A stretch of DNA of 64,000 bases. Source: Gammaproteobacteria bacterium. Its GTDB lineage: Bacteria > Pseudomonadota > Gammaproteobacteria > UBA4575. The DNA lies in assembly GCA_011523795.1 (NCBI GenBank), contig WTFY01000008.1, positions 72,955 through 136,954 on the forward strand, read 5' to 3'. The notes beneath the pieces were generated by a model that saw nothing but the letters and a program-made list of their open reading frames with translations, did no database searches and was not told the origin of the DNA. Below are positions 1 to 64,000 of this stretch, in pieces (positions within the stretch are counted from its first letter, which is position 1; every line of letters starts with the position of its first letter). The translations under genes were made by a program, and so were the position numbers.

Positions 1-1
1 T

Positions 2-403
2 CTTCCGAATATCAAGTCATTTCTCGGTGAATTTGCACTACGCAGCGGATGGGACACTGAGATGGCGAACCGTCTGGTCGGGGCAGCCGAAGAGACGATA
101 TTGACACAGCCTCAGGACGAAGAAGGCACAAAACTTCCTGCCCGCCGGCTGCTCCTGACCGCGCATAAGGAAGGTGGCCAGGCGGTGCTTGAATTTGTTG
201 CATCGACGGATGAAAAAAACCTGCAGGACCGGATCGCGCTACTGAGTGAACAGGGTGATGCCACTTCGGGTGAATGGGATGTTTCGCTGCGACTGTTGCG
301 ACACCTTGCCTGTTCGGTGCGGCATCAGCAATACCATGACACGGATATCGTGACGGTGACTGTAGATGCCTCGGAGACGGTTCACCATGCTCGAATGACA
401 TGA
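2..403 (+). CDS. C-terminal part of an unidentified protein (5' end outside window)
   Basis: The frame is open from the first bases of the window to a TGA at 401-403, giving about 133 residues of a longer protein. An internal ATG at 62 exists, but the upstream codons read as good coding sequence, so I treat the gene as cut by the window edge. The segment is hydrophilic, with no membrane helix. Its acidic-rich helix around MANRLVGAAEE and the later TDIVTVTVD strand loosely recall the ATPase-like tail attached to some NCS2 purine/pyrimidine permeases. That resemblance is from memory and weak. It is followed after 180 bp by the cytochrome gene on the same strand. Confidence 0.5.
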   Translation, partial: LPNIKSFLGEFALRSGWDTEMANRLVGAAEETILTQPQDEEGTKLPARRLLLTAHKEGGQAVLEFVASTDEKNLQDRIALLSEQGDATSGEWDVSLRLLRHLACSVRHQQYHDTDIVTVTVDASETVHHARMT

Positions 404-584
404 GGTTTTGCCGTCAGGAAGAGAGTCCTGTCCGGCTTGAAGGCGAGTACAGGAGATGCCGGGAGTCGCGCAGGACCAAAAGGCAATGCTGGCTATCGCA
501 TAAAGAGTATTTGGTTTCGTGAGGATCATTCACTATAATCCGCAGCGCACCTTGAGCAAAGAATCAACATAAATAGGAGTTTGT

Positions 585-1082
585 GTGAGCGACACAAAAT
601 TTTCAGCAACGTTAAAGATCGTATCCGGAGTTCTGGTCGGGTCAACTATCGCGGTATTGGCTCTTGCGAATGTACTCATTTCGGATGCGGATTATTCCCA
701 TGAGACCGTGATCAAGGAAAATATTGAAGATCGAATCAAGCCGGTCGGCAGTGTGCATCTTGCTGGCAGTGAACCGCAGCCAGCCGAGGACGTTGCTGAC
801 AAGCCGGTAAAAGAAGAGCCTGAGCTTGTTGTTGCCAGTGCGGAAAAATCGATCGAGCAGATCTATCAGGCTTGTGCAATATGCCACGGCCCAGGTGTCC
901 TGAATGCACCGAAACTGGGCGACAAGGCAGGTTGGGGTCCGCGTCTTGCCAAGGGTGAAGACCAGCTTTATGCAAATGCGATCAACGGTATCGGTGCAAT
1001 GCCGCCCAAGGGCGGACGTCTTGATTTTTCGGATGACGAGGTCAGGAGAGCGGTCGACTACATGCTTGATTCCGTGCGCTGA
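585..1082 (+). CDS. cytochrome c5-like membrane-anchored monohaem protein
   Basis: Predicted electron carrier of the class I c-type cytochrome (c5) family, anchored in the inner membrane and facing the periplasm. Of 165 residues, about 10-33 form one hydrophobic segment, followed by a charged Pro/Glu-rich linker (about 60-88). The haem domain has the CxxCH motif CAICH at 97-101 and the probable axial Met139 in GAMPPKGG, which is typical of c5. The start is GTG at 585, chosen because an AGGAG sits five bases upstream (575-579). It stands alone, with ubiK convergent downstream. Which oxidase or reductase it serves cannot be read from the sequence. Confidence 0.88.
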   Translation: MSDTKFSATLKIVSGVLVGSTIAVLALANVLISDADYSHETVIKENIEDRIKPVGSVHLAGSEPQPAEDVADKPVKEEPELVVASAEKSIEQIYQACAICHGPGVLNAPKLGDKAGWGPRLAKGEDQLYANAINGIGAMPPKGGRLDFSDDEVRRAVDYMLDSVR

Positions 1083-1156
1083 TCCTTCTTTTCTGTCACC
1101 ACCAGGGTGCCGCCTGCTTGCGGTATACTGCTGACCTGTTATGGGGGCTGGAACTG

Positions 1157-1175
1157 GCTGATTTTGGAAATCAGC
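1157..1175. terminator. small perfect hairpin between convergent genes
   Basis: GCTGATTT and AAATCAGC form an 8-bp stem around a 3-base loop, between the convergent cytochrome gene and ubiK. It has no clear T-run, so termination is only a guess from position. Confidence 0.3.
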
Positions 1176-1221
1176 TGTGCAACGCGCTTGTATCCGCGGT
1201 GCTGACGGGCGTCACGGTTGC

Positions 1222-1473
1222 TTATTCAGCATTCTTTCCTTCGAGTTCCTCGATACGCTTTTGCAGTTCCCTGATGCGCAGCTGACTTTGCGCCAGCATC
1301 TCGCTTTGAGCGTCAAACTCCCTGCGAGAAACCAGGTCTAGCTGCTGGAATACACCCTCAGCCACTGCACGCACGTTCTTTTCAATCTTATCCTTGCCTT
1401 TTTTCAAGTCATCAGGAAGGGATGCGCTGATCTTGTGTACAACCTCATCCAGTATGCGTGGGCTAAGCTTCAT
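1222..1473 (-). CDS. ubiK: UbiK/YqiC-type ubiquinone biosynthesis accessory factor
   Basis: An 83-residue protein of the BMFP/YqiC family, now called UbiK, which forms coiled-coil trimers and assists late ubiquinone biosynthesis with UbiJ. What is visible: an N-terminal amphipathic helix (residues 1-25, MKLSPRILDEVVHKIS), then LVSRREFDAQSEMLAQ, and a C-terminal heptad-like coiled coil to KNAE (about 50-80). Length and the REFD motif match the family. It is transcribed away from the glnK control region. Direct evidence for a ubiquinone role is from the family only. Confidence 0.88.
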   Translation of the reverse strand: MKLSPRILDEVVHKISASLPDDLKKGKDKIEKNVRAVAEGVFQQLDLVSRREFDAQSEMLAQSQLRIRELQKRIEELEGKNAE

Positions 1474-1681
1474 GGGTCACAACTCCTTGGCGTTTCGTCT
1501 CCAAAATATACCACATTTGATTTTGCCTAATGGATTTGGCAAGGCCGCAACGCGTAGTACCTGGACGATACCCTGTCTGCATCCAGTCCGGAAAAATGAA
1601 GCCTCTTCGCATGACAGCGGTTTACAGGGTCTGAGGGAGCAGGTTGCACATGCCAGGCAACGGGTCCAGGTGGTCCGGTAG

Positions 1682-1719
1682 GGCACGAATACGGTGCATC
1701 TGGAGTCGAATCTGGTGCA
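1682..1719 (+). promoter_or_regulatory. candidate NtrC (GlnG) enhancer sites upstream of glnK-amtB
   Basis: GGCAC-N6-GGTGCA at 1682-1698 matches the NtrC dyad (TGCAC-N6-GGTGCA type) in all but one base. A second half-site GGTGCA lies at 1714-1719, 21 bp (two helical turns) on, with a poor left arm. The sites lie about 75-110 bp upstream of the sigma-54-like promoter at 1794, a normal enhancer distance. Binding by NtrC is inferred. Confidence 0.6.
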
Positions 1720-1793
1720 CAGCTCGTGAGTCAGGCGTGCTCGACATTCGAGAATGCCTCATAACTCATTGTTTTTTCTGGATCAATACGAGT

Positions 1794-1809
1794 TGGCACG
1801 ATGTGTGCT
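1794..1809 (+). promoter_or_regulatory. sigma-54-type promoter for the glnK-amtB transcript
   Basis: TGGCACG-ATGT-GTGCT has the invariant GG-N10-GC spacing of RpoN promoters and differs from the TGGCACG-N4-TTGCW consensus at one base. It points at the broken porin gene and glnK about 290 bp downstream. With the NtrC-like sites upstream, it suggests induction by nitrogen limitation. Confidence 0.7.
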
Positions 1810-1851
1810 CTAGCTTGTGTATAGCACCAAGCAATCTATGATCGAGGAGAA

Positions 1852-2066
1852 ATGCCCATGTTTAGGAAATTACATGAGATGGCATTGGCAGCCATGCTGA
1901 TGAGCAGTCTTGGGCGCTGTGCAGTAACGGCTGATATGAATATCACCGGTAACGCGGGAGTTTTGCCTGATTACATTTTCGCGGGATTCCGCAGGGTTCT
2001 GACGTGGCCAACGGTGCTATCGATCTGGATACAAGCTCCAGTCCATGTGTACATTCTGAATCGTGA
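1852..2066 (+). pseudogene. frameshifted, truncated remnant of a TorF-like outer-membrane protein gene
   Basis: The reading frame from 1852 gives a signal-peptide-like start (MFRKLHEMALAAMLMSS) followed by MNITGNAGVLPDYIFAGF, which resembles the start of the TorF family of putative porins, genes I recall as often lying beside glnK in proteobacteria. After about 1983 the family-like sequence continues only in another frame, from 1986 (IPQGSDVANGAIDLD), and stops at TGA 2064-2066. The intact family is about 230 residues; fewer than 75 codons survive. So there is both a frameshift and loss of about two thirds of the gene. The region now serves as a leader between the sigma-54-like promoter and glnK. 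Confidence 0.7.
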
Positions 2067-2074
2067 TCACATAA

Positions 2075-2440
<366 letters not shown>

Positions 2441-2472
2441 ATGACAGATGGATTCTTTAGGAGGATGTTGTG

Positions 2473-3735
2473 ATGGAGCAGATTTTTGAACTGCAATATG
2501 CAGTCGACACTTTCTACTTCCTGGTATGCGGTGCACTGGTGATGTGGATGGCCGCCGGCTTTTCCATGCTCGAATCGGGTCTTGTACGAAGCAAGAACAC
2601 TGCTGAGATACTTACCAAGAATGTAGCTCTGTACTCGATTTCCTGCATCATGTACATGATTTGCGGGTATATGATCATGTATGACGGTGCCTGGTTCTTG
2701 TCAGGTATTGCAGGGGATGAGAATCTGGTACAGGACCTGCTGTCGGCCTCTGCGGAAAACGGATTTCATGGTGATTCGGTCTATTCGGATGCATCGGACT
2801 TCTTCTTCCAGGTGGTATTTGTGGCGACAGCCATGTCGATCGTATCAGGAGCCGTGGCCGAACGAATGAAAATGTGGTCGTTTCTGCTTTTCGTGGTTGT
2901 GTTTACCGCATTCATCTATCCACTGGAAGGCAGCTGGACCTGGAACGGCAAGGACGTATTCGGGTGGTTCAACCTCGCAGATGCCGGGTTTTCCGATTTT
3001 GCAGGATCCGGTATCGTGCACATGGCAGGTGCGACAGCCGCACTGGCCGGGGTGATCCTGCTGGGTCCTCGCAAGGGCAAGTACGGTCCAGGTGGCAAGG
3101 TAATTGCCATCCCGGGTGCAAACCTTCCACTCGCCACTCTGGGGACATTCATCCTGTGGATGGGTTGGTTCGGGTTCAACGGCGGTTCGGTCCTGAAGCT
3201 GGGAGATGCCGCCAGTGCCAACGCGGTGGCCGTGGTATTCCTGAATACCAATGCTGCTGCCGCTGGGGGGCTGGTTATGGCCTTGATTGTGGCACGGCTT
3301 TGGTTCGGCAAGGCAGACTTGACCATGGCACTGAACGGTGCACTGGCTGGCCTCGTTGCCATAACAGCAGAACCTCTCGCACCATCTCCCTTGATTGCAA
3401 CCCTGATTGGTGCAGCAGGTGGGACCATGGTTGTCTTGTCCATCGTGCTGCTGGACAAGCTCAGGATTGACGATCCTGTAGGAGCCATATCCGTACACGG
3501 TGTTGTTGGGCTGTGGGGGCTGCTGGCAGTGCCGATTACAAATCCGGATGTGAAATTCACCGGGCAGTTGCTGGGAGCCGCCACGATTTTCGTATGGGTT
3601 TTCCTGGCAAGCCTGGTGATCTGGGGCATCATCAAGCTGGTGATGGGAATCCGTATCAGCGAGGAAGAGGAGCTGCAGGGTGCGGATATTTCCGAATGCG
3701 GCTTGGAGGCGTATCCGGAGTTCGTTATCGAATAG
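2473..3735 (+). CDS. amtB: ammonium transporter AmtB
   Basis: A 420-residue Amt/Mep/Rh-family ammonium channel of the inner membrane with about eleven hydrophobic helices. The twin pore histidines are His183 (SGIVHMAG) and His342 (ISVHGVVG). The signature from about residue 200 and the NTNAAAAGG stretch are typical. The start ATG at 2473 follows AGGAGG (2459-2464) by eight bases; a GTG at 2470 precedes it. The N-terminus MEQIFELQYAVDTF lacks the cleaved signal peptide of the E. coli protein. Its C-terminal tail would be the docking site for GlnK, encoded just upstream. Converges on speE with only 38 bp between stops. Confidence 0.96.
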   Translation: MEQIFELQYAVDTFYFLVCGALVMWMAAGFSMLESGLVRSKNTAEILTKNVALYSISCIMYMICGYMIMYDGAWFLSGIAGDENLVQDLLSASAENGFHGDSVYSDASDFFFQVVFVATAMSIVSGAVAERMKMWSFLLFVVVFTAFIYPLEGSWTWNGKDVFGWFNLADAGFSDFAGSGIVHMAGATAALAGVILLGPRKGKYGPGGKVIAIPGANLPLATLGTFILWMGWFGFNGGSVLKLGDAASANAVAVVFLNTNAAAAGGLVMALIVARLWFGKADLTMALNGALAGLVAITAEPLAPSPLIATLIGAAGGTMVVLSIVLLDKLRIDDPVGAISVHGVVGLWGLLAVPITNPDVKFTGQLLGAATIFVWVFLASLVIWGIIKLVMGIRISEEEELQGADISECGLEAYPEFVIE

Positions 3736-3773
3736 CCCGCAGTCCTGTTCAGGCGCTTTGTGCAAGGCACTAC

Positions 3774-4631
3774 TTATGGCTTGGAGTCTTTCATGAACTG
3801 CGGGACTGAAAGGCTGGCAAAGTGGATTGCATGGTTGTAGTAGCGGGTTTCAAATCCTGGGTGCCTGGCAGATTCCGGGCGGTGGCAGCTAAGCTGCCCG
3901 GTCTTGCTTGCGATCGTTGCAGTCCACCAGCCGGTAGGGTAGCAGGGCTGCGGAAAATGAATCAGTTCGGTTGCAGCGAATCCGGCTTTACGCATGCATG
4001 CATGCATGGGCCGGATGATGCTCTCAAGATGAACCAGGGGCGATTCACTTTGCTGGACAAGCAGGCCATCATTTCTCAGTGCATGAAAACAGTCCTTGTA
4101 GAACGGTGTGGAGAAAAGGCCCTGTGCGGGGCCAAACGGGTCCGTACTGTCGACAATGATGACATCCACCGATTCGGGATTCCTTTTTTGGATCCATTCG
4201 GTGGCATCCTCGAATATAAACTCAATACGCGGGTCATGGTTTGATTCGCACAATTCCGGGAAATACTTCTCGGAAAGCCTCGTTACCCGCTCGTCGATCT
4301 CGACCTGTAGAATCTTCAGTACGCAGCTATGTTTTGCCACTTCACGCAGGGTACCGCAGTCACCACCCCCCACGATCAATATTTCAGCAGGTTCTGGGTG
4401 GCTGAACAGGACCGGGTGTGCCAGCATTTCGTGGTATATAAAGTTGTCACGTTCCGTTAGCATTACGAAACCGTCAATCGCCATCATCTTGCCAAAGCTT
4501 TTGGTTGAATAGATTTCAATAGTCTGGAAGGGCGTCTGCTCCTCATGAAGTTTTTTGTGAATCTCGAATGAAAGTGCCGTGCCACATTCCGTGCAAGGTT
4601 CGGTAAACCATGATTGTTCCGTGTACCACAT
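3774..4631 (-). CDS. speE: polyamine aminopropyltransferase (spermidine synthase)
   Basis: Transfers an aminopropyl group from decarboxylated S-adenosylmethionine to putrescine to make spermidine. The 285-residue length equals the bacterial norm once the start is placed at the ATG at 4631 (MWYTEQSWFTEPC); a longer frame to 4691 adds 20 unlikely residues. Motifs: GGGDCGTLREVAKH (nucleotide-binding loop), VEIDERV, and the catalytic aspartate region VDSTDPFGPA. The YHEMLAHPVLFSHP stretch is family-typical. It is divergent from speA with 65 bp between, so the two share a control region. Together they supply agmatine and spermidine; the putrescine-forming enzymes are not in the window. Confidence 0.94.
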   Translation of the reverse strand: MWYTEQSWFTEPCTECGTALSFEIHKKLHEEQTPFQTIEIYSTKSFGKMMAIDGFVMLTERDNFIYHEMLAHPVLFSHPEPAEILIVGGGDCGTLREVAKHSCVLKILQVEIDERVTRLSEKYFPELCESNHDPRIEFIFEDATEWIQKRNPESVDVIIVDSTDPFGPAQGLFSTPFYKDCFHALRNDGLLVQQSESPLVHLESIIRPMHACMRKAGFAATELIHFPQPCYPTGWWTATIASKTGQLSCHRPESARHPGFETRYYNHAIHFASLSVPQFMKDSKP

Positions 4632-4696
4632 GCGAATCTGTCCTGAAGGAAAATAAGTCAGGCCGTTCCAGATAACCGGCAGCCAAATCATACACC

Positions 4697-6637
4697 ATGG
4701 TGAGCACCTGCAAGCATTGGAATCCCAGGCATGCCTGCCAGCACTACCGTGTCTCCAGGTGGAGTATGAAATTTTTTGGAATCAATGCGGCAGGGCATGC
4801 CTGTGCCCGAGGCGACTCTGGCGAACTGGACCTGTATGAACTGGGTTTGGACCTCAAGGACAGGGGGATCGGGTTTCCTGTACTGGTTCGTTTTCCGCAT
4901 ATCCTGCAGCAAATGCTAGGCAGGCTGTACACGGCCTTTCACGAAGCCATCGCTTCCTGTCACTATGCCGGCACTTATGTTGCGGCCTACCCGGTGAAGG
5001 TGAACCAGCAGGCTTCTGTGATCCGGTATTTTCACCAGCAGGATCGCTGGCCGGTAGCCTTCGAAGTGGGCAGCAAGGCGGAACTGGTAGCCTGCCTGGG
5101 GATACTGCATGCAGGGAGCCGGACCATCATCTGCAATGGGTACAAGGATGAGGCCTATATACGCCTGGCACTCACCGGACGACGTCTGGGGCACGATGTC
5201 ATCATTGTCCTGGAAAGCCCGGATGAATTTCAGCATGTATTCAGGCAGTCGACACAGTTGAATGTTGAGCCGGTGTTGGGCATGCGTATCCGTTTGTCAG
5301 TGACTGCGCAAGGCAAATGGCAAAACACTGGTGGTGAGCACTCGAAATTCGGACTCACTTCGCAAGAGGTTTTGCAACTGCTGGCGGATCTTCAAAGAAA
5401 CGCTGTGTCAGGCTGGATGCGCATGCTGCATTTCCATATGGGTTCGCAGATCTCCTCCCTGCAGCATATCCGTGCAGGCATCGAGGAAGGTGTGAGCTAT
5501 TTCGCGGAACTTTACAGGCTCGGCGTCGAGTTTACACAGCTGAACGTGGGCGGGGGTCTTGCCGTGGATTATGAAGGCAGCCAGTCTAACTCGTACTTTT
5601 CGATGGATTACAGCGTCAACGAATATGCCCGTTCCGTCGTCAGCATCGTACATTCCGTATGCAAGTCGCGTGGTGTTCCTGCGCCGACGCTTTTCACTGA
5701 AAGTGGCAGGGCAATGACGGCCTACCACGCGGCCCTGCTAACGAGCGTCATCAAGGCGGAGTATCGCAAGGGAGACATCCCGGGCACAGTTCCGGATTTT
5801 CCGGGTGCTGCAAACGAAAAGCTGATGGGGCTGGTCAAGGTATGCCAGCAAATCCGCTCAAATACCGCGGGGCAGGACCATGCGGCGGATCATTCGCGCC
5901 GGTATGCTGATCTGATACAGGCCATGAAACAGGTCAACCATGCATTTTCCCGTGCTGGAATTTCACTCGCTGAAAAGGCCTATGCAGAATCGTTAGAGCT
6001 GGATGCCTGCCAACGGCTGTTCAGATCCGGGGAGTGTCTTGATGCTCCCCAGCGCAGTGAACTTGAGGAAAGGCTGGTAGACAAGTATTTCTGCAATTTC
6101 TCGCTGTTTCGGTCGACACCGGATATATGGGGGCTGGGCCAGATTTTCCCGGTTTTGCCCCTGCACCGGCTGGATGAGGTACCCACCCGGCATGTGCGCC
6201 TGCATGACCTGACATGCGACTCGGATGGTGCGATTGAGCAATATGTAGAAGCCGATTCGCTCAAGCCGTACCTGTCACTTCATGAACTAGAACCGGATCG
6301 TGATTACCTGGTAGGTGTATTTCTTACCGGGGCATACCAGGAAATACTGGGTGACATGCACAACCTGTTTGGAGACACGAATGCCGTGAATGTGGAGATG
6401 GTTCCTGGAGAAGGGTACCGAATCTGCGAACAGACGCCGGGTGACACCATCGAGGAAGTGCTTGCGTCGGTTCATGTCAGTGCCGATGAAATACGTCGAG
6501 CCTGGCATGCCAGGCTGGCAGAAATTGAAGTATCCCGGACGGACGCCGCCCAAACGCTACAGGTACTTGAAGCCGCTCTGCAGGCGGGCTGCTACCTTGA
6601 GACTGGCAAATCCGGCAGACACCGGTGCAGTTCATGA
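4697..6637 (+). CDS. speA: biosynthetic arginine decarboxylase
   Basis: A 646-residue PLP-dependent decarboxylase (fold III, SpeA type) that converts arginine to agmatine, the first step of the arginine route to polyamines. The N-terminal YRVSRWSMKFFGINAAGHA motif is family-typical. The PLP lysine lies in AAYPVKVNQQ, and the glycine-rich LNVGGGLAVDYEGS and GEGYRI motifs are present. The C-terminus carries the usual helical domain. Length is close to the family norm of about 630-660. The ribosome site is weak, so the start could be slightly later. Divergent from speE; its TGA overlaps the start of ycgL (ATGA). Confidence 0.93.
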   Translation: MVSTCKHWNPRHACQHYRVSRWSMKFFGINAAGHACARGDSGELDLYELGLDLKDRGIGFPVLVRFPHILQQMLGRLYTAFHEAIASCHYAGTYVAAYPVKVNQQASVIRYFHQQDRWPVAFEVGSKAELVACLGILHAGSRTIICNGYKDEAYIRLALTGRRLGHDVIIVLESPDEFQHVFRQSTQLNVEPVLGMRIRLSVTAQGKWQNTGGEHSKFGLTSQEVLQLLADLQRNAVSGWMRMLHFHMGSQISSLQHIRAGIEEGVSYFAELYRLGVEFTQLNVGGGLAVDYEGSQSNSYFSMDYSVNEYARSVVSIVHSVCKSRGVPAPTLFTESGRAMTAYHAALLTSVIKAEYRKGDIPGTVPDFPGAANEKLMGLVKVCQQIRSNTAGQDHAADHSRRYADLIQAMKQVNHAFSRAGISLAEKAYAESLELDACQRLFRSGECLDAPQRSELEERLVDKYFCNFSLFRSTPDIWGLGQIFPVLPLHRLDEVPTRHVRLHDLTCDSDGAIEQYVEADSLKPYLSLHELEPDRDYLVGVFLTGAYQEILGDMHNLFGDTNAVNVEMVPGEGYRICEQTPGDTIEEVLASVHVSADEIRRAWHARLAEIEVSRTDAAQTLQVLEAALQAGCYLETGKSGRHRCSS

Positions 6638-6879
6638 AATGCTACGTGTACAAAAGCCTGAAAAGACCGGATACGTATCTTTATCTGGACAGGAAAGGCG
6701 GGTTCGATGCCCTGCCGGACAAGATGATGGACCTGTTTGGCGGGCCACAACTGGTTCTGGAGTTCGAGCTGGTTGAAGGCCGTGCTCTCGCCCATGCAGA
6801 TTCGGCACAGGTTATGACAAAGTTGAATGAACAAGGTTATTACCTGCAAATACCATTGAATTCAGGCAAGCCGGCCTGA
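6634..6879 (+). CDS. ycgL: YcgL-domain protein
   Basis: An 81-residue member of the YcgL family, small conserved gammaproteobacterial proteins of unknown molecular function. Family-like features: MKCYVYKSLKRPDTYLYL at the start, PQLVLEFEL in the middle and EQGYYLQIP near the end. I start at ATG 6634, which overlaps the speA stop as ATGA; a GTG at 6625 is an alternative. The overlap implies translation coupled with speA, but this need not mean a shared role. Confidence 0.88.
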   Translation: MKCYVYKSLKRPDTYLYLDRKGGFDALPDKMMDLFGGPQLVLEFELVEGRALAHADSAQVMTKLNEQGYYLQIPLNSGKPA

Positions 6880-6964
6880 TCGTAAGTAAAGCTCCAGCTG
6901 GAAGACTCTGGTGTGATTCCGTGCATTCTCCAGGCTGTCCGCAGACAGGTGTTCAGAAATGGCT

Positions 6965-8014
6965 TCAGTGAGCAATGAAATCCAGCATGCGCCGCGTGGA
7001 CCGATGTGCCTTTTTCCTCACTTCCTCGTCCACGAATATTTCGTTCTGACCAGACTCAAGAACGGCTTCAAGGTTGTGCAGACCATTCATTGCCATCCAC
7101 GGGCAATGTGCACAGCTTTTGCAGGTGGCCCCTTCTCCGGCTGTAGGGGCCTCTATGAAAATCTTGTCCGGTGCAGCTTTTTTCATCTTGTAGAAAATGC
7201 GGTTATCCGTTGCCACGATGAATGTACTGTGGGGAAGTTCCCTGGCAGCCTTGATCAGCGCAGTGGTGGAGCCGACTACGTCGGCAGCCTCGATTACTGC
7301 TTCGGGAGATTCAGGATGCACAAGGATTGCCGCCTCCGGATATTGCGCAATCAAGTCTCCCAGAGCACGTGCCTTGAATTCCTCATGCACAACACAGGAC
7401 CCTTGCCATGAAATCATGTCGGCGCCTGTAACCTTTTCTATATAACGGCCCAGATGACGGTCGGGTGCCCAGATAATCTTTTTGTCCTGGTCCATCAGGT
7501 GGGCAATCACCTTGACAGCAATGCTTGAAGTCACGACCCAGTCTGCACGGGCTTTGACTTCGGCACTTGTGTTGGCATAAACAACCACTTCATGCTCCGG
7601 ATGCAGGTCGCAAAACTCGCTGAATTCCTTGGCAGGGCAGCCGAGATCAAGTGAGCAGGTTGCCTGCAGGGTAGGCATAAGGACCCGTTTTTCGGGACTC
7701 AGGATTTTTGCGGTTTCCCCCATGAAACGAACTCCTGCAACGATCAGTGTTGTGGCATTATGGCGGCTGCCGAACCGTGCCATTTCGAGCGAGTCTGACA
7801 CAAAGCCACCGGTCTCCTCGGCGATTCTTTGCAGGGTCTCTTGGGTATAGTAATGCGCAATCAGTACTGCATTTTCCTTTTGGAGCAGGCGCCTGATACG
7901 CGCAATCTTTTCTTCTCTCTGCTGTGCGGTGTACACGGGCATACCAGCCTGGATCACCGCTGTTTCTGGGATGCCTTTCAGGGGCACTGCAAATACGGAG
8001 GGTGTGTCTGACAT
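6965..8014 (-). CDS. nadA: quinolinate synthase
   Basis: NadA condenses iminoaspartate and dihydroxyacetone phosphate to quinolinate in de novo NAD synthesis. At 349 residues it matches the E. coli-type enzyme. The three cysteine ligands of the [4Fe-4S] cluster can be placed: Cys120 ([11 protein letters not shown]), Cys207 (GSCVVHE) and Cys304 in [10 protein letters not shown], each seven residues after the E. coli numbering. LIAHYYTQ and [12 protein letters not shown] are further family motifs. It converges with ycgL and is divergent from the acyl-CoA ligase gene. NadB and NadC are not in the window. Confidence 0.96.
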
Positions 8015-8186
8015 ATTCAGGAGGAAGCTTTATATTTGTCCCTTATAAAGCGGCAATGGGTGTAAATCAAGTTTGAACCCCTATACTGGGACATACCGAG
8101 GTGTTGAAAATGCATGAACCAAAGGAAAAAATTCCTGATTCCGGTTACCCTGAACAGGGTCCGGGGCTTTGCTGGCGGGTCCCGTC

Positions 8187-9992
8187 ATGACGGGCCGGGA
8201 CGGCTGCATAACCCCCGAAGCCGCACAGACCTTGCCGGGTCTGCTTCGTGAGAGGGTGAAGCGTAATCCGGACTCACGGGCCTATGGTTTCCACGATGAC
8301 GGGACCCGGTCCTGGAAAAGCCTCACCTGGAGGCAGGTTGCTCATGGTGCGGCAAGTATCCAGTCAGCGCTCCGCAAGGAGCCGCTTGCCAGGGGGGACC
8401 GTGTTGGGATCATGCTGCGCAACTGCGTGGAATGGGTCATGTTTGACTTGGCAGCACTGGGTCTGGATCTGGTCACAGTGCCCCTGTATACGAATGACCG
8501 GGCTGAAAACGTGGCCTACATCATCCGGAACGCAGGAATAAAGCTGATCCTTGTCCAAAATCAGCGTCAATGGAGCCAGCTGTCACAGGTCGAAGGTATC
8601 CGCGTAGCATTGCAGCGAGCAGTATGTCTGGCGCCAGTGGAAGGTTCCGGCAGTGACGGGATTCTGGTTTCTCTGCGGGATTGGCAAGAAAAGGGTGCAC
8701 AGGACAGCTACGAGTGCCTGCCCACGAAGAGTGGGGAACTGGCAACCATCGTCTACACCTCGGGTACTACGGGTCGGCCAAAGGGGGTAATGCTCAGCCA
8801 CGACAACATCCTTCGCAACGCTTATGCCGCCTTGCAGTGTGCAGAGTTCTCCAGCCATGACGTCTTTTTGTCTTTTCTGCCCTTGTCCCATGCGCTGGAA
8901 CGAACTGCGGGCTGTTTCATGCCCATGATGGCCAATTCAAAAGTCACTTTTGCCCGTTCAGTGCAGCAGCTGGCACAGGATCTGTTAGAGGTCTGCCCCA
9001 CCGTATTTGTATCCGTTCCGCGCATTTACGAAATGATGTATACGAGAATTTTAGGCCAGATAGAACAGCGACCCTCCCTGGCAAGAAAAGTGTTTTCCTG
9101 GACACTGCAGACCGGGTGGCGCAGGACTGAATGGAAGTCAGGCAGGAACAGATGGCACTGGAGCCTGCTGCTTTGGCCACTTTTCGAGTACCTTGTTGCC
9201 GGTAAGATCACTCGCCGGCTGGGCGGAAAACTGCGATATGCAATCGCCGGTGGTGCGGCACTGGACCGGACCATCACGCAGTTTTTCATCAGCCTCGGTG
9301 TACCGCTTTATCAGGGTTACGGCATGACTGAAAGCGGACCTGTGATCAGTGTAGGCCGCCCCCGTGGCAATGACCCGTTCAGTATCGGGAAAGCCTTGCC
9401 GGGAGTCGAAGTCAGGTTGACCGCGGACAGCGAATTGTGTACACGCAGCAAATGCGTGATGCTCGGGTACTATAAGAACCCCCAGGCAACGCAGCAGGTG
9501 ATCGATGAGGAAGGATGGCTGCACACGGGTGATATCGTGCGGGTTAGCGCAGAAGGGTACCTGTATATCACGGGGAGGATCAAGGACATCATTGTACTTG
9601 CCAATGCCGAGAAGGTGTCTCCCCAGGATATGGAAAGCGCCATATGTGCAGACCCGCTGTTTGAGCAGGTCATGCTGCTGGGTGAGGGGCGGCCATTCCT
9701 GTGTGCCCTTCTGGTGCTGAATGAAACACAATGGAACGCGCTTGCTGCAAGCCTGGGGCTGGAGAGAACTCACCTGGCAGATAAGGCCGTGCGCAAGCAT
9801 GCGCTGCAGCGTGTCGCGGACTGCTTGCAGTCATTTCCCGGTTACGCCCAGGTCCGCAGGGTATGCCTGTACCTGGAGCCCTGGACAGTTGAGAACGGCT
9901 TGCTCACCCCGACCCTCAAGGTCAGGAAACCTGAACTTGCCAGACGCTTTGCAAAGGACATTGATGCCATGTACGGGTCCCTGGCAGAGTGA
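8187..9992 (+). CDS. long-chain fatty-acid-CoA ligase (AMP-forming)
   Basis: About 601 residues of the adenylate-forming superfamily, closest to the long-chain acyl-CoA synthetases (FAA1/LC-FACS type). They activate fatty acids through an acyl-AMP intermediate. The P-loop-like motif A3 reads YTSGTTGRPKGVMLSH. The linker/A8 region is present as GWLHTGDIVRV and YITGRIKDIIVLANAEKVSP, followed by the small C-terminal domain. The start is uncertain: ATG 8187 has only a weak ribosome site, and an in-frame TTG at 8169 would add six residues. Ends 11 bp before the convergent SPOR gene. The actual chain length of the substrate is not predictable. Confidence 0.88.
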   Translation: MTGRDGCITPEAAQTLPGLLRERVKRNPDSRAYGFHDDGTRSWKSLTWRQVAHGAASIQSALRKEPLARGDRVGIMLRNCVEWVMFDLAALGLDLVTVPLYTNDRAENVAYIIRNAGIKLILVQNQRQWSQLSQVEGIRVALQRAVCLAPVEGSGSDGILVSLRDWQEKGAQDSYECLPTKSGELATIVYTSGTTGRPKGVMLSHDNILRNAYAALQCAEFSSHDVFLSFLPLSHALERTAGCFMPMMANSKVTFARSVQQLAQDLLEVCPTVFVSVPRIYEMMYTRILGQIEQRPSLARKVFSWTLQTGWRRTEWKSGRNRWHWSLLLWPLFEYLVAGKITRRLGGKLRYAIAGGAALDRTITQFFISLGVPLYQGYGMTESGPVISVGRPRGNDPFSIGKALPGVEVRLTADSELCTRSKCVMLGYYKNPQATQQVIDEEGWLHTGDIVRVSAEGYLYITGRIKDIIVLANAEKVSPQDMESAICADPLFEQVMLLGEGRPFLCALLVLNETQWNALAASLGLERTHLADKAVRKHALQRVADCLQSFPGYAQVRRVCLYLEPWTVENGLLTPTLKVRKPELARRFAKDIDAMYGSLAE

Positions 9993-10003
9993 TCTGGAAT
10001 TCG

Positions 10004-10534
10004 CTACTGCTTGGTCTGCATGAGTATCGTGTCGATGTGGTTGGCGCTCAAGTGCTTTCGCGTCTGCTCCAGGGCCGGTCGATCCTTGCTGGGACCGATG
10101 CGCACCCGGTGCCACGTGGTGTTGTCGACGTTCACGGATTGAATATTCGACTCAATGCCCAGCAAAGCCAGACGCGCCTTGAGGCTGTCTGCTTCCGCAA
10201 GCCGTTTGAATGAGCCTGCCTGCAGCAGGTAGCTCCCCTGGCTTGCAGCAGGGGCTGGTTTGACGGGCTGCCTGTCAAGCGGCGTGGTTTCTTCTTGCGG
10301 GATTATGATTTCCAGTTCGGGCAGCAGGGTATAGAAATCAAATTCGCGTTTTTCAGAGGGCTCGACAGGTACCGCGGTTTCGTGCTTGGCCGAGCCTGAC
10401 CGGTTCGCAAACCAGCCATCTATGTCAATCGTCATGGCAATGGCGATACCTGCAATCATGCCAACTCCCAGCCATGCCCAGCCAGGGAGAAGATTTGAGG
10501 TTTTTGCAGGTTTTCGTTTCTTTCTTACAGTCAT
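10004..10534 (-). CDS. SPOR-domain cell-division protein, FtsN-like
   Basis: A 176-residue bitopic protein: basic cytoplasmic tail (MTVRKKRKPAK), one membrane helix (about 18-37), a proline-rich periplasmic linker, and a C-terminal SPOR domain of about 75 residues starting near SYLLQAGSFKRL. SPOR domains bind glycan strands stripped of stem peptides at the division septum. Position directly after argS and priA matches the usual place of ftsN-like genes in gammaproteobacteria. It is shorter than E. coli FtsN (319), so the linker is reduced. Eight bases separate it from argS on the same strand, suggesting one operon. Confidence 0.85.
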   Translation of the reverse strand: MTVRKKRKPAKTSNLLPGWAWLGVGMIAGIAIAMTIDIDGWFANRSGSAKHETAVPVEPSEKREFDFYTLLPELEIIIPQEETTPLDRQPVKPAPAASQGSYLLQAGSFKRLAEADSLKARLALLGIESNIQSVNVDNTTWHRVRIGPSKDRPALEQTRKHLSANHIDTILMQTKQ

Positions 10535-10542
10535 GTCTCCCC

Positions 10543-12291
10543 CTACATCCTTTCCGGTGCGCTGACATCAAGCAGGGCCAAGCCGTTGCCGAGCACAATT
10601 TGTGTCGCACGGGCCAGCTTAAGCCGCGCGCTACGCAAGGCCTGATCCGATACCAGTACCTGGTGAGCGTTATAAAAACTGTGGAATGAGTTTGCAAGGT
10701 TGCGCAGGTAGCTGACCACTACATGGGGTGCGAGCTGCTCGGCTCCCGCCTGCACACTTTCTGGAAACTGGGCCAGGTGTTTTATCAGGTTTTTTTCCTG
10801 CTCTTGGACCAGAAGCGATGTTTCAGACGTTGCCAGCTCTTCATCCTGAACGGGCGGGTCGGCCTGTCTGAGAATGCCGCAGATTCTGGCGTGGGCGTAC
10901 TGCACATAATAGACAGGATTGTCCTGTGTTTGTGAGGCGGCAAGGTCCAGATCAAAATCCAGGTGCTGTTCACATTTGCGCATGACATAGAAAAAGCGTG
11001 CGGCGTCCTTGCCGACCTGTTTTCGTAATTGTCGCAAGGGGAGGAATTCTCCGGAGCGGGTGGACATGGCGAGTTTTTCCCCGCCCTCGAAGAGATTCGC
11101 GAATTGCACCAGCAAGATATTGAGGCGACCCGGGTCCTTGCCCAGAGCCTGCATGGCGGCCAGCATGCGAGGTACATAACCGTGATGGTCGGCCCCCCAG
11201 ATGTTGATCAGACGGTCATAACCTCGTTCGTATTTGTCAAGGTGATATGCAATGTCCGATGCAAAGTAGGTGGGCTGGCCGTTTTCGCGCACCAGTACCC
11301 GGTCTTTTGCATCGTCAAATGCCGTACTCCTGAACCACAGGGCGCCGTCTTTCCGGTAGGTGTGACCGCGTGCAGCCAGCGTATCGAGTACAGCCTGGAC
11401 CTTGTCATGGGTCAGTGAAAGTTCCGAGTACCATCGGTCGAAGGTCACCGCAAACCTTTCCAGGTCATCTCGGATATCGCGTGAGATTGTATCCAGTGCA
11501 CAGGTACGCAATGTTTCATACTCGCCCTGTGTCAGCAGGGACTTGGCCCGTTCGATCACCCTGTCGACATAAGCCTCTGCATCATTCTGCTTTCCGTCAT
11601 TTTCATGGGCTCGTATCCAGGCTTCAGCCGGATGCAGGAATGATTCTGCGTGTTCACGGTGTATGGCAGCTGCTATGTCCCAGATGTAGTCACCCTGATA
11701 GGCGCTGGCCGGAAAGTCCAGTATCTGCCCGCACAGTTCCAGATACCTGAGCCATACCGAAACGGTCAGGATATCTGCCTGACGCCCCGTGTCATTGACA
11801 TAGTATTCTCGCTGTACCTCGTGGCCTGCCGCTTCAAGGAGGTTGGCGATAGTTGCCCCGTAGGCGGCTCCCCTTCCGTGGCCGATGTGCAAAGGTCCGG
11901 TAGGGTTGGCCGAGACAAATTCGATCAGCACTTTCTTGCCGGTGGATTCCGGGTTGCAGCCAAAGTGTTCTTTCCCGTCGATGATCTGATCCAGAATTCC
12001 GGCTTCGGTCAGGTCATGCATGTAGAAGTTTATAAAGCCCGGGCCCGCAGTCTCGATTTTTGCAATGCCGGGGCATTCGGGGATGTGTTCGGCAATTTTG
12101 CCGGCCAGTATGCTTGCCGGTATGCCGACAGAGCTGGATAAGCGCAGGGCAAGGTTGGTGGTAAAATCCCCGTGGCTCTCGTCCTTGGTGCGCTGGACCC
12201 GGGTGTCTGCATCCAGGTCGGCAGGCAAATCGCCCATGTCTTGCAAGCGGGACACCGCAGCAGCCAGCAGTTTCGAAATTTGCGCTTGCAT
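10543..12291 (-). CDS. argS: arginyl-tRNA synthetase
   Basis: A class Ia synthetase of 582 residues that charges tRNA-Arg. The HIGH motif is intact as HIGHGRGAAYG. The KMSKS region is degenerate (KLAMSTRSGEF), as in many ArgS proteins. The C-terminal DALR anticodon-binding domain ends the protein (YLRNLANSFHSFYNAH). The longest frame starts at 12351, but the first 20 codons do not resemble the family. I prefer ATG 12291 (MQAQISKLLAAAV); ATG 12303 is possible. No strong ribosome site is visible for either. Flanked by priA upstream and the SPOR gene downstream on the same strand. Confidence 0.94.
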   Translation of the reverse strand: MQAQISKLLAAAVSRLQDMGDLPADLDADTRVQRTKDESHGDFTTNLALRLSSSVGIPASILAGKIAEHIPECPGIAKIETAGPGFINFYMHDLTEAGILDQIIDGKEHFGCNPESTGKKVLIEFVSANPTGPLHIGHGRGAAYGATIANLLEAAGHEVQREYYVNDTGRQADILTVSVWLRYLELCGQILDFPASAYQGDYIWDIAAAIHREHAESFLHPAEAWIRAHENDGKQNDAEAYVDRVIERAKSLLTQGEYETLRTCALDTISRDIRDDLERFAVTFDRWYSELSLTHDKVQAVLDTLAARGHTYRKDGALWFRSTAFDDAKDRVLVRENGQPTYFASDIAYHLDKYERGYDRLINIWGADHHGYVPRMLAAMQALGKDPGRLNILLVQFANLFEGGEKLAMSTRSGEFLPLRQLRKQVGKDAARFFYVMRKCEQHLDFDLDLAASQTQDNPVYYVQYAHARICGILRQADPPVQDEELATSETSLLVQEQEKNLIKHLAQFPESVQAGAEQLAPHVVVSYLRNLANSFHSFYNAHQVLVSDQALRSARLKLARATQIVLGNGLALLDVSAPERM

Positions 12292-12378
12292 AAGAAGGGT
12301 CATCCAGTAAGGCAGGCTGCATTGTACCCAAATGCAGGAGCCCAAGCACAAAATTCAGATGCCCCTGTTCCTGTCTCT

Positions 12379-14574
12379 TCAGCCTGTTTCAAATGGGTCC
12401 ACTTCAATGGCCCAGCGGACCCTTTTCGCAAGAGGATGTTGAACGATGTACTCAGTCCAGCGTTTGCGCATGGCGCTACGGCTCGTGGATATGACGACCA
12501 GCAGGCTGTGGTACATTCCAGCCCTTCGCTCCAGATTGGCCGGAATGGGTCCATACATGTCCAGGCCGGAGGAATCATTTTGCTGCACGGAGGTCTTGAT
12601 GTCTCGAAGAAACCTGTGAGTCAGGTCCTGCTCATGTGCGCGTGCCCGAATCAGCAGCATGTAAGAGTAAGGTGGCAGCCCGAAGTTTTTGCGCTGCCTG
12701 AGCACCTCCTCGGAGAATTTTCGGTACCCGTGAGCCAGCAGGCAGTTCAGCAGTGGATGCTCGGGCTGATGGGTTTGCAGCAGTACCTTGCCTTTGTGTA
12801 ATGAACGACCAGCCCTGCCGGAAACCTGTACGATCAGCTGCCCCAGGTGTTCTGTAGCCCGAAAATCACTGCTCAATAGTCCGTGATCGACATTCAGGAT
12901 GCCGACCAGCGTGACGTTGGGAAAATCATGTCCTTTGGTAAGCATTTGTGTACCGATGATGATCTGGTATTTTCCTTTTCGGACATCGTCAAGCTTGTCC
13001 TGCAGCGAGTTCTTGCCACGCGTGCTGTCGCGATCAATACGGATCAGGGAAGTGTCGGGAAATATTTTCCTCAGCCGGTCTTCTATACGTTGTGTCCCTT
13101 CACCCAGAAACAGGATCTTTGATGAGTTGCACTGTGGACAGGCAGCCGGGGCCTGTTCCTGTTTCCGGCAATGATGACATTTGAGGATATTCTGATTTTT
13201 GTAGAAGACCATATGGGTATTGCAGCGGGGACATTCCGCTGTCCAGGCACAGTCATGGCACAGCAACACCGGGGCATAGCCGCGCCGGTTCAGGAAAAGC
13301 AGAATCTGGTGGTTCAGCAGCAGCTCTGTCCGGATTGCCTGTACCAGTTCACTGGACAGACCGTCCACGACAGGCCTGGATCTCAAGTCAATAAGCTTGA
13401 CTTGCGGAACCTCGGCATGTTTCGCACGCTGCCTCAGTTCGATTCGCCGGTAGTGACCGAGATTGACATTGTGCTGGCTTTCCAGGGACGGTGTAGCGCT
13501 GCCCAGGACGACAGGGACGGACAACTGCTTGGCCCGGTACACAGCGAGATCTCGTGCACTGTACAGCAGTCCTTCCTGCTGCTTGAATGACGCGTCGTGC
13601 TCCTCGTCTACTACGATCAGGCCAAGATCCGTGAAAGACGAAAAGATGGCAGAGCGGGTACCGACCACGATTTGTGCCTTCCCGCTGCGTGCCTGTTGCC
13701 AGGCACGCACACGTTCACCTGAGGTCAGGCTTGAATGCATTCGGGCAACTGGCACATTCAGCCTGCTTTCGATTCTGTGCACCAGCTGAGGGGTCAAGCC
13801 GATCTCCGGCACCAGGATGAGAACCTGCCGGCCTTGGTCGATGACCTCTCTTGCCAGGGCAAGGTATACCTCGGTCTTGCCGCTTCCTGTGACGCCGGCC
13901 AGGAGGTATTTGCCAAATTTGTGCAGGTTCCTTCGAACCAGTTCATAGGCATGCTGTTGTTCCGGATTAAGCGTAAGGGGCTGTGCCCGGGCATGCGGAG
14001 TTTTGGGCAGAACCTGCTCATAAGGGGCTCTCCTTACCAGGCCTTTGTTGACCAGCGCCTGCACTGCGGGGCGCCAGCGAGTCATGCTGGCGCCCATGTT
14101 TTCAGCATCAAGTCCTTCCGGGTGCTCCAGAATCAGCTCGAAAGCCTTCCGCTGTTTCGGAGCCCTTTTCAGGAGTTGTACGGCCGAGTGGCTGGCACAG
14201 GCCTGGTAGACCATGCCTGAAGCTGAAGCGGCAGGACGATTTTTGCGTAGTAAAGCAGGGAGTGCCGCACTGAACACCTCACCGGGAGGCTGCTGATAAT
14301 AGTCCGCTGTCCAGCGCAGCAACTGTTGCAGTTCGGAATCAAATACAGGTTCGGCATCCAGAACTTCCAGGACAGTTTTCAGCTTGTGCAGCGGAAGCTG
14401 GGTGTTGCGGGATTTTGCAGCCACGACACCGACAAGGGTACGTCCACCAAACGGCACCCGTACGCGAACCCCTACCCGAATTACCTCAAACGCCGGTTCC
14501 ACGGGTGCAAGGTACTCGAAGTACCGGTACAGTGGCACGGGCAGGGCAATTTTCAAAACTGGAGGTACTGACAT
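12379..14574 (-). CDS. priA: primosomal replication protein N' (PriA helicase)
   Basis: A 731-residue superfamily-2 helicase that reloads the replisome at stalled forks; E. coli PriA has 732. In order: an N-terminal 3'-DNA-end binding domain (MSVPPVLKIALPVPLYRYF), Walker A AGVTGSGKTEVYLA, DEEH box VVDEEHDASFKQ, eight zinc-binding cysteines in four CxxC pairs (CHDC, CPRC, CHHC, CPQC), and the C-terminal helicase lobe with QVSGRAGRS. All key residues are present. It probably heads a transcript with argS and the SPOR gene. Confidence 0.96.
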   Translation of the reverse strand: MSVPPVLKIALPVPLYRYFEYLAPVEPAFEVIRVGVRVRVPFGGRTLVGVVAAKSRNTQLPLHKLKTVLEVLDAEPVFDSELQQLLRWTADYYQQPPGEVFSAALPALLRKNRPAASASGMVYQACASHSAVQLLKRAPKQRKAFELILEHPEGLDAENMGASMTRWRPAVQALVNKGLVRRAPYEQVLPKTPHARAQPLTLNPEQQHAYELVRRNLHKFGKYLLAGVTGSGKTEVYLALAREVIDQGRQVLILVPEIGLTPQLVHRIESRLNVPVARMHSSLTSGERVRAWQQARSGKAQIVVGTRSAIFSSFTDLGLIVVDEEHDASFKQQEGLLYSARDLAVYRAKQLSVPVVLGSATPSLESQHNVNLGHYRRIELRQRAKHAEVPQVKLIDLRSRPVVDGLSSELVQAIRTELLLNHQILLFLNRRGYAPVLLCHDCAWTAECPRCNTHMVFYKNQNILKCHHCRKQEQAPAACPQCNSSKILFLGEGTQRIEDRLRKIFPDTSLIRIDRDSTRGKNSLQDKLDDVRKGKYQIIIGTQMLTKGHDFPNVTLVGILNVDHGLLSSDFRATEHLGQLIVQVSGRAGRSLHKGKVLLQTHQPEHPLLNCLLAHGYRKFSEEVLRQRKNFGLPPYSYMLLIRARAHEQDLTHRFLRDIKTSVQQNDSSGLDMYGPIPANLERRAGMYHSLLVVISTSRSAMRKRWTEYIVQHPLAKRVRWAIEVDPFETG

Positions 14575-15062
14575 AATTCACCCATAGTCTACCAAGCTGA
14601 GCAAACCACGATTCGGTCCCGTGAATGCAGGGATCCGGCCTTCCGGCACGCTCGTGGATAAGGCTGTGGACAAGTTGTTGATTTCAAGGGGATACTGTTG
14701 TGCCGGACTTGCGCATATGCCAGATCTTCCAGGCTTATCCTGAGAATGCCCTTGATGTTATGGGGCGTTGTGTGAATCCTGCAGGTCTGTATGGATTGGA
14801 CCTGATCCATGGTCAAATTCTGCGCGATGTACATCACCCGGTATCGCCTTGCAGTCGCTTCCTTCCTGTAACCACAGCAGTCCGTATCAGTCTGCGACTG
14901 CTGCCATAGCTGTGATCGGGGAAACCTGTCTGAGCGTAATCAAGCTGCATGGAGCTTCTCCTGATCCGGCCAGATTTCAAATAGTGACTTCAAATCGTCA
15001 GAAATAGTGTAGTATTTCCGTGGTCTAATTCCGTGAAACACAGCAGTTTGTAACGGTGCAAT
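14575..15062. other. intergenic stretch without a recognised gene
   Basis: About 490 bp between the divergent priA and HNH genes. Short open frames occur, but none has a ribosome site or family-like sequence, and I see no tRNA or clear terminator. It should contain the priA and HNH promoters; no single one stands out. Confidence 0.5.
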
Positions 15063-15677
15063 ATGAACGTGAATCCGCAGAGCCTGGTGAGCGACTTCAG
15101 TCTGCAGATACTGCGCACAGACGTGTCGGGCATGCCTATGGAGTGGGTCAATTACCAGGATGCCGTGCGCCTGTATCATATTGAGCAGGTCGCCTATACC
15201 TGCGGTGAACGGCTGTATGTCATCCGTGGCGGGGTCAATGCGCGCAGTGGCCTGCGCAGCCAGATAGAGGTTCATTCCATCATTGCGACCCAGGGCAGTA
15301 ACCGCTCCCTGCACCAGAGCTATACGCCACCCTTGAATAACCGTGCGTTGTTCAAGCGTGATGCAAACATGTGCCTGTATTGTGGAGAACGTTTTCACCG
15401 CCGTGATCTCTCAAGAGATCACGTACGACCCTTGAGTCAGGGAGGCAGGGATGACTGGAAAAACGTCGTTTCGGCATGCAAGCGCTGCAACAACCACAAG
15501 GCGGGCCAGACGCCCGAACAGGCAGGAATGCAGTTACTTGCCATTCCGTTTACGCCTACCCATGCCGAGTACATTTTCCTGCAGGGACACAGGGTACTGG
15601 CCGATCAGATGAAATTTTTGCTTGCTCATTTCCCGCGTACCAGCCCCCTGCACAAACGCTTCAACAAAGTGGCCTGA
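15063..15677 (+). CDS. HNH endonuclease family protein
   Basis: A 204-residue protein with a McrA-like HNH domain in the C-terminal half. A zinc-type CxxC pair (CLYCGERF), the catalytic DH (SRDHVRPLSQGG), a downstream N (WKNVVSACKRCNNHK) and the second CxxC are all visible. It resembles the stand-alone HNH proteins common in chromosomes of proteobacteria and cyanobacteria, whose role is not settled. There is no nearby restriction methylase, phage or intron sequence. Start is ATG 15063; the ribosome site is poor. Confidence 0.82.
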   Translation: MNVNPQSLVSDFSLQILRTDVSGMPMEWVNYQDAVRLYHIEQVAYTCGERLYVIRGGVNARSGLRSQIEVHSIIATQGSNRSLHQSYTPPLNNRALFKRDANMCLYCGERFHRRDLSRDHVRPLSQGGRDDWKNVVSACKRCNNHKAGQTPEQAGMQLLAIPFTPTHAEYIFLQGHRVLADQMKFLLAHFPRTSPLHKRFNKVA

Positions 15678-15772
15678 CTGGCCTTACAGCCTGCTGAATG
15701 CCGGTCATGATTGCATTACCACTTGCCGCCGGATCGTGATCTGCAGTCACCTGCAAGGCGGGACTGTCCACA

Positions 15773-16879
15773 GTGAAGTCGAAATACACGGGTAACCGGG
15801 ATTTTGAGCACGGAGGCGAAACATGTCTCGGAGTGCTGCTTGTGAATCTCGGGACACCTGATGCCCCAACGGTTCGTGCGATACAGAAATATCTTGCAGA
15901 ATTTCTGTGGGACCCCAGGGTGGTCGAATTGCCTCGGGCATTGTGGTGGGTGCTCCTGCACGCAGTGGTCCTTCAGTTGCGCCCCCGCAAGAAAGTCGAA
16001 GCCTATGCAAAGATCTGGACGGATGAAGGCTCACCGCTTCTGGTGATTGGCAGAAAACAGGAAGCGGCATTGCAGGCCGAGCTGGAAAAGTCCTGTATCG
16101 GCAAGGTAAAGGTCATTCTGGCAATGCGTTATGGTCAGTTGCCCATCGCTTCTGCACTGCGGGAATTTCAAGCGTGCAATGCACGCAGGGTTCTGGTGTT
16201 TCCGTTATACCCGCAGTATTCGGCCACGACCACGGCTTCCACATTTGATGCCCTTGCCAAGGAGTTCGCCCGGTTACGGTGGTTGCCGGAAATTCGGATG
16301 GTGAACAGTTACGCATCGGAGCCCGAGTATATTGATGCCTGTGCTGTACAAATCGAGTCATACTGGCGACAGGGTTCACGCAGCCAGAAGCTGCTGTTTT
16401 CCTTTCACGGGTTGCCGAAAAGGAACCTGTTACAGGGAGACCCCTATCATTGCGAGTGCCAGCACACGGCTCGGTTGATCTCGCAGCGGCTGGGCCTCAG
16501 GGACGATGAGTGGTTGCTCACTTTCCAGTCACGTTTTGGCGTGGCTGAATGGCTGCGTCCGTATACCAGTGAAACGCTGGAAAAACTCCCCCAAAAGGGC
16601 ATCCGGACGGTGGACGTGTTCTGTCCGGGATTTTCGGCTGACTGCATTGAAACACTGGAAGAAATCGACATGCAGAACCATGAGATTTTTTTGCGTAGCG
16701 GGGGTGAGTCCTTCAATTATATTCCGGCCCTGAATGATGAGCCCGTTCATATCCGGGCCTTGTCTGGGATCATTTCCCGGCATATCCAGGGATGGCCGGA
16801 ACACAGGTCGCCACAGGCAGGACCCGAGGACCGGGAAGCAGCCAGACAACGCGCTTTGAAGCTTGGTGCCAGACGGTAA
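15773..16879 (+). CDS. hemH: ferrochelatase
   Basis: HemH inserts Fe2+ into protoporphyrin IX, the last step of protohaem synthesis, at the inner face of the membrane. The protein has 368 residues, the size seen in gammaproteobacteria. Family motifs: LGVLLVNLGTPDAP at the start, the catalytic histidine in LLFSFHGLPKR, CPGFSADCIETLEEI, and YIPALND near the end. It probably uses ATG 15773; a further start upstream is not obvious. Haem supply fits with hemW and the c-type cytochrome in the same window. Confidence 0.95.
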   Translation: MKSKYTGNRDFEHGGETCLGVLLVNLGTPDAPTVRAIQKYLAEFLWDPRVVELPRALWWVLLHAVVLQLRPRKKVEAYAKIWTDEGSPLLVIGRKQEAALQAELEKSCIGKVKVILAMRYGQLPIASALREFQACNARRVLVFPLYPQYSATTTASTFDALAKEFARLRWLPEIRMVNSYASEPEYIDACAVQIESYWRQGSRSQKLLFSFHGLPKRNLLQGDPYHCECQHTARLISQRLGLRDDEWLLTFQSRFGVAEWLRPYTSETLEKLPQKGIRTVDVFCPGFSADCIETLEEIDMQNHEIFLRSGGESFNYIPALNDEPVHIRALSGIISRHIQGWPEHRSPQAGPEDREAARQRALKLGARR

Positions 16880-16880
16880 C

Positions 16881-17762
16881 CTACCTGACTTCGCTTAAAA
16901 CCTTCAGGCATAAATTCTCTGCCTGCCTGGCGTAACTTCCACCAAACAGGTTAAAGTGGTTCAAGACATGATAGAAATTGTAAAGTCCCTTGCGCACCGT
17001 AAAGCCTTGGTCCATAGGATAGTATTCTGAATAGGCACTGTAGAACTCTTCGCTGAACCCTCCGAACAGTGTGGTCATCGCAAGGTCGGTCTCACGATCA
17101 CCGTAGTAGCATGCCGGATCATAGACCACAGGCCTGGATGCCGCATCGAATGCATAGTTTCCTGACCACAGGTCTCCATGCAGTAGGCTGGGTTTCGGCG
17201 TGTAGCCTTCAAACAGGGCAGCGAATTCACATACCAGGCGTTCACCGCTTTCAAGAAGCGAACAACCGGCATGATTGTCTTTTGCCAGATCCAGTTGGTG
17301 TGCAAGCCTCCTGTGACGCCAGAACGAGACCCAGTCCGGGCAACTGGTATTCGGCTGTGGTGTGCTGCCGATCCAGTTATCCTGGGGCCATCCGAAATGA
17401 TCTTCCGTGTGCTGATGCAGCCGGGCAAGCTGTTGGCCAAGGATTGCACCCGGTCCACCCGTATGCAGTTCAAGGAATTCAAGCAGCAAGAAGCTGTATG
17501 AGCAGGTCTTTCCGCATGCAACGGGCTGCGGTACCCTCAGGGTATTCGTTTCGGCTAGGGCACGAAGGTTGTATGCCTCGCATTGCAGCATGTCGAACAT
17601 GTGCAGCCCATGGATTTTCAGAAAACAGGTTTTCTCCTTGAACCGGACCCTGTATGCCCGACAGGTGTCTCCTCCTGCCACTGGCGTGACCGCATGAGCG
17701 TTCGGTGTATCCGAAAGTGTCAGCCCAACCTGTCGCCCAAGAGACCGGGCATCAATGGACAT
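16881..17762 (-). CDS. fructosamine kinase family protein
   Basis: A 293-residue member of the fructosamine-3-kinase/YniA family, protein-kinase-like enzymes that phosphorylate sugar adducts on proteins or small amines and so trigger their removal (deglycation). The catalytic loop reads LLHGDLWSGNYAF and the metal-binding segment is VVYDPACYYGDRETDLAM. The frame extends to 17903, but the family start (MSIDARSLGRQVGL) is at ATG 17762, only seven bases after the upstream exonuclease stop. That implies a two-gene operon. The natural substrate in bacteria is uncertain. Confidence 0.9.
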   Translation of the reverse strand: MSIDARSLGRQVGLTLSDTPNAHAVTPVAGGDTCRAYRVRFKEKTCFLKIHGLHMFDMLQCEAYNLRALAETNTLRVPQPVACGKTCSYSFLLLEFLELHTGGPGAILGQQLARLHQHTEDHFGWPQDNWIGSTPQPNTSCPDWVSFWRHRRLAHQLDLAKDNHAGCSLLESGERLVCEFAALFEGYTPKPSLLHGDLWSGNYAFDAASRPVVYDPACYYGDRETDLAMTTLFGGFSEEFYSAYSEYYPMDQGFTVRKGLYNFYHVLNHFNLFGGSYARQAENLCLKVLSEVR

Positions 17763-17769
17763 GACTGAT

Positions 17770-18660
17770 TCAGGCCCGCAGCATGTCCAGCCAGCGTTCA
17801 CGCCTGAAATTTCCGAACCCGAACTTGTCGAACAATTCCTCCAGTGCAGGGATATCGGGTGATTTCCAACGCAGGCTGATTGCATCAGGGAATTCGATGT
17901 CACACCGGATAGTAGTCAGTTTCTTGTATAGCAGCAGATTTTCCCTGTGGTTTTCAATCAGTCCCTGGATCCGCTTGGCGCCCCGAATCTTCATTGATCC
18001 AATTTCGGAACAGTTGGCAAGCAGATCTTCCAGGCTGGAGAAACGGTTCAGCAGCTTGGCGGCCGTGGCCATACCGATTCCAGGCGCACCGTGAATGTTA
18101 TCGGTTTTGTCTCCGGCGATTGCCAGCTGGTCGGCGATCTGGCTGGGGTATACGCCAAACTGTTGCCTGATTTGGGGGATGGAGTGTCGCTGGCCTTTTG
18201 CAAAATTCCACAGAATATCGTTTTCGAAAATGAGCTGTGCCAGGTCTTTATCTGAGGTCACAATCGTGATCGGGTGTCCACGCTCGCGCATGTGCTTGGC
18301 AAGCGTGCCGATAATGTCGTCTGCTTCAAAACGTGGACGAGCCGTTTCAAACAGGCCCAATGCCTGCAGAAATTGCCTGCAGTAGGCAAACTGTCGCTTC
18401 AACTCTTCCGGTGCCGGCTCACGGTTGGCCTTGTACTCGGGGTATAGCTGGTTGCGGAAAGAAGTTCTCAGGCTGTCATCAAATGCGAAGGCAATGTACT
18501 GCGGCCGTGTCTGGCGGAGAAACTGGTAAACGAAGTCGGCAAAGCCGTACACGGCATTTACCGGCTCGTTTTCCCCGTTTACGACATCGTCTGGCACTGT
18601 AAACCAGGCCCGGAACACATAGATGCTGGAATCGATCAGGTAGACCTTTTCAGATGTCAT
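17770..18660 (-). CDS. 5'-3' exonuclease (PolA-type N-terminal domain, ExoIX/Xni-like)
   Basis: A 296-residue stand-alone flap/5' nuclease resembling the N-terminal domain of DNA polymerase I. Acidic metal-binding motifs are visible: YLIDSSIYVFRAW, AFDDSLRTSFR, RFEADDIIGTLA, VTSDKDLAQL, and the helix-hairpin-helix region around GDKTDNIHGAPGIG. This length lies between Xni (about 250) and the usual polymerase domain (about 320). A role in processing flaps or RNA primers is the family expectation. Followed closely by the fructosamine kinase gene. Confidence 0.88.
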   Translation of the reverse strand: MTSEKVYLIDSSIYVFRAWFTVPDDVVNGENEPVNAVYGFADFVYQFLRQTRPQYIAFAFDDSLRTSFRNQLYPEYKANREPAPEELKRQFAYCRQFLQALGLFETARPRFEADDIIGTLAKHMRERGHPITIVTSDKDLAQLIFENDILWNFAKGQRHSIPQIRQQFGVYPSQIADQLAIAGDKTDNIHGAPGIGMATAAKLLNRFSSLEDLLANCSEIGSMKIRGAKRIQGLIENHRENLLLYKKLTTIRCDIEFPDAISLRWKSPDIPALEELFDKFGFGNFRRERWLDMLRA

Positions 18661-18703
18661 AGGAAATGATGAAGGTACGGTTTGCCAGTGTGTACGCCGA
18701 TGT

Positions 18704-20176
18704 TCATTGTACGGTCTTGATCCATTGACCGGGCTTGGGCTCGCCTTCCGGGTACATCCCGTTCAGCAGGCGCAGCCTTTCAACAGGCTGGTCTTCGAGC
18801 GCGGATCGTTTGGCCAGTGAAGCGAAGGTATCCCCGGCTTGTGCACGGGTGATGTGGATGCGTTTGGGCTTGGCAAGTCTCGCCTCGTCGCCCTGAAGGC
18901 GGCGCATGCTCTGGATGGTCTCAAGAGCTGCGCTGTCGTGGCGTTCAAAAGCATCCTGGTCTTTTCCCATGAACCTGATTTCATAGACGCGTCTGTCCTG
19001 GGTGACCGCTGCAATGCGGCCAGGCCGGACAATCCCCCTGACATGGAAACTCGTGCGGCCTGTATATCCATCGAAGCCGGCGGTACGTATTGCCTTGCCC
19101 ATGTGAAGCCTGTTCCAGTTTCGTTTCAGGTAGTTTTCGGCCGTCTCGCGACTGCTGAGATTCGCGGTTGTGATCTGTATCTGGACCATGCGGTCAACGG
19201 GCACTGCAACCAGGCGGTCAGGCAGGTTTTCCACTTTCCAGCCTTCTGGAAATTCGACATACAGGTCAAGCTCATTGTGATAGAACATGCGGCCCCGTAG
19301 CACACCATCTTTTTCGCCATGGCCCAGTACGAGTCCTTCCATATGCTGCAGGAAAGTCTCGCGCTCGGTATTGCGTGCTGTGGCAGTTTTGTACTTGTTT
19401 GCGGCCAGCACGACCTCCTGAAGGCGCTTGTCGTTGGCCGGGTGTGTTGAGAAAATTCCGTGGTAGATGTTGGGTTTGCGTCCTTCTTTCTGGGCAAGCC
19501 TTGTTTCAAACACTTCCTGCGATTTGAGCAGTCCGACGACATTGATCATTTCTTCCGGATCGTAGCCGGAACGGGCCAGATACTCTGCACCCAGACGGTC
19601 TGCCTCCAGTTCCTGCTTGCGCCCGTATCCACGTATCCACACCAGGCCTCCCACTTCGGCTGCCTGGGAAGCGACGCGGCTGCCGGTAAGAATGCTGATT
19701 CCCGTGCCAAGCAGGTCCGTGACAGTGCCCAAACTGTGCTGGCGTACACCATGGCGGGCCGTGACATGTCCGATTTCATGAGCAAGCACGCCCGCAAGTT
19801 CGGCCTCGGAGTTCATGAAGGCCATGATGCCTCGGGTGATGTAGATATAACCTCCCGGCAACGCAAAGGCATTGACCTGCGGACTGTCCAGGACCGTTAC
19901 ATGGAATTTCAGCTTGTCACGGTGGCTGTTACTGGAAAGATCACGCACAATCTCTTCAACGTAACTTTGCAGTTCTGGATCGTCGTAAGGGCGGTACTGT
20001 TGCATGATCTTCTGATGCGCCTGGCTTCCCAGTTGGATCTCCTTTTGTTCGGACATCAGTACCAGGTCCTGTTTGCCGGTTACCGGATTGGTGGCACAGC
20101 CTGACATGAGCAATCCCGCTGCGAGCACGAGGATCGTGGCAAGCATCAGCTGAATTGTGCGGCGGAAGTAATGCAT
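18704..20176 (-). CDS. M48-family zinc metalloprotease, lipoprotein, with LysM-like C-terminus
   Basis: About 490 residues. An N-terminal signal peptide ends in a lipobox with Cys27 (GLLMSGC), so the mature protein should be a lipoprotein. The M48 active site HEIGH lies at 133-137. This resembles BepA/YfgC-type periplasmic proteases involved in outer-membrane quality control. The last 60 residues (AGDTFASLAKRS...) look like a degenerate peptidoglycan-binding LysM-type repeat. The frame runs on to 20299, but the start at ATG 20176 gives a normal signal peptide. A domain before it (VENLPDRLVAVPVD) is shared with M48 lipoproteins. Specific substrates are unknown. Confidence 0.88.
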   Translation of the reverse strand: MHYFRRTIQLMLATILVLAAGLLMSGCATNPVTGKQDLVLMSEQKEIQLGSQAHQKIMQQYRPYDDPELQSYVEEIVRDLSSNSHRDKLKFHVTVLDSPQVNAFALPGGYIYITRGIMAFMNSEAELAGVLAHEIGHVTARHGVRQHSLGTVTDLLGTGISILTGSRVASQAAEVGGLVWIRGYGRKQELEADRLGAEYLARSGYDPEEMINVVGLLKSQEVFETRLAQKEGRKPNIYHGIFSTHPANDKRLQEVVLAANKYKTATARNTERETFLQHMEGLVLGHGEKDGVLRGRMFYHNELDLYVEFPEGWKVENLPDRLVAVPVDRMVQIQITTANLSSRETAENYLKRNWNRLHMGKAIRTAGFDGYTGRTSFHVRGIVRPGRIAAVTQDRRVYEIRFMGKDQDAFERHDSAALETIQSMRRLQGDEARLAKPKRIHITRAQAGDTFASLAKRSALEDQPVERLRLLNGMYPEGEPKPGQWIKTVQ

Positions 20177-20334
20177 ACTGCCCGGTGGAAGCGCCGAACT
20201 CTCCAGGTTCCGTCGATGAATACCTGCTCTGAACAAGGTCAGTCCTGTCATGTCAGGCAATGTACTTGTGATAGCAGCCGCCTTGTGATGACAGCGCATG
20301 GGGAAGGAGCCACTGTGCGACTAGATTGCAGCAA

Positions 20335-20544
20335 TCAGCCTTTTCTCCCATACCGCTTTCTGAATTTGTCCACCTGTCCAGCTGAATCGACAATCTTCTG
20401 TTTGCCAGTGAAAAATGGATGGCATAATGAGCACACGTCGATGTGCAGGGACTCCGACCCATAGGTCGAGCGTGTGATGAAGCGGTTGCCGCAAGTGCAA
20501 ACTACTTCCACTTCTCGGTAATCTGGATGAATATCTGGTTTCAT
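20335..20544 (-). CDS. rpmE: 50S ribosomal protein L31 (zinc type)
   Basis: A 69-residue L31 of the zinc-binding (C+) type: Cys16 and Cys18 in VVCTCGN and the pair CSLC at 38-41. The start ([14 protein letters not shown]) and the end ([10 protein letters not shown]) are family-typical. E. coli also has rpmE next to priA; here they are separated by several genes. The promoter should lie in the AT-rich region just upstream. Confidence 0.96.
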
Positions 20545-20694
20545 GATCTAGAAATTCTTCGGAATGTGGCGCGGAGCATACTGAACGCAAAGCTTCAACT
20601 CAAGTACTGCACTGGAATTTTAAGTTAGCAGATTCCTTTAAAGTATTTTTAACTATTTTCGTTTAACTGATTGTCAGCATGGGGGTTTACAGTT

Positions 20695-20729
20695 TAATCC
20701 ACAAAATTTGTGGATAAGATTGTGGATAA
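20695..20729. promoter_or_regulatory. cluster of DnaA-box-like sequences in AT-rich DNA
   Basis: Two perfect DnaA boxes on the minus strand (TGTGGATAA read on plus) at 20709-20717 and 20721-20729, 12 bp apart, plus a one-mismatch box in the other orientation at 20695-20703. The region between rpmE and hemW (20545-20863, 319 bp) has no gene. It may hold the rpmE promoter, a DnaA-titration or DnaA-regulated site. The gene context (no dnaA, dnaN, gidA) argues against the chromosomal origin. Confidence 0.5.
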
Positions 20730-20863
20730 TCATACAACTTTGCAGGAATTCCCGGTAATAATGACATATTTGTTAGACTGCTTAAATAACGTACTAAATT
20801 TTAACTGATTGATTATACAGAAGTTTTTCAGACAAAACGATTTTGACCGATCAATTTGGTGCA

Positions 20864-22156
20864 TCAGACTGCACTTTTATTACAATTGTGCATAACTTGC
20901 TGCGTTTCATGTACGATCCTGCTTCCAGCGCAGTGCGCAGAACCCTGGATTCCTGCATCTGCCTGCATGGCTTGCTGGCAGGTCTGCAAGGTGGCTGTTG
21001 GCCTATCAGGCAACAAGCGCAGCAGCAGATCATCAAGAAATCGGTACCCGTTTTGGCTGCAGCACACCCGCTCGGTTTCCTTGGCCAGCAGGCCTTCATG
21101 ATATAACTCCTGCAGCCTTGATGCGAGCAGCTTGAATTCAAGACCGGTGTGCAGCTCAAACTGTTGCCGGGTAAATCCTGACTTCAGGCGCAGAGCATTC
21201 ATCAGGAACTCGAATTCCAGTTCCTCGGGCAGCAAGCGCCCATCTGGCGTTTCCGGAGAATCGCCGTTGAACACGTGCTTCATGTACTGCTGCGGGTTTC
21301 TGGGCTTTGCACTGCGGAACACGCCTGTTCCTTCCAGGCTGATTTTCTGATGTGCACCGGCCCCGATTCCCAGATAGTCTCCGAATTGCCAGTAATTCAT
21401 GTTGTGAAGGCATTGGTGCCGGTCTTTCGCATAGGACGATACTTCGTATTGCTGCAAGCCATGCTGTTCAATCAGATGTGTCCCCTGCTGCTGCATCGCC
21501 CAGGCTAGGTCGTTACCAGGCAGTTTTGGAGGCTGTCTGAAAAACCGGGTATTGGGTTCCAGCGTGAGCTGGTAATAGGAGAGATGTTCAGGTTCGAGCT
21601 CGATGGCCTGTTCGACATCCTGTCGAGCTCCTGCCAGGGTCTGTCCGGGCAAGGCATACATCAGGTCGATATTGATGTTTTCAAAGCCTGCCCGCCGTGC
21701 CGCGAGTACCGCCTGTCTTGCAGTGTCTGCATCGTGGATGCGGCCTAGTGCGTGCAGCATGGTGTCATCAAAACTCTGCACGCCGATCGAAATACGGTTG
21801 ATGCCAGCCTTTCGAAAGCCCGTAAAGTTACCTTGGTCCAGGGTGCCTGGATTGGCCTCGATGGTGATTTCCGCCTGAGACCCAATCGTCAGGATACAGT
21901 TTATGGTATCCAGCAGGCGCGAAATGGTGCCTGGCGTAAACAAGCTGGGTGTACCGCCACCGATGAATATGCTGATGACTTGACGATTGGCAACGACTTG
22001 GGCATGCGCTTGCAGGTCAGCGACCAACGCATCGACATAGTGCGTTTCCGGAAGTGGAGACCGAACCTCATGCGAGTTGAAATCACAATATAGGCATTTC
22101 TTCACACACCAGGGGATGTGCACGTAGAGAGAAAGTGGGATTCGGGTCGTATGCAT
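20864..22156 (-). CDS. hemW: radical SAM haem chaperone HemW
   Basis: A HemN-like radical SAM protein. Cluster cysteines Cys17, Cys21 and Cys24 are in PWCVKKCLYCDF. Unlike HemN, HemW proteins bind and pass on haem rather than oxidise coproporphyrinogen. Motifs: FIGGGTPSLF, EANPGTLD, RISIGVQSF. The family is about 380 residues and normally ends near GYRFLDDLLLRLL. This frame goes on for about 45 more residues of low-similarity, Cys/Gln-rich sequence, so the stop is displaced. It lies 28 bp after rdgB in an rph-rdgB-hemW operon, a common gammaproteobacterial arrangement. Confidence 0.92.
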   Translation of the reverse strand: MHTTRIPLSLYVHIPWCVKKCLYCDFNSHEVRSPLPETHYVDALVADLQAHAQVVANRQVISIFIGGGTPSLFTPGTISRLLDTINCILTIGSQAEITIEANPGTLDQGNFTGFRKAGINRISIGVQSFDDTMLHALGRIHDADTARQAVLAARRAGFENINIDLMYALPGQTLAGARQDVEQAIELEPEHLSYYQLTLEPNTRFFRQPPKLPGNDLAWAMQQQGTHLIEQHGLQQYEVSSYAKDRHQCLHNMNYWQFGDYLGIGAGAHQKISLEGTGVFRSAKPRNPQQYMKHVFNGDSPETPDGRLLPEELEFEFLMNALRLKSGFTRQQFELHTGLEFKLLASRLQELYHEGLLAKETERVCCSQNGYRFLDDLLLRLLPDRPTATLQTCQQAMQADAGIQGSAHCAGSRIVHETQQVMHNCNKSAV

Positions 22157-22184
22157 TCGGATGTGTAAGGGAAAACGGGTTCCT

Positions 22185-22775
22185 TCACTGCAGTGCGCGA
22201 ATCAGTTTCTGCAGAGCCTGTCCACGATGACTGATGCGGTTTTTTTCTGCCGGGTCCAGCTGTGCAGAAGAACAGCCGTGTGTCGGCACGTAGAACAGGG
22301 GATCGTAGCCGAACCCGTTGTCCCCCATAGCTTCATGCAGTATGCGACCTTCCCAGGAACCCTGACACAGGATGGGGACGGGGTCCAGTGCATGGCGCAT
22401 GTATACGATCACGCAATGGAAGCGTGCGCTACGTTCATGGTCTGGTATGCCTGCCAGTTCAGCCAGCAGTTTTTCATTATTCGATGCATCGCTGGCATGG
22501 TTCCCGGCGTAACGTGCGCTGTGGACACCTGGAGCCCCCTGCAGGGCATCGACTTCAATTCCGGAGTCGTCCGCCAGGGCACAACAGCCACTTTCACTGG
22601 CAGCATGACGGGCCTTGATGATTGCATTTTCCACGAAGGTGGTCCCGGTTTCGGCGATCTCCCCGATCTGGAGATCGGACTGGGCTACAAGCAGATACCG
22701 CTGCGGGTCAAGCATTGCCTGGATCTCCCTGAGCTTGCCAGGGTTATTGCTGGCCAGGACGGTTCGCTGGGGCAT
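22185..22775 (-). CDS. rdgB: XTP/dITP pyrophosphatase (RdgB/HAM1)
   Basis: A 196-residue Ham1-family enzyme that hydrolyses dITP, ITP and XTP to keep deaminated purines out of DNA and RNA. Motifs: VLASNNPGKLREI (substrate-binding start), ALADDSGIEVDAL (catalytic Asp pair) and GDNGFGYDPLFYVP. The length is standard (E. coli 197). The ATG directly follows the rph stop (TAGATG), implying coupled translation. Confidence 0.96.
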   Translation of the reverse strand: MPQRTVLASNNPGKLREIQAMLDPQRYLLVAQSDLQIGEIAETGTTFVENAIIKARHAASESGCCALADDSGIEVDALQGAPGVHSARYAGNHASDASNNEKLLAELAGIPDHERSARFHCVIVYMRHALDPVPILCQGSWEGRILHEAMGDNGFGYDPLFYVPTHGCSSAQLDPAEKNRISHRGQALQKLIRALQ

Positions 22776-23504
22776 CTACTTGTCCAGGCAAAGTTTTTGC
22801 TGCCTGATGACCTCACGCACACCCAGACTCGCCAGGTCAAGCATGGATGCAAACTCATCTCTGGAAAACGCCTGTTGTTCTGCCGTGCCCTGTACTTCAA
22901 TGAATGCGTCTGCATCGTTCATGACGATATTCATATCGGTATGTGCCTGACAGTCTTCCTCGTAGTCGAGGTCCAGTACCGGAATGTTGTTGACGATACC
23001 GACCGATACTGCTGCAACAAAATTCCGGACCGGAATGAAAGGGATGCAGTGGCTGTTTGCAAGTTGTGTGACTGCCTCGTGCAAGGCAACAAATCCACCG
23101 GAGATCGAAGCCGTCCGGGTGCCGCCATCAGCCTGTATCACATCGCAGTCCACGGTCACGGCATACCCCGGAATACCTTTCAGGTTTACTGCTGAGCGCA
23201 GGGAACGACCGATCAGGCGCTGGATTTCTAGTGTGCGCCCACCCTGTTTGCCACGCGCCGCTTCCCGGATTGTGCGTTCGCTGGTTGAGCGCGGTAACAT
23301 CCCGTATTCGGCCGTGACCCATCCTTGCGTCTTGCCCTTGATGAATTTGGGCACCTGGTCTGATACGGTTGCCGTACATACTACCCGGGTGTCCCCGAAT
23401 TCCACCAGTACGGACCCTTCGGCATAACGCGTATAGTTGCGTGTAAAGCGAATGTTGCGCATCTGGTCCGGTCTGCGTCCGCTGGGTCTGCTTGCAGAAT
23501 TCAT
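22776..23504 (-). CDS. rph: ribonuclease PH
   Basis: A phosphate-dependent 3'-5' exoribonuclease that trims tRNA 3' ends, 242 residues (E. coli 238). Motifs: [26 protein letters not shown]-like [19 protein letters not shown] with the phosphate-binding arginines, and [16 protein letters not shown]. Start ATG 23504 gives [18 protein letters not shown]. It heads the rph-rdgB-hemW transcript and is divergent from yicC, the standard gammaproteobacterial arrangement. Confidence 0.96.
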
Positions 23505-23599
23505 AAGACAACCTGATGATGTGAAAAGAGGCGTATTATACGCAAAAAAGGCGTCTGCACCGGGCAGGCGGAATTTGAACCGGCTAATGGGGGGCAGCC

Positions 23600-24466
23600 A
23601 TGCTGCACAGTATGACAGGATTTGCGCGAGTCGAGGACACCAGTGAACTGGGTGACCTGGTCTGGGAAGTGCGTTCTGTCAATCATCGCTATCTGGATAT
23701 ATCTTTCCGTCTCCCGGAGGAGTTTCGCAGGCTGGAATTATCGTTGCGCAAGCATCTTCAGGCTCGTTTTACACGCGGGAAAATTGATTGTGCGTTCCGT
23801 TACCGGTTTACCGATGTGCAATCGGCCGCACTGGAACTCAACAGGCCCTTGCTGGATTGCCTGCTTGTGCAGATCCAGCAGTTGAATGAAAAGCTTTCGG
23901 CCCCTGCGCCGGTTCGTGCCTCGGATGTCCTGGCCTGGCCTGGGGTGGTGCAGTCTGCAGAAAGAGATATGCAAGCCTTTCATGCTGCCTGTACCCGGCT
24001 TTTCGAAAAGGCAGTTGACCAGTTGGCCGATACGCGAAGTGCGGAAGGCGCTCGGATTGAAGCAATCTTGCTGGACAAGTGTGCTGAAGTCCGGTCCATT
24101 GTCACGGCTGTGCGCAATCGTTACCCGCAGGTGCTGGCATCAGTTCGAGAAAAGCTGCAGCAACGGGCCGGTGAGCTTTTGCACGAGCTTGATCCGGTCC
24201 GGCTTGAGCAGGAACTTGTCTTCCTTGCACAGAAGCTGGATATCATGGAGGAACTGGACCGGCTGCAAAGCCATCTGGATGAGATGGCTTCAATCTTTGC
24301 AAGCCGTGAGGTGTCCGGCAGGCGCCTTGATTTTCTCATCCAGGAATTTCACCGTGAGGCCAATACCCTGTCATCCAAATCGGCTGACTTGGAGACCACA
24401 CGGGCCGCAGTTGACCTGAAGGTCCTGATCGAACAAATGCGAGAGCAGGTTCAGAACGTAGAGTAA
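23600..24466 (+). CDS. yicC: YicC-family endoribonuclease
   Basis: A 288-residue protein. It has the YicC start [12 protein letters not shown], the [17 protein letters not shown] motif, and the C-terminal DUF1732 block ([22 protein letters not shown]). The family was recently assigned endoribonuclease activity and linked to RyhB decay in E. coli; that is from the literature, not from this sequence. The glutamine/arginine-rich middle forms long helices. Divergent from rph, with 95 bp between. Confidence 0.93.
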
Positions 24467-24487
24467 GCTTTTGCGAGGCATAAACCC

Positions 24488-25018
24488 ATGAACCATGACC
24501 TCCACCTGGAAAAACATCGAGTCAAGATATTTTGTGCGGGAGGCACCCTGGACAAGGTGTACTTTGATGCACTGAGTGAGTATCAGATAGGTGAACCAGT
24601 AGTGGGTGAAATTCTCGAAGAGGGACTGGCAGGATTCCCGTTTGAAGTGGAATCCATTCTCAGGAAGGACAGCCTTGATATGACCGCACAGGATCGCACC
24701 TACATTGCTGATCTTGTCAGGACCGAGCCATGTCAGCACATTCTGATCACTCATGGAACCGACACCATGGTGGAGACTGCTTTATGCCTCCAGGACATCC
24801 CGGGCAAGACCATCGTGTTGACGGGTGCCATGCAGCCGGCCCGATTCCGAAACACCGATGCAGTCTTCAATATAGGTTACGCCATTGCCGCTGCCCAGCA
24901 TTTGTCTCACGGGACATACCTGGCCATGAATGGACAGGTATTCACTCCCCAGGCCGTGCAAAAAAACCGCAAGGCTGGACAGTTTGAATACGAAAAGGTC
25001 GATCCGGCAGGAAAATAA
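24488..25018 (+). CDS. single-domain asparaginase-like protein
   Basis: A 176-residue protein made of only the N-terminal domain of L-asparaginase. The first catalytic threonine is in FCAGGTLDKVYF and the second triad in ITHGTDTMVETA with the following TGAMQPARF. Full asparaginases are about 330 residues with a second domain, which is missing here. There is no sign of a broken remainder downstream, so this looks like the known short class rather than a truncated gene. Activity is unproven because part of the active site normally comes from the neighbouring subunit. It follows yicC by 21 bp on the same strand. Confidence 0.82.
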   Translation: MNHDLHLEKHRVKIFCAGGTLDKVYFDALSEYQIGEPVVGEILEEGLAGFPFEVESILRKDSLDMTAQDRTYIADLVRTEPCQHILITHGTDTMVETALCLQDIPGKTIVLTGAMQPARFRNTDAVFNIGYAIAAAQHLSHGTYLAMNGQVFTPQAVQKNRKAGQFEYEKVDPAGK

Positions 25019-25030
25019 TGGACTCTCAAG

Positions 25031-25056
25031 CTTGAAAATACATGATTAGCCCATAT
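25031..25056 (+). promoter_or_regulatory. candidate heat-shock (RpoH) promoter for hsp20
   Basis: CTTGAAA at 25031-25037 matches the RpoH -35 exactly. GCCCATAT at 25049-25056 matches the CCCCATNT -10 at seven of eight positions. The spacer is 11 bp, slightly short. It lies 37 bp before the hsp20 start. Confidence 0.6.
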
Positions 25057-25092
25057 CTATTGGTCATCAATTATTAGATTTAGGAGGCTAAC

Positions 25093-25530
25093 ATGCTTGC
25101 AAGAAGAATATATCGTGACCCGTGGGATTCTTTGAGGGAATTTCGTGGAGAAATGGATCGCATTTTCAACGGCAACCAAGTGGGATACACGGACACAGCA
25201 TCTGACTGGGTTCCTCCAATTGATATCAAGGAAGGTAAGGATGCCTACGAGGTGAGCGCGGAACTGCCGGGTGTGGATCCGAAGGATATCGAAGTTTCTC
25301 TGGAAGACGGAGTGTTGACCGTGAAAGGTGAACGAAAGTCAGACAGTCATGAAGAGGAACACGGCTATACCCGAACGGAACGTGTATACGGCAGTTTTTT
25401 CCGTCGTTTCACGCTTCCCGACACGGCTGACTCAGACCACATTTCCGCCAAGACGGTGCATGGAGTGCTGACGCTTCGGGTGCCGAAAAAGGAAAAGGCA
25501 TTGCCGAAGAAAATCACGGTAGAGGGGTAA
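25093..25530 (+). CDS. Hsp20 small heat-shock protein
   Basis: A 145-residue alpha-crystallin-family holdase that binds unfolding proteins. The crystallin domain spans about residues 37-135: WVPPIDIKEGKDAYEV, AELPGVDPKDIEVSLEDGVLTVKGE, and the AxxxxGVLTLRVPK signature. The C-terminal I-x-I tail motif is not evident (PKKITVEG). The start follows AGGAGG. An RpoH-like promoter precedes it, and a strong hairpin follows. Located next to cbpA and degQ, making a protein-quality-control cluster. Confidence 0.94.
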   Translation: MLARRIYRDPWDSLREFRGEMDRIFNGNQVGYTDTASDWVPPIDIKEGKDAYEVSAELPGVDPKDIEVSLEDGVLTVKGERKSDSHEEEHGYTRTERVYGSFFRRFTLPDTADSDHISAKTVHGVLTLRVPKKEKALPKKITVEG

Positions 25531-25562
25531 TTTCCATCCATTCAGGATGTATGCAAGGACCA

Positions 25563-25591
25563 CGGAACGCTGCGTCCGCCGCGGCGTTCCG
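25563..25591 (+). terminator. strong GC-rich hairpin between hsp20 and cbpA
   Basis: CGGAACGCTGCG (25563-25574) pairs with CGCGGCGTTCCG (25580-25591) over 12 bp with one G-T wobble and a 5-base loop. No T-run follows, so it may be an mRNA 3'-end stabiliser or a processing signal as well as a terminator. Confidence 0.45.
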
Positions 25592-25616
25592 CTGATCTGA
25601 AGCATAGAATGCACGT

Positions 25617-26528
25617 ATGCAGTATAAAGATTACTATGAAACACTGGGCGTAAAGCGAGATGCGGAAGAAGGTGATATCAAGCGGGCTTACCGCCGACTT
25701 GCACGAAAATATCACCCTGATGTAAGCCGTGAACCGGGTGCAGAGGAAAAATTCAAGGAAGTGGGTGAGGCGTATGAAGTCCTGAAAGATCCGCAAAAAC
25801 GACAGGCATACGATCAACTTGGAGCCAACTGGCGAGCAGGCCAGGATTTTCAGCCACCTCCCGGTTGGCAGGACATGCATATCTTCAATTCCGGCTTTTC
25901 AGGCCGCACTTCTTTTTCCCACTCAGGGTTTGACGCATCCGGTTTCAGTGACTTTTTCGAATCGTTGTTCGGTGGGGGCTTTGCACCGGGCCAAGCCCGT
26001 CAAGCAAAAGGTGCGGACCGGCATGCGAGTTTGTCAATCACCCTGGAAGAAAGCTTTTCAGGCGCAACCAAGAGTGTGAGGCTCTCCAGTGGCCGCAGTC
26101 TGGAGGTCAAGATTCCGCCTGGCATAACTTCAGGCCAAAGAATACGTCTTGCCGGACAGGGTGGTGCAGGTGCAGGGGGTGGTTCGAGTGGAGATCTTTA
26201 TTTTGAAATAAAGATACTGCCTCATCGATTCTTCGGGCTGGATGGCCGGGATGTTCTACTGGATTTGCCGGTCAGTCCGTGGGAGGCTGCGCTCGGCGCA
26301 CGTATAATGGTTCCGACTCTTGGAGGTCGAGTGGAGATGAGTATTCCTGGCAATTCAAAGCCGGGCAAGAAACTGCGTTTGGGTAAGCGCGGCCTGCCGG
26401 GGAATCCTGCTGGAGACCAGATTATCATTTTGCAGATCGTAGTACCTGAGGCCTTGACAGAACAGGACAGGGAGTTGTACAGGAATATGGAACATCATTT
26501 TAAGTTCAATCCACGTGAATACTTTTAA
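25617..26528 (+). CDS. cbpA: CbpA-type DnaJ co-chaperone
   Basis: A 303-residue class B J-protein that stimulates DnaK; CbpA of E. coli also binds curved DNA. J domain at residues 4-70 with the HPD motif (KYHPDVSREPG), a Gly/Phe-rich linker (about 85-130), then two beta-sandwich client-binding domains ending with a dimerisation tail. The cysteine zinc finger of DnaJ is absent, as expected. Length matches CbpA (306). The usual partner cbpM is not found next to it. It lies between hsp20 and degQ on the same strand. Confidence 0.93.
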   Translation: MQYKDYYETLGVKRDAEEGDIKRAYRRLARKYHPDVSREPGAEEKFKEVGEAYEVLKDPQKRQAYDQLGANWRAGQDFQPPPGWQDMHIFNSGFSGRTSFSHSGFDASGFSDFFESLFGGGFAPGQARQAKGADRHASLSITLEESFSGATKSVRLSSGRSLEVKIPPGITSGQRIRLAGQGGAGAGGGSSGDLYFEIKILPHRFFGLDGRDVLLDLPVSPWEAALGARIMVPTLGGRVEMSIPGNSKPGKKLRLGKRGLPGNPAGDQIIILQIVVPEALTEQDRELYRNMEHHFKFNPREYF

Positions 26529-26576
26529 CCATATATCCCCGTATAATCTGGCCCGGTCACATTTTCAACGGACACG

Positions 26577-27938
26577 GTGCAGAAGATGCTGAGAGTATTT
26601 CAACAAGCTTTGATATTGGGCCTGGTGGTGATCCTGACTCCCGTATCGGGTGCCCCGGCTGCCGGGTCAAACAACCTGGTCCTGCCGACACTTGCCCCGA
26701 TGCTGGAGAAGACTACCCCTGCAGTTGTCAATATTTCCACTACGGGTAAAGTCATCGTTCGCGACCCGTTTTTTGATGACCCGTTCTTTAGGCGGTTTTT
26801 CGATGTGCCCGAGCAGCGCCGTGAGCGGCGCATTAGCGGATTGGGGTCAGGTGTTATCGTGGATGCAAATGACGGTTACATCGTGACGAACTCGCACGTT
26901 ATTGACAAGGCCGAAGACATAGTTGTGACACTGGAGGATGGACAGCGTTTCAATGCGAAGGTTATCGGCAAGGACCCCGGTGCGGACATTGCAGTGATTC
27001 AGATTGATGCAGAGCGGCTGACTGAGATCGCACTCGGGGATTCAGACAATCTCCGACAGGGAGATTTCGTGGTGGCGATCGGCAATCCTTTCGGATTGGG
27101 CCAAACAGTAACGTCCGGCATTGTGAGCGCCCTCGGGCGTAGCGGGCTCGGAATTGAATCGTATGAAGACTTCATCCAGACCGATGCGTCCATCAATCCA
27201 GGCAATTCAGGCGGTGCACTAGTGAATCTGCGAGGGGAACTCATTGGTATCAATACGGCCATTTACGGATCAGGCGGCGGCAACATAGGGATCGGGTTTG
27301 CAATACCGGTCAATATGGCCAGGCAGATCATTTCCCAACTGGTTGAGCATGGCGAGGTCAGAAGGGGTCGACTCGGGTTTGTCGTGCAGGACCTGACCCC
27401 TGAACTGGCCGAGGCATTCGGTGTAGCTCGCAAGAAGGGTGTGGTGGTGGCACGCGTTGAAGCGAAATCTCCGGCACAGCAAGCAGGCATAAAGGTGGGT
27501 GACGTCATCACTGCTGTCAACGGACGTGAGGTGGACAATTCGGCCCAGGTACGTAATGAAATAGGATTGTTAAGGGTGGGTTCTGAAGTCGAGATCGAGG
27601 TATTGAGGGATGGCAAGACACGCAGTCTCACTGCTTCAGTGGGCCGGCACACGACCTACACGGTCAGCGGCAATACGCTTAGTGAAAAACTGGCAGGTGC
27701 CAAGTTCAGTGAAGCACAAGAAGATCCTTCGCGCAGGACTGCCGCTGGAATTGAGGTAGTTCAGGCACGCGGCAAGGCTGCGTCGGCCGGGCTGCGTAAA
27801 GGGGATATCGTTATCAGTGTGAACAGGGAACGCGTCAAGACGATCAAAGACATGAAGGCTGCCATCAAGAAAAATCCAGAGGCATTGCTGTTGAATATCC
27901 AGCGTGCATCAAGGGGTCTGTTTATTCTGATCCGGTAA
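26577..27938 (+). CDS. periplasmic serine protease of the DegP/DegQ (Do) family
   Basis: A 453-residue HtrA protease-chaperone. A signal peptide ends near residue 27 (GAPAAG). The trypsin-like domain has the triad His107 (TNSHVID), Asp137 (GADIAVI) and Ser211 (GNSGGAL). Two PDZ domains follow (about 250-345 and 365-450). The length is closest to DegQ/MucD. Start is GTG 26577; ATG 26586 is possible. It degrades or refolds envelope proteins. Next to hsp20 and cbpA but probably separately transcribed. Confidence 0.94.
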   Translation: MQKMLRVFQQALILGLVVILTPVSGAPAAGSNNLVLPTLAPMLEKTTPAVVNISTTGKVIVRDPFFDDPFFRRFFDVPEQRRERRISGLGSGVIVDANDGYIVTNSHVIDKAEDIVVTLEDGQRFNAKVIGKDPGADIAVIQIDAERLTEIALGDSDNLRQGDFVVAIGNPFGLGQTVTSGIVSALGRSGLGIESYEDFIQTDASINPGNSGGALVNLRGELIGINTAIYGSGGGNIGIGFAIPVNMARQIISQLVEHGEVRRGRLGFVVQDLTPELAEAFGVARKKGVVVARVEAKSPAQQAGIKVGDVITAVNGREVDNSAQVRNEIGLLRVGSEVEIEVLRDGKTRSLTASVGRHTTYTVSGNTLSEKLAGAKFSEAQEDPSRRTAAGIEVVQARGKAASAGLRKGDIVISVNRERVKTIKDMKAAIKKNPEALLLNIQRASRGLFILIR

Positions 27939-28065
27939 GCAGGTTATCTGGCCCGTCGCGTGGAATATCAGTATAGGTTCAAGGTACAAACGGAGAGCCT
28001 GCACGGGCTGAACACCGTGCAAGGTGCACGATTGAACGCAGGTTGCGGTATTCGATTGAGAAAGA

Positions 28066-28299
28066 CTAGCCTCCGGTGACAGGGGGAAAGAATGCGACTT
28101 CGTCACCATCTTGGACGATATGATCAAAATCGGCGTACTCCTGGTTGACGGCTACCAGCACCAGGCTATCTCGCTGCAGGTTGCCCGTCGTTTGGTGCCA
28201 GATTTCCTCAACTGTGGCTGTGCCGGAAATCGAGACTGAGTCCTCAGCACGGCCAATCTCCTCGCGTAGGCTCGCAAAATACTTTACGTGGACTGACAT
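28066..28299 (-). CDS. moaD: molybdopterin synthase small subunit MoaD
   Basis: A 77-residue ubiquitin-like sulfur carrier of molybdenum cofactor synthesis. The start [15 protein letters not shown] and the C-terminal VTGG are typical; the terminal Gly-Gly is adenylated by MoeB and thiocarboxylated. It is divergent from moaC. MoaE, normally adjacent, is not in the window. Confidence 0.9.
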
Positions 28300-28335
28300 C
28301 GTTCAACTTCACCGTTTTTGAGTCATACGAAACAC

Positions 28336-28353
28336 TGGTACCAGATGGTACCA
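28336..28353. promoter_or_regulatory. tandem 8-bp palindromes between moaD and moaC
   Basis: TGGTACCA occurs twice (28336-28343 and 28346-28353), separated by two bases, in the 84-bp gap between the divergent moaD and moaC starts. Each copy is itself a perfect palindrome, and the whole forms a larger dyad. It looks like an operator for a dimeric regulator; the protein is unknown. Confidence 0.4.
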
Positions 28354-28383
28354 TCACAGTTCCGGGAACTCGGATTGGATGAC

Positions 28384-28866
28384 ATGAGTAAATTTACGCA
28401 CTTTAATCCCCAAGGTGAAGCCCATATGGTGAATATCGGTGAAAAACCCGTCACCCGCCGCCAAGCTACTGCTGACGGGCGGATATGCATGCAGGCAGAA
28501 ACCTTACAGCTGATTCAGAGAGGCGGCAATAAAAAAGGGGATGTACTGGGGATTGCTCGAATTGCCGGCATATCCGCTGCCAAGAAAACTCCTGATCTGG
28601 TTCCTCTGTGTCATCCCATCCAGATCACTTCGGTGGAAGTGGAGCTGGAGGCTGAAGAGGCGCCCCCGGCAGTTTACTGTAAAGCTACGGTGGAATCTGT
28701 CGGACAGACCGGGGTGGAAATGGAAGCACTAACTGCCGTGCAGATCGCGTTGTTGACGGTATATGACATGTGCAAGGCTGTAGACCGGGGCATGACATTC
28801 CAGACGGTTGGCCTTGTCAGGAAATCGGGTGGCAAGTCGGGGATTTGGGAACGTGACGGGCAATGA
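28384..28866 (+). CDS. moaC: cyclic pyranopterin monophosphate synthase MoaC
   Basis: A 160-residue enzyme of molybdenum cofactor synthesis. It converts the MoaA product to cyclic pyranopterin monophosphate. Features: [20 protein letters not shown], the conserved PLCHPIQI histidine motif, and [22 protein letters not shown]. The open frame starts at 28318, but the family start (MSKFTHFN) is ATG 28384, giving the normal length (E. coli 161). Divergent from moaD across the tandem palindrome. Confidence 0.94.
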
Positions 28867-28940
28867 TTGTGGATGCGGGCTCTTAGGACTGGTTCATCGA
28901 CAGACAACATTGTTCGCAAGCTGTGGGTATTGATGTGGGC

Positions 28941-30032
28941 ATGTTCAGCAAGCAGGTTCTGGCGTGGTTTCAGCTTCATGGCAGGAAAGACCTTCCGTGG
29001 CAGCAAAATCCTGACCCGTACAAAATCTGGGTTTCAGAAATCATGCTGCAGCAGACGCGAGTCGATACGGTGATTCCGTATTACCAGAAGTTTATTCAGC
29101 GCTTTCCGAATGTCAGAGAGCTGGCTGATGCCGGAGTTGATGAGATACTGCACTACTGGGCCGGGCTGGGATATTATGCGCGTGCACGAAACCTGCACAA
29201 GACCGCACGACAGGTATGTGAGTTTTATCAAGGCCGGTTTCCCGACGACATGAAAGAAATGTCTGCCCTGCCAGGAATCGGTCGTTCCACGGCAGCGGCT
29301 ATTCTGGCACTGGGCTTCCATCAACGACATGCCATCCTGGATGGCAATGTGAAGCGCGTGCTGGCAAGGTATTTTGCAGTGGAAGGCTGGTCCGGTGAAC
29401 GCAAGGTCGAAGCCCAGCTCTGGGCACATGCAGAGTCCCTGTTGCCGATTTCGAAAGGCCAGATCGCTGACTACACGCAGGCCATGATGGATATCGGGGC
29501 AACGCTGTGTACCCGTGTACATCCAGATTGCCTGTCGTGTCCAGTCCAAAACGGTTGCAAGGCCTTCAGGCAGCATCGCCAGCACGAGTTGCCCACCGCA
29601 AAGCCTTCTCGCATTTTGCCTCAGCGTGAGATACAGGTAGCAATGGTAAAAGATGTTCAGGGTGCCATCTGGCTGGAAAAGCGCCCGCCAGCGGGTATTT
29701 GGGGTGGCCTGTACAGTTTTCCAGAATTCGTCGACGATGCCAGCCTGTTAGAATGGTTGGAAAGTAGATACGGGGAACTTGCCTACAGGACACAGGCCTT
29801 GCCAGTAATGACTCATACTTTTTCGCATTACAGGCTGCATATGCATCTGAAACTGGTGCAACTGGTTGGTCAATCCATTGGTGTGATGGAAGATGATGCT
29901 GGGGTTTGGTATAAAGCGCCTTGTGAAAAAATCGGTCTGGCTGCCCCGGTCCGCAAGGTTCTACGGCAGGCTATGTTGAATACAAAGGAAAGCTCCCATG
30001 ACACGCATGGTTCAATGTGTAAAGCTGAATAA
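28941..30032 (+). CDS. mutY: A/G-specific adenine glycosylase MutY
   Basis: A 363-residue DNA repair glycosylase that removes adenine mispaired with 8-oxoguanine. Visible: [23 protein letters not shown], helix-hairpin-helix with [13 protein letters not shown] and the catalytic Asp in [10 protein letters not shown]. The iron-sulfur cluster is C-x6-C-x2-C-x5-C ([17 protein letters not shown]). A NUDIX-like C-terminal domain ([19 protein letters not shown]) recognises 8-oxoG. GTG 28923 is an alternative start. It overlaps yggX by 35 bp, as in many gammaproteobacteria. Confidence 0.95.
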
Positions 30033-30273
30033 AGAAGCGGAAGGTCTTGAGTACATGCCTTATCCAGGTGATCTCGGGCAAAAAATTTACGAAAACGTTT
30101 CCAAGGAAGGATGGCAGAAGTGGGTGAGTCATCAGACCATGTTAATCAATGAGTATCGGTTGACTCCTGTTGATCCCAAAGCGCGTAAGTTCCTGGAAGA
30201 AGAGATGGAGAAATTCTTTTTTGGAGAAGGATCGGAAAAACCCAAGGAATTTGTTGAGCCGGGCAACGAATAG
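29998..30273 (+). CDS. yggX: YggX-type Fe(2+)-trafficking protein
   Basis: A 91-residue YggX family protein proposed to protect or supply iron-sulfur clusters under oxidative stress. Family features: [24 protein letters not shown], the single conserved cysteine near the start, and [14 protein letters not shown]. The ATG overlaps the mutY end in another frame, with GGAAAG just upstream. Pairing with MutY, itself an iron-sulfur enzyme, is the conserved arrangement. Confidence 0.94.
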
Positions 30274-30340
30274 CAATTTCTGAAATATATGCGCGGCTCT
30301 TGTTACTTCACGGGAGTCTCAGCACAATTCCTTAAAATCT

Positions 30341-30416
30341 GGCCAGGTAGCTCAGTCGGTAGAGCAGTGGACTGAAAATCCTCGTGTCGGTGGTTCGATT
30401 CCGCCCCTGGCCACCA
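30341..30416 (+). tRNA. tRNA-Phe (anticodon GAA)
   Basis: A 76-base cloverleaf. The acceptor stem GGCCAGG (30341-30347) pairs with CCTGGCC (30406-30412), discriminator A, and an encoded CCA (30414-30416). The D arm contains AGTCGGTAGAG, the anticodon loop is CTGAAAA giving GAA, and the T loop is TTCGATT. The gene is complete. tRNA 3' ends are common island integration sites; a repeat of its end was not seen nearby. Confidence 0.96.
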
Positions 30417-30664
30417 CCTTATTTTGCGGTGTCCTGCCCCCGAAGTTGCTCCCGTTTATGGTGCTAGACTATGGGGAGACCACCTGACATACAGCCTGTG
30501 AAGATTTGTATGTTCAGACGATCAAGATCGCCGGTTACTGTTGTTTGGACACTATTGTATATAATCCTCTCTCTTGGAATTTAGGTTGATTCGGGCATGG
30601 AATTTCGTTGGAGAGAATCAAGGACATGGGTAGAGCGGGGGTTCCGCGTGAAGCGGACGTAGCC

Positions 30665-32023
30665 ATGCCAAGGAAAGTTGCAATCATCGGTGCGGGGGTC
30701 TCGGGGCTGGGAGTAGCTTGGGCGCTGAATCACCATCCTGATCGATTCGATTTTCGACTGTTCGAAGCGCAATCCAAGATTGGTGGAAACGCCATTACGG
30801 CCGATATGCCACAAGATGATGGAACCTCCATCCCATTCGATATCTCCGTCACCGCATGCATACCCTCGGTATATCATCATATTCTACTGTTCATGCAGCA
30901 GCACGGTATCGAGTTGGTCGATACCGGCTTCAGTTACAGCGTGAAGTATCGTGGTGGCATTTACGCTCACGATTTCGACTCCGACATCCGGAGGCAACTG
31001 CAACCGGAAATCGAGAAATTCCAGAAACTTCTGAGACGTCTAAAATGGTTTGGTGTACTCAACAGGTCCAAGTCCAGATTGCTTAATGCCCTGAACCCAT
31101 TCAACTATATCAGCATGGGTTCGGTTCTCACCCTGGGCAGGTTCTCCGGGGATTTCCGGTACAAGATTCTGAAACCCATGTTTGTCAACTTCCTGATGGC
31201 CACGAACGTATTTGACATGCCTGCATCCCTGTTTTCCCGATATCTGGAGTTTTTCGATATTGAATCTGCCACACCGATGCAAACCTGGGACCAGGGTACT
31301 CGACGAATCTATGAAAAATTGTCGGCTGATTTTCAGGACAAGATATATCTTGACCGACCAATTCACAAAGTGTACCGACGTTCATCCGATGTCGTCGTAG
31401 AGGACGAAAACGGAAAGAAAGAGACGTTTGACGATGTGGTTTTTGCCTGTAACGCGAATCAAGCGCTGATGATCTTGGACAAGCCGACCTTTCTGGAGAG
31501 CTGGATCCTCTCTTCGATTCGTTACGAGAGTGAACTGCACAACCATACTGTCGTACATTCGGATGCCTCGATTCTCCCTGACAATGCCGTGAAACCACTC
31601 GCCACCCGCAGCAACCACATCGAGCAGTATGGTGTCAGGCCTGACAACTACGAAATCACCTACATCATGCACAATCAGCAGCCTTGGGCAAACCGGTCGG
31701 ATAAGCCATGCCTAGTGACCTACAATCCAATCAGTCGTATCGACGAAGGCAAGATCATCAAAAGGTGGTGGTTTCAGCACATCGTGCACGACGTGCGCCA
31801 CGTGGCCCTGCTCATCCATATTTTCCGCTTCGTTCAGGGCAGGAGGCGAACATGGCACTGTGGTGCCCATACCCTCATCAACAGTCAGGAGACATGTTTC
31901 GTGACTGGACTGGTCACGGCGAAGCAGCTTGGAGCCGACTATCCATTTCAGGATCCTGAGGCAAGGAAGTGGTTCAACTTTTATGGGCGTATGATGTACG
32001 GCTGGCGCTTCAGGAAGGCGTGA
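30665..32023 (+). CDS. FAD/NAD(P)-binding oxidoreductase, amine-oxidase-like
   Basis: A 452-residue flavoprotein. The Rossmann FAD motif VAIIGAGVSGLGVAWAL starts at residue 4, followed by LFEAQSKIGGNAITA, which binds the FAD ribose and phosphate, and a C-terminal VTGLVTAKQLGADYPF. It resembles the amine-oxidase/phytoene-desaturase-like proteins often paired with cyclopropane or fatty-acid modification genes, but no such partner is present. ATG 30665 is preferred over the upstream in-frame start at 30608 because the Rossmann strand starts right after it. It stands alone between tRNA-Phe and the urea region. Substrate unknown. Confidence 0.8.
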   Translation: MPRKVAIIGAGVSGLGVAWALNHHPDRFDFRLFEAQSKIGGNAITADMPQDDGTSIPFDISVTACIPSVYHHILLFMQQHGIELVDTGFSYSVKYRGGIYAHDFDSDIRRQLQPEIEKFQKLLRRLKWFGVLNRSKSRLLNALNPFNYISMGSVLTLGRFSGDFRYKILKPMFVNFLMATNVFDMPASLFSRYLEFFDIESATPMQTWDQGTRRIYEKLSADFQDKIYLDRPIHKVYRRSSDVVVEDENGKKETFDDVVFACNANQALMILDKPTFLESWILSSIRYESELHNHTVVHSDASILPDNAVKPLATRSNHIEQYGVRPDNYEITYIMHNQQPWANRSDKPCLVTYNPISRIDEGKIIKRWWFQHIVHDVRHVALLIHIFRFVQGRRRTWHCGAHTLINSQETCFVTGLVTAKQLGADYPFQDPEARKWFNFYGRMMYGWRFRKA

Positions 32024-32621
32024 ATTAGGGCAGCACGTCGCTGTTTTGTACAGCCCTTCAATGCGCGTGCCTGTGCCGCGGTGGCAAGGCTATCCTTCTC
32101 CGGATCTACACCATCCCACATGGGTAGCAGTCGAGAGGATCAGGTCAGCGTCGGAGAATGGGCTGGAGTTTCGTGTGCCAATCGGTTAAGGCTGTCTAGC
32201 CTGGTTCTGCTGTGGCATACAGTGAATCGCAGCTGCTGCGAGATCTTCTACAGCTGTGAGAGCATGGTATATCCAGCTTCTCAACATCCATCGGAAAAAA
32301 CTTGTGTCAGTGCTATGGCCGTGCAAATCTGATGGGTCAGGCATCTTTTTCCTGCTGTACTGATTAAGCAGCTGGCTGTCAAGAGACAGGTAAGACGACT
32401 TGCAGCAAATCCTCGGCAAGAGGCCGGCCTGTCTTGGTCTGGCTACGGTTAGTCAGATATGGCCAGCCGGACGGCCCACATTTGAAAACACCTGTTTCAG
32501 GTGCATGCATGCATGATAGTAGTGCGTGCCAGCTGCTATCAGGCATCACCTAACCCCGCAAGTCATGCAATGCTAATTTATCCTGTTGATTCCATTCATG
32601 ATCTTAAGTTAGCACTATCGG
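32024..32621. other. long non-coding stretch upstream of urtA
   Basis: About 600 bp without a convincing gene; short frames lack ribosome sites and family-like sequence. It holds a dyad CACCTG-TTT-CAGGTG at 32489-32503, which extends to the NtrC-like half-site GGTGCA (32500-32505). As the spacing differs from the NtrC consensus (N7 rather than N5 between CACC and GGTG), it is only a weak enhancer candidate for the promoter at 32622. Confidence 0.4.
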
Positions 32622-32638
32622 TGGCATGCTTAGTGCAT
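32622..32638 (+). promoter_or_regulatory. sigma-54-type promoter for the urt operon
   Basis: TGGCATG-CTTA-GTGCAT has GG-N10-GC spacing and one mismatch to TGGCAYR-N4-TTGCW. It lies 114 bp before the urtA start. Nitrogen control of urtABCDE is usual in other bacteria and fits this promoter class. Confidence 0.65.
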
Positions 32639-32751
32639 AGCATTAGGGAGACTGCACATTCTGGTGGACCTGTTTTGACTGTTTCCATGTCAGAAGAATG
32701 TGTCAGTGGATAGCAAATGACTACAGAAATGAAATTTCAGGAGTTAGTGAA

Positions 32752-34038
32752 ATGAAGTTTAAAAAGTGGGGAATACATGGAATCTGTGCCTTGTTGGGCA
32801 TGCTGTTACTACAACCGGTAAATTCCGCTGACAAGATAAAAGTTGGTGTTTTGCACTCTCTTTCAGGGACCATGGCAATTAGTGAAACCACGCTTAAGGA
32901 CACTGTCCTGATGATGGTCGAAGAGCAAAACAAGGCGGGAGGTTTGCTTGGAAAAGAGCTGGAAGCAGTCGTGGTCGACCCGGCATCAAACTGGCCACTG
33001 TTTGCCGAAAAAATGCGAGAACTGATTGAAGTACATGACGTAGATGTGATTTTTGGCTGCTGGACGTCGGTGTCGCGCAAATCAGTATTACCGGTGGTTG
33101 AGGAGTTGAACGGCTTGCTTTTCTACCCGGTTCAATACGAGGGTGAGGAATCCTCCAAAAATGTGTTTTATACCGGTGCTGCGCCCAATCAGCAGGCGAT
33201 TCCAGCCGTTGATTATCTTATGAATGATGTGGGTGCAGAACGATGGGTACTGGCTGGTACGGACTATGTATACCCTCGAACCACAAACAAGATTCTCGAA
33301 GCTTACCTCAAGCAAAAAGGTGTAGCTGATAAGGATATCATGATCAACTACACACCGTTTGGACATTCTGACTGGCAAACCATTGTTTCAGATATCAAGG
33401 CGTTTGGGTCAGCAGGAAAGAAAACAGCTGTAGTCTCAACCATCAATGGCGATGCCAATGTCCCATTTTACAAAGAACTCGGAAACCAGGGATTATCGGC
33501 TGAGGATATTCCTGTTGTCGCATTCTCGGTGGGCGAAGAGGAATTATTGGGAATTGATACAGGCCCTCTGGTAGGCCATCTGGCTGCATGGAATTATTTC
33601 ATGAGTGCAGAATCCGAAGAAAATGACAAGTTTATTGAAGCATGGCATGCCTTTATCGGGAATGAAGACCGGGTAACCAATGATCCGATGGAAGCCACCT
33701 ACATTGGATTTAAGATGTGGGCAGCGGCTGTTGAAAAAGCCGGGACAACTGACGTGGATGCAGTCCGACTCGCAATGTATGGACTTGAAGTGCCCAATCT
33801 GACAGGTGGTGTGGCAGTGATGAATACCAATCATCATTTGTCCAAGCCGGTACTGATCGGTGAAGTTCAGGATGATGGCCAGTTCGAGATCGTCTGGTCC
33901 ACGGATGATGTGGTCAAAGGTGATGCCTGGACTGACTGGTTGCCCGAAAGCAGCAAAATCGTTGCCAACTGGACGGCTCCAGTGAATTGCGGAAACTTCA
34001 ATACAGAAACCAAAGAGTGTTCCGGACAGAATTATTGA
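32752..34038 (+). CDS. urtA: urea ABC transporter, substrate-binding protein UrtA
   Basis: A 428-residue periplasmic binding protein of the amide-urea class, the urea receptor of the UrtABCDE importer. A signal peptide ends near residue 25 (LLQPVNSA). Family motifs: KVGVLHSLSGTMAISE, FGCWTSVSRKSVLPVVE, LFYPVQYEGEE, TDYVYPRTTN. The start ATG 32752 follows AGGAG by eight bases; the longer frame to 32698 is not needed. It is separated from urtB by 107 bp holding two hairpins, which may raise its level above the other subunits. Confidence 0.95.
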   Translation: MKFKKWGIHGICALLGMLLLQPVNSADKIKVGVLHSLSGTMAISETTLKDTVLMMVEEQNKAGGLLGKELEAVVVDPASNWPLFAEKMRELIEVHDVDVIFGCWTSVSRKSVLPVVEELNGLLFYPVQYEGEESSKNVFYTGAAPNQQAIPAVDYLMNDVGAERWVLAGTDYVYPRTTNKILEAYLKQKGVADKDIMINYTPFGHSDWQTIVSDIKAFGSAGKKTAVVSTINGDANVPFYKELGNQGLSAEDIPVVAFSVGEEELLGIDTGPLVGHLAAWNYFMSAESEENDKFIEAWHAFIGNEDRVTNDPMEATYIGFKMWAAAVEKAGTTDVDAVRLAMYGLEVPNLTGGVAVMNTNHHLSKPVLIGEVQDDGQFEIVWSTDDVVKGDAWTDWLPESSKIVANWTAPVNCGNFNTETKECSGQNY

Positions 34039-34084
34039 ACACGTAGCCGTTTCCGAAATGTGTTCATAACCAACTTATACCTGA

Positions 34085-34118
34085 GGCTGGCTACCCTGGA
34101 GATGAAGGGTAGCCAGCC
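34085..34118 (+). terminator. strong hairpin between urtA and urtB (partial terminator)
   Basis: GGCTGGCTACCCT (34085-34097) pairs perfectly with AGGGTAGCCAGCC (34106-34118) around an 8-base loop, followed by TTCAACATTTTT. A 13-bp perfect stem plus a short T-run is a good intrinsic terminator. As urtBCDE lack another promoter that I can see, I infer partial read-through. Confidence 0.75.
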
Positions 34119-34120
34119 TT

Positions 34121-34140
34121 CAACATTTTTGAAAATGTTG
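34121..34140 (+). repeat. second inverted repeat just before urtB
   Basis: CAACATTTT and AAAATGTTG form a 9-bp stem with a 2-base loop. It ends five bases before the urtB ATG and starts two bases after the first hairpin, so it covers the place where a ribosome site is expected. The role is unknown. Confidence 0.55.
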
Positions 34141-34145
34141 AGACC

Positions 34146-35786
34146 ATGAAACGCATACTGGTACTTGTTGTATTCGCTTCAATCATCTTGCATGGCCTGC
34201 ATGCAGCAGACGATGCAGGTCTCGACGACTCCCTGCAGAGTAGCTTCGGGCTGCTTGTCTCTAAAAGTTTCAGCGATAAAGCTGCAGCAATCCGTGATAT
34301 TGCAGCATCTGGAAATCCGCATTCCATTCGGGTTTTGAGCAGCCTTCTGGATGGCAATCTCTATTTTCATAAAAAAAACCAAAGCATGATTTTAGTGTCG
34401 GCAACAACAACCAAGGAGTATGAGATTTTCGATCTGTTGACAGGGAAACTGATTGAAACAAGAAGTAAAAAGGAACTCAGAAAGCGCTATAAAAAGGTTG
34501 TCATAAACAACAAGCTAAGAGGACTCCTGAACGAGAAGCTGGCCACACTTACGATATTCAGCGAAGATAAGAGCACACGCCTGACTTCGGTACGAAATAT
34601 TCTCAAGACCCTGAATCCTTCAGCCGTAAAACTGCTGCGCGATGCAATAACCCAGGAAACGGATCAGGATGTGAAGGAGTTGATGCGGATCTGCATTGCA
34701 GTATTTGATGCCCGCTCAGAAATCCCCGAAATACAGCTTGCTGCGATCAATACATTGTCCGGGTCACTGTATCCTGAGGCGCGGACGGTTCTTGAACAAC
34801 TGAAAACAACACAATTCGACAGAACTGGTGCAGACAGTCCGTTGCTGCAGGCCGTGAACTCCTCATTGCAGGCAATCGAGTTGAAAGCCGGGGTTTACAA
34901 GCAGGTTGAAAACATATTCTTTGGTTTGAGCTTGGGATCGGTTTTGTTGTTGGCTGCCGTGGGGCTGGCAATAACGTTTGGTGTAATGGGCGTTATCAAC
35001 ATGGCGCATGGTGAAATGTTGATGCTGGGTGCCTATACGACTTTTGTCGTGCAGCAACTCATGCCGAACTCAATCGAGTACTCTCTTTTTGTTGCGATCC
35101 CTGCTGCATTTGTTGTGACCGGCTTGGCCGGGATTGGAATTGAACGCGGCATCATCCGCTACCTGTATGGTCGTCCGTTGGAAACATTGCTTGCAACATT
35201 TGGTCTGAGTTTGGTATTGCAGCAGTTGGTACGGTCCGTGTTTTCACCGCTTAACCGCTCGGTGGTGACTCCGCAATGGATGAGCGGGTCATTCGAATTC
35301 AATCCAGTTTTATCACTCACGTACAACAGGATGTACATTGTCGTGTTTGCATTGCTGGTGTTGTTCGGCTTGCTCTGGCTTCTGAAAAAAACTTCATTTG
35401 GACTGCAGTTGCGTGCGGTAACCCAGAATCGGGTTATGGCAAAAGCCATGGGGATACGCACGGACAGAGTGGATGCACTTGCATTTGGTCTGGGTTCGGG
35501 GATTGCAGGGATAGGAGGCGTTGCCTTGAGCCAGCTTACCAATGTGGGCCCGAACCTTGGTCAAGCCTACATTGTGGATTCATTCATGGTTGTGGTGTTC
35601 GGTGGTGTCGGGAATCTGTGGGGAACGTTCTTTGGAGCTATGATCCTGGGAATTGCAAACAAGTTTTTGGAGCCCGTGATGGGGGCCGTGTTTGCCAAGA
35701 TTCTCGTTTTGGTTTTCATAATCTTGTTCATACAGAAATATCCGAGGGGCATGTTCGCGCTCAAGGGCCGTGCTGCGGAAGGGTAA
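34146..35786 (+). CDS. urtB: urea ABC transporter, permease UrtB
   Basis: A 546-residue protein. An N-terminal signal-like helix is followed by a soluble region of about 230 residues with HEAT-like helical content, as is usual in UrtB. The C-terminal half is a branched-chain-type (LivH-like) permease of about eight helices, with NMAHGEMLMLGAYT and the GLGSGIAGIGGVALSQ signature. ATG 34146 lies directly after the hairpins. It ends by overlapping urtC (TAATG). Together with UrtC it makes the membrane channel. Confidence 0.94.
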   Translation: MKRILVLVVFASIILHGLHAADDAGLDDSLQSSFGLLVSKSFSDKAAAIRDIAASGNPHSIRVLSSLLDGNLYFHKKNQSMILVSATTTKEYEIFDLLTGKLIETRSKKELRKRYKKVVINNKLRGLLNEKLATLTIFSEDKSTRLTSVRNILKTLNPSAVKLLRDAITQETDQDVKELMRICIAVFDARSEIPEIQLAAINTLSGSLYPEARTVLEQLKTTQFDRTGADSPLLQAVNSSLQAIELKAGVYKQVENIFFGLSLGSVLLLAAVGLAITFGVMGVINMAHGEMLMLGAYTTFVVQQLMPNSIEYSLFVAIPAAFVVTGLAGIGIERGIIRYLYGRPLETLLATFGLSLVLQQLVRSVFSPLNRSVVTPQWMSGSFEFNPVLSLTYNRMYIVVFALLVLFGLLWLLKKTSFGLQLRAVTQNRVMAKAMGIRTDRVDALAFGLGSGIAGIGGVALSQLTNVGPNLGQAYIVDSFMVVVFGGVGNLWGTFFGAMILGIANKFLEPVMGAVFAKILVLVFIILFIQKYPRGMFALKGRAAEG

Positions 35787-36934
35787 TGATGAAATACAAA
35801 CCGTTCATTTTCAGGTTGTTGGAAACTGACCAGGGAGGCAGGTATTTCATGTCCATCCTCCTGGCATTGATTGTGCTGGTCCTGGTGTGCAACCTTGTGG
35901 TTCCCGAGTCCTCTTCATTTCACATACCAACCTATGCAGTCACCTTGATAGGGAAGTACCTGACGTATGCACTGCTTGCCATATCGCTAGATCTGGTCTG
36001 GGGCTATCTGGGCATTTTAAGCCTGGGTCATGGCGCTTTTTTCGGTTTGGGCGGTTATGCCATGGGAATGTACCTGATGCGGCAGATTGGTGACAGGGGG
36101 GTATATGGCCACCCTGTGCTGCCTGATTTCATGGTTTTTCTGGACTACGAGGTGCTTCCGTGGTTCTGGTACGGGTTTGACCATTTCTGGTTTGCTGTGC
36201 TCATGGTGCTGCTGGTGCCTGGCATGCTGGCTTTCGTGTTCGGTTGGCTCGCATTCCGCTCGCGGGTTACCGGTGTGTATCTTTCGATCATCACGCAGGC
36301 ACTGACATATGCTCTGATGCTGGCATTTTTTCAAAATAATCTCGGATTTGGTGGAAACAATGGGTTGACAGATTTCAAGGATATTCTGGGTTTTGATCTT
36401 CGCTCGGACAAAACCCGAGTAGCCCTGTTCGTATGCTCAGCACTTGCACTATTGCTGGGATATCTTGCATGCCGGTTCATCGTGCTGTCGCGTCTTGGCA
36501 GCCTTATCATGGCGATTCGAGACTCGGAAGGCCGGGTCCGGGCCTTGGGATACCGCGATGAATACTACAAGCTTTTTGTTTTTGTTGTGGCCGCCATGCT
36601 TGCGGGAATTGCAGGTGCCTTGTACGTCCCACAGGTGGGGATTATCAACCCTGGAGAGTTTTCCCCGATTAACTCAATCGAAATGGTGATCTGGGTGGCC
36701 ATGGGTGGGCGCGGCACCCTTTACGGGGCTGCACTGGGTGCGGTGGCAGTAAATTTTGCAAAGACCTACTTTACAGCAGTAGCTCCTGAGGTGTGGTTGT
36801 TTATACTCGGAGGGTTGTTTGTCGGGGTGACCCTGTTTTTGCCACGTGGAATCGTGGGTGCAGTACAGAACATTCGTGGAATGTACAGGAATTCATCCGA
36901 AGCGGGAATTTCCCAAGAGGCGGCAAGAAAATGA
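35786..36934 (+). CDS. urtC: urea ABC transporter, permease UrtC
   Basis: A 382-residue LivM-like permease with about nine membrane helices. Motifs: LVWGYLGILSLGHGAFFGLGGYAMG and the ATPase-contact loop RDSEGRVRALGYRDEYYKLFVF. The true start is at the urtB stop (ATG 35786 or 35789), not the far longer open frame that begins inside urtB in another frame. A GGAAGGG precedes. It ends with a 4-bp ATGA overlap with urtD. Confidence 0.94.
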   Translation: MMKYKPFIFRLLETDQGGRYFMSILLALIVLVLVCNLVVPESSSFHIPTYAVTLIGKYLTYALLAISLDLVWGYLGILSLGHGAFFGLGGYAMGMYLMRQIGDRGVYGHPVLPDFMVFLDYEVLPWFWYGFDHFWFAVLMVLLVPGMLAFVFGWLAFRSRVTGVYLSIITQALTYALMLAFFQNNLGFGGNNGLTDFKDILGFDLRSDKTRVALFVCSALALLLGYLACRFIVLSRLGSLIMAIRDSEGRVRALGYRDEYYKLFVFVVAAMLAGIAGALYVPQVGIINPGEFSPINSIEMVIWVAMGGRGTLYGAALGAVAVNFAKTYFTAVAPEVWLFILGGLFVGVTLFLPRGIVGAVQNIRGMYRNSSEAGISQEAARK

Positions 36935-37728
36935 GCAACCTGAACGTGACCGAATATCCTGCCATACATGTCCCGGGCGAAAGCATCCTGTATTTGGATG
37001 GAGTATCAGTCAGCTTTGATGGTTTCAAGGCCATAGACAATCTGAGCTTGTATATCAAGAAAAATGAACTGCGCTGTATCATCGGACCGAACGGTGCAGG
37101 AAAAACCACGATGATGGACATCATTACTGGGAAAACCCGCCCGGATGCAGGACGGGTCATCTTTGGTGACATGACAGACCTGACTTCCATGAGTGAGGCA
37201 GAAATTGCAAACATGGGCATTGGCCGGAAATTCCAAAAGCCTACGGTGTTTGAAAATCACACGGTATATGACAATCTGAAACTGGCACTGAAAGGACGCC
37301 GTAGGGTATTTGAAAACCTGTTTTTCAAGTTGTCTTGTGAAGACGATGACAGGATACGGGACGTTCTGAAAACCATTGCCCTGCAGAATCATGAATGCCT
37401 TGAAGCAGGCAAACTTTCTCACGGCCAGAAACAGTGGCTTGAAATCGGCATGCTGCTCGTACAGGATCCGAAATTGTTGCTGGTGGATGAACCGGTGGCA
37501 GGTATGACGCGACAGGAAACGGAACTTACGGCAGAACTATTAACCTGGCTTGCTGAAAAGCATTCCGTTGTTGTGGTAGAGCATGATATGGAGTTTGTCC
37601 GGTCACTGGCTACCCGTGTCACCGTACTGCATCAGGGAAGTGTGCTTGCAGAAGGTTCGATAGAAAGCGTCCAGGAAAATCCCAGAGTTGTTGAAGTTTA
37701 CTTGGGTGAAGGACAATACCTGACATGA
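36931..37728 (+). CDS. urtD: urea ABC transporter, ATPase UrtD
   Basis: A 265-residue ABC ATPase of the LivG type. Walker A GPNGAGKTTMMDI, signature region LSHGQKQWLEIGMLLVQ (LSHGQ variant, normal in UrtD), Walker B LLLVDEPVAGM, and the switch histidine in VVVEHDMEFV. The start ATG 36931 overlaps the urtC stop, and its end overlaps urtE (ATGA). Pairs with UrtE to power urea import. Confidence 0.95.
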   Translation: MSNLNVTEYPAIHVPGESILYLDGVSVSFDGFKAIDNLSLYIKKNELRCIIGPNGAGKTTMMDIITGKTRPDAGRVIFGDMTDLTSMSEAEIANMGIGRKFQKPTVFENHTVYDNLKLALKGRRRVFENLFFKLSCEDDDRIRDVLKTIALQNHECLEAGKLSHGQKQWLEIGMLLVQDPKLLLVDEPVAGMTRQETELTAELLTWLAEKHSVVVVEHDMEFVRSLATRVTVLHQGSVLAEGSIESVQENPRVVEVYLGEGQYLT

Positions 37729-38417
37729 AGATCTGCAATCTTGAGCATTACTACGGTGAAAGTCATACTCTGCGTGGCGTGAACCTTGAAGTCGAGAAAG
37801 GAGCTTGTATGTGCCTGATGGGTAGAAACGGAGTAGGCAAGACCACGCTGCTGAAGTGCATAATGGGACTGGAGAAAATCAAATTCGGTGAAATCCTTTT
37901 CAAAGGCATCAAATTTTCTGGCAAACCCGCCGAGCAGCGTGCAAGATACAGGATAGGCTATGTGCCACAGGGGCGAGAGATTTTTCCACAACTCACTGTG
38001 GATGAAAACCTGCGGACTGGGTTGCTCGCATGTGCAGGCCGGAAAACATCCCTGCCTCCGCTGATTTTTGAGCTGTTTCCCGTTTTGAAAGAAATGTTGA
38101 AGCGGAAGGGAGGAGACTTGTCTGGAGGACAGCAGCAACAGCTGGCATTGGGAAGAGCTTTGGCACTTGAGCCTGAGTTATTGATTCTCGACGAACCGAC
38201 AGAAGGAATTCAGCCAAACATTGTCACGGAAATAGGGGATATCATAAACAGGCTGAACAGGGACCTGGGTCTTACGGTTTTGCTGGTCGAGCAAAAGCTG
38301 CCATTTGCCAGGAAAGTGGCAAGCCATTTTGGCATCATGGAAAAAGGAGCTGTAGTCGCTACAGGAGAAATGAGTAAACTGGACGATGGCCTTATCGATC
38401 GATATTTAAAGGTCTGA
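37725..38417 (+). CDS. urtE: urea ABC transporter, ATPase UrtE
   Basis: A 230-residue LivF-type ABC ATPase. Walker A GRNGVGKTTLLKC, YVPQGREIFPQLTV typical of this subfamily, signature LSGGQQQQLALGRAL, Walker B LLILDEPTEGIQP and switch LLVEQKLPFA. The start overlaps the urtD end by four bases. After it come a small membrane protein and ureD on the same strand with no clear terminator between, so import and hydrolysis of urea may be on one transcript. Confidence 0.95.
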   Translation: MKICNLEHYYGESHTLRGVNLEVEKGACMCLMGRNGVGKTTLLKCIMGLEKIKFGEILFKGIKFSGKPAEQRARYRIGYVPQGREIFPQLTVDENLRTGLLACAGRKTSLPPLIFELFPVLKEMLKRKGGDLSGGQQQQLALGRALALEPELLILDEPTEGIQPNIVTEIGDIINRLNRDLGLTVLLVEQKLPFARKVASHFGIMEKGAVVATGEMSKLDDGLIDRYLKV

Positions 38418-38436
38418 GCAAATTTGGAGCAGAAAT

Positions 38437-38649
38437 ATGATGCAAGTCAAATCAATATACGTACATGTTTTCTGGGTCTTCATGCTGTTGCCCGGAGCTG
38501 TGATGTCACACCCGGGTCATGGCGGGTGGTCGTCAGGATTCTTACACCAGATGCTGGACCATCCGCTTTCATTCTGGATTGCGTTGACTATCCTGATTTC
38601 TGTGCTGGTGCCTGCAGCCCGGTTCATGCGGAGTAAATTAAGGCTGTAG
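38437..38649 (+). CDS. small His-rich membrane protein between urtE and ureD
   Basis: A 70-residue protein. Residues about 7-23 form a signal peptide or first helix, then a short exposed segment SHPGHGGWSSGFLHQMLDHP, then a second helix (about 47-62) and a basic tail. The HPGHG and H-x3-DHP pattern resembles the N-terminal histidine motif of HupE/UreJ nickel permeases, but the rest of that family is missing. GGAG precedes the start, and its stop abuts the ureD start (TAGATG). By position I would guess nickel handling for urease. The function is not known. Confidence 0.75.
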   Translation: MMQVKSIYVHVFWVFMLLPGAVMSHPGHGGWSSGFLHQMLDHPLSFWIALTILISVLVPAARFMRSKLRL

Positions 38650-39504
38650 ATGTCTGCAGCTGCAGAAAGACACCCCATGTATCCCCATGGCTGGGAGGCT
38701 CAACTGCGATTCGGGCTGACTCCGAAGCAGGGCAAGACAGTCGTTAGCAGGCAAAGACACCGGGGGCCGCTGACCATGCAGAAGCCGTTTCATCCTGAAT
38801 CCGATGGAACTTGCCATGCCTATATCCTCCACCCGCCAGGTGGAGTAGTGGGAGGAGATTCACTGGATATAGAATTGACATGTGATGCAGGAGCCCGTGC
38901 ACTCATCACGACCCCAGCGGCGAACAAGTTTTATCGGTCAAATGGCATGACTGCCACGCAAAGGCACGAACTCAGGGTACTGGGTACTGCCTGTCTGGAA
39001 TGGTTGCCTCAGGAAACCATATTGTTCGAGGGTACAAAGGTAAATTCCAGTACAAAAGTCTACCTGGAGGACCAAGCCAGTTTCATAGGGTGGGAAATTG
39101 TAAGTGTGGGACGCCCGGCATGTAACGAAGGATTTACCAGAGGCAGTTACCGGCAAAGCTTCGAGATTTGGAGGAGGTCTGAACCCCTAATGATTGATCG
39201 TATCAACCTGCAAGATTGTTCAGAAATTTTGAATGCGCAGTGGGGTCTTCGCCAAAGACCCGTCATGGGCCTGATGGTGGTCTCAGGTGACGAGGAGGTA
39301 CTGGAAAAAGCTCAGGACTCTGCACGTAACCTGGTTGAAAATCCAGGTTGTACCAGCGTTACCGTAACAGGTTCTGTCTTGTTGTGCCGCGCTCTCGACA
39401 CCAGTGCTATGGCTGTGCGGAATCTGTTCATTGATGTCTGGAAGGTTATTCGGCCTGTTGTGCTGGGGAAGTGGCCGTGCGAACCGAGAATCTGGGCAAC
39501 CTGA
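38650..39504 (+). CDS. ureD: urease accessory protein UreD (UreH)
   Basis: A 284-residue UreD-family scaffold protein that binds apo-urease and, with UreF and UreG, forms the complex through which nickel reaches the active site. Family features: LRFGLTPKQGKTVV, HPPGGVVGGDSLDIEL, TTPAANKFYRS and LEWLPQETILFEG. Start directly after the small ORF (TAGATG). The normal length is about 270-290. Confidence 0.93.
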   Translation: MSAAAERHPMYPHGWEAQLRFGLTPKQGKTVVSRQRHRGPLTMQKPFHPESDGTCHAYILHPPGGVVGGDSLDIELTCDAGARALITTPAANKFYRSNGMTATQRHELRVLGTACLEWLPQETILFEGTKVNSSTKVYLEDQASFIGWEIVSVGRPACNEGFTRGSYRQSFEIWRRSEPLMIDRINLQDCSEILNAQWGLRQRPVMGLMVVSGDEEVLEKAQDSARNLVENPGCTSVTVTGSVLLCRALDTSAMAVRNLFIDVWKVIRPVVLGKWPCEPRIWAT

Positions 39505-39525
39505 GTCTGATGCGAAGGAGCTGAC

Positions 39526-39828
39526 ATGGAGCTTTCACCCCGGGAAAAAGACAAGCTTTTGATTTTCGCAGCAGGCCTGCTTGCAGAAAAAAGAAAAGCC
39601 AAAGGCATCCGGCTCAATTATCCGGAGGCGGTCGCATACATTTCAGCGGCCATACTGGAGGCAGCAAGGGAAGGCAGGACCGTTGCAGAATGCATGGCCT
39701 ACGGGCGTACCCTGCTGACCACGGAAGATGTAATGGAAGGCATTGCAGATTTGGTGCATGAAGTTCAGGTGGAAGCCACTTTTCCAGACGGCACCAAGCT
39801 GGTTACCGTGCATAATCCGATTGTTTGA
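39526..39828 (+). CDS. ureA: urease subunit gamma
   Basis: A 100-residue gamma subunit: [23 protein letters not shown] start, [13 protein letters not shown], and [21 protein letters not shown]. It is the full family length. It overlaps nothing; ureB begins 17 bases later. Confidence 0.97.
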
Positions 39829-39845
39829 GTGTGGGAGGTTCCTTC

Positions 39846-40169
39846 GTGAAACCGGGTGAACTGATTGCAGCAGAAGGCGAAAGGGAACTCAACGAGGGCC
39901 GGGCTACCTGTACGGTGTCCGTTGCCAACACAGGAGACCGTCCCATTCAGGTGGGCTCACATTACCATTTTTATGAGACCAACCCTGCGCTTGAATTTGA
40001 TCGTGAGATGGCCCGGGGCAAACGCCTCGATATCCCTGCGGGTACTGCTGTCCGGTTTGAACCAGGGCAAAGCCGTACCGTAATCCTGGTTGACGTGGCG
40101 GGAACCAGAACCGTATACGGGTTCAATGCAAAAGTGATGGGTCCGCTGGATGGTCATGGCACGGAGTGA
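39846..40169 (+). CDS. ureB: urease subunit beta
   Basis: A 107-residue beta subunit. I start it at GTG 39846 ([11 protein letters not shown]), because GGGAGG at 39833-39838 is seven bases upstream and beta subunits start M-x-PGE. A TTG at 39825 would extend it but places the ribosome site inside the gene. Family features: [17 protein letters not shown] and [14 protein letters not shown]. Confidence 0.96.
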
Positions 40170-40174
40170 CAGGC

Positions 40175-41878
40175 ATGGCTAAGATCTCAAAACAGGCTTA
40201 CGCAGAGATGTACGGACCAACCGTAGGTGACCGGTTGAGACTTGCCGATACGGAGTTACTGATTGAGGCAGAGAAGGACTTTGCTGTGTACGGAGAAGAG
40301 GTGAAGTTCGGGGGCGGCAAGGTCATACGCGACGGGATGGGTCAAAGCCAGGTTTCCAGCAAGGAGGCCGTGGACACGGTCATTACCAATGCCCTGATTG
40401 TGGATTTCTGGGGAATCGTCAAGGCTGATGTGGGAATCAAGAATGGAAGGATTGCAGGTATCGGGAAAGCTGGAAATCCTGATGTGCAGCCGGGAGTCAG
40501 TATTCTGATCGGACCAGGTACCGAAGCCATTGCAGGGGAAGGCCTGATATTGACGGCGGGAGGTATTGATGCGCACATACATTTTATCTGTCCGCAACAG
40601 GTTGAAGATGCACTGATGTCCGGGATTACCACCATGATTGGCGGAGGGACAGGTCCAGCAACCGGCACCAATGCAACTACTTGCACGCCAGGTCCTTGGA
40701 ATATTCATCGTATGCTGGAGGCGGCTGACAGCTTGCCTATGAACCTGGGATTTTTGGGAAAAGGCAATGCCAGCTTGCCAGAGGCACTCAATGAACAGCT
40801 TGAAGCCGGCGCTATGGGGCTCAAGCTGCATGAAGACTGGGGCACGACACCGGCAGCCATAGACAACTGTCTGGATGTTGCTGAGACACATGACGTACAG
40901 GTGGCTATTCATACTGATACATTGAATGAGTCAGGTTTTGTCGAAGACACTATCGCAGCATTCAGGGACCGTGCAATTCACACCTACCATACGGAGGGTG
41001 CAGGGGGAGGACATGCACCGGATATCATTCGTGTGTGTGGATTGGCCAACGTTTTGCCATCCAGCACCAATCCTACTCGGCCTTACACGGTAAATACCAT
41101 TGATGAACACCTGGATATGTTGATGGTTTGTCATCATCTGGATCCGAAAATTCCTGAAGATGTTGCTTTTGCCGAGTCGCGTATACGGAAGGAAACTATC
41201 GCCGCAGAGGACATCCTGCATGATCTGGGCGCATTCAGCATGATTGCCTCGGATTCGCAGGCAATGGGGCGCGTGGGCGAAGTCATCACACGCACTTGGC
41301 AGACGGCAAACAAGATGAAAGTACAGCGTGGAGCGCTGAAGGAAGACAGTGACCACAATGATAATTTCAGGGTCCGGCGTTATATCGCCAAGTACACTAT
41401 CAATCCTGCCATAACACATGGTGTTGCAAACGAAGTGGGATCGGTTGAAGTTGGCAAACTGGCTGATCTGGTACTGTGGAAGCCGCCGTTTTTTGGTGTG
41501 AAGCCCTCACTTATCCTGAAAGGGGGGTTCATAGTTGCAGCACCAATGGGTGATCCGAATGCATCCATCCCGACACCGCAGCCTGTGCATTACCGGTACA
41601 TGTTTGGTGCCCAGCCCAAACCTACAGCCTCTACCTCGCTGACCTTTGTTTCGAAAGCAGCGCTGGATGCCGGTATCAAGGATCAGCTGCGGTTAGAAAA
41701 GAGGGTCGCCGCTGTCTCCCATACCCGTACGATCAGGAAAAAAGACCTGCTCTTGAACACTTACCAGCCTGATATGAAAGTGGACCCACAAACCTATGAA
41801 GTACGCGCTGATGGCAAATTGCTGACCTGTGAACCTGCAGTCTCCGTTCCATTGGCGCAAAGATACTTCTTGTTCTGA
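40175..41878 (+). CDS. ureC: urease subunit alpha
   Basis: A 567-residue catalytic subunit that hydrolyses urea to ammonia and carbamate using two nickel ions. Residue numbering matches Klebsiella urease exactly: nickel ligands His134, His136, His246, His272 and Asp360, the carbamylated Lys217 (GLKLHED), and the flap Cys319 and His320 (MVCHHL). Start ATG 40175 follows CGGAG by eight bases; GTG 40166 is in frame but lies before it. All catalytic residues are intact, so the enzyme should be active once loaded with nickel. Confidence 0.98.
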
Positions 41879-41885
41879 ATTTCTG

Positions 41886-42362
41886 ATGCTGTTGCTGACT
41901 GAACGTGTTGATTCTGGGTATCACCATAGTCACACGATGACTCTGGACTATGAACGACGCCAGAAAGCGAGGTTCAGGGCCAGATCCGACAGTGGTGAAG
42001 AAATGGGTGTCATGTTACCCAGGGGGTCGATATTGCGTGCAGGTGATTGTCTGCGAAGTGAAGACGGCACCGTGACTGTGAAAGTCATTGCCGCACTGCA
42101 AGAAGTATCGGTGGTACGAAGTCCTGACAGGCTGTTGCAGGAAAGGGCCTGTTATCACCTGGGTAACCGGCATGTGCCTTTGCAGATTGTCACGGACTGC
42201 CTTGTGTACCAGAGAGATCGTGTGCTGGATGAAATGGTGGAAAAACTGGGACTTACCGTTTCACATGAAATGCTTTCCTTTGAACCAGAACCAGGCGCTT
42301 ACCAGAATCATGTGCATTCATACGTCCCTGCCCAAGGCAAGAGCAGCAGAAATGCCAGATAA
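41886..42362 (+). CDS. ureE: urease accessory protein UreE (nickel chaperone)
   Basis: A 158-residue UreE with the N-terminal peptide-binding domain (MGVMLPRGSILRAGD) and the metal-binding domain (ACYHLGNRHVPLQ, with the conserved central His). The C-terminus lacks a His-rich tail; only HVHSY is present, so it would bind few nickel ions. Start at ATG 41886; a longer frame begins inside ureC. No good ribosome site, suggesting coupling to ureC. Confidence 0.93.
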   Translation: MLLLTERVDSGYHHSHTMTLDYERRQKARFRARSDSGEEMGVMLPRGSILRAGDCLRSEDGTVTVKVIAALQEVSVVRSPDRLLQERACYHLGNRHVPLQIVTDCLVYQRDRVLDEMVEKLGLTVSHEMLSFEPEPGAYQNHVHSYVPAQGKSSRNAR

Positions 42363-42375
42363 GGCATCAAATGGC

Positions 42376-43038
42376 ATGGCCAACCTGAACCTGATGCGCC
42401 TGACCAGCCCGTCACTGCCGATAGGTGCGTATGCCTATTCCCAGGGTCTCGAATTTGCCTGTGATCAGGGCTGGATACATGATCAGGTCAGTGCCCGGGA
42501 CTGGATTGGGGGACTGCTGCGAAATACGCAGGCCTGCCTCGATGTCCCTGTTTTGGGTCGGCTATTCGATGCCTGGAGCGTGTGTTCTACGGGGAAAGTG
42601 GAATACTGGAGTCGCTTTCTGCTTGCCTGCCGTGAATCCAGTGAACTGCGAAGCGAGGATCGCCATCTCGGAAATGCCTTGTTCAGGCTCCTTGCAGACC
42701 TAAAGATTTGGCAGGGAGAGGAAATCGTGAATGTGCCCTGGGCCACCTATGCTGCTGCATTCTCACTTGCGGCAGTGCAGTGGCATGTCAGCAAAACAGA
42801 TACGTGCATTGGGTATCTGTGGGCCTGGTGCGAAAATCAGGTAAATGCTGCCGTCAAACTTGTTCCGCTGGGCCAGACGGATGGTCAGCGTCTGGTATCG
42901 TCCCTGATCCATGAGGTCCCGACCTTGGTTCGAACAGGGCTGGAACTGGGAGACGATGATATAGCTGGCACTTCAGTCGGGCTTGGGATTGCCAGTGCAA
43001 ATCATGAACTACAGTATTCGAGATTATTCAGATCGTAG
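42376..43038 (+). CDS. ureF: urease accessory protein UreF
   Basis: A UreF-family protein that acts with UreD and UreG in nickel insertion. Family features: MRLTSPSLPIGAYAYSQGLE near the start, and SVGLGIASANHELQYSRLFRS at the end. I place the start at ATG 42376 (220 residues); ATG 42352 would overlap ureE and add eight residues. The much longer frame from 42088 lies within ureE. Confidence 0.93.
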   Translation: MANLNLMRLTSPSLPIGAYAYSQGLEFACDQGWIHDQVSARDWIGGLLRNTQACLDVPVLGRLFDAWSVCSTGKVEYWSRFLLACRESSELRSEDRHLGNALFRLLADLKIWQGEEIVNVPWATYAAAFSLAAVQWHVSKTDTCIGYLWAWCENQVNAAVKLVPLGQTDGQRLVSSLIHEVPTLVRTGLELGDDDIAGTSVGLGIASANHELQYSRLFRS

Positions 43039-43045
43039 GTGCTGA

Positions 43046-43666
43046 ATGCCGAGACAGATATTGAGAATAGGGGTAGGTGGGCCGGTTGGCTCGGGCAAAA
43101 CGGCATTATTGAATTCGTTGTGCACAGCCTTGCGTGACCGGTTTGAGATAGGTGTAGTAACCAACGACATCTATACTCGGGAAGATGCTGAGTTCCTGAT
43201 CCGGCATAAAGCTCTTCCTGAGGAGCGTATCAGAGGGGTTGAAACGGGGGGTTGTCCGCATACTGCCATCCGCGAGGATGCCTCAATCAATCTGGCTGCA
43301 GTACACGAGCTTTGCGAAGAGTTTCCTGAACTGGATTTCGTGCTGGTGGAAAGCGGTGGGGACAATTTGAGTGCTACCTTCAGCCCTGAACTTTCTGACC
43401 TGACGATATACGTGATTGATGTTGCTGCAGGAGACAAGATTCCACGCAAGGGAGGGCCAGGAATTACCAAGTCTGATCTGCTGGTAATTAACAAAACAGA
43501 CCTGGCACCCATGGTTGGTGCATCGCTTGAAGTCATGGAACGTGATGCGAAAAAAATGCGGGGTGACAGACCGTTTGTGTTTACCAACCTGAAGCGTCAG
43601 GAAGGGCTTGAAGAGATCATCCGGTTTATATGTTCAGAGGGGATGTTGAGTGAAGGTGACAGCTGA
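43046..43666 (+). CDS. ureG: urease accessory GTPase UreG
   Basis: A 206-residue SIMIBI GTPase that powers nickel insertion. P-loop [12 protein letters not shown], the nickel-binding CPH motif in [13 protein letters not shown], and the NKTDLAP guanine specificity motif. Full length. It is the last gene of the ure cluster; an imperfect inverted repeat (around 43671-43724, GTGAAGTC / GATTTCAC outer arms) follows before the convergent secreted-protein gene. Confidence 0.97.
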
Positions 43667-43769
43667 ATCTTGTGAAGTCAGCTATTACGTAGTGAGCATG
43701 GAATACCTTACGTAGATTTCACAATTTTCTGAAGATATGGCCTGCTCTCAGGCTCTTGCAGTTGACAAG

Positions 43770-44276
43770 CTAGGGCTTGTGCCACTTGCAGTGTTCGGCA
43801 GTATTGGTAGTCCAGTTGTCTTCAAGGTATTCGACCTGGTACTCGCAACTGCCTTTCACGCCGGCAAATTTTCCAGTACCACCAAGGAACTTCCATCGGC
43901 CAGTACCGCCACCACCCGTATCAGTATTACCCCCGCTTCTGTCGGCTCCTATGTAAAGCTTGTCGTTTGAAACATCTGTCACGGTACAGTGTGCTTCCAG
44001 GCTGTACTCACTGTCAGATCTTTTGGCATAGACCAGGCACGAAGAAAGGCCTTGTGTACCTGCGGTAAACGGAGCACCGCTGCTTTCGAAGAAAGTTGTT
44101 GTCCCGTTGAGGGTTCCTACTGTGATGGACCGCCCGGGTCGTTCCAGTGTCGTGTAGTTCCTTTGCCAGCTGCTGAACATGCTGAAGCTACCGTTTTCAC
44201 CAGCCGAGGTGCTTTGTACCGTACTGAGTATTACCGCCAAGATCAGCGCAGTCGAGATTTGCTTGAATGAAAGCAC
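43770..44276 (-). CDS. secreted hypothetical protein
   Basis: A 168-residue protein with a clear signal peptide (hydrophobic to about residue 25, STSAG). The mature part has two cysteine pairs' worth of Cys, many Thr/Gly residues and the RSGGNTDTGGGGTGRWKFLGGTGKF region. It may form a beta-rich domain like small lipocalin/allene-oxide-cyclase-type barrels, but I do not recognise the family with confidence. The glycine-rich GTGKFAGVKGS segment is characteristic of that DUF group. It is alone, convergent with ureG. No function can be assigned. Confidence 0.75.
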   Translation of the reverse strand: MLSFKQISTALILAVILSTVQSTSAGENGSFSMFSSWQRNYTTLERPGRSITVGTLNGTTTFFESSGAPFTAGTQGLSSCLVYAKRSDSEYSLEAHCTVTDVSNDKLYIGADRSGGNTDTGGGGTGRWKFLGGTGKFAGVKGSCEYQVEYLEDNWTTNTAEHCKWHKP

Positions 44277-44542
44277 GTGTTTCTCCTGTGTGTCAGGCTG
44301 ACAAGTGATGATAACACCAGTTCTGCGACCGGTTTTACTACCAGGATACGCCTGTAGCAGATTTTCTCACAAGGGATACAAACCTTGCGATTTGAATCCC
44401 AGTTCTGCTCACTGGAAACAGGGAATGAAGTAATTTGATTGTTTCCAGCAACCCTGATGGGGCTACATGTTACGGTGCGAGTAGACCAGCGTGCAGTAGA
44501 CTGGTACGGAATCATAGGAGGGAAAACCCTTTACAGTCGGCT

Positions 44543-45244
44543 TCAGCCTCCCGCAGAGCTTTCCCTGTTTCCTCCAAAACGTGTGTACAGCAGCGCAGAA
44601 AGGATGCCAAGCACTATCCAGAATACTGCATTGGTAATCAGTGTCGCGGCAATGAATGCATTTCTCAGTTCATCAGGTGCCAACCCCCCGTGACGTTCAG
44701 GTTGAGGTGCTCCAAACAGGTGTGGCAAAACAAGCAAGGCTACCCCGATGAGTTTCAGGTAGCGGTTCGGCTGAAAGGCGATTATCCAGAAACCTGCAGC
44801 AGTCACAATCACGGTCAAGATCCACCATACCTGTCGCTGCCCAAGTCCAGCCGCAGCATCACCCGGTAGTTCAGGAGGCAGTCCCAGTGCGGGTGCAAGG
44901 TGGAACGCTGCAAACCCTGCGAGTCCCCAAAGGATGCCGTATTGCCAGGTAATTTTCTTGCGCATGGCATAACATGCCGTCAACAGCAGCCCGAAGCCAA
45001 TACCCACAAGCATGCTGTTGAACACTGTCCATAGGGTCCTTTCCAAACCGTCTTCAGGTCCCCATGCTTCCTCTTCATCTCCTGCTTCATGGGCGGTTTC
45101 CTCTCCTTCATCCCCACCCGATTCGTAGGTCTCCGCTTCGAGAATCATGGGGACCACAGAAAATTGCTGAATACTTCCAAGTACCAGTCCCGATAGCCCA
45201 CCGGCAATCAGGGCCGTCAGGAGTATCGTGTTAAAGGTCTTCAC
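44543..45244 (-). CDS. cbtA: CbtA-family predicted cobalt transporter subunit
   Basis: A 233-residue integral membrane protein with about five helices, plus an acidic/His segment (residues 44-66, rich in Glu and Asp) between helices 1 and 2. It belongs to the CbtA family, found with cobalamin genes or cobalt enzymes and predicted to take up Co2+. It lies eight bases after cbtB on the same strand. Here no cobalamin genes are nearby, but cobalt-dependent thiocyanate hydrolase is 6-8 kb away. Transport activity is inferred from the family. Confidence 0.88.
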   Translation of the reverse strand: MKTFNTILLTALIAGGLSGLVLGSIQQFSVVPMILEAETYESGGDEGEETAHEAGDEEEAWGPEDGLERTLWTVFNSMLVGIGFGLLLTACYAMRKKITWQYGILWGLAGFAAFHLAPALGLPPELPGDAAAGLGQRQVWWILTVIVTAAGFWIIAFQPNRYLKLIGVALLVLPHLFGAPQPERHGGLAPDELRNAFIAATLITNAVFWIVLGILSALLYTRFGGNRESSAGG

Positions 45245-45252
45245 GTTGGAAT

Positions 45253-45450
45253 TCAGTGGCAGGGGAAGGCAAGCGCATGCCGCAGGTCATGCGCTGCATT
45301 GTGAATTACTTCTGACCCAGCCAAACCCACTCCTGAAATGATCAGTGTTCCGATCAGAAGGGCTGCAGAGACTGCAAAAACAGTTGCTGATGGAAAAGCA
45401 CTTGCTTGACCTTGGTCGAGCAAGGATTTCGTGTTTTGTTCCGTATTCAT
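45253..45450 (-). CDS. cbtB: CbtB-family small cobalt transporter subunit
   Basis: A 65-residue single-helix protein. The tail HNAAHDLRHALAFPCH is the CbtB histidine signature, which probably binds metal at the cell surface. It heads the cbtB-cbtA pair. A second CbtB is found at 57248. No cobalamin riboswitch was recognised in the 330 bp upstream. Confidence 0.9.
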   Translation of the reverse strand: MNTEQNTKSLLDQGQASAFPSATVFAVSAALLIGTLIISGVGLAGSEVIHNAAHDLRHALAFPCH

Positions 45451-45781
45451 TTTTTACTCCGAAAAATTTAAGCGGTTAATCAGGTATCGGGGAGTCTGGT
45501 TGCCTGTATGCCCAGATGAATTCAGGTTGCGATGCCAGATGCATCCGGTGCAATTCTGTCAATTAATACTCCTCTCTGTCGAGTACAGCATGCGAGTTGT
45601 ATTTCTCGTTGATCAGGATGAAAGCATGGTTCATCGACTTTGTAGGGAGTTTAGTAATTTGAGCCGACATTTCCAAGGGTCGCAACCCCTGAATCCCATA
45701 GCTTCTGTCTATGTGGTTCTTATTTCTATTAGGCAATAGGGATAGTTAGGGGCTCCCAACAGGTATCGGATAACAAAGTGT
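45451..45781. other. intergenic region upstream of cbtB
   Basis: About 330 bp between the cbtB start and the stop of the phosphodiesterase gene, both on the minus strand. The cbtBA promoter must be here. I searched by eye for a B12-box (cobalamin riboswitch) and for GG-N10-GC promoters and found neither. Confidence 0.4.
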
Positions 45782-46609
45782 TCATCCTTGGACCCGAGCC
45801 TCGTTGACATAATGTACCTGAGTGTCTAATGCATTACCCAAGCCTAGTTTGACAAACCGGTACGCAGGAGGCAGCGTGTCCGGGCAGTATGCTTGTGAAA
45901 GCGGTTTAAACTGATGACAGGTAGAAGGTGTTGACAGCAGGCGCAGTCTGCCCGATTGCAGGTCAACTTCCTGATGTACGTGACCGAACAGTACTAGCGT
46001 GTCTTCAGGATGCCCGCTCAAAACCTGTAAGAACTCTGTACTGTTTTGCAGCCCGATATCGTCCAGCCACTGGCTGCCTACAGGTACCGGGGGATGGTGC
46101 AGGACAATGATGTTGAACAGGTTACAGCTCTGCTGCAAATAGTCTTCGAGTTGACGCAAGTTTTGGCAGGAAATTCTGCCGTGATGCTCGTTCAAGACCC
46201 AGCTGTCGAGCAGAACCAGCGAAAACCTGCCTAACTGGATGATGTGGACAGAGTTTACCGGGCAGTCAGGGATCACTCGCTGCAGATGTTCTGGGTTGTC
46301 ATGATTGCCGGGAACACAGTACACCGGGATGTCGTAATCCTTGATGATCGAACAAAATAATGAATAGCTTTCCGGTTTCCCTGTTTGTGAAATGTCACCG
46401 GTAAAAAGCCAGAAATCTATATCCGGGTAGCGTGTGATGCAGTTGGACAAAACAGCTTGCAGGCTTTTTCTTGTATTGAGCGCATGAAAGGATTCGCCTG
46501 CATTGTTCAGGATGTGCGTATCCGTGATGTGGATAAAACTCAAGGTATCTCGCGGATGTTCCTTGGGTCTATTGTACACAAGTGGAACTGTTCGCACGGC
46601 GGCATGCAA
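45782..46609 (-). CDS. CpdA-like metallophosphoesterase (3',5'-cAMP phosphodiesterase)
   Basis: A 275-residue calcineurin-like phosphoesterase. The metal-binding motifs are complete: TDTHI, GDISQTG, GNHDN, LHHPP and GHVH. CpdA of E. coli (275 residues) cleaves cAMP, and the size fits, but other cyclic nucleotides are possible in the class III PDE family. It is separate from the neighbours. Confidence 0.85.
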   Translation of the reverse strand: MHAAVRTVPLVYNRPKEHPRDTLSFIHITDTHILNNAGESFHALNTRKSLQAVLSNCITRYPDIDFWLFTGDISQTGKPESYSLFCSIIKDYDIPVYCVPGNHDNPEHLQRVIPDCPVNSVHIIQLGRFSLVLLDSWVLNEHHGRISCQNLRQLEDYLQQSCNLFNIIVLHHPPVPVGSQWLDDIGLQNSTEFLQVLSGHPEDTLVLFGHVHQEVDLQSGRLRLLSTPSTCHQFKPLSQAYCPDTLPPAYRFVKLGLGNALDTQVHYVNEARVQG

Positions 46610-46748
46610 GACTGGTTGAGTTTGACTGATTGGTGCTTTCAGATGAGACGTATACTAAAGCGTGAGTAATCTGCGTCAACTGAAAATTAGGGCGGTATGC
46701 CGCATAAATTCCTGGCACCCTGACTGCCTAGGAAAGCAGTATCCGATT

Positions 46749-47321
46749 TCAAACTCCATGAGGCTCGGTTGCAATGCGTCTCTGCAGCCTCTTCAGAGTT
46801 CGGATAAACACCTCTGCGTCCTGCTTTGACCTTGCCAGCACCAGTGCGCCCTGAATGCTGACGATGATGTCCTCTGCAGTTTCAGCTGCATTCTTTTCAC
46901 TGAAACCTGTGCGTTTGAGAGCAGAGGTCAGGGCATCCGTCCATGCGTTGAAGTACTTACTGATTCGGTCCCCGAACCGGTCCCGTGTGTCATTCAAAGC
47001 AAAGGCGCCAACCAGGCAGGTTCTTTCACCTGAACGAAAATAGCAGTTCACGGCCTCGAACATGGACCGTATGACGCCTTCTGGATGCTTGCTGTCAAGC
47101 ATTGTTGAAAAAACATTTTCTTCGAACCAGTTCGTGACATCGTCCAGCACGGCCTCGGCCATCTCCGTCTTGCCCCCGGGGAAGAAGTGATACAGGCTGC
47201 CCTTGCCCAGTCCTGTGTGCTGTGAAATTTCTGCGAGTGAACTGCCAGAGAATCCGTGTTCCCTGAAGACTTCACCGAGTGCCGGGATCGCGTCTCGACG
47301 TTCCGCGATTTCCCGTGGCAT
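46749..47321 (-). CDS. TetR/AcrR-family transcriptional regulator
   Basis: A 190-residue one-component regulator. The helix-turn-helix (about residues 24-45) reads GFSGSSLAEISQHTGLGKGSLYHFF, split here as two parts; the C-terminal ligand domain (TetR_C) follows with CLVGAFALNDTRD. It lies three bases after the DUF1348 gene on the same strand. A dyad upstream of that gene at 47814 is a likely operator, so it would control its own operon. The effector is unknown. Confidence 0.9.
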   Translation of the reverse strand: MPREIAERRDAIPALGEVFREHGFSGSSLAEISQHTGLGKGSLYHFFPGGKTEMAEAVLDDVTNWFEENVFSTMLDSKHPEGVIRSMFEAVNCYFRSGERTCLVGAFALNDTRDRFGDRISKYFNAWTDALTSALKRTGFSEKNAAETAEDIIVSIQGALVLARSKQDAEVFIRTLKRLQRRIATEPHGV

Positions 47322-47323
47322 GC

Positions 47324-47791
47324 CTACAACCCCAGTTCAGAGAGCCCTGGATAGTCATCCGGACGGGGTCCTTCCCCCCACAGGAATTTTCGGTCCGATT
47401 CCTTGATGGGAACGTCGTTGATGCTAGCCTCTCGTCGGAGCATCAGGCCATTTTTATCAAATTCCCAATTTTCATTTCCATGAGCCCGATACCAGCTTCC
47501 TGAATCATCGCGCCACTCATACTGAAAGCGCACTGCGATACGGTTGTCGTGATAGGTCCACAGTTCCTTGATCAGGTGATAGTCCAGTTCGCGTGCCCAC
47601 TTGCGCTGCAGGAACTCAACGATTGCTTCGCGACCATGAAAAAACTCGGCACGATTTCGCCAGCGACTGTCTTCTGAATAAGCCAGGGATACTTTTACCG
47701 GGTCACGAGAATTCCACGCGTTTTCAGCCATTCGAACTTTCTGAGCAGCAGTTTCATGGGTAAACGGGGGAAAAGGGGGTCGTTCAGACAT
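47324..47791 (-). CDS. DUF1348 (NTF2-like) family protein
   Basis: A 155-residue protein of the nuclear-transport-factor-2-like fold, family DUF1348 ([45 protein letters not shown]). Such proteins are frequent partners of TetR regulators and may act on small hydrophobic compounds; activity unknown. Start ATG 47791 has AAGGAG upstream; a longer frame to 47839 crosses the operator. Confidence 0.88.
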
Positions 47792-47813
47792 GGTGTCAAC
47801 TCCTTGTTGTTTT

Positions 47814-47846
47814 GTACTGGTCAGTACAGTATATACCAATCAGTAC
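47814..47846. promoter_or_regulatory. probable TetR-family operator
   Basis: GTACTG-GT-CAGTAC (47814-47827) is a perfect 6+6 dyad, followed by a further CAGTAC half-site at 47841-47846. TATATA lies between them, possibly the -10. It sits 23 bp before the DUF1348 start, consistent with repression by the TetR protein of the same operon. Confidence 0.6.
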
Positions 47847-48107
47847 AATAATGCTGAAATTTGTGGTCACCTAACATCCATGAGATTATCGCCGACCGCC
47901 TGGGAATCACGTCCAGCTTACCTTTCATACAGAGTCGACAAACCACGTATTCACGCATATCTGCTTGAAGATATCCTGGTGCCCGGTCGCATACATGATT
48001 CGGGGACTTGTTCAGAAGATGGATGGTCGTAACGATGGTGTACTATTTGGCGTCTGCTCAAGGACAATTTGTTTTCCGCAGAAATTCCATACACGCTAGG
48101 ATTGTTT

Positions 48108-49133
48108 ATGGCACGAATCCATTTCAAGCCCAGTGGACGTGAGATCAGCAGCCGGGATGGCGAGACCGTGTTGGCTGCAGCACTTCGTGAGGGGCTGGTA
48201 TTCCCGTACAGCTGCCGTAGCGGAAGCTGTGGGATATGCCACGCCCGTTTGGTATCCGGTGAAGTGCAGCCAGGCACTTCACCGGATGGAGTGCTGGATG
48301 CATCCGCTTTGGCATCCGGCGCGATTCTGCTGTGCCAGGCCATCTCAAGCTCAGATGAACTGGTCATAGAAGCCCACGAGATCGAGACGCTGGCCGAGAC
48401 ACAGGTCCGCACGTTGCCATTTCGTGTCACAAGGCTAGAAGCGCTCAGTCACGACGTAACAGCGGTTACACTCGGGTTGCTGAAAGGTCGCGGCAGGCTT
48501 GAGTTTATTGCTGGACAATATGTAGATCTGTTGTTGTGGGATAACTCTCGACGCAGCTATTCGATAGCCAGCACACCGGACAATACCGAGTCAATCAAGC
48601 TGCATGTGCGAAGGATTCCAGGCGGAAAATTCAGTGATCATGAGCTCAGTACGCTCAAGCAACAGGATGTGTTGCGTGTCATGGGCCCTCTTGGCACCTT
48701 TTTTATGCGAGATGACTTGCGTCCTGCAATCTGTGTAGCTGGAGGTACGGGTTTTGCCTCGGTTGCGGCCATGATTGAGAGCCTGCGAATTCAGGGTAAA
48801 CGGAGCCCAGTCGAATTTTACTGGGGTGTACGTTCGAGGCGGGATCTGTATTGCCTGGAGCAGGTGAGCATGTGGGAAAACGAAATGGGTATCAGGTTCA
48901 CACCCGTGTTGTCCAGGCCTGACCTGGATTGGGACGGGCAGAGTGGCTGGGTACATGAAGCGGTATTGGCCGACTACACGGACTTGTCGGGCTTACAGGT
49001 GTATGCCAGTGGCCCTCCAGAGATGATTGCCGCAATTCGCGAGACATTTCCTGAGCATGGTCTAGCTGCGGATGCCCTCTACTATGACTCATTTGAGCAT
49101 GCTGTGGACCCGCCCGGCTTGGAACCTGAATAA
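48108..49133 (+). CDS. ferredoxin-NAD(P)H reductase with N-terminal 2Fe-2S domain
   Basis: A 341-residue electron-transfer protein. Plant-type ferredoxin domain (1-90) with cluster cysteines Cys36, Cys41, Cys44 and Cys76, then an FAD domain with RSYSIAST and an NAD(P) domain with CVAGGTGFASVAAMI. The order is that of class IB oxygenase reductases and of the CDP-6-deoxy-glucoseen reductase-like proteins (AscD type) that are common orphans in gammaproteobacteria. No oxygenase gene is nearby. ATG 48108 is preferred over the upstream start at 48069, as the ferredoxin strand starts right there. Confidence 0.88.
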   Translation: MARIHFKPSGREISSRDGETVLAAALREGLVFPYSCRSGSCGICHARLVSGEVQPGTSPDGVLDASALASGAILLCQAISSSDELVIEAHEIETLAETQVRTLPFRVTRLEALSHDVTAVTLGLLKGRGRLEFIAGQYVDLLLWDNSRRSYSIASTPDNTESIKLHVRRIPGGKFSDHELSTLKQQDVLRVMGPLGTFFMRDDLRPAICVAGGTGFASVAAMIESLRIQGKRSPVEFYWGVRSRRDLYCLEQVSMWENEMGIRFTPVLSRPDLDWDGQSGWVHEAVLADYTDLSGLQVYASGPPEMIAAIRETFPEHGLAADALYYDSFEHAVDPPGLEPE

Positions 49134-49230
49134 CGTTTCTCCCGATAACGAAATATGCTGCCGGGGCAGGTTGATTTTAGAACCATGGAATATAATGCTG
49201 CATGCGAATGCTAGTTATTCGAGGTAAACA

Positions 49231-49494
49231 ATGAATACGTTGATTGATAAGTTGGTAGATGTAGTTACGGCAGGGAACAGGCCGTTTCGCATACTCCTGT
49301 TTGGAGGAATTTTCATGGGCTTGCTTATCATGAACCTTCTAGCAAGGCTTTTTGGTATAAAAACCGATATAGGAGGAGATGTGAACCTGGCCAATATTGT
49401 GTTGATCGTGATTTCCTTGCTCGCAGGTTTCGGGATCTCGTATTGCCTCGTGCATTTCGCAGACGCGAGCAAGCGAAGGCGCATGCAAAAATAA
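49231..49494 (+). CDS. small membrane protein, hypothetical
   Basis: An 87-residue protein with two predicted membrane helices (about 20-40 and 53-73) and a basic C-terminus (SKRRRMQK). CGAGGT precedes the ATG. No family recognised. It lies between the reductase and convergent cyn-side genes. Confidence 0.65.
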   Translation: MNTLIDKLVDVVTAGNRPFRILLFGGIFMGLLIMNLLARLFGIKTDIGGDVNLANIVLIVISLLAGFGISYCLVHFADASKRRRMQK

Positions 49495-49544
49495 ATCTGC
49501 TCGGGTACTTTCGTCTGTTTTGGCAGGTAGCGGGGTCAGCCGGG

Positions 49545-49880
49545 CTAGGCTACGTTCCAGACCAATGCATAGCCTGACCTGTCCACATGGCCCTGGTTGT
49601 CAACAATGATGATTTCAGCCCCACATGACCGCACGGCCTGATTGAGAGGGCTGCTAAACACCAGCTTTCGAAACTGACTATATCCAGTGTGAGCGAATAT
49701 CGTGTTCTGGCACTGAAGGAAAGCGTGGAGGTCTGGCAATGAGAAACACCAGCGACCCGGTTCGATGCTGAAGTTCAAATCAAGTTCCAGTTTTTCCAGC
49801 ACATTCTGGTCTTTTCGAGCTGCCTGCTTGAAAAAAGAGACAAGCTCCCGCTGTGCGGCATCGTCAGCAATAGATTCCAC
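49545..49880 (-). CDS. hypothetical protein downstream of cynS
   Basis: 111 residues from a GTG start (codon at 49880). The codons just upstream remain open for about 10 residues and look coding, so the true start may be earlier, with the 5' part disrupted. No family recognised. Residues 1-30 are helical and charged; the rest mixes strands (EIIIVDNQGHVDRSG). It lies 92 bp after the cynS stop on the same strand, so it may be in the cyn transcript. Confidence 0.55.
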   Translation of the reverse strand: MESIADDAAQRELVSFFKQAARKDQNVLEKLELDLNFSIEPGRWCFSLPDLHAFLQCQNTIFAHTGYSQFRKLVFSSPLNQAVRSCGAEIIIVDNQGHVDRSGYALVWNVA

Positions 49881-49972
49881 GTCGAGGCGGTTTGATAGTG
49901 TTGGATCCTGTCAGGATTCCGATGCTGGAGCAACGGAGTCCTGGAGGAGGCCGCAAATCCCGAACCCCGAGA

Positions 49973-50413
49973 TCACCACGCACTGTATTTCAGGAATTTG
50001 CCATTCAAGGTAAGGATGACTCGGTCACCTTTGGGGTTTTCCTCCTTGTCGATGTCCATGGAGAAATCAATCGCACTCATGATTCCGTCACCGAATTTTT
50101 CGTGAATGATTTCCTTGATCGTGTATCCGTACACACCAACAATTTCGTACAGCCGGTAAATCACGGGGTCTTGCGGGATCGTCTTTTCCCATGACTTGCA
50201 CGGGAACTCCTGCAGTGCTGCACAGACGTTTTCGTCCAGCTCGAGCACCTCACACAGGCTTTTTGCTATATTTTCCGGCATGCTGTTCATTCCGAAACAG
50301 GCAGAGGCCACCCACGTTTCACCCATGCCTACCTTGCTGGCAATAGCCTCCCAGGTTAATCCTTTCGCCTTTTTTGATGAGATGATCAAATCAGTCATTT
50401 CTTCTTTAGTCAT
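49973..50413 (-). CDS. cynS: cyanate hydratase (cyanase)
   Basis: A 146-residue cyanase that reacts cyanate with bicarbonate to give ammonia and CO2 via carbamate. The catalytic residues are intact: Arg87 and Glu90 in YRLYE and Ser113 in GDGIMSAIDF (Arg96, Glu99, Ser122 in E. coli). The N-terminal half is the helix-turn-helix-like decamer domain. GGAG lies upstream of the ATG. A sigma-54-type promoter and NtrC-like sites are upstream. Cyanate may come from the outside or from partial oxidation of thiocyanate; the thiocyanate hydrolase operon faces away 1.8 kb off. Confidence 0.96.
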   Translation of the reverse strand: MTKEEMTDLIISSKKAKGLTWEAIASKVGMGETWVASACFGMNSMPENIAKSLCEVLELDENVCAALQEFPCKSWEKTIPQDPVIYRLYEIVGVYGYTIKEIIHEKFGDGIMSAIDFSMDIDKEENPKGDRVILTLNGKFLKYSAW

Positions 50414-50449
50414 TCCTTTTCTCCAAAACTAGCTATACAAGAGTATCTT

Positions 50450-50465
50450 AGCAAAAAGCAGGCCA
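50450..50465 (-). promoter_or_regulatory. sigma-54-type promoter for cynS
   Basis: Read on the minus strand: TGGCCTG-CTTT-TTGCT, with GG-N10-GC spacing and only one mismatch to TGGCAYR-N4-TTGCW. The predicted transcript starts about 25-30 bp before the cynS ATG at 50413. Confidence 0.72.
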
Positions 50466-50537
50466 ACTCCTGTTTTGGCCTATACAAGCGGATAAGGGTC
50501 GATCCGGAGTAGGTGGAATTCGGCAAGGAACTGGTGA

Positions 50538-50564
50538 TGCACTATTTTGGTGCGCCAATGCACC
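50538..50564. promoter_or_regulatory. NtrC-type enhancer with three phased half-sites
   Basis: TGCAC-TATTTT-GGTGC (50538-50553) is a near-perfect NtrC dyad. The GGTGC then shares a second dyad with GCACC at 50560-50564 (N6 spacer). The half-sites are thus spaced 11 bp, one helical turn. They lie 73-114 bp upstream of the cynS sigma-54-type promoter. Confidence 0.7.
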
Positions 50565-50644
50565 TCTGTTGACGACATCCAAATCAGGCAGGTCATGCAT
50601 ACCCAGCCGTGAGAAAGCGCACAAATGCAGAGCAAGTATGAAAA

Positions 50645-51577
50645 TTACAGCATTTGTTTTTCATGGAGCATGCGTGAAGACCAATCCGATGCCAATTCAA
50701 GAAACGCTGTGCATGCAGGGCTCTTGTAGCCGCCCTTGTTCCAGACCAGGCTGACGGTATGGTGGGGAAGTTCTGGTACCACTTCTATAGGATTTAGCCC
50801 GGGTTGTGTATTGATAATTGTGTTGGGCAGTACCGTCGCGAGCATGCCGAGTTCTACCATTTCGATGATTACGGTGAGGGAATTGGTTTCGATTGCGATG
50901 TGCGGTTCAATGCTATGGTCATGGCAGTATCGATCAATATGATGACGCAATGCGAAGTCTGAATTGAGCTGTACCAGTGATTCCTTTGCAAATTCCTGCA
51001 AGCTCATCCGTCTCTTGCGGTTGACAAGGGGATGGTCTTTGCCAACCGCCAGGTACAGTGCCTCTTCAAACAGTGTGAATGTTTCAGTGGGACCTGATAG
51101 ATCTTCTGGGCCGGCGGGCTTGCTGAATGTGATGCCAATATCAATCCGGGCTTCTGATATTGCAGACTCGATGTCATCTTGGGGCATGTCGAGGGTGCTC
51201 AGGGTGATGCCAGGATACCGGCTGTTGTAATGAGCCAGCAAGGAACAGGTCAGGTAGTCTGTAATTGGCGTCCATCCCAGCCGCAGAGAACCTCGAGACA
51301 GATTTTTAATATCATGAATTGCCCGGGTACCCGCATTCAGTTCTCCCCAGGCACGCCGCGCATGACGCACGTAGATTTTTCCAGCGTCTGTGAGCTTTAC
51401 TGTTCGTCCGGACCTGTCCAGTAGGGGAGATTTGAGATAGTCCTCCAGCTGCTTGATTTGCTGCGATAAGGTGGGTTGAGAGACATGTAAAGTTTCCGCA
51501 GCTCGTGTATAACTCCCATGTTCTGCGATCGCAATTAGATACTGTAGAGAGCGTGGGAAAATATCCCTACGGTCCAT
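50645..51577 (-). CDS. LysR-type transcriptional regulator, CynR-like
   Basis: A 310-residue LysR protein. The winged helix-turn-helix (about residues 8-65) carries SLQYLIAIAEHGSYTRAAET and LHVSQPTLSQQIKQLED; the periplasmic-binding-like effector domain follows. It most resembles the CynR/CysB-like group, on similarity and on its place between cynS and the scn operon. Start ATG 51577 has AGGAG seven bases before. Its start codon lies within a perfect T-N11-A dyad. The effector could be cyanate or thiocyanate; this is inference. Confidence 0.88.
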   Translation of the reverse strand: MDRRDIFPRSLQYLIAIAEHGSYTRAAETLHVSQPTLSQQIKQLEDYLKSPLLDRSGRTVKLTDAGKIYVRHARRAWGELNAGTRAIHDIKNLSRGSLRLGWTPITDYLTCSLLAHYNSRYPGITLSTLDMPQDDIESAISEARIDIGITFSKPAGPEDLSGPTETFTLFEEALYLAVGKDHPLVNRKRRMSLQEFAKESLVQLNSDFALRHHIDRYCHDHSIEPHIAIETNSLTVIIEMVELGMLATVLPNTIINTQPGLNPIEVVPELPHHTVSLVWNKGGYKSPACTAFLELASDWSSRMLHEKQML

Positions 51578-51592
51578 AGTTAACTCCTATGG
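51574..51592. promoter_or_regulatory. LysR-type box overlapping the regulator's start
   Basis: CCATAG-N7-CTATGG is a perfect 6+6 dyad containing ATAG-N7-CTAT, i.e. the T-N11-A LysR box. It covers the start codon of the LysR gene and lies 170 bp before scnB. A partial copy of its core (TAACTCCT at 51581-51588) recurs at 51626-51633. This suits autorepression and divergent control of scn. Confidence 0.6.
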
Positions 51593-51759
51593 GTTTAATA
51601 AATATAAAGTCTTGGATTAATAACATAACTCCTTTAGACTGTCATTATTAAATATGTACGCCCTATAAAATAAGTAAATAAGAAGATACTAAGATACTTT
51701 GATTTCACGGGTTGCAAAACAACTAATTTGCTAATCAATTTAAGGAGGAATCTAAGGTT

Positions 51760-52191
51760 ATGTCATCCGATACCAGACAGAGAGTCTTGCGGCATATTGA
51801 CCTTGTGGGCCAACTGCAACCGGCCTTACATCAGCCGCAGCATGCACCGCTTCCCACCGAGGTTGACAATGCCCATTTCAGGGCTTACATGCGTACGTCG
51901 CATGATGTGGGTGGCGAACCTGATGTATCCATTCGGTGGCATGAAAAAGAAGAAGAGCAGTGGGAGCTGAATACATACGTGACCTGCGAATGCCTGGCAT
52001 GGCGTGGCGTCTGGAACGCCGAAGAAAGGCGCCGTCGGCAGAATGTTGATCTTGGACAGACACAGTACTTGGGTCTGCCATATTATGGGCGTTGGTTACT
52101 GTCAGCGGCCAGGATCATGGTCGACAAGCAGCACATCACTCTCACAGAATTAATCAACAAGATTGATGAGGTCAAAAAGCGCTATGAGTAG
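51760..52191 (+). CDS. scnB: thiocyanate hydrolase beta subunit
   Basis: A 143-residue protein matching the N-terminal domain of nitrile hydratase beta, which in thiocyanate hydrolase is a separate subunit (beta, ScnB; 157 in Thiobacillus thioparus). Typical stretch: NAHFRAYMRTSHDVGGEPDV. The start follows AGGAGG (51743-51748). Gene order B-A-C is that of T. thioparus. It forms the enzyme with ScnA and ScnC, hydrolysing SCN- to carbonyl sulfide and ammonia. It overlaps scnA by 8 bp. Confidence 0.92.
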   Translation: MSSDTRQRVLRHIDLVGQLQPALHQPQHAPLPTEVDNAHFRAYMRTSHDVGGEPDVSIRWHEKEEEQWELNTYVTCECLAWRGVWNAEERRRRQNVDLGQTQYLGLPYYGRWLLSAARIMVDKQHITLTELINKIDEVKKRYE

Positions 52192-52537
52192 AGGTCATCA
52201 TGCCGAAAAGGCTACGGGGAAAGGCGACCCCCAGTGTTTTGCAGGTGAGGCTGGAGAGCCAAAATTCAAGGTCGGTGACCGGGTTCGGATTCGTGATTTG
52301 CCGGATGTTTTCTACACCAGGTGCCAAGTATATACCCGGGGAGCGGAAGGTGTAGTAACTGTTGTGACACACGAGAGTCCTGCTCCGGAAGACGAGGCTT
52401 GGGATAACGTTGATGATCCCGAGTGGTTTTACATTGTGCGTTTCAAGCAGAAGGACCTCTGGCCTGAGTATCCTGATGCCTATGCTAACGACACATTGCA
52501 GACTGAGTTTTCCGAGCGCTGGCTCGAGCCTGTATAA
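52184..52537 (+). CDS. scnA: thiocyanate hydrolase alpha subunit
   Basis: A 117-residue protein equal to the C-terminal SH3-like domain of nitrile hydratase beta (FKVGDRVRIRDLPDVFYTR, GAEGVVTVV, ERWLEPV). In SCNase this is the alpha subunit (126 in T. thioparus). ATG 52184 is preferred (MSRGHHAEKATG), overlapping the scnB stop; a TTG at 52163 is in frame. The split of one beta-type chain into ScnB and ScnA distinguishes SCNase from nitrile hydratase. Confidence 0.92.
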   Translation: MSRGHHAEKATGKGDPQCFAGEAGEPKFKVGDRVRIRDLPDVFYTRCQVYTRGAEGVVTVVTHESPAPEDEAWDNVDDPEWFYIVRFKQKDLWPEYPDAYANDTLQTEFSERWLEPV

Positions 52538-52601
52538 GACGACCAACGCGGTTCAACGTATAACAGAGAACAGAATACAGAGGATTAAAGAGGACAAGAT
52601 T

Positions 52602-53294
52602 ATGGCTCAAGATCATAAAGCTGCACCTATGGTGGATGAGGTCAGCGAATTCGAAGTGCTGGAAATTGCCGTTCGTGAACTAGCGATCGAAAAAGGTCTT
52701 TTCAGTGCAGAAGACCATCGGCGTTTCGCGGAGTTTGCGCACAGTATAGGACCATTGCCGGCTGCACGGCTGGTGGCCAAGGCTTGGCTGGACCCAGAGT
52801 TCAAGAAGCTTGCACTTGAAGATGGTTTCACTGCGAGCAAGGAAGTGGGCATTGACTGGCTGAATCCAACAGGATTTGGAACACCCAGTGATTACTGTGA
52901 CCTGCGTGTCCTGGAAAATACGCCTTCGTTGCATAACGTGGTGGTATGTACACTGTGTTCGTGCTACCCGCGGCCAATTTTGGGACACTCTCCCGAGTGG
53001 TACCGTACGCCAAACTATCGTCGCAGACTGGTTCGGTGGCCTAGGCAGGTACTGGCCGAATTTGGTTTGCAGATTCCTGCTGATGTTGAGATCAGGGTCG
53101 AAGACTCGAACCAGAAATGCAGGTTTATGGTCATGCCTATGCGGCCTGAAGGTACGGAAGACTGGACTGAGGATCAGCTTACGGAAATTGTGACTCGTGA
53201 CTGCATGCTTGGGGTGGCACTGCCACATCCTGACCGTAAGGGGGATGACAGGCGACCGGTACACAAGGCAGCTAACCCGGTACACGGGCACTAG
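52602..53294 (+). CDS. scnC: thiocyanate hydrolase gamma subunit (cobalt site)
   Basis: A 230-residue catalytic subunit homologous to nitrile hydratase alpha. The metal claw CTLCSC is at Cys116, Cys119, Ser120 and Cys121; in SCNase, Cys119 and Cys121 equivalents are oxidised to sulfinic and sulfenic acids. The Thr in CTLCSC is the cobalt-type signature. Also family-typical: NTPSLHNVVV before it and YRRRLVRWPRQVL after. ATG 52602 has GAGGA upstream. The alternative, cobalt nitrile hydratase, is disfavoured by the separate ScnA and ScnB chains. Confidence 0.94.
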   Translation: MAQDHKAAPMVDEVSEFEVLEIAVRELAIEKGLFSAEDHRRFAEFAHSIGPLPAARLVAKAWLDPEFKKLALEDGFTASKEVGIDWLNPTGFGTPSDYCDLRVLENTPSLHNVVVCTLCSCYPRPILGHSPEWYRTPNYRRRLVRWPRQVLAEFGLQIPADVEIRVEDSNQKCRFMVMPMRPEGTEDWTEDQLTEIVTRDCMLGVALPHPDRKGDDRRPVHKAANPVHGH

Positions 53295-53300
53295 GCGAAC

Positions 53301-53684
53301 ATGACGACCTTGAGGAAAAACAATCCTGAAGCCGAAGTCCCGAATTCTGAATTTTCGCCGATTTCGCTTCTGGAGAAGGTTCGAGAACAGGGCAGGGTGT
53401 GGGAAGACCTTGCCAAGCAGTATGGTGTAGATAACGCAGACCCACCCTGGAAGATCAATCTGGACTCAACATGTGAAGCACTTGCTGCTGAGCAGTGTAC
53501 GTTGCCTGTGCTGGAACGGCGCAATGAAGAAGATGTGCTTTCCGAAACACTTTACAAGGACGTACCGTACCCGGAACGCCAACTCCTGGCGCTTGTACAT
53601 TCAATGATACAACGTGGACTGATTGATGAAGAGGAGCTTGCTGCGCGTATGAAATTTATCGACAAACGCCTGAATAGCGCTTGA
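53301..53684 (+). CDS. thiocyanate hydrolase activator (P15K-like)
   Basis: A 127-residue protein seven bases after scnC. It resembles P15K of T. thioparus and nitrile hydratase activators (which help insert cobalt and oxidise the claw cysteines): W-rich PPWKINLDSTCEALAAEQ and PYPERQLLALVHSMIQRG. Its place and length match P15K (about 15 kDa). The chaperone role is from the literature on that protein. Confidence 0.85.
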   Translation: MTTLRKNNPEAEVPNSEFSPISLLEKVREQGRVWEDLAKQYGVDNADPPWKINLDSTCEALAAEQCTLPVLERRNEEDVLSETLYKDVPYPERQLLALVHSMIQRGLIDEEELAARMKFIDKRLNSA

Positions 53685-53753
53685 TACTCTCGACAGTACC
53701 TGTTTTGAGTGTTGAATTGGGAGCAGTGAAGCAAACACGAATTAAGGAGTAAT

Positions 53754-54116
53754 ATGGCCAAGATATTTATGAAGTCTTCATGGGGCAGTGATGATCCGAC
53801 CCGCGCTGCCATGGTATTTGGGCATGCCAATGCACTGGCGAGCAAAGGTCATGAAGTACGAATCTTTTTACTCGGAGAAGCGGTATGCTTGGCACGGCCT
53901 GTTGTACGTGAAAACATGATTCCGCTTGGATGGCCGTCTGTTGCCGAACAATGGGATGAAGCGATTGGAAATGGAGTCCGGATTGAGTGCTGCGGAGCGT
54001 GTTCGAGAGCCCGTGGAATCAGTGAAGAGGACATGGCGAAAGCCAGGGCGCAGCCAGGCAATCCTGATACGTTTGTGGAAGACGTAGAGTGGTCGGACAA
54101 GATCATTGCAGAATGA
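53754..54116 (+). CDS. DsrE/DsrF-like protein in the scn operon
   Basis: A 120-residue DsrE-family protein: KIFMKSSWGSDDPTRAAMVFGHANAL start and the conserved cysteine region CCGACSRARGI. Family members carry or relay sulfur (DsrE, TusD) or bind small ligands. AAGGAG precedes the ATG. Within a thiocyanate operon it could relate to the sulfur released (carbonyl sulfide or sulfide), but this is a guess. It is short, with no partner DsrF or DsrH. Confidence 0.82.
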   Translation: MAKIFMKSSWGSDDPTRAAMVFGHANALASKGHEVRIFLLGEAVCLARPVVRENMIPLGWPSVAEQWDEAIGNGVRIECCGACSRARGISEEDMAKARAQPGNPDTFVEDVEWSDKIIAE

Positions 54117-54177
54117 CCCGTTGAAAATGCATTGGACCATTTTGACTGTGCCCGGAAAACAGTATAGAGGCTAAAGG

Positions 54178-55002
54178 ATGGAAAACCGCAGCGGTGTTCA
54201 AATCAGCATCAAGGATCTTACTCATCGGTATACGGCAAGAAGCCCCATTACCTTTGACAAGGTTAACGTCTCTGCAGACCCAGGTGAGGCACTGGTTATC
54301 ATTGGACGGTCCGGATGCGGCAAATCTACGCTTCTCCATATTCTTGCCGGGTTGCTGGATAAGACATCTGGCACTGTGCAGATTGACGGTAAAGATGTCA
54401 CGGCTCCTTCATCTAGGTGGATCATGATGTTTCAGGCACCGCATCTTTTTCCTTGGATGACGGTTGAGCAGAATGTTGGCACAGGCTTGCGATTTGCCCG
54501 ATGGCCTGAGGACAAGATCAAAAACCGGGTAAATGAGGTGATTGGTCTGGTACATCTTGAAGAATTTGCCCGAAATAACACACAGGATCTTTCCGGCGGA
54601 CAGCAGCAACGTGTAGCTCTTGCGCGCTCTTTGGTCATGGAGCCGGATATGCTGCTCCTGGATGAGCCCTTTTCTGCGCTGGATGCCTTTACACGTGCAA
54701 CCTTGCAGAAGGATGTCAGGGCCATCTCAAAGCAACTAGGTGTTAACCTGGTGATGGTTACCCACGACATTGATGAGGCAGTAATCATGGCTGATCGCGC
54801 ACTGGTTATGGCTGGCTCACCCGGCAAAATTGTTCATGACTTCAAAGTAGACCTTGACGACCCGCGCGAAAGACAGGACCCTACTGTTCAGGAAATGCGC
54901 GCAAGACTGATGCAGATATTCCATGAAGCAGCCGGCACACCGGCTGCTTCTGATGATGAGGACAGTGATGCCGCAACCGAGGCCGAGTTGGTTGGCAACT
55001 GA
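54178..55002 (+). CDS. ABC transporter ATPase, NrtD/SsuB/CynD-like
   Basis: A 274-residue ABC ATPase of the nitrate/sulfonate/taurine/cyanate group. Walker A GRSGCGKSTLLHI, signature LSGGQQQRVALARSL, Walker B MLLLDEPFSALDAFTR, H-switch VMVTHDIDEAV. An acidic C-terminal tail (DDEDSDAATEAE) is unusual. It heads the three transporter genes in the scn operon, suggesting thiocyanate or cyanate import. In cyanobacteria, CynABD transports cyanate next to cynS. Confidence 0.88.
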   Translation: MENRSGVQISIKDLTHRYTARSPITFDKVNVSADPGEALVIIGRSGCGKSTLLHILAGLLDKTSGTVQIDGKDVTAPSSRWIMMFQAPHLFPWMTVEQNVGTGLRFARWPEDKIKNRVNEVIGLVHLEEFARNNTQDLSGGQQQRVALARSLVMEPDMLLLDEPFSALDAFTRATLQKDVRAISKQLGVNLVMVTHDIDEAVIMADRALVMAGSPGKIVHDFKVDLDDPRERQDPTVQEMRARLMQIFHEAAGTPAASDDEDSDAATEAELVGN

Positions 55003-55065
55003 ATTGGCCTGAAAGTGCACTTCAGGCTTTGTAATGATGAGAGTAATGATGAGGGGAATTCCGAC

Positions 55066-56361
55066 ATGAAGAAAATTTATGAAAAACATGGCGACGGGAT
55101 ACAGAATGATGATCCCAGGCTCGCCATTGAATATGACCCCCTGTTCAAGGGGGTACTCGGTACCGGTATCAACCGGCGCGAATTGCTTCAGGTAGGAGGC
55201 TTAGCTGCCTTGGGAGGAGGCGCAAGTGCCTTACCCATGCCTACCTTTGCAGCCAAGAAAAAATGGGATCCAGTAATCAAGATTGGCTATATTCCTATCA
55301 CTGACGCAGCTGCTTTGCTGATTGCCCATGATCAGGGATATTTCAAGGATGAGGGTATCGACTCTGTGAAGCCAACCCTTATACGTGGGTGGTCTCCACT
55401 CGTTGAGGCATTCGCAGCACACCGGTTTAACCTTACACATATGTTGATTCCGATACCAGTCTGGATGCGCTATAACAATAAGTATCCTATCAAGATCACA
55501 GCTTGGGACCACACCAATGGTTCTGCCGTGCTGGTTGGTAAGAAGAGTGGTATCAATGAGCCCAAGGATTTTGGAGGCAAGCAGTTCGCCGTACCTTACT
55601 GGTATTCGATCCACAACATTGTGTCGCAGCGGATCATGAAGGCTGCAGGCATCAAGCCGGTGATCAAGCCACAGTCTGCCAAGCTGGCTCCGGATGAGTG
55701 CAACTTCCTAGTGCTGGCACCACCGTCCATGCCACCTGCCTTGGCTGCGGGTACGATAGACGGCTATTGCGTAGCCGAACCGTTTAATGCGCTGGGTGAA
55801 CTCAAGGCAGGAGGAAAGGTCCTGCGCTTTACAGGTGATGCCTGGAAAGGGCACCCCTGCTGCGTGGTGGTCATGCATGAAGAAGATGCAATGGACCCTG
55901 ACCGTGCAGCTTGGGCACAGGGAGTCCATAATGCAGTAGTCAGAGCGCAGATTCTTCTTGCAGAAAACAGGGAGTCGATGTCTGAAATTCTGTCTCGTGA
56001 TGGCAAGGGCTATTTGCCCGTCCCGAAAGAAGTCGTGAAGCGGGCCATGATGTTCTATGATCCTGCATACTACAAGAATCCGCCTGCAATCAAGCATCCG
56101 GAATGGGATCAGAACCGGATCGATTTTCAGGCATGGCCGTACAGGTCCGCTACCGAGTTGGTAGTGAGTGACCTGAAAGAAACAGTCGTTACAGGGGATG
56201 CGAGATTCCTGGATACGCTCACACCTGAGCATGTAGCGAACGACCTCGTCAATTATGACTTTGTGAAAACTGCTTTGGAGGCTAATCCGAAGTGGAGGAA
56301 TGACGCAAGTGTTCCCAAGGAAGGTGACCCGTACATTCGTTCGGAGGTGTTCGTACTTTGA
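55066..56361 (+). CDS. ABC transporter substrate-binding protein, NrtA/CynA-like, Tat-exported
   Basis: A 431-residue binding protein of the NrtA/TauA class. The N-terminal 65 residues hold a twin-arginine signal (NRREL at 36-40, with a following hydrophobic run GGLAALGGGASALP), so export through Tat as a folded protein is predicted. The mature protein starts like NrtA: IKIGYIPITDAAALLIAHDQG. Starts at ATG 55066 after GAGGGG; the frame extends upstream but not convincingly. The ligand is probably a linear pseudohalide anion, from position only. Confidence 0.85.
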   Translation: MKKIYEKHGDGIQNDDPRLAIEYDPLFKGVLGTGINRRELLQVGGLAALGGGASALPMPTFAAKKKWDPVIKIGYIPITDAAALLIAHDQGYFKDEGIDSVKPTLIRGWSPLVEAFAAHRFNLTHMLIPIPVWMRYNNKYPIKITAWDHTNGSAVLVGKKSGINEPKDFGGKQFAVPYWYSIHNIVSQRIMKAAGIKPVIKPQSAKLAPDECNFLVLAPPSMPPALAAGTIDGYCVAEPFNALGELKAGGKVLRFTGDAWKGHPCCVVVMHEEDAMDPDRAAWAQGVHNAVVRAQILLAENRESMSEILSRDGKGYLPVPKEVVKRAMMFYDPAYYKNPPAIKHPEWDQNRIDFQAWPYRSATELVVSDLKETVVTGDARFLDTLTPEHVANDLVNYDFVKTALEANPKWRNDASVPKEGDPYIRSEVFVL

Positions 56362-57206
56362 GTAACGGGAAAGCTGATGTAGCCAATACCGATACAACTG
56401 CTGCATCGTCACAGGCTGTCAAAAGTACAGCGGCTACTGCAAAATCTGTAGGAAAAAGCCTGTTCAACTGGGCGGCTGGCCTTGCAATCCTGTTAGTGCT
56501 TTGGTGGTTTGGTGGTTATCTAATTGAGATCAACCCTGCTACAACAAACTTCAAGGACTTTGGGCCGATACCTACGTTCAAGGCAATCCCGTATCTGCTG
56601 GAGGCAGGTAAGATCCAGGCCGCTGTCTTTACCAGTGGTTATCGTCTGGGTGCAGGTTTGCTCATTGCTATTGTCTGCGGGATCCCCATAGGGATCCTGC
56701 TCGGACGCAGCAAGGTCTTCCGTGAGTTGAGCAATTCACCATTTCAGTTGATCCGTATGATCAGTCCTCTCTCTTGGGAGCCTATCGCGGTAATTGTGTT
56801 TGCGACATGGAACGGGGCCATTATCTTCCTGATAGCTGTTGCGGCAGTTTGGCCAGTAGTGTTTGCTACTGCAGCGGGGTTGGCCAAGGTAGATCCTGCT
56901 TGGTTCAAGGTTGCTCGCAACCTTGGTGCCAAGCCCTGGCATATGGTAACGCAGATCATTCTGCCAGCCATCCTGTTCGATATTCTTACAGGAGTCAGGT
57001 TGGCTCTGGGTGTGGGCTGGATTGTGCTGGTACCTGCTGAATTTCTCGGGGTTACATCAGGCCTGGGCTACTCCATTGCTGATGCCAGGGAGACGCTTTC
57101 CTATGACCATCTCACTGCGATGGTGCTTACTATCGGGATTATGGGTTACATACTTGACAGTTCCTGTGCGATGCTGATCAAGCGTTACAGTTGGCATCAC
57201 TCGTGA
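56358..57206 (+). CDS. ABC transporter permease, NrtB/TauC-like
   Basis: A 282-residue permease with about six helices and the EAA loop LGAKPWHMVTQIILPAI. A polar, Ala/Thr-rich N-terminal tail of about 35 residues precedes the first helix. It starts at a TTG (56358) overlapping the binding-protein stop, with GGAGG ten bases upstream. It completes the importer with the two genes before it. Confidence 0.88.
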   Translation: MSNGKADVANTDTTAASSQAVKSTAATAKSVGKSLFNWAAGLAILLVLWWFGGYLIEINPATTNFKDFGPIPTFKAIPYLLEAGKIQAAVFTSGYRLGAGLLIAIVCGIPIGILLGRSKVFRELSNSPFQLIRMISPLSWEPIAVIVFATWNGAIIFLIAVAAVWPVVFATAAGLAKVDPAWFKVARNLGAKPWHMVTQIILPAILFDILTGVRLALGVGWIVLVPAEFLGVTSGLGYSIADARETLSYDHLTAMVLTIGIMGYILDSSCAMLIKRYSWHHS

Positions 57207-57247
57207 AGGGCAATTTAAAATTTATAAATGTATGAGGAGTTATAACT

Positions 57248-57439
57248 ATGCAATATCAGACAGTCACCAGCGTCAAACAGCATGATGTTACGGTTTCAAA
57301 GGCCGCTCGGCCTTTACAGATCGCTGCCGCATTTCTGTTGGGTGCGATCATCATGTATGGTGTCGGATTCATGAATTCAGCTGCGGTGCACAATGCAGCT
57401 CATGACGTTCGCCATTCACAGGCATTCCCTTGCCACTAA
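57248..57439 (+). CDS. cbtB: second CbtB-family small protein, last gene of the scn operon
   Basis: A 63-residue single-helix protein with the same signature tail (VHNAAHDVRHSQAFPCH) as the CbtB at 45253. It has its own ribosome site (GAGGAG) and no CbtA next to it. It may supply cobalt to the hydrolase with the CbtA encoded 12 kb away, or act alone. Confidence 0.85.
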   Translation: MQYQTVTSVKQHDVTVSKAARPLQIAAAFLLGAIIMYGVGFMNSAAVHNAAHDVRHSQAFPCH

Positions 57440-57453
57440 AAGGGCCGGATTCC

Positions 57454-58106
57454 TTAGCGAATTAATCTCTCTAGCCCTGCGGATGGCAATCCTGGCCATT
57501 CACAGGGCATCAGGCCTGACGCAAACCTGTCGTTGCAGGAGGTTGTGAGACGGCGTAGGCTGTAGAGTCCTCTTTCGAAAATAGTTGCCGATAGCTTTAC
57601 CTCGACCCCCAACACCCACCTGTGCCTGTCTTCGACCACAATACCAACTTCGTTGCGCTCCTTGTCGCGGAAGTGTGAAAGTATGTATTGATCATCGGCC
57701 CAACTCGCGAGTTTGAGGGGACTGCCAAAAACGAAGCTTTCCAGCAACGATCCGAACCGTGTTTGGTCCGACTCAAACTATCCCGTAAGGTGTTTTTCAG
57801 CGCGGCAAGCAATCCTCTATTGGGGAAAATGTAGCTTGGGAAATTTTACGAGACGCTTAGAGTATTTGTATACCAAGGTTGCAAGGTGCGGACGAGAAAC
57901 AAGTTTTCGAAGACGCTCAAATATTTTTGTATGAGGATATGGTTCATGCCGATTATCGCACCGAAACCGGAGAAATTAAGATGTAGGGAACACTCAGCGA
58001 GAACACGCAACAGCCTTGTTATCAAGTTCAGATGCTCGACCCCAAGCGATATCGTGGACATCGTGCCGGATGATCGCTCCAGCAATGTCGCATTTTCAGT
58101 CATCAC
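57454..58106 (-). pseudogene. broken DUF4143/AAA ATPase gene
   Basis: Reading on the minus strand gives, in different frames, successive parts of the C-terminal half of a DUF4143-type ATPase: EHLNLITRLLRVLAE and IQKYLSVFENLFLVRTLQPW (57846-58106), LLAALKNTLRD-like sequence, then LLESFVFGSPLKLASWADD and HFRDKERNEVGIVVEDR (57454-57747). Frames shift and stops interrupt at about 57745 and 57850. The N-terminal ATPase part is missing upstream. Such genes are often mobile or horizontally exchanged, which fits a junction here. Confidence 0.78.
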
Positions 58107-58558
58107 GATGTATCGCTCTATTGAACGTTGGTGGGTAACAGTCCTCCTCTGTCCTTCAGGGTTGATCTTCCGTGTCTGGATCCTTGTGGGCCTGTGTCTG
58201 CCTAGGCCGACACAGGGTTCATCGTAGGTCTTGCCTGAAGCCAGTATCGCCTATGCATGGCACAGGCCATACGATTAGTCATCGTTACTCCAGAATCTCC
58301 GCCAACGTAGAGCCTGCTGTACTTACCCAGTGCGCACTTGATCCCGACATCGTGCATGTTCGGGCGTATCTTCTGGTCCACGTAGGAGTGACCTCCAGTT
58401 CTGAGAGTTTTGTATCTAAAACTGGATCAAGTTAGGGAGGCAGGACAAGTTAAAGTAAAGTATATTAAGCCTCTAGCTTGAGATTACGTTACATAAAGGC
58501 TAGTTGTAAAAGTGGAAGCTATCATGGTAGCAAGCAGTACATGTGAAGGAGCACTGTT
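58107..58558. other. decayed or unassigned DNA before the cus genes
   Basis: About 450 bp with no convincing gene. Short frames exist on both strands, but none is family-like, and one on the minus strand, open for about 70 codons around 58210-58430, was not recognised. The cusC promoter is expected at the end; base composition becomes AT-rich from about 58435. Confidence 0.4.
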
Positions 58559-59902
58559 ATGTGCGGATCGAAATACAGTACTAGCGATTGTTCACTTCGA
58601 TCGCATATAGAAATTGATAAACGCTACGACACAATAAGCAGGCGATGTGTCAAAGGCTTTGCGCTATCGTCATTGATTGCACTATTCACCCAGTTTTTTT
58701 ACCTGTCGCCAGTGTATGCATTAAATTTGCGTGAAGTTGAACAAATTACGAAACAACAAGATTTTATTTCTCAAGCACGTCAATTTCGAGGTGATGCTTT
58801 AGGTGAATCTGCAATCGCGGATGCACAACTTCCGGATCCACAATTAAACCTTGGGCTGTTCAACTTACCGACAGATGATTTTGATATTAATAGTGAGCCC
58901 AATACCCAATTACGATTTGGAGTATCGCAATCTTTTCCACGTGGTAAAACACTTGCTTTTAAAGAAAAGCAAACAAAATGGGCAAGTGATGCAGAATATC
59001 AACGTGCATCCGACGAGGTTCTAAAATCAATTCAATCGGCACGTGAACATTTCTTCAACCTTTACTATCAGATCAGTGCGCAAGAAATTCTTGAAGAAAG
59101 TCGTCAATATTTTGTACAGCTTATAGATATTGCAAACTCTTATTACAAAGTTGGGCGTGTTAATCAGCAAGATATATTACGAGCGCAACTTGAGCTATCA
59201 AGATTGGATGATCGTGTCATCGAGCTTAAAACCAAGGAAGACTTAGCAAGGGCAGCGCTGAGCAAATGGCTAGATGAAAGAGCATTTGAGCCAGTAGAAA
59301 AAGACTATCCGACTCTCCCACCACTGATCCCACAACAGGAAATAATTGATTCGTTAACCAATCATCAGTCTATTCAAGCAGAAGATGCCATGGTTTCGTT
59401 CTTTAATGCAGGTGTTGAAATTGCGCACGAACAATACAAACCAGGGTGGAACATCAATGTTGAGTATCGAAAACGCTTTGGTGACAACATAGACGGGACC
59501 AACCGTGAGGACCAGGTAGCTGCCATGGTAAAAGTAGACCTGCCTATTTTCACCAACAAACGCCAAGATCGGCGTTTAGCTGCCAGTCAACATCAAGTTT
59601 CAGCAGCAAAACTAGTTCGAAGCGATAAGCTGCAATCACTTAGACAAGCAGTTCACAGGGACTATGCAAATTGGGAACGACTGTCTGAAAGAAGCGAGCT
59701 TTATGAAACAAGGCTAGTTCCTGAAGCAAATGCGAATGCACGCGCTGCTTTAACAGCATACCAAAGTGGGGTAACAGAATTTACAACGCTTGCACAAGCA
59801 CGTATTACTCAGTTGAATGTGCGCTTGGAAGCTTTGCACACGAAAACGGAACGTAGCCGCATACATTCACGCCTTCTATATTTTGCTGAAGGAACATTGT
59901 GA
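58559..59902 (+). CDS. cusC: TolC-family outer-membrane efflux protein of a CusCBA-type system
   Basis: A 447-residue OEP-family protein. A long cytoplasmic-looking stretch (residues 1-30) precedes the hydrophobic signal (33-54, ALSSLIALFTQFF), so the signal peptide is atypical. The mature part has the helical repeat structure of TolC proteins (LNLREVEQITKQQDFISQA; YYKVGRVNQQDILRAQLELSRL; ALTAYQSGVTEFTTLAQAR). The start has AAGGAG. It overlaps the next gene. DNA is AT-richer than most of the window, indicating a different origin. The metal is likely Cu/Ag, inferred from the downstream pump. Confidence 0.85.
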   Translation: MCGSKYSTSDCSLRSHIEIDKRYDTISRRCVKGFALSSLIALFTQFFYLSPVYALNLREVEQITKQQDFISQARQFRGDALGESAIADAQLPDPQLNLGLFNLPTDDFDINSEPNTQLRFGVSQSFPRGKTLAFKEKQTKWASDAEYQRASDEVLKSIQSAREHFFNLYYQISAQEILEESRQYFVQLIDIANSYYKVGRVNQQDILRAQLELSRLDDRVIELKTKEDLARAALSKWLDERAFEPVEKDYPTLPPLIPQQEIIDSLTNHQSIQAEDAMVSFFNAGVEIAHEQYKPGWNINVEYRKRFGDNIDGTNREDQVAAMVKVDLPIFTNKRQDRRLAASQHQVSAAKLVRSDKLQSLRQAVHRDYANWERLSERSELYETRLVPEANANARAALTAYQSGVTEFTTLAQARITQLNVRLEALHTKTERSRIHSRLLYFAEGTL

Positions 59903-61080
59903 TGATTAATGAATTTAATCTTTCACTCGTCTTTTTTTTAGGCTTATTTTTGACAACAGTCAACAGCACAACTCTGGCCGATGAAGAAGATCGTGAAGTT
60001 TTGTATTGGGTTGCCCCTATGGATCCTAATTATAAAAAAGATAAACCAGGAAAATCGCCCATGGGAATGGATCTGGTACCTGTTTATAAAGATGAACAGC
60101 AAGAAACAGGCAGTGAAGTCGTTATCGCGCCTCAAGTTGTACAGAATTTGGGGGTTCGTACTGCAACAGTGGAGCGGTCTAAACTGTGGAGAAGAGTGAG
60201 CACTGTAGGTTTTGTGGATTATGATGAATCCAAGCTAAGCCATATTCATTTACGCACACAAGGATGGATAGAAAGTTTGACTGTGCAGTCAGAAGGAGAC
60301 CGTGTTCAAAAGGGCCAACTTCTTTTCAAGCTCTACTCACCTGAACTTGTTAATGCGCAAGAGGAATATCTTCAAGCACTCACGATAGGAAATACAACAT
60401 TAATCAATGCATCCAAACAACGCTTATTTGCATTAGGTGTCCCTTCTACAGAAATAAAACGTCTCAATAGAGAACGTATCGCCCGACAGACTATTTCGTA
60501 TTACGCACCCCAAGATGGTGTTGTGTCCTCACTTAACGTTAGAGACGGCATGTTTGTGAAACCTGAAAATCAAATTGCTACGCTCGCAGACCTTTCTACG
60601 GTATGGGTGACGGCCGAAATATTTGAGAGACAAAGTGGTTGGGTTGAAGTTGGACAGCCTGCAGAAGTGCGATTCTCATACTTGCCCGGGGAGAAATTTA
60701 AAGGACAAGTCGAATATGTTTATCCCAACCTAGACCAGATGACTAGAGCGCTCACCGTTCGTTTGAAATTTGATAATCCGGGTGAAACATTAAAGCCAAA
60801 CATGTTTGGCGATGTGTATATCTTTTCGGGAGCAAAAGAAAACATCATTGTCGTACCACGTGAATCAGTCATCCGTACAGGCACTAGCGAACGTGTCATC
60901 CTTGCAAAAGGAGAGGGGCGATTCGAACCCCGTGAAGTTATTACCGGAATCGAGAGTGGTGATTGGATTGAAATTCAAAGTGGTCTGAATGAAGGCGAAG
61001 ATGTCGTTATTTCAGGTCAGTTTCTCATCGACTCTGAGGCCAGCACTAAAGCTAGTTTTGCCCGAATGACTGGCCAATAA
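59902..61080 (+). CDS. cusB: CusB-like periplasmic adaptor with heavy-metal-binding domain
   Basis: A 392-residue membrane fusion protein. A signal or anchor helix at the start is followed by a heavy-metal-binding domain (about 35-65) with the YWVAPMDPNYKKDKPGKS and MGMDLVPVY motifs, then lipoyl, beta-barrel and membrane-proximal domains. Start ATG 59902 overlaps the cusC stop (TGATG); GTG 59899 is also possible. It links the inner-membrane pump to the outer-membrane channel and presents metal to it. Confidence 0.9.
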   Translation: MINEFNLSLVFFLGLFLTTVNSTTLADEEDREVLYWVAPMDPNYKKDKPGKSPMGMDLVPVYKDEQQETGSEVVIAPQVVQNLGVRTATVERSKLWRRVSTVGFVDYDESKLSHIHLRTQGWIESLTVQSEGDRVQKGQLLFKLYSPELVNAQEEYLQALTIGNTTLINASKQRLFALGVPSTEIKRLNRERIARQTISYYAPQDGVVSSLNVRDGMFVKPENQIATLADLSTVWVTAEIFERQSGWVEVGQPAEVRFSYLPGEKFKGQVEYVYPNLDQMTRALTVRLKFDNPGETLKPNMFGDVYIFSGAKENIIVVPRESVIRTGTSERVILAKGEGRFEPREVITGIESGDWIEIQSGLNEGEDVVISGQFLIDSEASTKASFARMTGQ

Positions 61081-61362
61081 AGTGAAAAGGACATGCTTGA
61101 AAAAGTCTATGGATAGAAGATTGTTGCGGTAAAGATCGTAGAAGAATTTTAGAAGCGAACAGAAATTACAAATTTCGCATGAACCAATATAAGCACATAG
61201 CTGGCTACAACTGAGAATGGAATTTTAGGTCAGGGAGGATTATTGCGTTGGTGACTTCAATTTACCACTAAGCAGTCAGATTGCATTCACTTTAATAAAT
61301 GTGGGAGATCGTTACTAAATCTTCTCCATCAAAAATATGGAACATTAAACGCAGAATTTCAG

Positions 61363-64000
61363 ATGATTGAGAAAATAATCGACATATCGATTAAGAATCG
61401 AACATTTGTTTTACTGTTTATTTTTTTCATTGTGGGCTGGGGAATATACGCAGTAAAAAGTATACCTCTTGATGCAATTCCAGATTTATCGGATGTACAG
61501 GTTATCATCAAAACTAGTTACCCAGGACAATCACCACAAGTCGTTGAAGACCAAGTCACCTATCCACTTAGCGTTGCGATGTTATCCGTGCCTAAAGCCG
61601 TTAATGTTCGTGGGTACTCATTTTTTGGCGATTCTTACGTCTACATTATTTTTGAAGACAAAACAGATCTTTATTGGGCACGCACACGTGTACTTGAGTA
61701 TCTAAGCCAAGTAGCCAGTAGCTTACCTGCTGCTGCAAAGACGCAACTCGGGCCTGACGCTACAGGCGTTGGCTGGATATACGAGTACGCATTAGTTGAT
61801 CGCAGTGGGGGTCACGATCTTGCACAGCTTCGCAGTATTCAAGATTGGTATTTGAAATATGAATTGCAGACTGTGAGTGGTGTTTCTGAAGTGGCTACGG
61901 TCGGTGGAATGGTCAAGCAGTACCAGGTAGTTGTAAACCCGAACAGTTTACGAGCACATGGGATCCCTCTATCAAGAGTCCGTCAAGCCATTGTAAGAGC
62001 AAACCAAGAAACCAGTGGCTCTGTGATTGAAATGGCTGAAGCTGAGTATATGGTGCGTGCAACTGGGTATGTTGATGATATTCAGGATTTGTACAAAATA
62101 CCTTTAGCAGTAAACGAACGCGGGACGCCAATACTACTTGAAAATGTCGCAGAAATACGACTAGGACCCCAATTAAGACGGGGCATTGCAGAACTAAATG
62201 GAGAAGGTGAAGTGGTTGGGGGTGTAATCGTCATGCGATTTGGAGAGAACGCACTGCAGACCATCCAAAATGTAAAAGGCAAAATTGAGGAGTTAAAAAA
62301 AGGGCTGCCAGAAAGTGTTGAAATTGTTGAAACCTATAATCGGGCTGCACTTATAGAACGCGCTGTCGATACATTAAATGAAAAGCTAGTTGAAGAATTT
62401 ATTGTTGTTGCATTGGTATGTGCACTTTTCTTATTTCATTTGCGTTCCGCACTTGTCATTGTTTTATCTCTGCCAGTCGGTATTCTTGCTGCGTTTATTG
62501 CCATGCAACAGATGGGCATAAACGCTAACATCATGTCACTTGGTGGTATCGCCATCGCAGTTGGTGCGATGGTAGATGCTGCGGTTGTGATGATCGAAAA
62601 CACCCATAAACATTTAGAGAAAGAAGGAGCAGAGCAACGAAATAGATGGGAAATAATAAGTGAGTCGACTAAAGAAGTTGGACCACCATTATTTTTCTCA
62701 CTCATTATCATTACTTTAAGCTTCTTACCTGTGTTTACTTTAGAAGCACAGGAAGGTCGATTGTTCAGTCCGCTTGCTTATACCAAAACGTTTGCGATGG
62801 CTGCGGCAGCAGCTTTATCCATTACATTAGTCCCCGTGTTGATGGGTTATTTCATACGCGGGCATGTTATTCCAGAAAATAAAAACCCAATTAATCGATT
62901 ACTCATTGCTGGATATCGGCCTCTAATCAGTTTTATTCTTAAAGCGCCAAAAATTGTTTTACTGGTTGCATTGATTGTGATCATTGTAGGGGTGTGGCCC
63001 ATAACAAGACTTGGTAGTGAATTTATGCCCGATTTAAATGAGGGCGATTTGTTGTACATGCCGACAACGTACCCTTCTGTCTCGATTGGTAAAGCTCAAG
63101 AACTTTTACAGCAAACTGACAAATTAATTCGTACCGTACCTGAGGTCGAGACTGTATTTGGGAAAATGGGTCGAGCAGACAGTGCAACCGATACCGCTCC
63201 ACTCACAATGATAGAAACCGTAATAAAACTTAAGCCAGAAAACGAATGGCGTGAAGGTATAACGATTGAAGATTTGAAACATGAACTTAACCAGCTTGTT
63301 CAGATTCCTGGTTTGACCAATGCATGGGTGATGCCAATTAAAAGTCGCATTGATATGCTTTCTACAGGCATTAGGACACCGGTTGGAATTAAGATCGCAG
63401 GTGCCGATTTATCTATAATTCAAGAAATCGGAAAAGAAATCGAAGTGATACTTAAGCGAGTGCGTGGCACTGTAAGTGCATACTCTGAACGTGTTTCAAG
63501 TGGGCGTTACATCATTATTGACATTGATCGTAATGCAGCATCTCGATATGCACTTGATGTTATGGAAATACAGGAAGTTGTACAAACCGCTATTGGTGGA
63601 ATGCAAATAGCGATGACGACGGAAGGGCTTGAACGTTACCCTATCAATTTAAGATATCCGCGAGACTGGCGTGATTCTATTACTCGTCTCCATAATCTCC
63701 CGGTGGTTACACCTACAGGTGCACAAGTAGCGCTACAAGAAGTTGCAGACATCCGGGTTGAAGATGGTCCTGCTTTAATTAAAACAGAAAATGCACGCCT
63801 CAATGGTTGGATCTATGTTGATATAGAAAATCGAGACTTAGGTTCGTATGTACAGGATGCTCAAAAAGCGGTCGCAGAACATATAACGTTACCCCCTGGT
63901 TACAGCATCTCCTGGTCAGGTCAATACGAGTATCTTTTGCGAGCAAAGGAACGCTTGTCGGTTGTGATACCACTAACATTAGTCATTATCGTACTCCTTT
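61363..64000 (+). CDS. cusA: CusA-like heavy-metal RND efflux pump (3' end outside window)
   Basis: An open frame of 879 codons running off the end; full proteins are about 1,040. It is an HME-RND family pump: the start IEKIIDISIKNRTFVLLF, SIPLDAIPDLSDVQVIIKT, the transmembrane region with AIAVGAMVDAAVVMIENTHKH, GKMGRADSATDTAPLTM, and the methionine-bearing RIDMLSTGIRTPVGIKIAG. The RIDML methionine corresponds to a CusA metal-relay residue. A gap of 282 bp (61081-61362) separates it from cusB and has no gene. The frame has no stop through the window end. Confidence 0.93.
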   Translation, partial: MIEKIIDISIKNRTFVLLFIFFIVGWGIYAVKSIPLDAIPDLSDVQVIIKTSYPGQSPQVVEDQVTYPLSVAMLSVPKAVNVRGYSFFGDSYVYIIFEDKTDLYWARTRVLEYLSQVASSLPAAAKTQLGPDATGVGWIYEYALVDRSGGHDLAQLRSIQDWYLKYELQTVSGVSEVATVGGMVKQYQVVVNPNSLRAHGIPLSRVRQAIVRANQETSGSVIEMAEAEYMVRATGYVDDIQDLYKIPLAVNERGTPILLENVAEIRLGPQLRRGIAELNGEGEVVGGVIVMRFGENALQTIQNVKGKIEELKKGLPESVEIVETYNRAALIERAVDTLNEKLVEEFIVVALVCALFLFHLRSALVIVLSLPVGILAAFIAMQQMGINANIMSLGGIAIAVGAMVDAAVVMIENTHKHLEKEGAEQRNRWEIISESTKEVGPPLFFSLIIITLSFLPVFTLEAQEGRLFSPLAYTKTFAMAAAAALSITLVPVLMGYFIRGHVIPENKNPINRLLIAGYRPLISFILKAPKIVLLVALIVIIVGVWPITRLGSEFMPDLNEGDLLYMPTTYPSVSIGKAQELLQQTDKLIRTVPEVETVFGKMGRADSATDTAPLTMIETVIKLKPENEWREGITIEDLKHELNQLVQIPGLTNAWVMPIKSRIDMLSTGIRTPVGIKIAGADLSIIQEIGKEIEVILKRVRGTVSAYSERVSSGRYIIIDIDRNAASRYALDVMEIQEVVQTAIGGMQIAMTTEGLERYPINLRYPRDWRDSITRLHNLPVVTPTGAQVALQEVADIRVEDGPALIKTENARLNGWIYVDIENRDLGSYVQDAQKAVAEHITLPPGYSISWSGQYEYLLRAKERLSVVIPLTLVIIVLL

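Follow-up and report, generated by a model that had tools for sequence, protein, structure and literature searches.

Thiocyanate hydrolase yields carbonyl sulfide (COS) and ammonia (PMC5328954; PMC6504805). In Thiobacillus thioparus, whose enzyme has a solved structure (2DD4), the scnABC genes are clustered with an importer, a DsrE/F protein, a cyanase and a cobalt-transport gene (Berben et al. 2017, PMC5328954). The scn cluster of Thioalkalivibrio thiocyanodenitrificans is similarly arranged; it has a cobalt uptake system of its own, which differs from the one described below, and no cyanase directly before scn (PMC5328954). Both thiocyanate and cyanate have been proposed as ammonium sources in the lucinid symbiont Candidatus Thiodiazotropha (PMC11171427). 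The thiocyanate dehydrogenase cluster of Thioalkalivibrio (PMC5744179) also serves thiocyanate use and has ABC subunits alongside, but it encodes a periplasmic copper enzyme of the cyanate pathway and, unlike the locus studied here, has no scn genes.

The window, the 64,000-nucleotide stretch of gammaproteobacterial DNA that was analysed, carries the following features.

44543-45244, minus strand: cbtA, cobalt transporter subunit and partner of both cbtB genes, GTG start (PF09490, 8.4e-53 over window 44585-45235)
45253-45450, minus strand: second cbtB, directly upstream of cbtA (from sequence; matched by sister-locus cbtB homologues)
49973-50413, minus strand: cynS, cyanase (NF002773, 1.5e-61, and TIGR00673, 5.8e-52, above the NCBIfam cut-offs)
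50645-51577, minus strand: cynR-type LysR regulator (NF008416 CynR, 358 bits, cut-off 277)
51578-51759, no strand: putative shared divergent promoter region (alignment of five species)
51760-52191, plus strand: scnB, thiocyanate hydrolase beta subunit (2dd4_B, 3.2e-65, residues 1-141)
52184-52537, plus strand: scnA, thiocyanate hydrolase alpha subunit (2dd4_A, 2.2e-48)
52602-53294, plus strand: scnC, catalytic gamma subunit (TIGR03887, 398.8 bits, cut-off 291; 2dd4_C, 3.1e-116)
53301-53684, plus strand: P15K-type activator, nitrile hydratase beta N-terminal-like (PF21006, E 7.6e-4, slightly below cut-off)
53754-54116, plus strand: DsrE-like protein with a CGAC motif (PF02635, 5e-14)
54178-55002, plus strand: ABC importer ATPase, NitT/TauT type (NCBIfam nitrate/taurine/sulfonate type ATPases)
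55066-56361, plus strand: substrate-binding protein (PF13379, 6.8e-37; twin-arginine leader NRRELLQVGG)
56358-57206, plus strand: ABC importer permease (matches SaoP, NtrB and TauC type permeases)
57248-57439, plus strand: cbtB within the operon (PF09489, 3.4e-21)

Each gene named in the initial annotation (scnBAC, P15K, the DsrE-like gene, the importer, cbtB, the LysR gene and cynS) has a family or structure match. The genes from scnB to cbtB lie on one strand with short gaps, as had been described (-8, 64, 6, 69, 61, 63, -4 and 41 nt in the sequence), and probably form a single-transcript operon. The LysR gene and cynS had been said to face the scn genes; on the minus strand, they are in fact divergent from scnBAC on the plus strand.

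The locus resembles that of T. thioparus DSM 505 in its scn genes, the small protein encoded next to them, a NitT/TauT-type ABC importer, a DsrE/F protein, a cyanase and a cobalt-transport gene nearby. That similar gene groups occur in thiocyanate oxidisers, as first noted, agrees with the cluster already published for sulfur bacteria (PMC5328954). The two loci differ in that a different DsrE lies here between P15K and the ATPase, and in that the cobalt genes here are CbtB/CbtA. Symbionts of Candidatus Thiodiazotropha (L035; PMC11171427) share scnBAC, P15K, the importer and cynR; they carry DsrE/F, TusA and SQR genes downstream and lack the window-type DsrE.

We surveyed the best 80 scn matches of one scan with one genome per species, nearly all of them from Pseudomonadota, plus one Mycobacterium. 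Of the 77 loci in which this could be tested, 75 have P15K no more than 1 kb from scnC, and the binding protein is just downstream in 64 of 70. Where at least 7 kb of upstream sequence was available, cynR is upstream in 55 of 58 loci and cynS in 44 of 58; in 38 of the best 80, cynR is divergent and the immediate upstream neighbour of scnB. P15K, the importer and cynR are common at these loci; cbtB is present in 20 of 80 and an intact window-type DsrE in 8 of 80. The same core is found in T. thioparus DSM 505, Thiohalophilus thiocyanatoxydans, Thiocapsa roseopersicina, Halochromatium roseum and Candidatus Thiodiazotropha endolucinida. Closer to the window, scnC is present in all five sampled genomes of the genus and in four genomes from two other genera of the family, and the gene order is the same in four sister species. 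Given this recurrence across the best 80 loci, the module is conserved and a chance grouping is excluded. In Mycobacterium fragae (L108), scnBAC and P15K (gamma identity 73%) point to an apparent transfer outside Pseudomonadota; the importer and cynR were not found at that locus.

Nitrogen acquisition and energy metabolism

In this lineage, the scn cluster probably serves mainly nitrogen acquisition, as suggested by the precedent of the lucinid symbionts (PMC11171427), by the urea and ammonium genes nearby, and by two absences. The RuBisCO large subunit was not found in the genome, in a draft of 97% completeness in which genes may be missed. In T. thioparus, the COS hydrolase that has been characterised is a member of the beta-carbonic anhydrase family. 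No protein of this kind was found in any of the five genomes of the genus, and one is present in eight other members of the taxonomic family; the missing beta-carbonic-anhydrase-type COS hydrolase is compatible with another enzyme, which may take its place.

The main alternative is that thiocyanate is primarily an electron donor and that COS sulfur passes to SQR, TusA and rDsr as in Thiobacillus. The genome does encode dsrA, as part of an extended series of dsr-like genes read from open reading frames, and in 60 of the best 80 scn loci the importer is followed by genes for DsrE/F, TusA and an SQR-type protein. In T. thioparus DSM 505 these three genes likewise come after the importer. Here, they have no match in the window, where the 3' side of the scn cluster is not of the Thiobacillus type, and they lie on another contig (C11; DsrE/F 46%, TusA 64% and SQR 68% identical to L035). 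The SQR gene is retained by family members without detected scnC (for example G044 and G185), which indicates that the set and scn are not coupled in this family. Together with the RuBisCO and COS hydrolase results and a neighbourhood with genes for ammonium transport, urea import and urease, this makes a chiefly energetic role rather unlikely.

The urea genes (urtA-E, and ure genes with ureC among them) form an island at window 32698-43666, some 6 kb upstream of the cyanase gene. Urease is also near scn in the sister species G370 and was not seen in stretches from two genomes of another genus. A match to the 5' ureB sRNA in Rfam (110.8 bits; window 40324-40610, minus strand) lies antisense to the start of ureC. 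It may be no more than a sign of conserved urease coding sequence. Just downstream of the operon are TolC-like and CusB-like efflux genes (window 58559-61080), also found in L034.

The importer, cyanase and CynR

The importer lies downstream of the scn genes, as in clusters of the Thiobacillus type. Its ATPase has a Walker A motif (GRSGCGKST) and the signature LSGGQQQR, and the twin-arginine leader of the binding protein fits the claim that it is Tat-exported. Four of the best 80 scn loci (L051, L054, L081 and L092) have no importer and instead carry a gene of the formate/nitrite transporter (FNT) family (PF01226), which was found in none of the others; the copies in L051, L054 and L081 are 77-85% identical to that in L092. 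This replacement of the importer by an anion channel family, which appears to be new, gives indirect support for anion import. On the basis of co-occurrence and of this replacement, we infer that the NitT/TauT-type importer carries thiocyanate.

Another explanation is that the importer and CynR work in cyanate supply to the cyanase, and that thiocyanate enters another way. The regulator is of the CynR type, and relatives of the binding protein adjoin cynS in 3 of 10 genomes without detected scnC, which suggests that cyanate may be a substrate instead of, or besides, thiocyanate. However, the scn-type binding protein is kept in loci where no cynS was found within 10 kb (for example L035, L041, L046 and L066). 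In addition, a tree groups the binding proteins linked to scn in a clade of 65 rows (support 95/95), apart from the relatives in genomes without detected scnC; long branches among some of the outer rows leave the exact sister order unsure. Given these observations and the exchange for an FNT gene at four scn loci, an importer devoted to cyanate is improbable, and thiocyanate remains our preferred substrate.

The initial annotation had linked the cyanase to the hydrolase in a complete route from uptake to ammonium. This does not hold: because ScnABC would make COS and not cyanate, on which cyanase acts, the cyanase is off the route. In an alignment of five species of the genus, the roughly 55 bp closest to cynR hardly vary, consistent with a shared divergent operator. 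Scans of promoters and terminators gave counts below the shuffled expectation. Beside cynS are two small conserved genes (window 49231-49494, plus strand, and 49545-49880, minus strand) with no Pfam match; they recur in the scn loci L031-L034, L057, L061, L066 and L106.

The DsrE-like gene

The DsrE-like protein encoded between P15K and the ATPase has an invariant CGAC motif and a predicted DsrE fold (AlphaFold, mean pLDDT 85.7). Its best Foldseek matches (2qs7, YchN 1jx7 and DsrEFH 2hy5) place it in the DsrE/DsrF family. An intact gene of this type is limited, among the best 80 scn loci, to the eight of four sister species, three loci apparently of the same family (L057, L061 and L079) and L092, a betaproteobacterial bin with a copy of 64% identity. 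With so few intact copies, and with matches in other genomes of the class just 30-33% identical, we rejected the idea that it is a general partner of scn. The idea that the two DsrE types strictly exclude each other is also weakened by L042, which has the DsrE/F-TusA-SQR set and, in the slot between its P15K and ATPase genes, a short, disrupted relic of the window-type gene (L042:4106-4290).

The initial annotation considered the coupling to DsrE and to an orphan CbtB to be less documented. A DsrE/F gene and a cobalt-transport gene had already been described beside scnABC (PMC5328954), and CbtA is encoded nearby; what stands is that the DsrE found here is another protein than the published one and sits elsewhere in the cluster. 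This lineage-specific swap seems to be new. Our best guess is that it is a putative cytoplasmic thiol or persulfide carrier tied to the operon. A more specific role, as a dedicated partner of the hydrolase that receives its sulfur or aids in processing it, or that assists oxidation of the gamma cysteines during cobalt maturation, such that neither a linked DsrE/F-TusA-SQR set nor a COS hydrolase of the beta-carbonic anhydrase type is needed, is improbable.

The hydrolase module and its cobalt supply

ScnB, ScnA and ScnC each align over nearly their full length with the corresponding 2DD4 chain (B, A and C), and the alpha, beta and gamma subunits are thus encoded by three separate homologous genes, as in EC 3.5.5.8. 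The metal motif of ScnC (C116-T-L-C119-S-C121) aligns with positions 128, 131 and 133 of the 2DD4 chain, and this cobalt-binding CTLCSC motif is invariant in 14 sequences. A P15K-type gene is directly 3' of scnC, as at thiocyanate hydrolase loci, and its product is 59% identical to that of the gene following scnC in T. thioparus DSM 505. Nitrile hydratase and thiocyanate hydrolase share a superfamily, but a mis-named ordinary cobalt nitrile hydratase can be dismissed, since alpha and beta are encoded by separate genes and the gamma protein scores above the thiocyanate hydrolase cut-off and below that of nitrile hydratase (NCBIfam) and is 75% identical to the gamma subunit of T. thioparus DSM 505.

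The operon cbtB is no orphan, as a cbtB-cbtA pair was found on the minus strand about 4.5 kb beyond cynS (44543-45450; cbtA profile match at G000:C9:117539-118189 in the contig scan), the nearby CbtA being typical of CbtAB systems. Of the 20 loci with cbtB among the best 80, 19 also have cbtA, and in eight loci (L041, L042, L046, L059, L060, L064, L066 and L106) the permease gene is followed by cbtB, cbtA and a second cbtB. Control by a cobalamin riboswitch often accompanies CbtAB genes and is not strictly defining; for cbtB, no Rfam match to such a riboswitch was found in the window. A literature search pairing thiocyanate hydrolase with CbtB gave no match. In a related genus (L061:20-4606), the open reading frames next to cbtBA include the apparent end of a TonB-dependent receptor, ExbB/ExbD-like genes and a TonB-like gene.

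Homology, synteny and co-occurrence support the prediction of a hydrolase with its activator, importer and cobalt-transport component. We estimate a probability of about 0.82 that the locus is a canonical cobalt thiocyanate hydrolase module, for import, hydrolysis to COS and ammonia, cobalt supply and, probably, nitrogen gain. Thiocyanate would enter through the NitT/TauT-type ABC importer and, judging by orthology to the characterised enzyme, would be hydrolysed by ScnABC to COS and ammonia. P15K would aid cobalt uptake by the gamma subunit, and CbtB/CbtA would provide the metal. CynR probably controls the divergent promoter, and the cyanase would be a companion enzyme for cyanate rather than a step after ScnABC.

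The cluster is real and intact, and most of it has been described before; one gene swap is specific to this lineage. The exchange of importer and FNT gene at four scn loci offers a simple test of thiocyanate entry, a step that has so far been assumed. More broadly, a gene set of autotrophic sulfur oxidisers also occurs in a lineage for which no RuBisCO was detected, and its likelier use there is to supply nitrogen.

Follow-up and report, generated by a model that had tools for sequence, protein, structure and literature searches.

Cyanase converts cyanate to ammonia. In E. coli the gene of the regulator CynR is oriented divergently from cynTSX. In Pseudomonas pseudoalcaligenes the cyanase gene of the cynFABDS cluster lies behind a putative sigma-54 promoter and is repressed by ammonium; the dedicated, divergently encoded regulator CynF is essential and an ABC transporter is part of the operon (PMC6627978). 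The Thiobacillus thioparus genes for thiocyanate hydrolase (scnABC), a NitT/TauT ABC transporter and a DsrE-like protein are found together with a cyanase gene (PMC5328954), and in a survey of 2025 cyanate lyase appeared among the predicted sigma-54 targets enriched in the alpha- and gammaproteobacteria (PMC12316311). Cyanase is already known as a target of sigma-54, and direct control of cynS by NtrC, as predicted here, would add a member to a well-known regulon. The literature searched, the coverage of which was incomplete, yielded no description of NtrC boxes upstream of cynS.

The locus studied here, part of a 64-kb stretch of DNA (the window), shares features with each of these systems and differs from each. 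Its cynS (49973-50413, minus strand; 146 aa) was identified by NCBIfam profile matches (PRK02866, 206.8 bits with a cut-off of 150; TIGR00673, 175.7 bits with a cut-off of 113.3) and is the sole cyanase gene in the 2.07-Mb draft genome searched. As in E. coli, a gene for a CynR-like LysR regulator (50645-51577, minus strand; NCBIfam CynR PRK11242, 358 bits with a cut-off of 277) lies beside cynS. Unlike in E. coli, that gene is codirectional with cynS, as the preliminary description of this DNA had also read it, separated from it by a gap of 231 bp, and divergent from the thiocyanate hydrolase gene scnB; the arrangement of a LysR gene divergent from cynS with the operator in between is absent. 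The gene set resembles that of T. thioparus, but cynS lies on the opposite strand, with the LysR gene in between and a predicted sigma-54/NtrC promoter of its own. The locus also differs from cynFABDS: it has NtrC boxes, there is no CynF gene next to cynS, which has its own promoter, the regulator is of the LysR type and the transporter is encoded on the opposite strand together with the scn genes.

The predicted sigma-54 promoter and NtrC boxes of cynS

A putative sigma-54 promoter, TGGCCTG-CTTT-TTGCT (TGGCCTGCTTTTTGCT; 50465-50450, minus strand), precedes cynS. It deviates at one position from the consensus used for scoring (TGGCAYR-N4-TTGCW), and the GG at -24 and the GC at -12 are intact. 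The element had been placed 37 bp before cynS in the preliminary description; the sequence and its close upstream position stand, and the distance to the ATG measures 36 bp. A ribosome-binding region (GGAG) precedes the gene. The intact GG-N10-GC near the start codon is what an NtrC-activated sigma-54 promoter should display. Sites of this quality (at most one mismatch, GG and GC intact) number three in the whole window, and when the 300 bp upstream of cynS were shuffled by dinucleotides, an equally good one turned up in 21 of 2000 sequences.

Further upstream lies a candidate NtrC box, CGCACCAAAATAGTGCA (50554-50538, minus strand), with one mismatch to TGCACY-N5-RGTGCA and in agreement with the NtrC box TGCACCAnnnTGGTGCA published for E. 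coli (PMC8743547). Its centre precedes the -24 GG by 82 bp, within the range of some 80-150 bp upstream expected for the 17-bp boxes of NtrC-activated promoters. A box as good as this was obtained in 11 of 2000 dinucleotide shuffles of the same 300-bp region. Pattern searches of the 2.07-Mb draft genome returned boxes with at most one mismatch at 23 places, about one per 90 kb: a single perfect one, in front of glnA, and 22 with one mismatch, to which the cynS box belongs. Among the 17 of these places that were examined, only glnA and cynS combine the box with a correctly placed sigma-54 site of no more than one mismatch.

A second, degenerate box, TCGTCAACAGAGGTGCA (50559-50575, minus strand), is found 21 bp from the proximal one. 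Only its inner half, AGGTGCA, remains in the window genome, and relatives carry a fuller dyad at the same place. The preliminary description had noted three half-sites one helical turn apart, and the coordinates are exact: on the plus strand TGCAC (50538-50542), GGTGC (50549-50553) and GCACC (50560-50564) follow each other with N6 spacers, in steps of 11 bp. Its reading of them as two overlapping dyads, by contrast, has to be replaced. The GGTGC-N6-GCACC pair was rejected as a unit, since the pair is not conserved and GCACC is the inner half of the separate distal box, the outer half of which has decayed in the window genome. Because the relatives hold a dyad 21 bp from the proximal box, the predicted layout is that of two separate 17-bp boxes, two helical turns apart.

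The genome encodes the required machinery: RpoN (230 bits, cut-off 22.8), NtrC (697.8 bits, curated cut-off 558.6) and NtrB, whose gene adjoins ntrC, with glnA beside both. The C-terminal domain of this NtrC could be aligned to 1ntc, a solved structure of the NtrC DNA-binding domain (E 1.1e-15). Two further full-length NtrC-like activators are encoded elsewhere in the genome. The glnA promoter of the window genome consists of the boxes TGCACCAAATTGGTGTG and TGCACTAATATAGTGCA, 21 bp apart, and the sigma-54 promoter TGGCACAACTTGTGCT, and the glnA genes of the family genomes G015 and G018 are built in the same way. The cynS and glnA promoters of the window genome thus share NtrC boxes, their 21-bp spacing and a sigma-54 promoter; they differ in that one of the two boxes at cynS is degenerate, and in the distance from box to promoter, which is 82-85 bp at cynS in the family and 97 bp at glnA. 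A full NtrC and glnA were not detected in the draft genome G016, nor was RpoN in the draft genome G015, in both cases probably because of gaps in the drafts.

Conservation of the cynS upstream region in the family

The family comprises 19 genomes, the same 19 that make up the order, and eight of them carry cynS. Conservation in relatives, which the preliminary description had put forward as the test of its reading, was found: all eight genomes have, within 300 bp upstream of cynS, an NtrC box with no more than one mismatch, compared with one of the 72 cynS loci outside the family (Fisher p 3e-10, a value that overstates independence because the sequences are related). A good sigma-54 site (at most one mismatch) is present in six of the eight, namely the five genus members and G005. 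A seventh site is in place in G001, with GT for GC at -12, and G003 has kept one NtrC box with no sigma-54 site in place. In all seven genomes with a sigma-54-type site in place, 82-85 bp separate the GG from the centre of the box. Among the five genus members 21 of the 30 motif columns upstream of cynS are invariant, against 7 of the 150 other columns; the motifs have thus been retained while the DNA around them drifted.

Of seven relatives compared, six have a recognisable dyad, fuller or partly decayed, at the position of the distal box, in each case with the 21-bp spacing to the proximal one: TGGGCTATGCAGGTGCA (L051), CGCAAGATTTTAGTGCA (L052), TGCATCGTTTTGGTGCG (L053), TGCATTGTTTTAGTGCA (L055), TGCGTCATCTTGGTGCG (L056) and TGCACGATCTCGGTGCA (L050). 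The remaining locus, L061, has the proximal box alone, with no distal dyad. One of the relatives, IP29b, stems from a coral-skeleton sample.

In G001 and G005 the NtrC boxes occur with cynS, though no thiocyanate cluster is nearby and no CynR-like gene adjoins, and the box is absent at three loci outside the family (L054, L057 and L087) that have the same scn-cynR-cynS order as the window. Within the family the predicted control therefore follows cynS and not the cluster. At 11 of the 72 cynS loci outside the family, too, a sigma-54 site with no more than one mismatch was found; shuffling of the upstream regions from the family gave such sites in some 0-2%. Three Mailhella MAG loci (L119, L121 and L123) have perfect sigma-54 sites 53-54 bp before the cynS starts (2933, 2863 and 2912, respectively), with no NtrC box before cynS, which suggests that another sigma-54 activator operates there.

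An unannotated 111-aa protein without a Pfam match is encoded downstream of cynS and codirectional with it (49545-49880, minus strand). It is kept after cynS in ten of the loci fetched, with 40-62% identity, and may be transcribed from the cynS promoter.

The CynR-like regulator and the thiocyanate genes

On the other side of the CynR-like gene the plus strand encodes a thiocyanate hydrolase (SCNase), recognised by its cobalt-type gamma subunit ScnC (52599-53294; TIGR03887, 398.8 bits with a cut-off of 291.45) and by split beta-like subunits. The subunits encoded by scnB (51760-52191) and scnA (52187-52537) are beta/alpha-like, the NHase_beta_N and NHase_beta_C halves occurring as separate genes. 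Plus-strand genes follow at 53301-57206 for an accessory protein with a weak match to the NHase beta N-terminus, a DsrE-like protein and a NitT/TauT-type ABC transporter (ATPase, substrate-binding protein and permease). The gene order from 51760 to 57206 is kept in the genus relatives and in G003.

The divergent regulatory region between cynR and scnB (51578-51759) contains a strongly conserved block that adjoins cynR. This block (51578-51640; ATTAATCCAAGACTTTATATTTAT when read on the strand of cynR) shows hardly any variation within the genus, is partly kept in L054 and L061, and is likely to be a LysR operator. Control of the thiocyanate cluster by NtrC and sigma-54 was considered and rejected, as the divergent region has neither an NtrC nor a sigma-54 site in seven genomes. 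The CynR-like protein probably controls the thiocyanate hydrolase and transporter genes, and it is likely that the LysR protein governs thiocyanate use and NtrC governs cyanase. More tentatively, and in our estimate with somewhat less than an even chance, the control of the pathway has been split, such that thiocyanate uptake and hydrolysis are under the CynR-like regulator facing scnB, cyanase alone has been moved to NtrC, and the pair of boxes is eroding to one in some species. The LysR protein may still provide an input to cynS, by read-through or by binding, so that the freedom of cyanase from substrate control suggested in the preliminary description is not established; the CynR-like gene is kept beside cynS in the genus.

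Probable nitrogen control of cynS and alternative explanations

We consider it very probable that cynS has a sigma-54 promoter of its own, from which NtrC switches on transcription under nitrogen shortage. The nitrogen control through sigma-54 and NtrC proposed in the preliminary description is in this respect supported by the encoded machinery, the glnA-like promoter and the conservation. In the mechanism that we infer from sequence, including NtrC binding, its phosphorylation, the start site and expression under nitrogen limitation, NtrB would phosphorylate NtrC when nitrogen is short. Dimers of NtrC-P would then bind the 17-bp box or boxes centred some 105-110 bp before the predicted transcription start; most relatives have two such boxes with the 21-bp spacing, and the window genome has one good and one degenerate box. 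The DNA would loop, NtrC would remodel the sigma-54 holoenzyme as at glnA, and the cyanase produced would free ammonium from cyanate.

The alternative that deserves most weight, though we think it unlikely, is that cynS is chiefly expressed from a joint transcript with cynR, which precedes it, under the (substrate-dependent) control of the LysR protein, to which NtrC would add an input. The two genes are codirectional across the 231-bp gap, their order is kept in the genus, and the LysR protein exceeds the CynR cut-off. However, within the gap conservation is conspicuous only at the NtrC boxes, the sigma-54 site and the ribosome-binding region, and in G001 and G005 the boxes occur where no CynR-like gene adjoins. 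It is far less probable that the promoter is driven by a cyanate-specific sigma-54 activator and not by NtrC. Such an activator has a precedent in CynF, which together with sigma-54 is needed for the cyanase of P. pseudoalcaligenes (PMC6627978), and the two additional full-length sigma-54 activators of the genome could provide one; but the neighbour of cynS is a LysR gene and no sigma-54 activator gene, and the box before cynS is the same as the NtrC box that this genome has at glnA, the 21-bp spacing included.

Equally improbable in our view is that the GG-N10-GC merely forms the 3' portion of an intrinsic cynR terminator and that cynS is transcribed from elsewhere. A terminator-like hairpin (50482-50459, minus strand; stem TAGGCCAA/TTGGCCTG, followed by CTTTTTG) does overlap the -24 element and folds with -12.4 kcal/mol, yet this fold is no better than those of shuffles (z -0.95), and the four genus relatives lack the hairpin, whereas all of them retain the GG-N10-GC, with its distance to the NtrC box fixed. 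The hairpin may well, in addition, end cynR transcription in the window genome.

The understanding of NtrC itself is unchanged by the predicted control of cynS, which offers a clean case of NtrC boxes retained amid drifting DNA and indicates that cyanase genes beside CynR-like regulators need not answer to cyanate alone. Since the cynS switch was kept while the nearby DNA changed, and since it closely resembles the glnA switch, cyanate is probably a nitrogen source for this bacterium when ammonia is scarce. For this uncultured family of Gammaproteobacteria the prediction would place cyanate in the nitrogen-scavenging regulon, with the genes for thiocyanate hydrolase close by.
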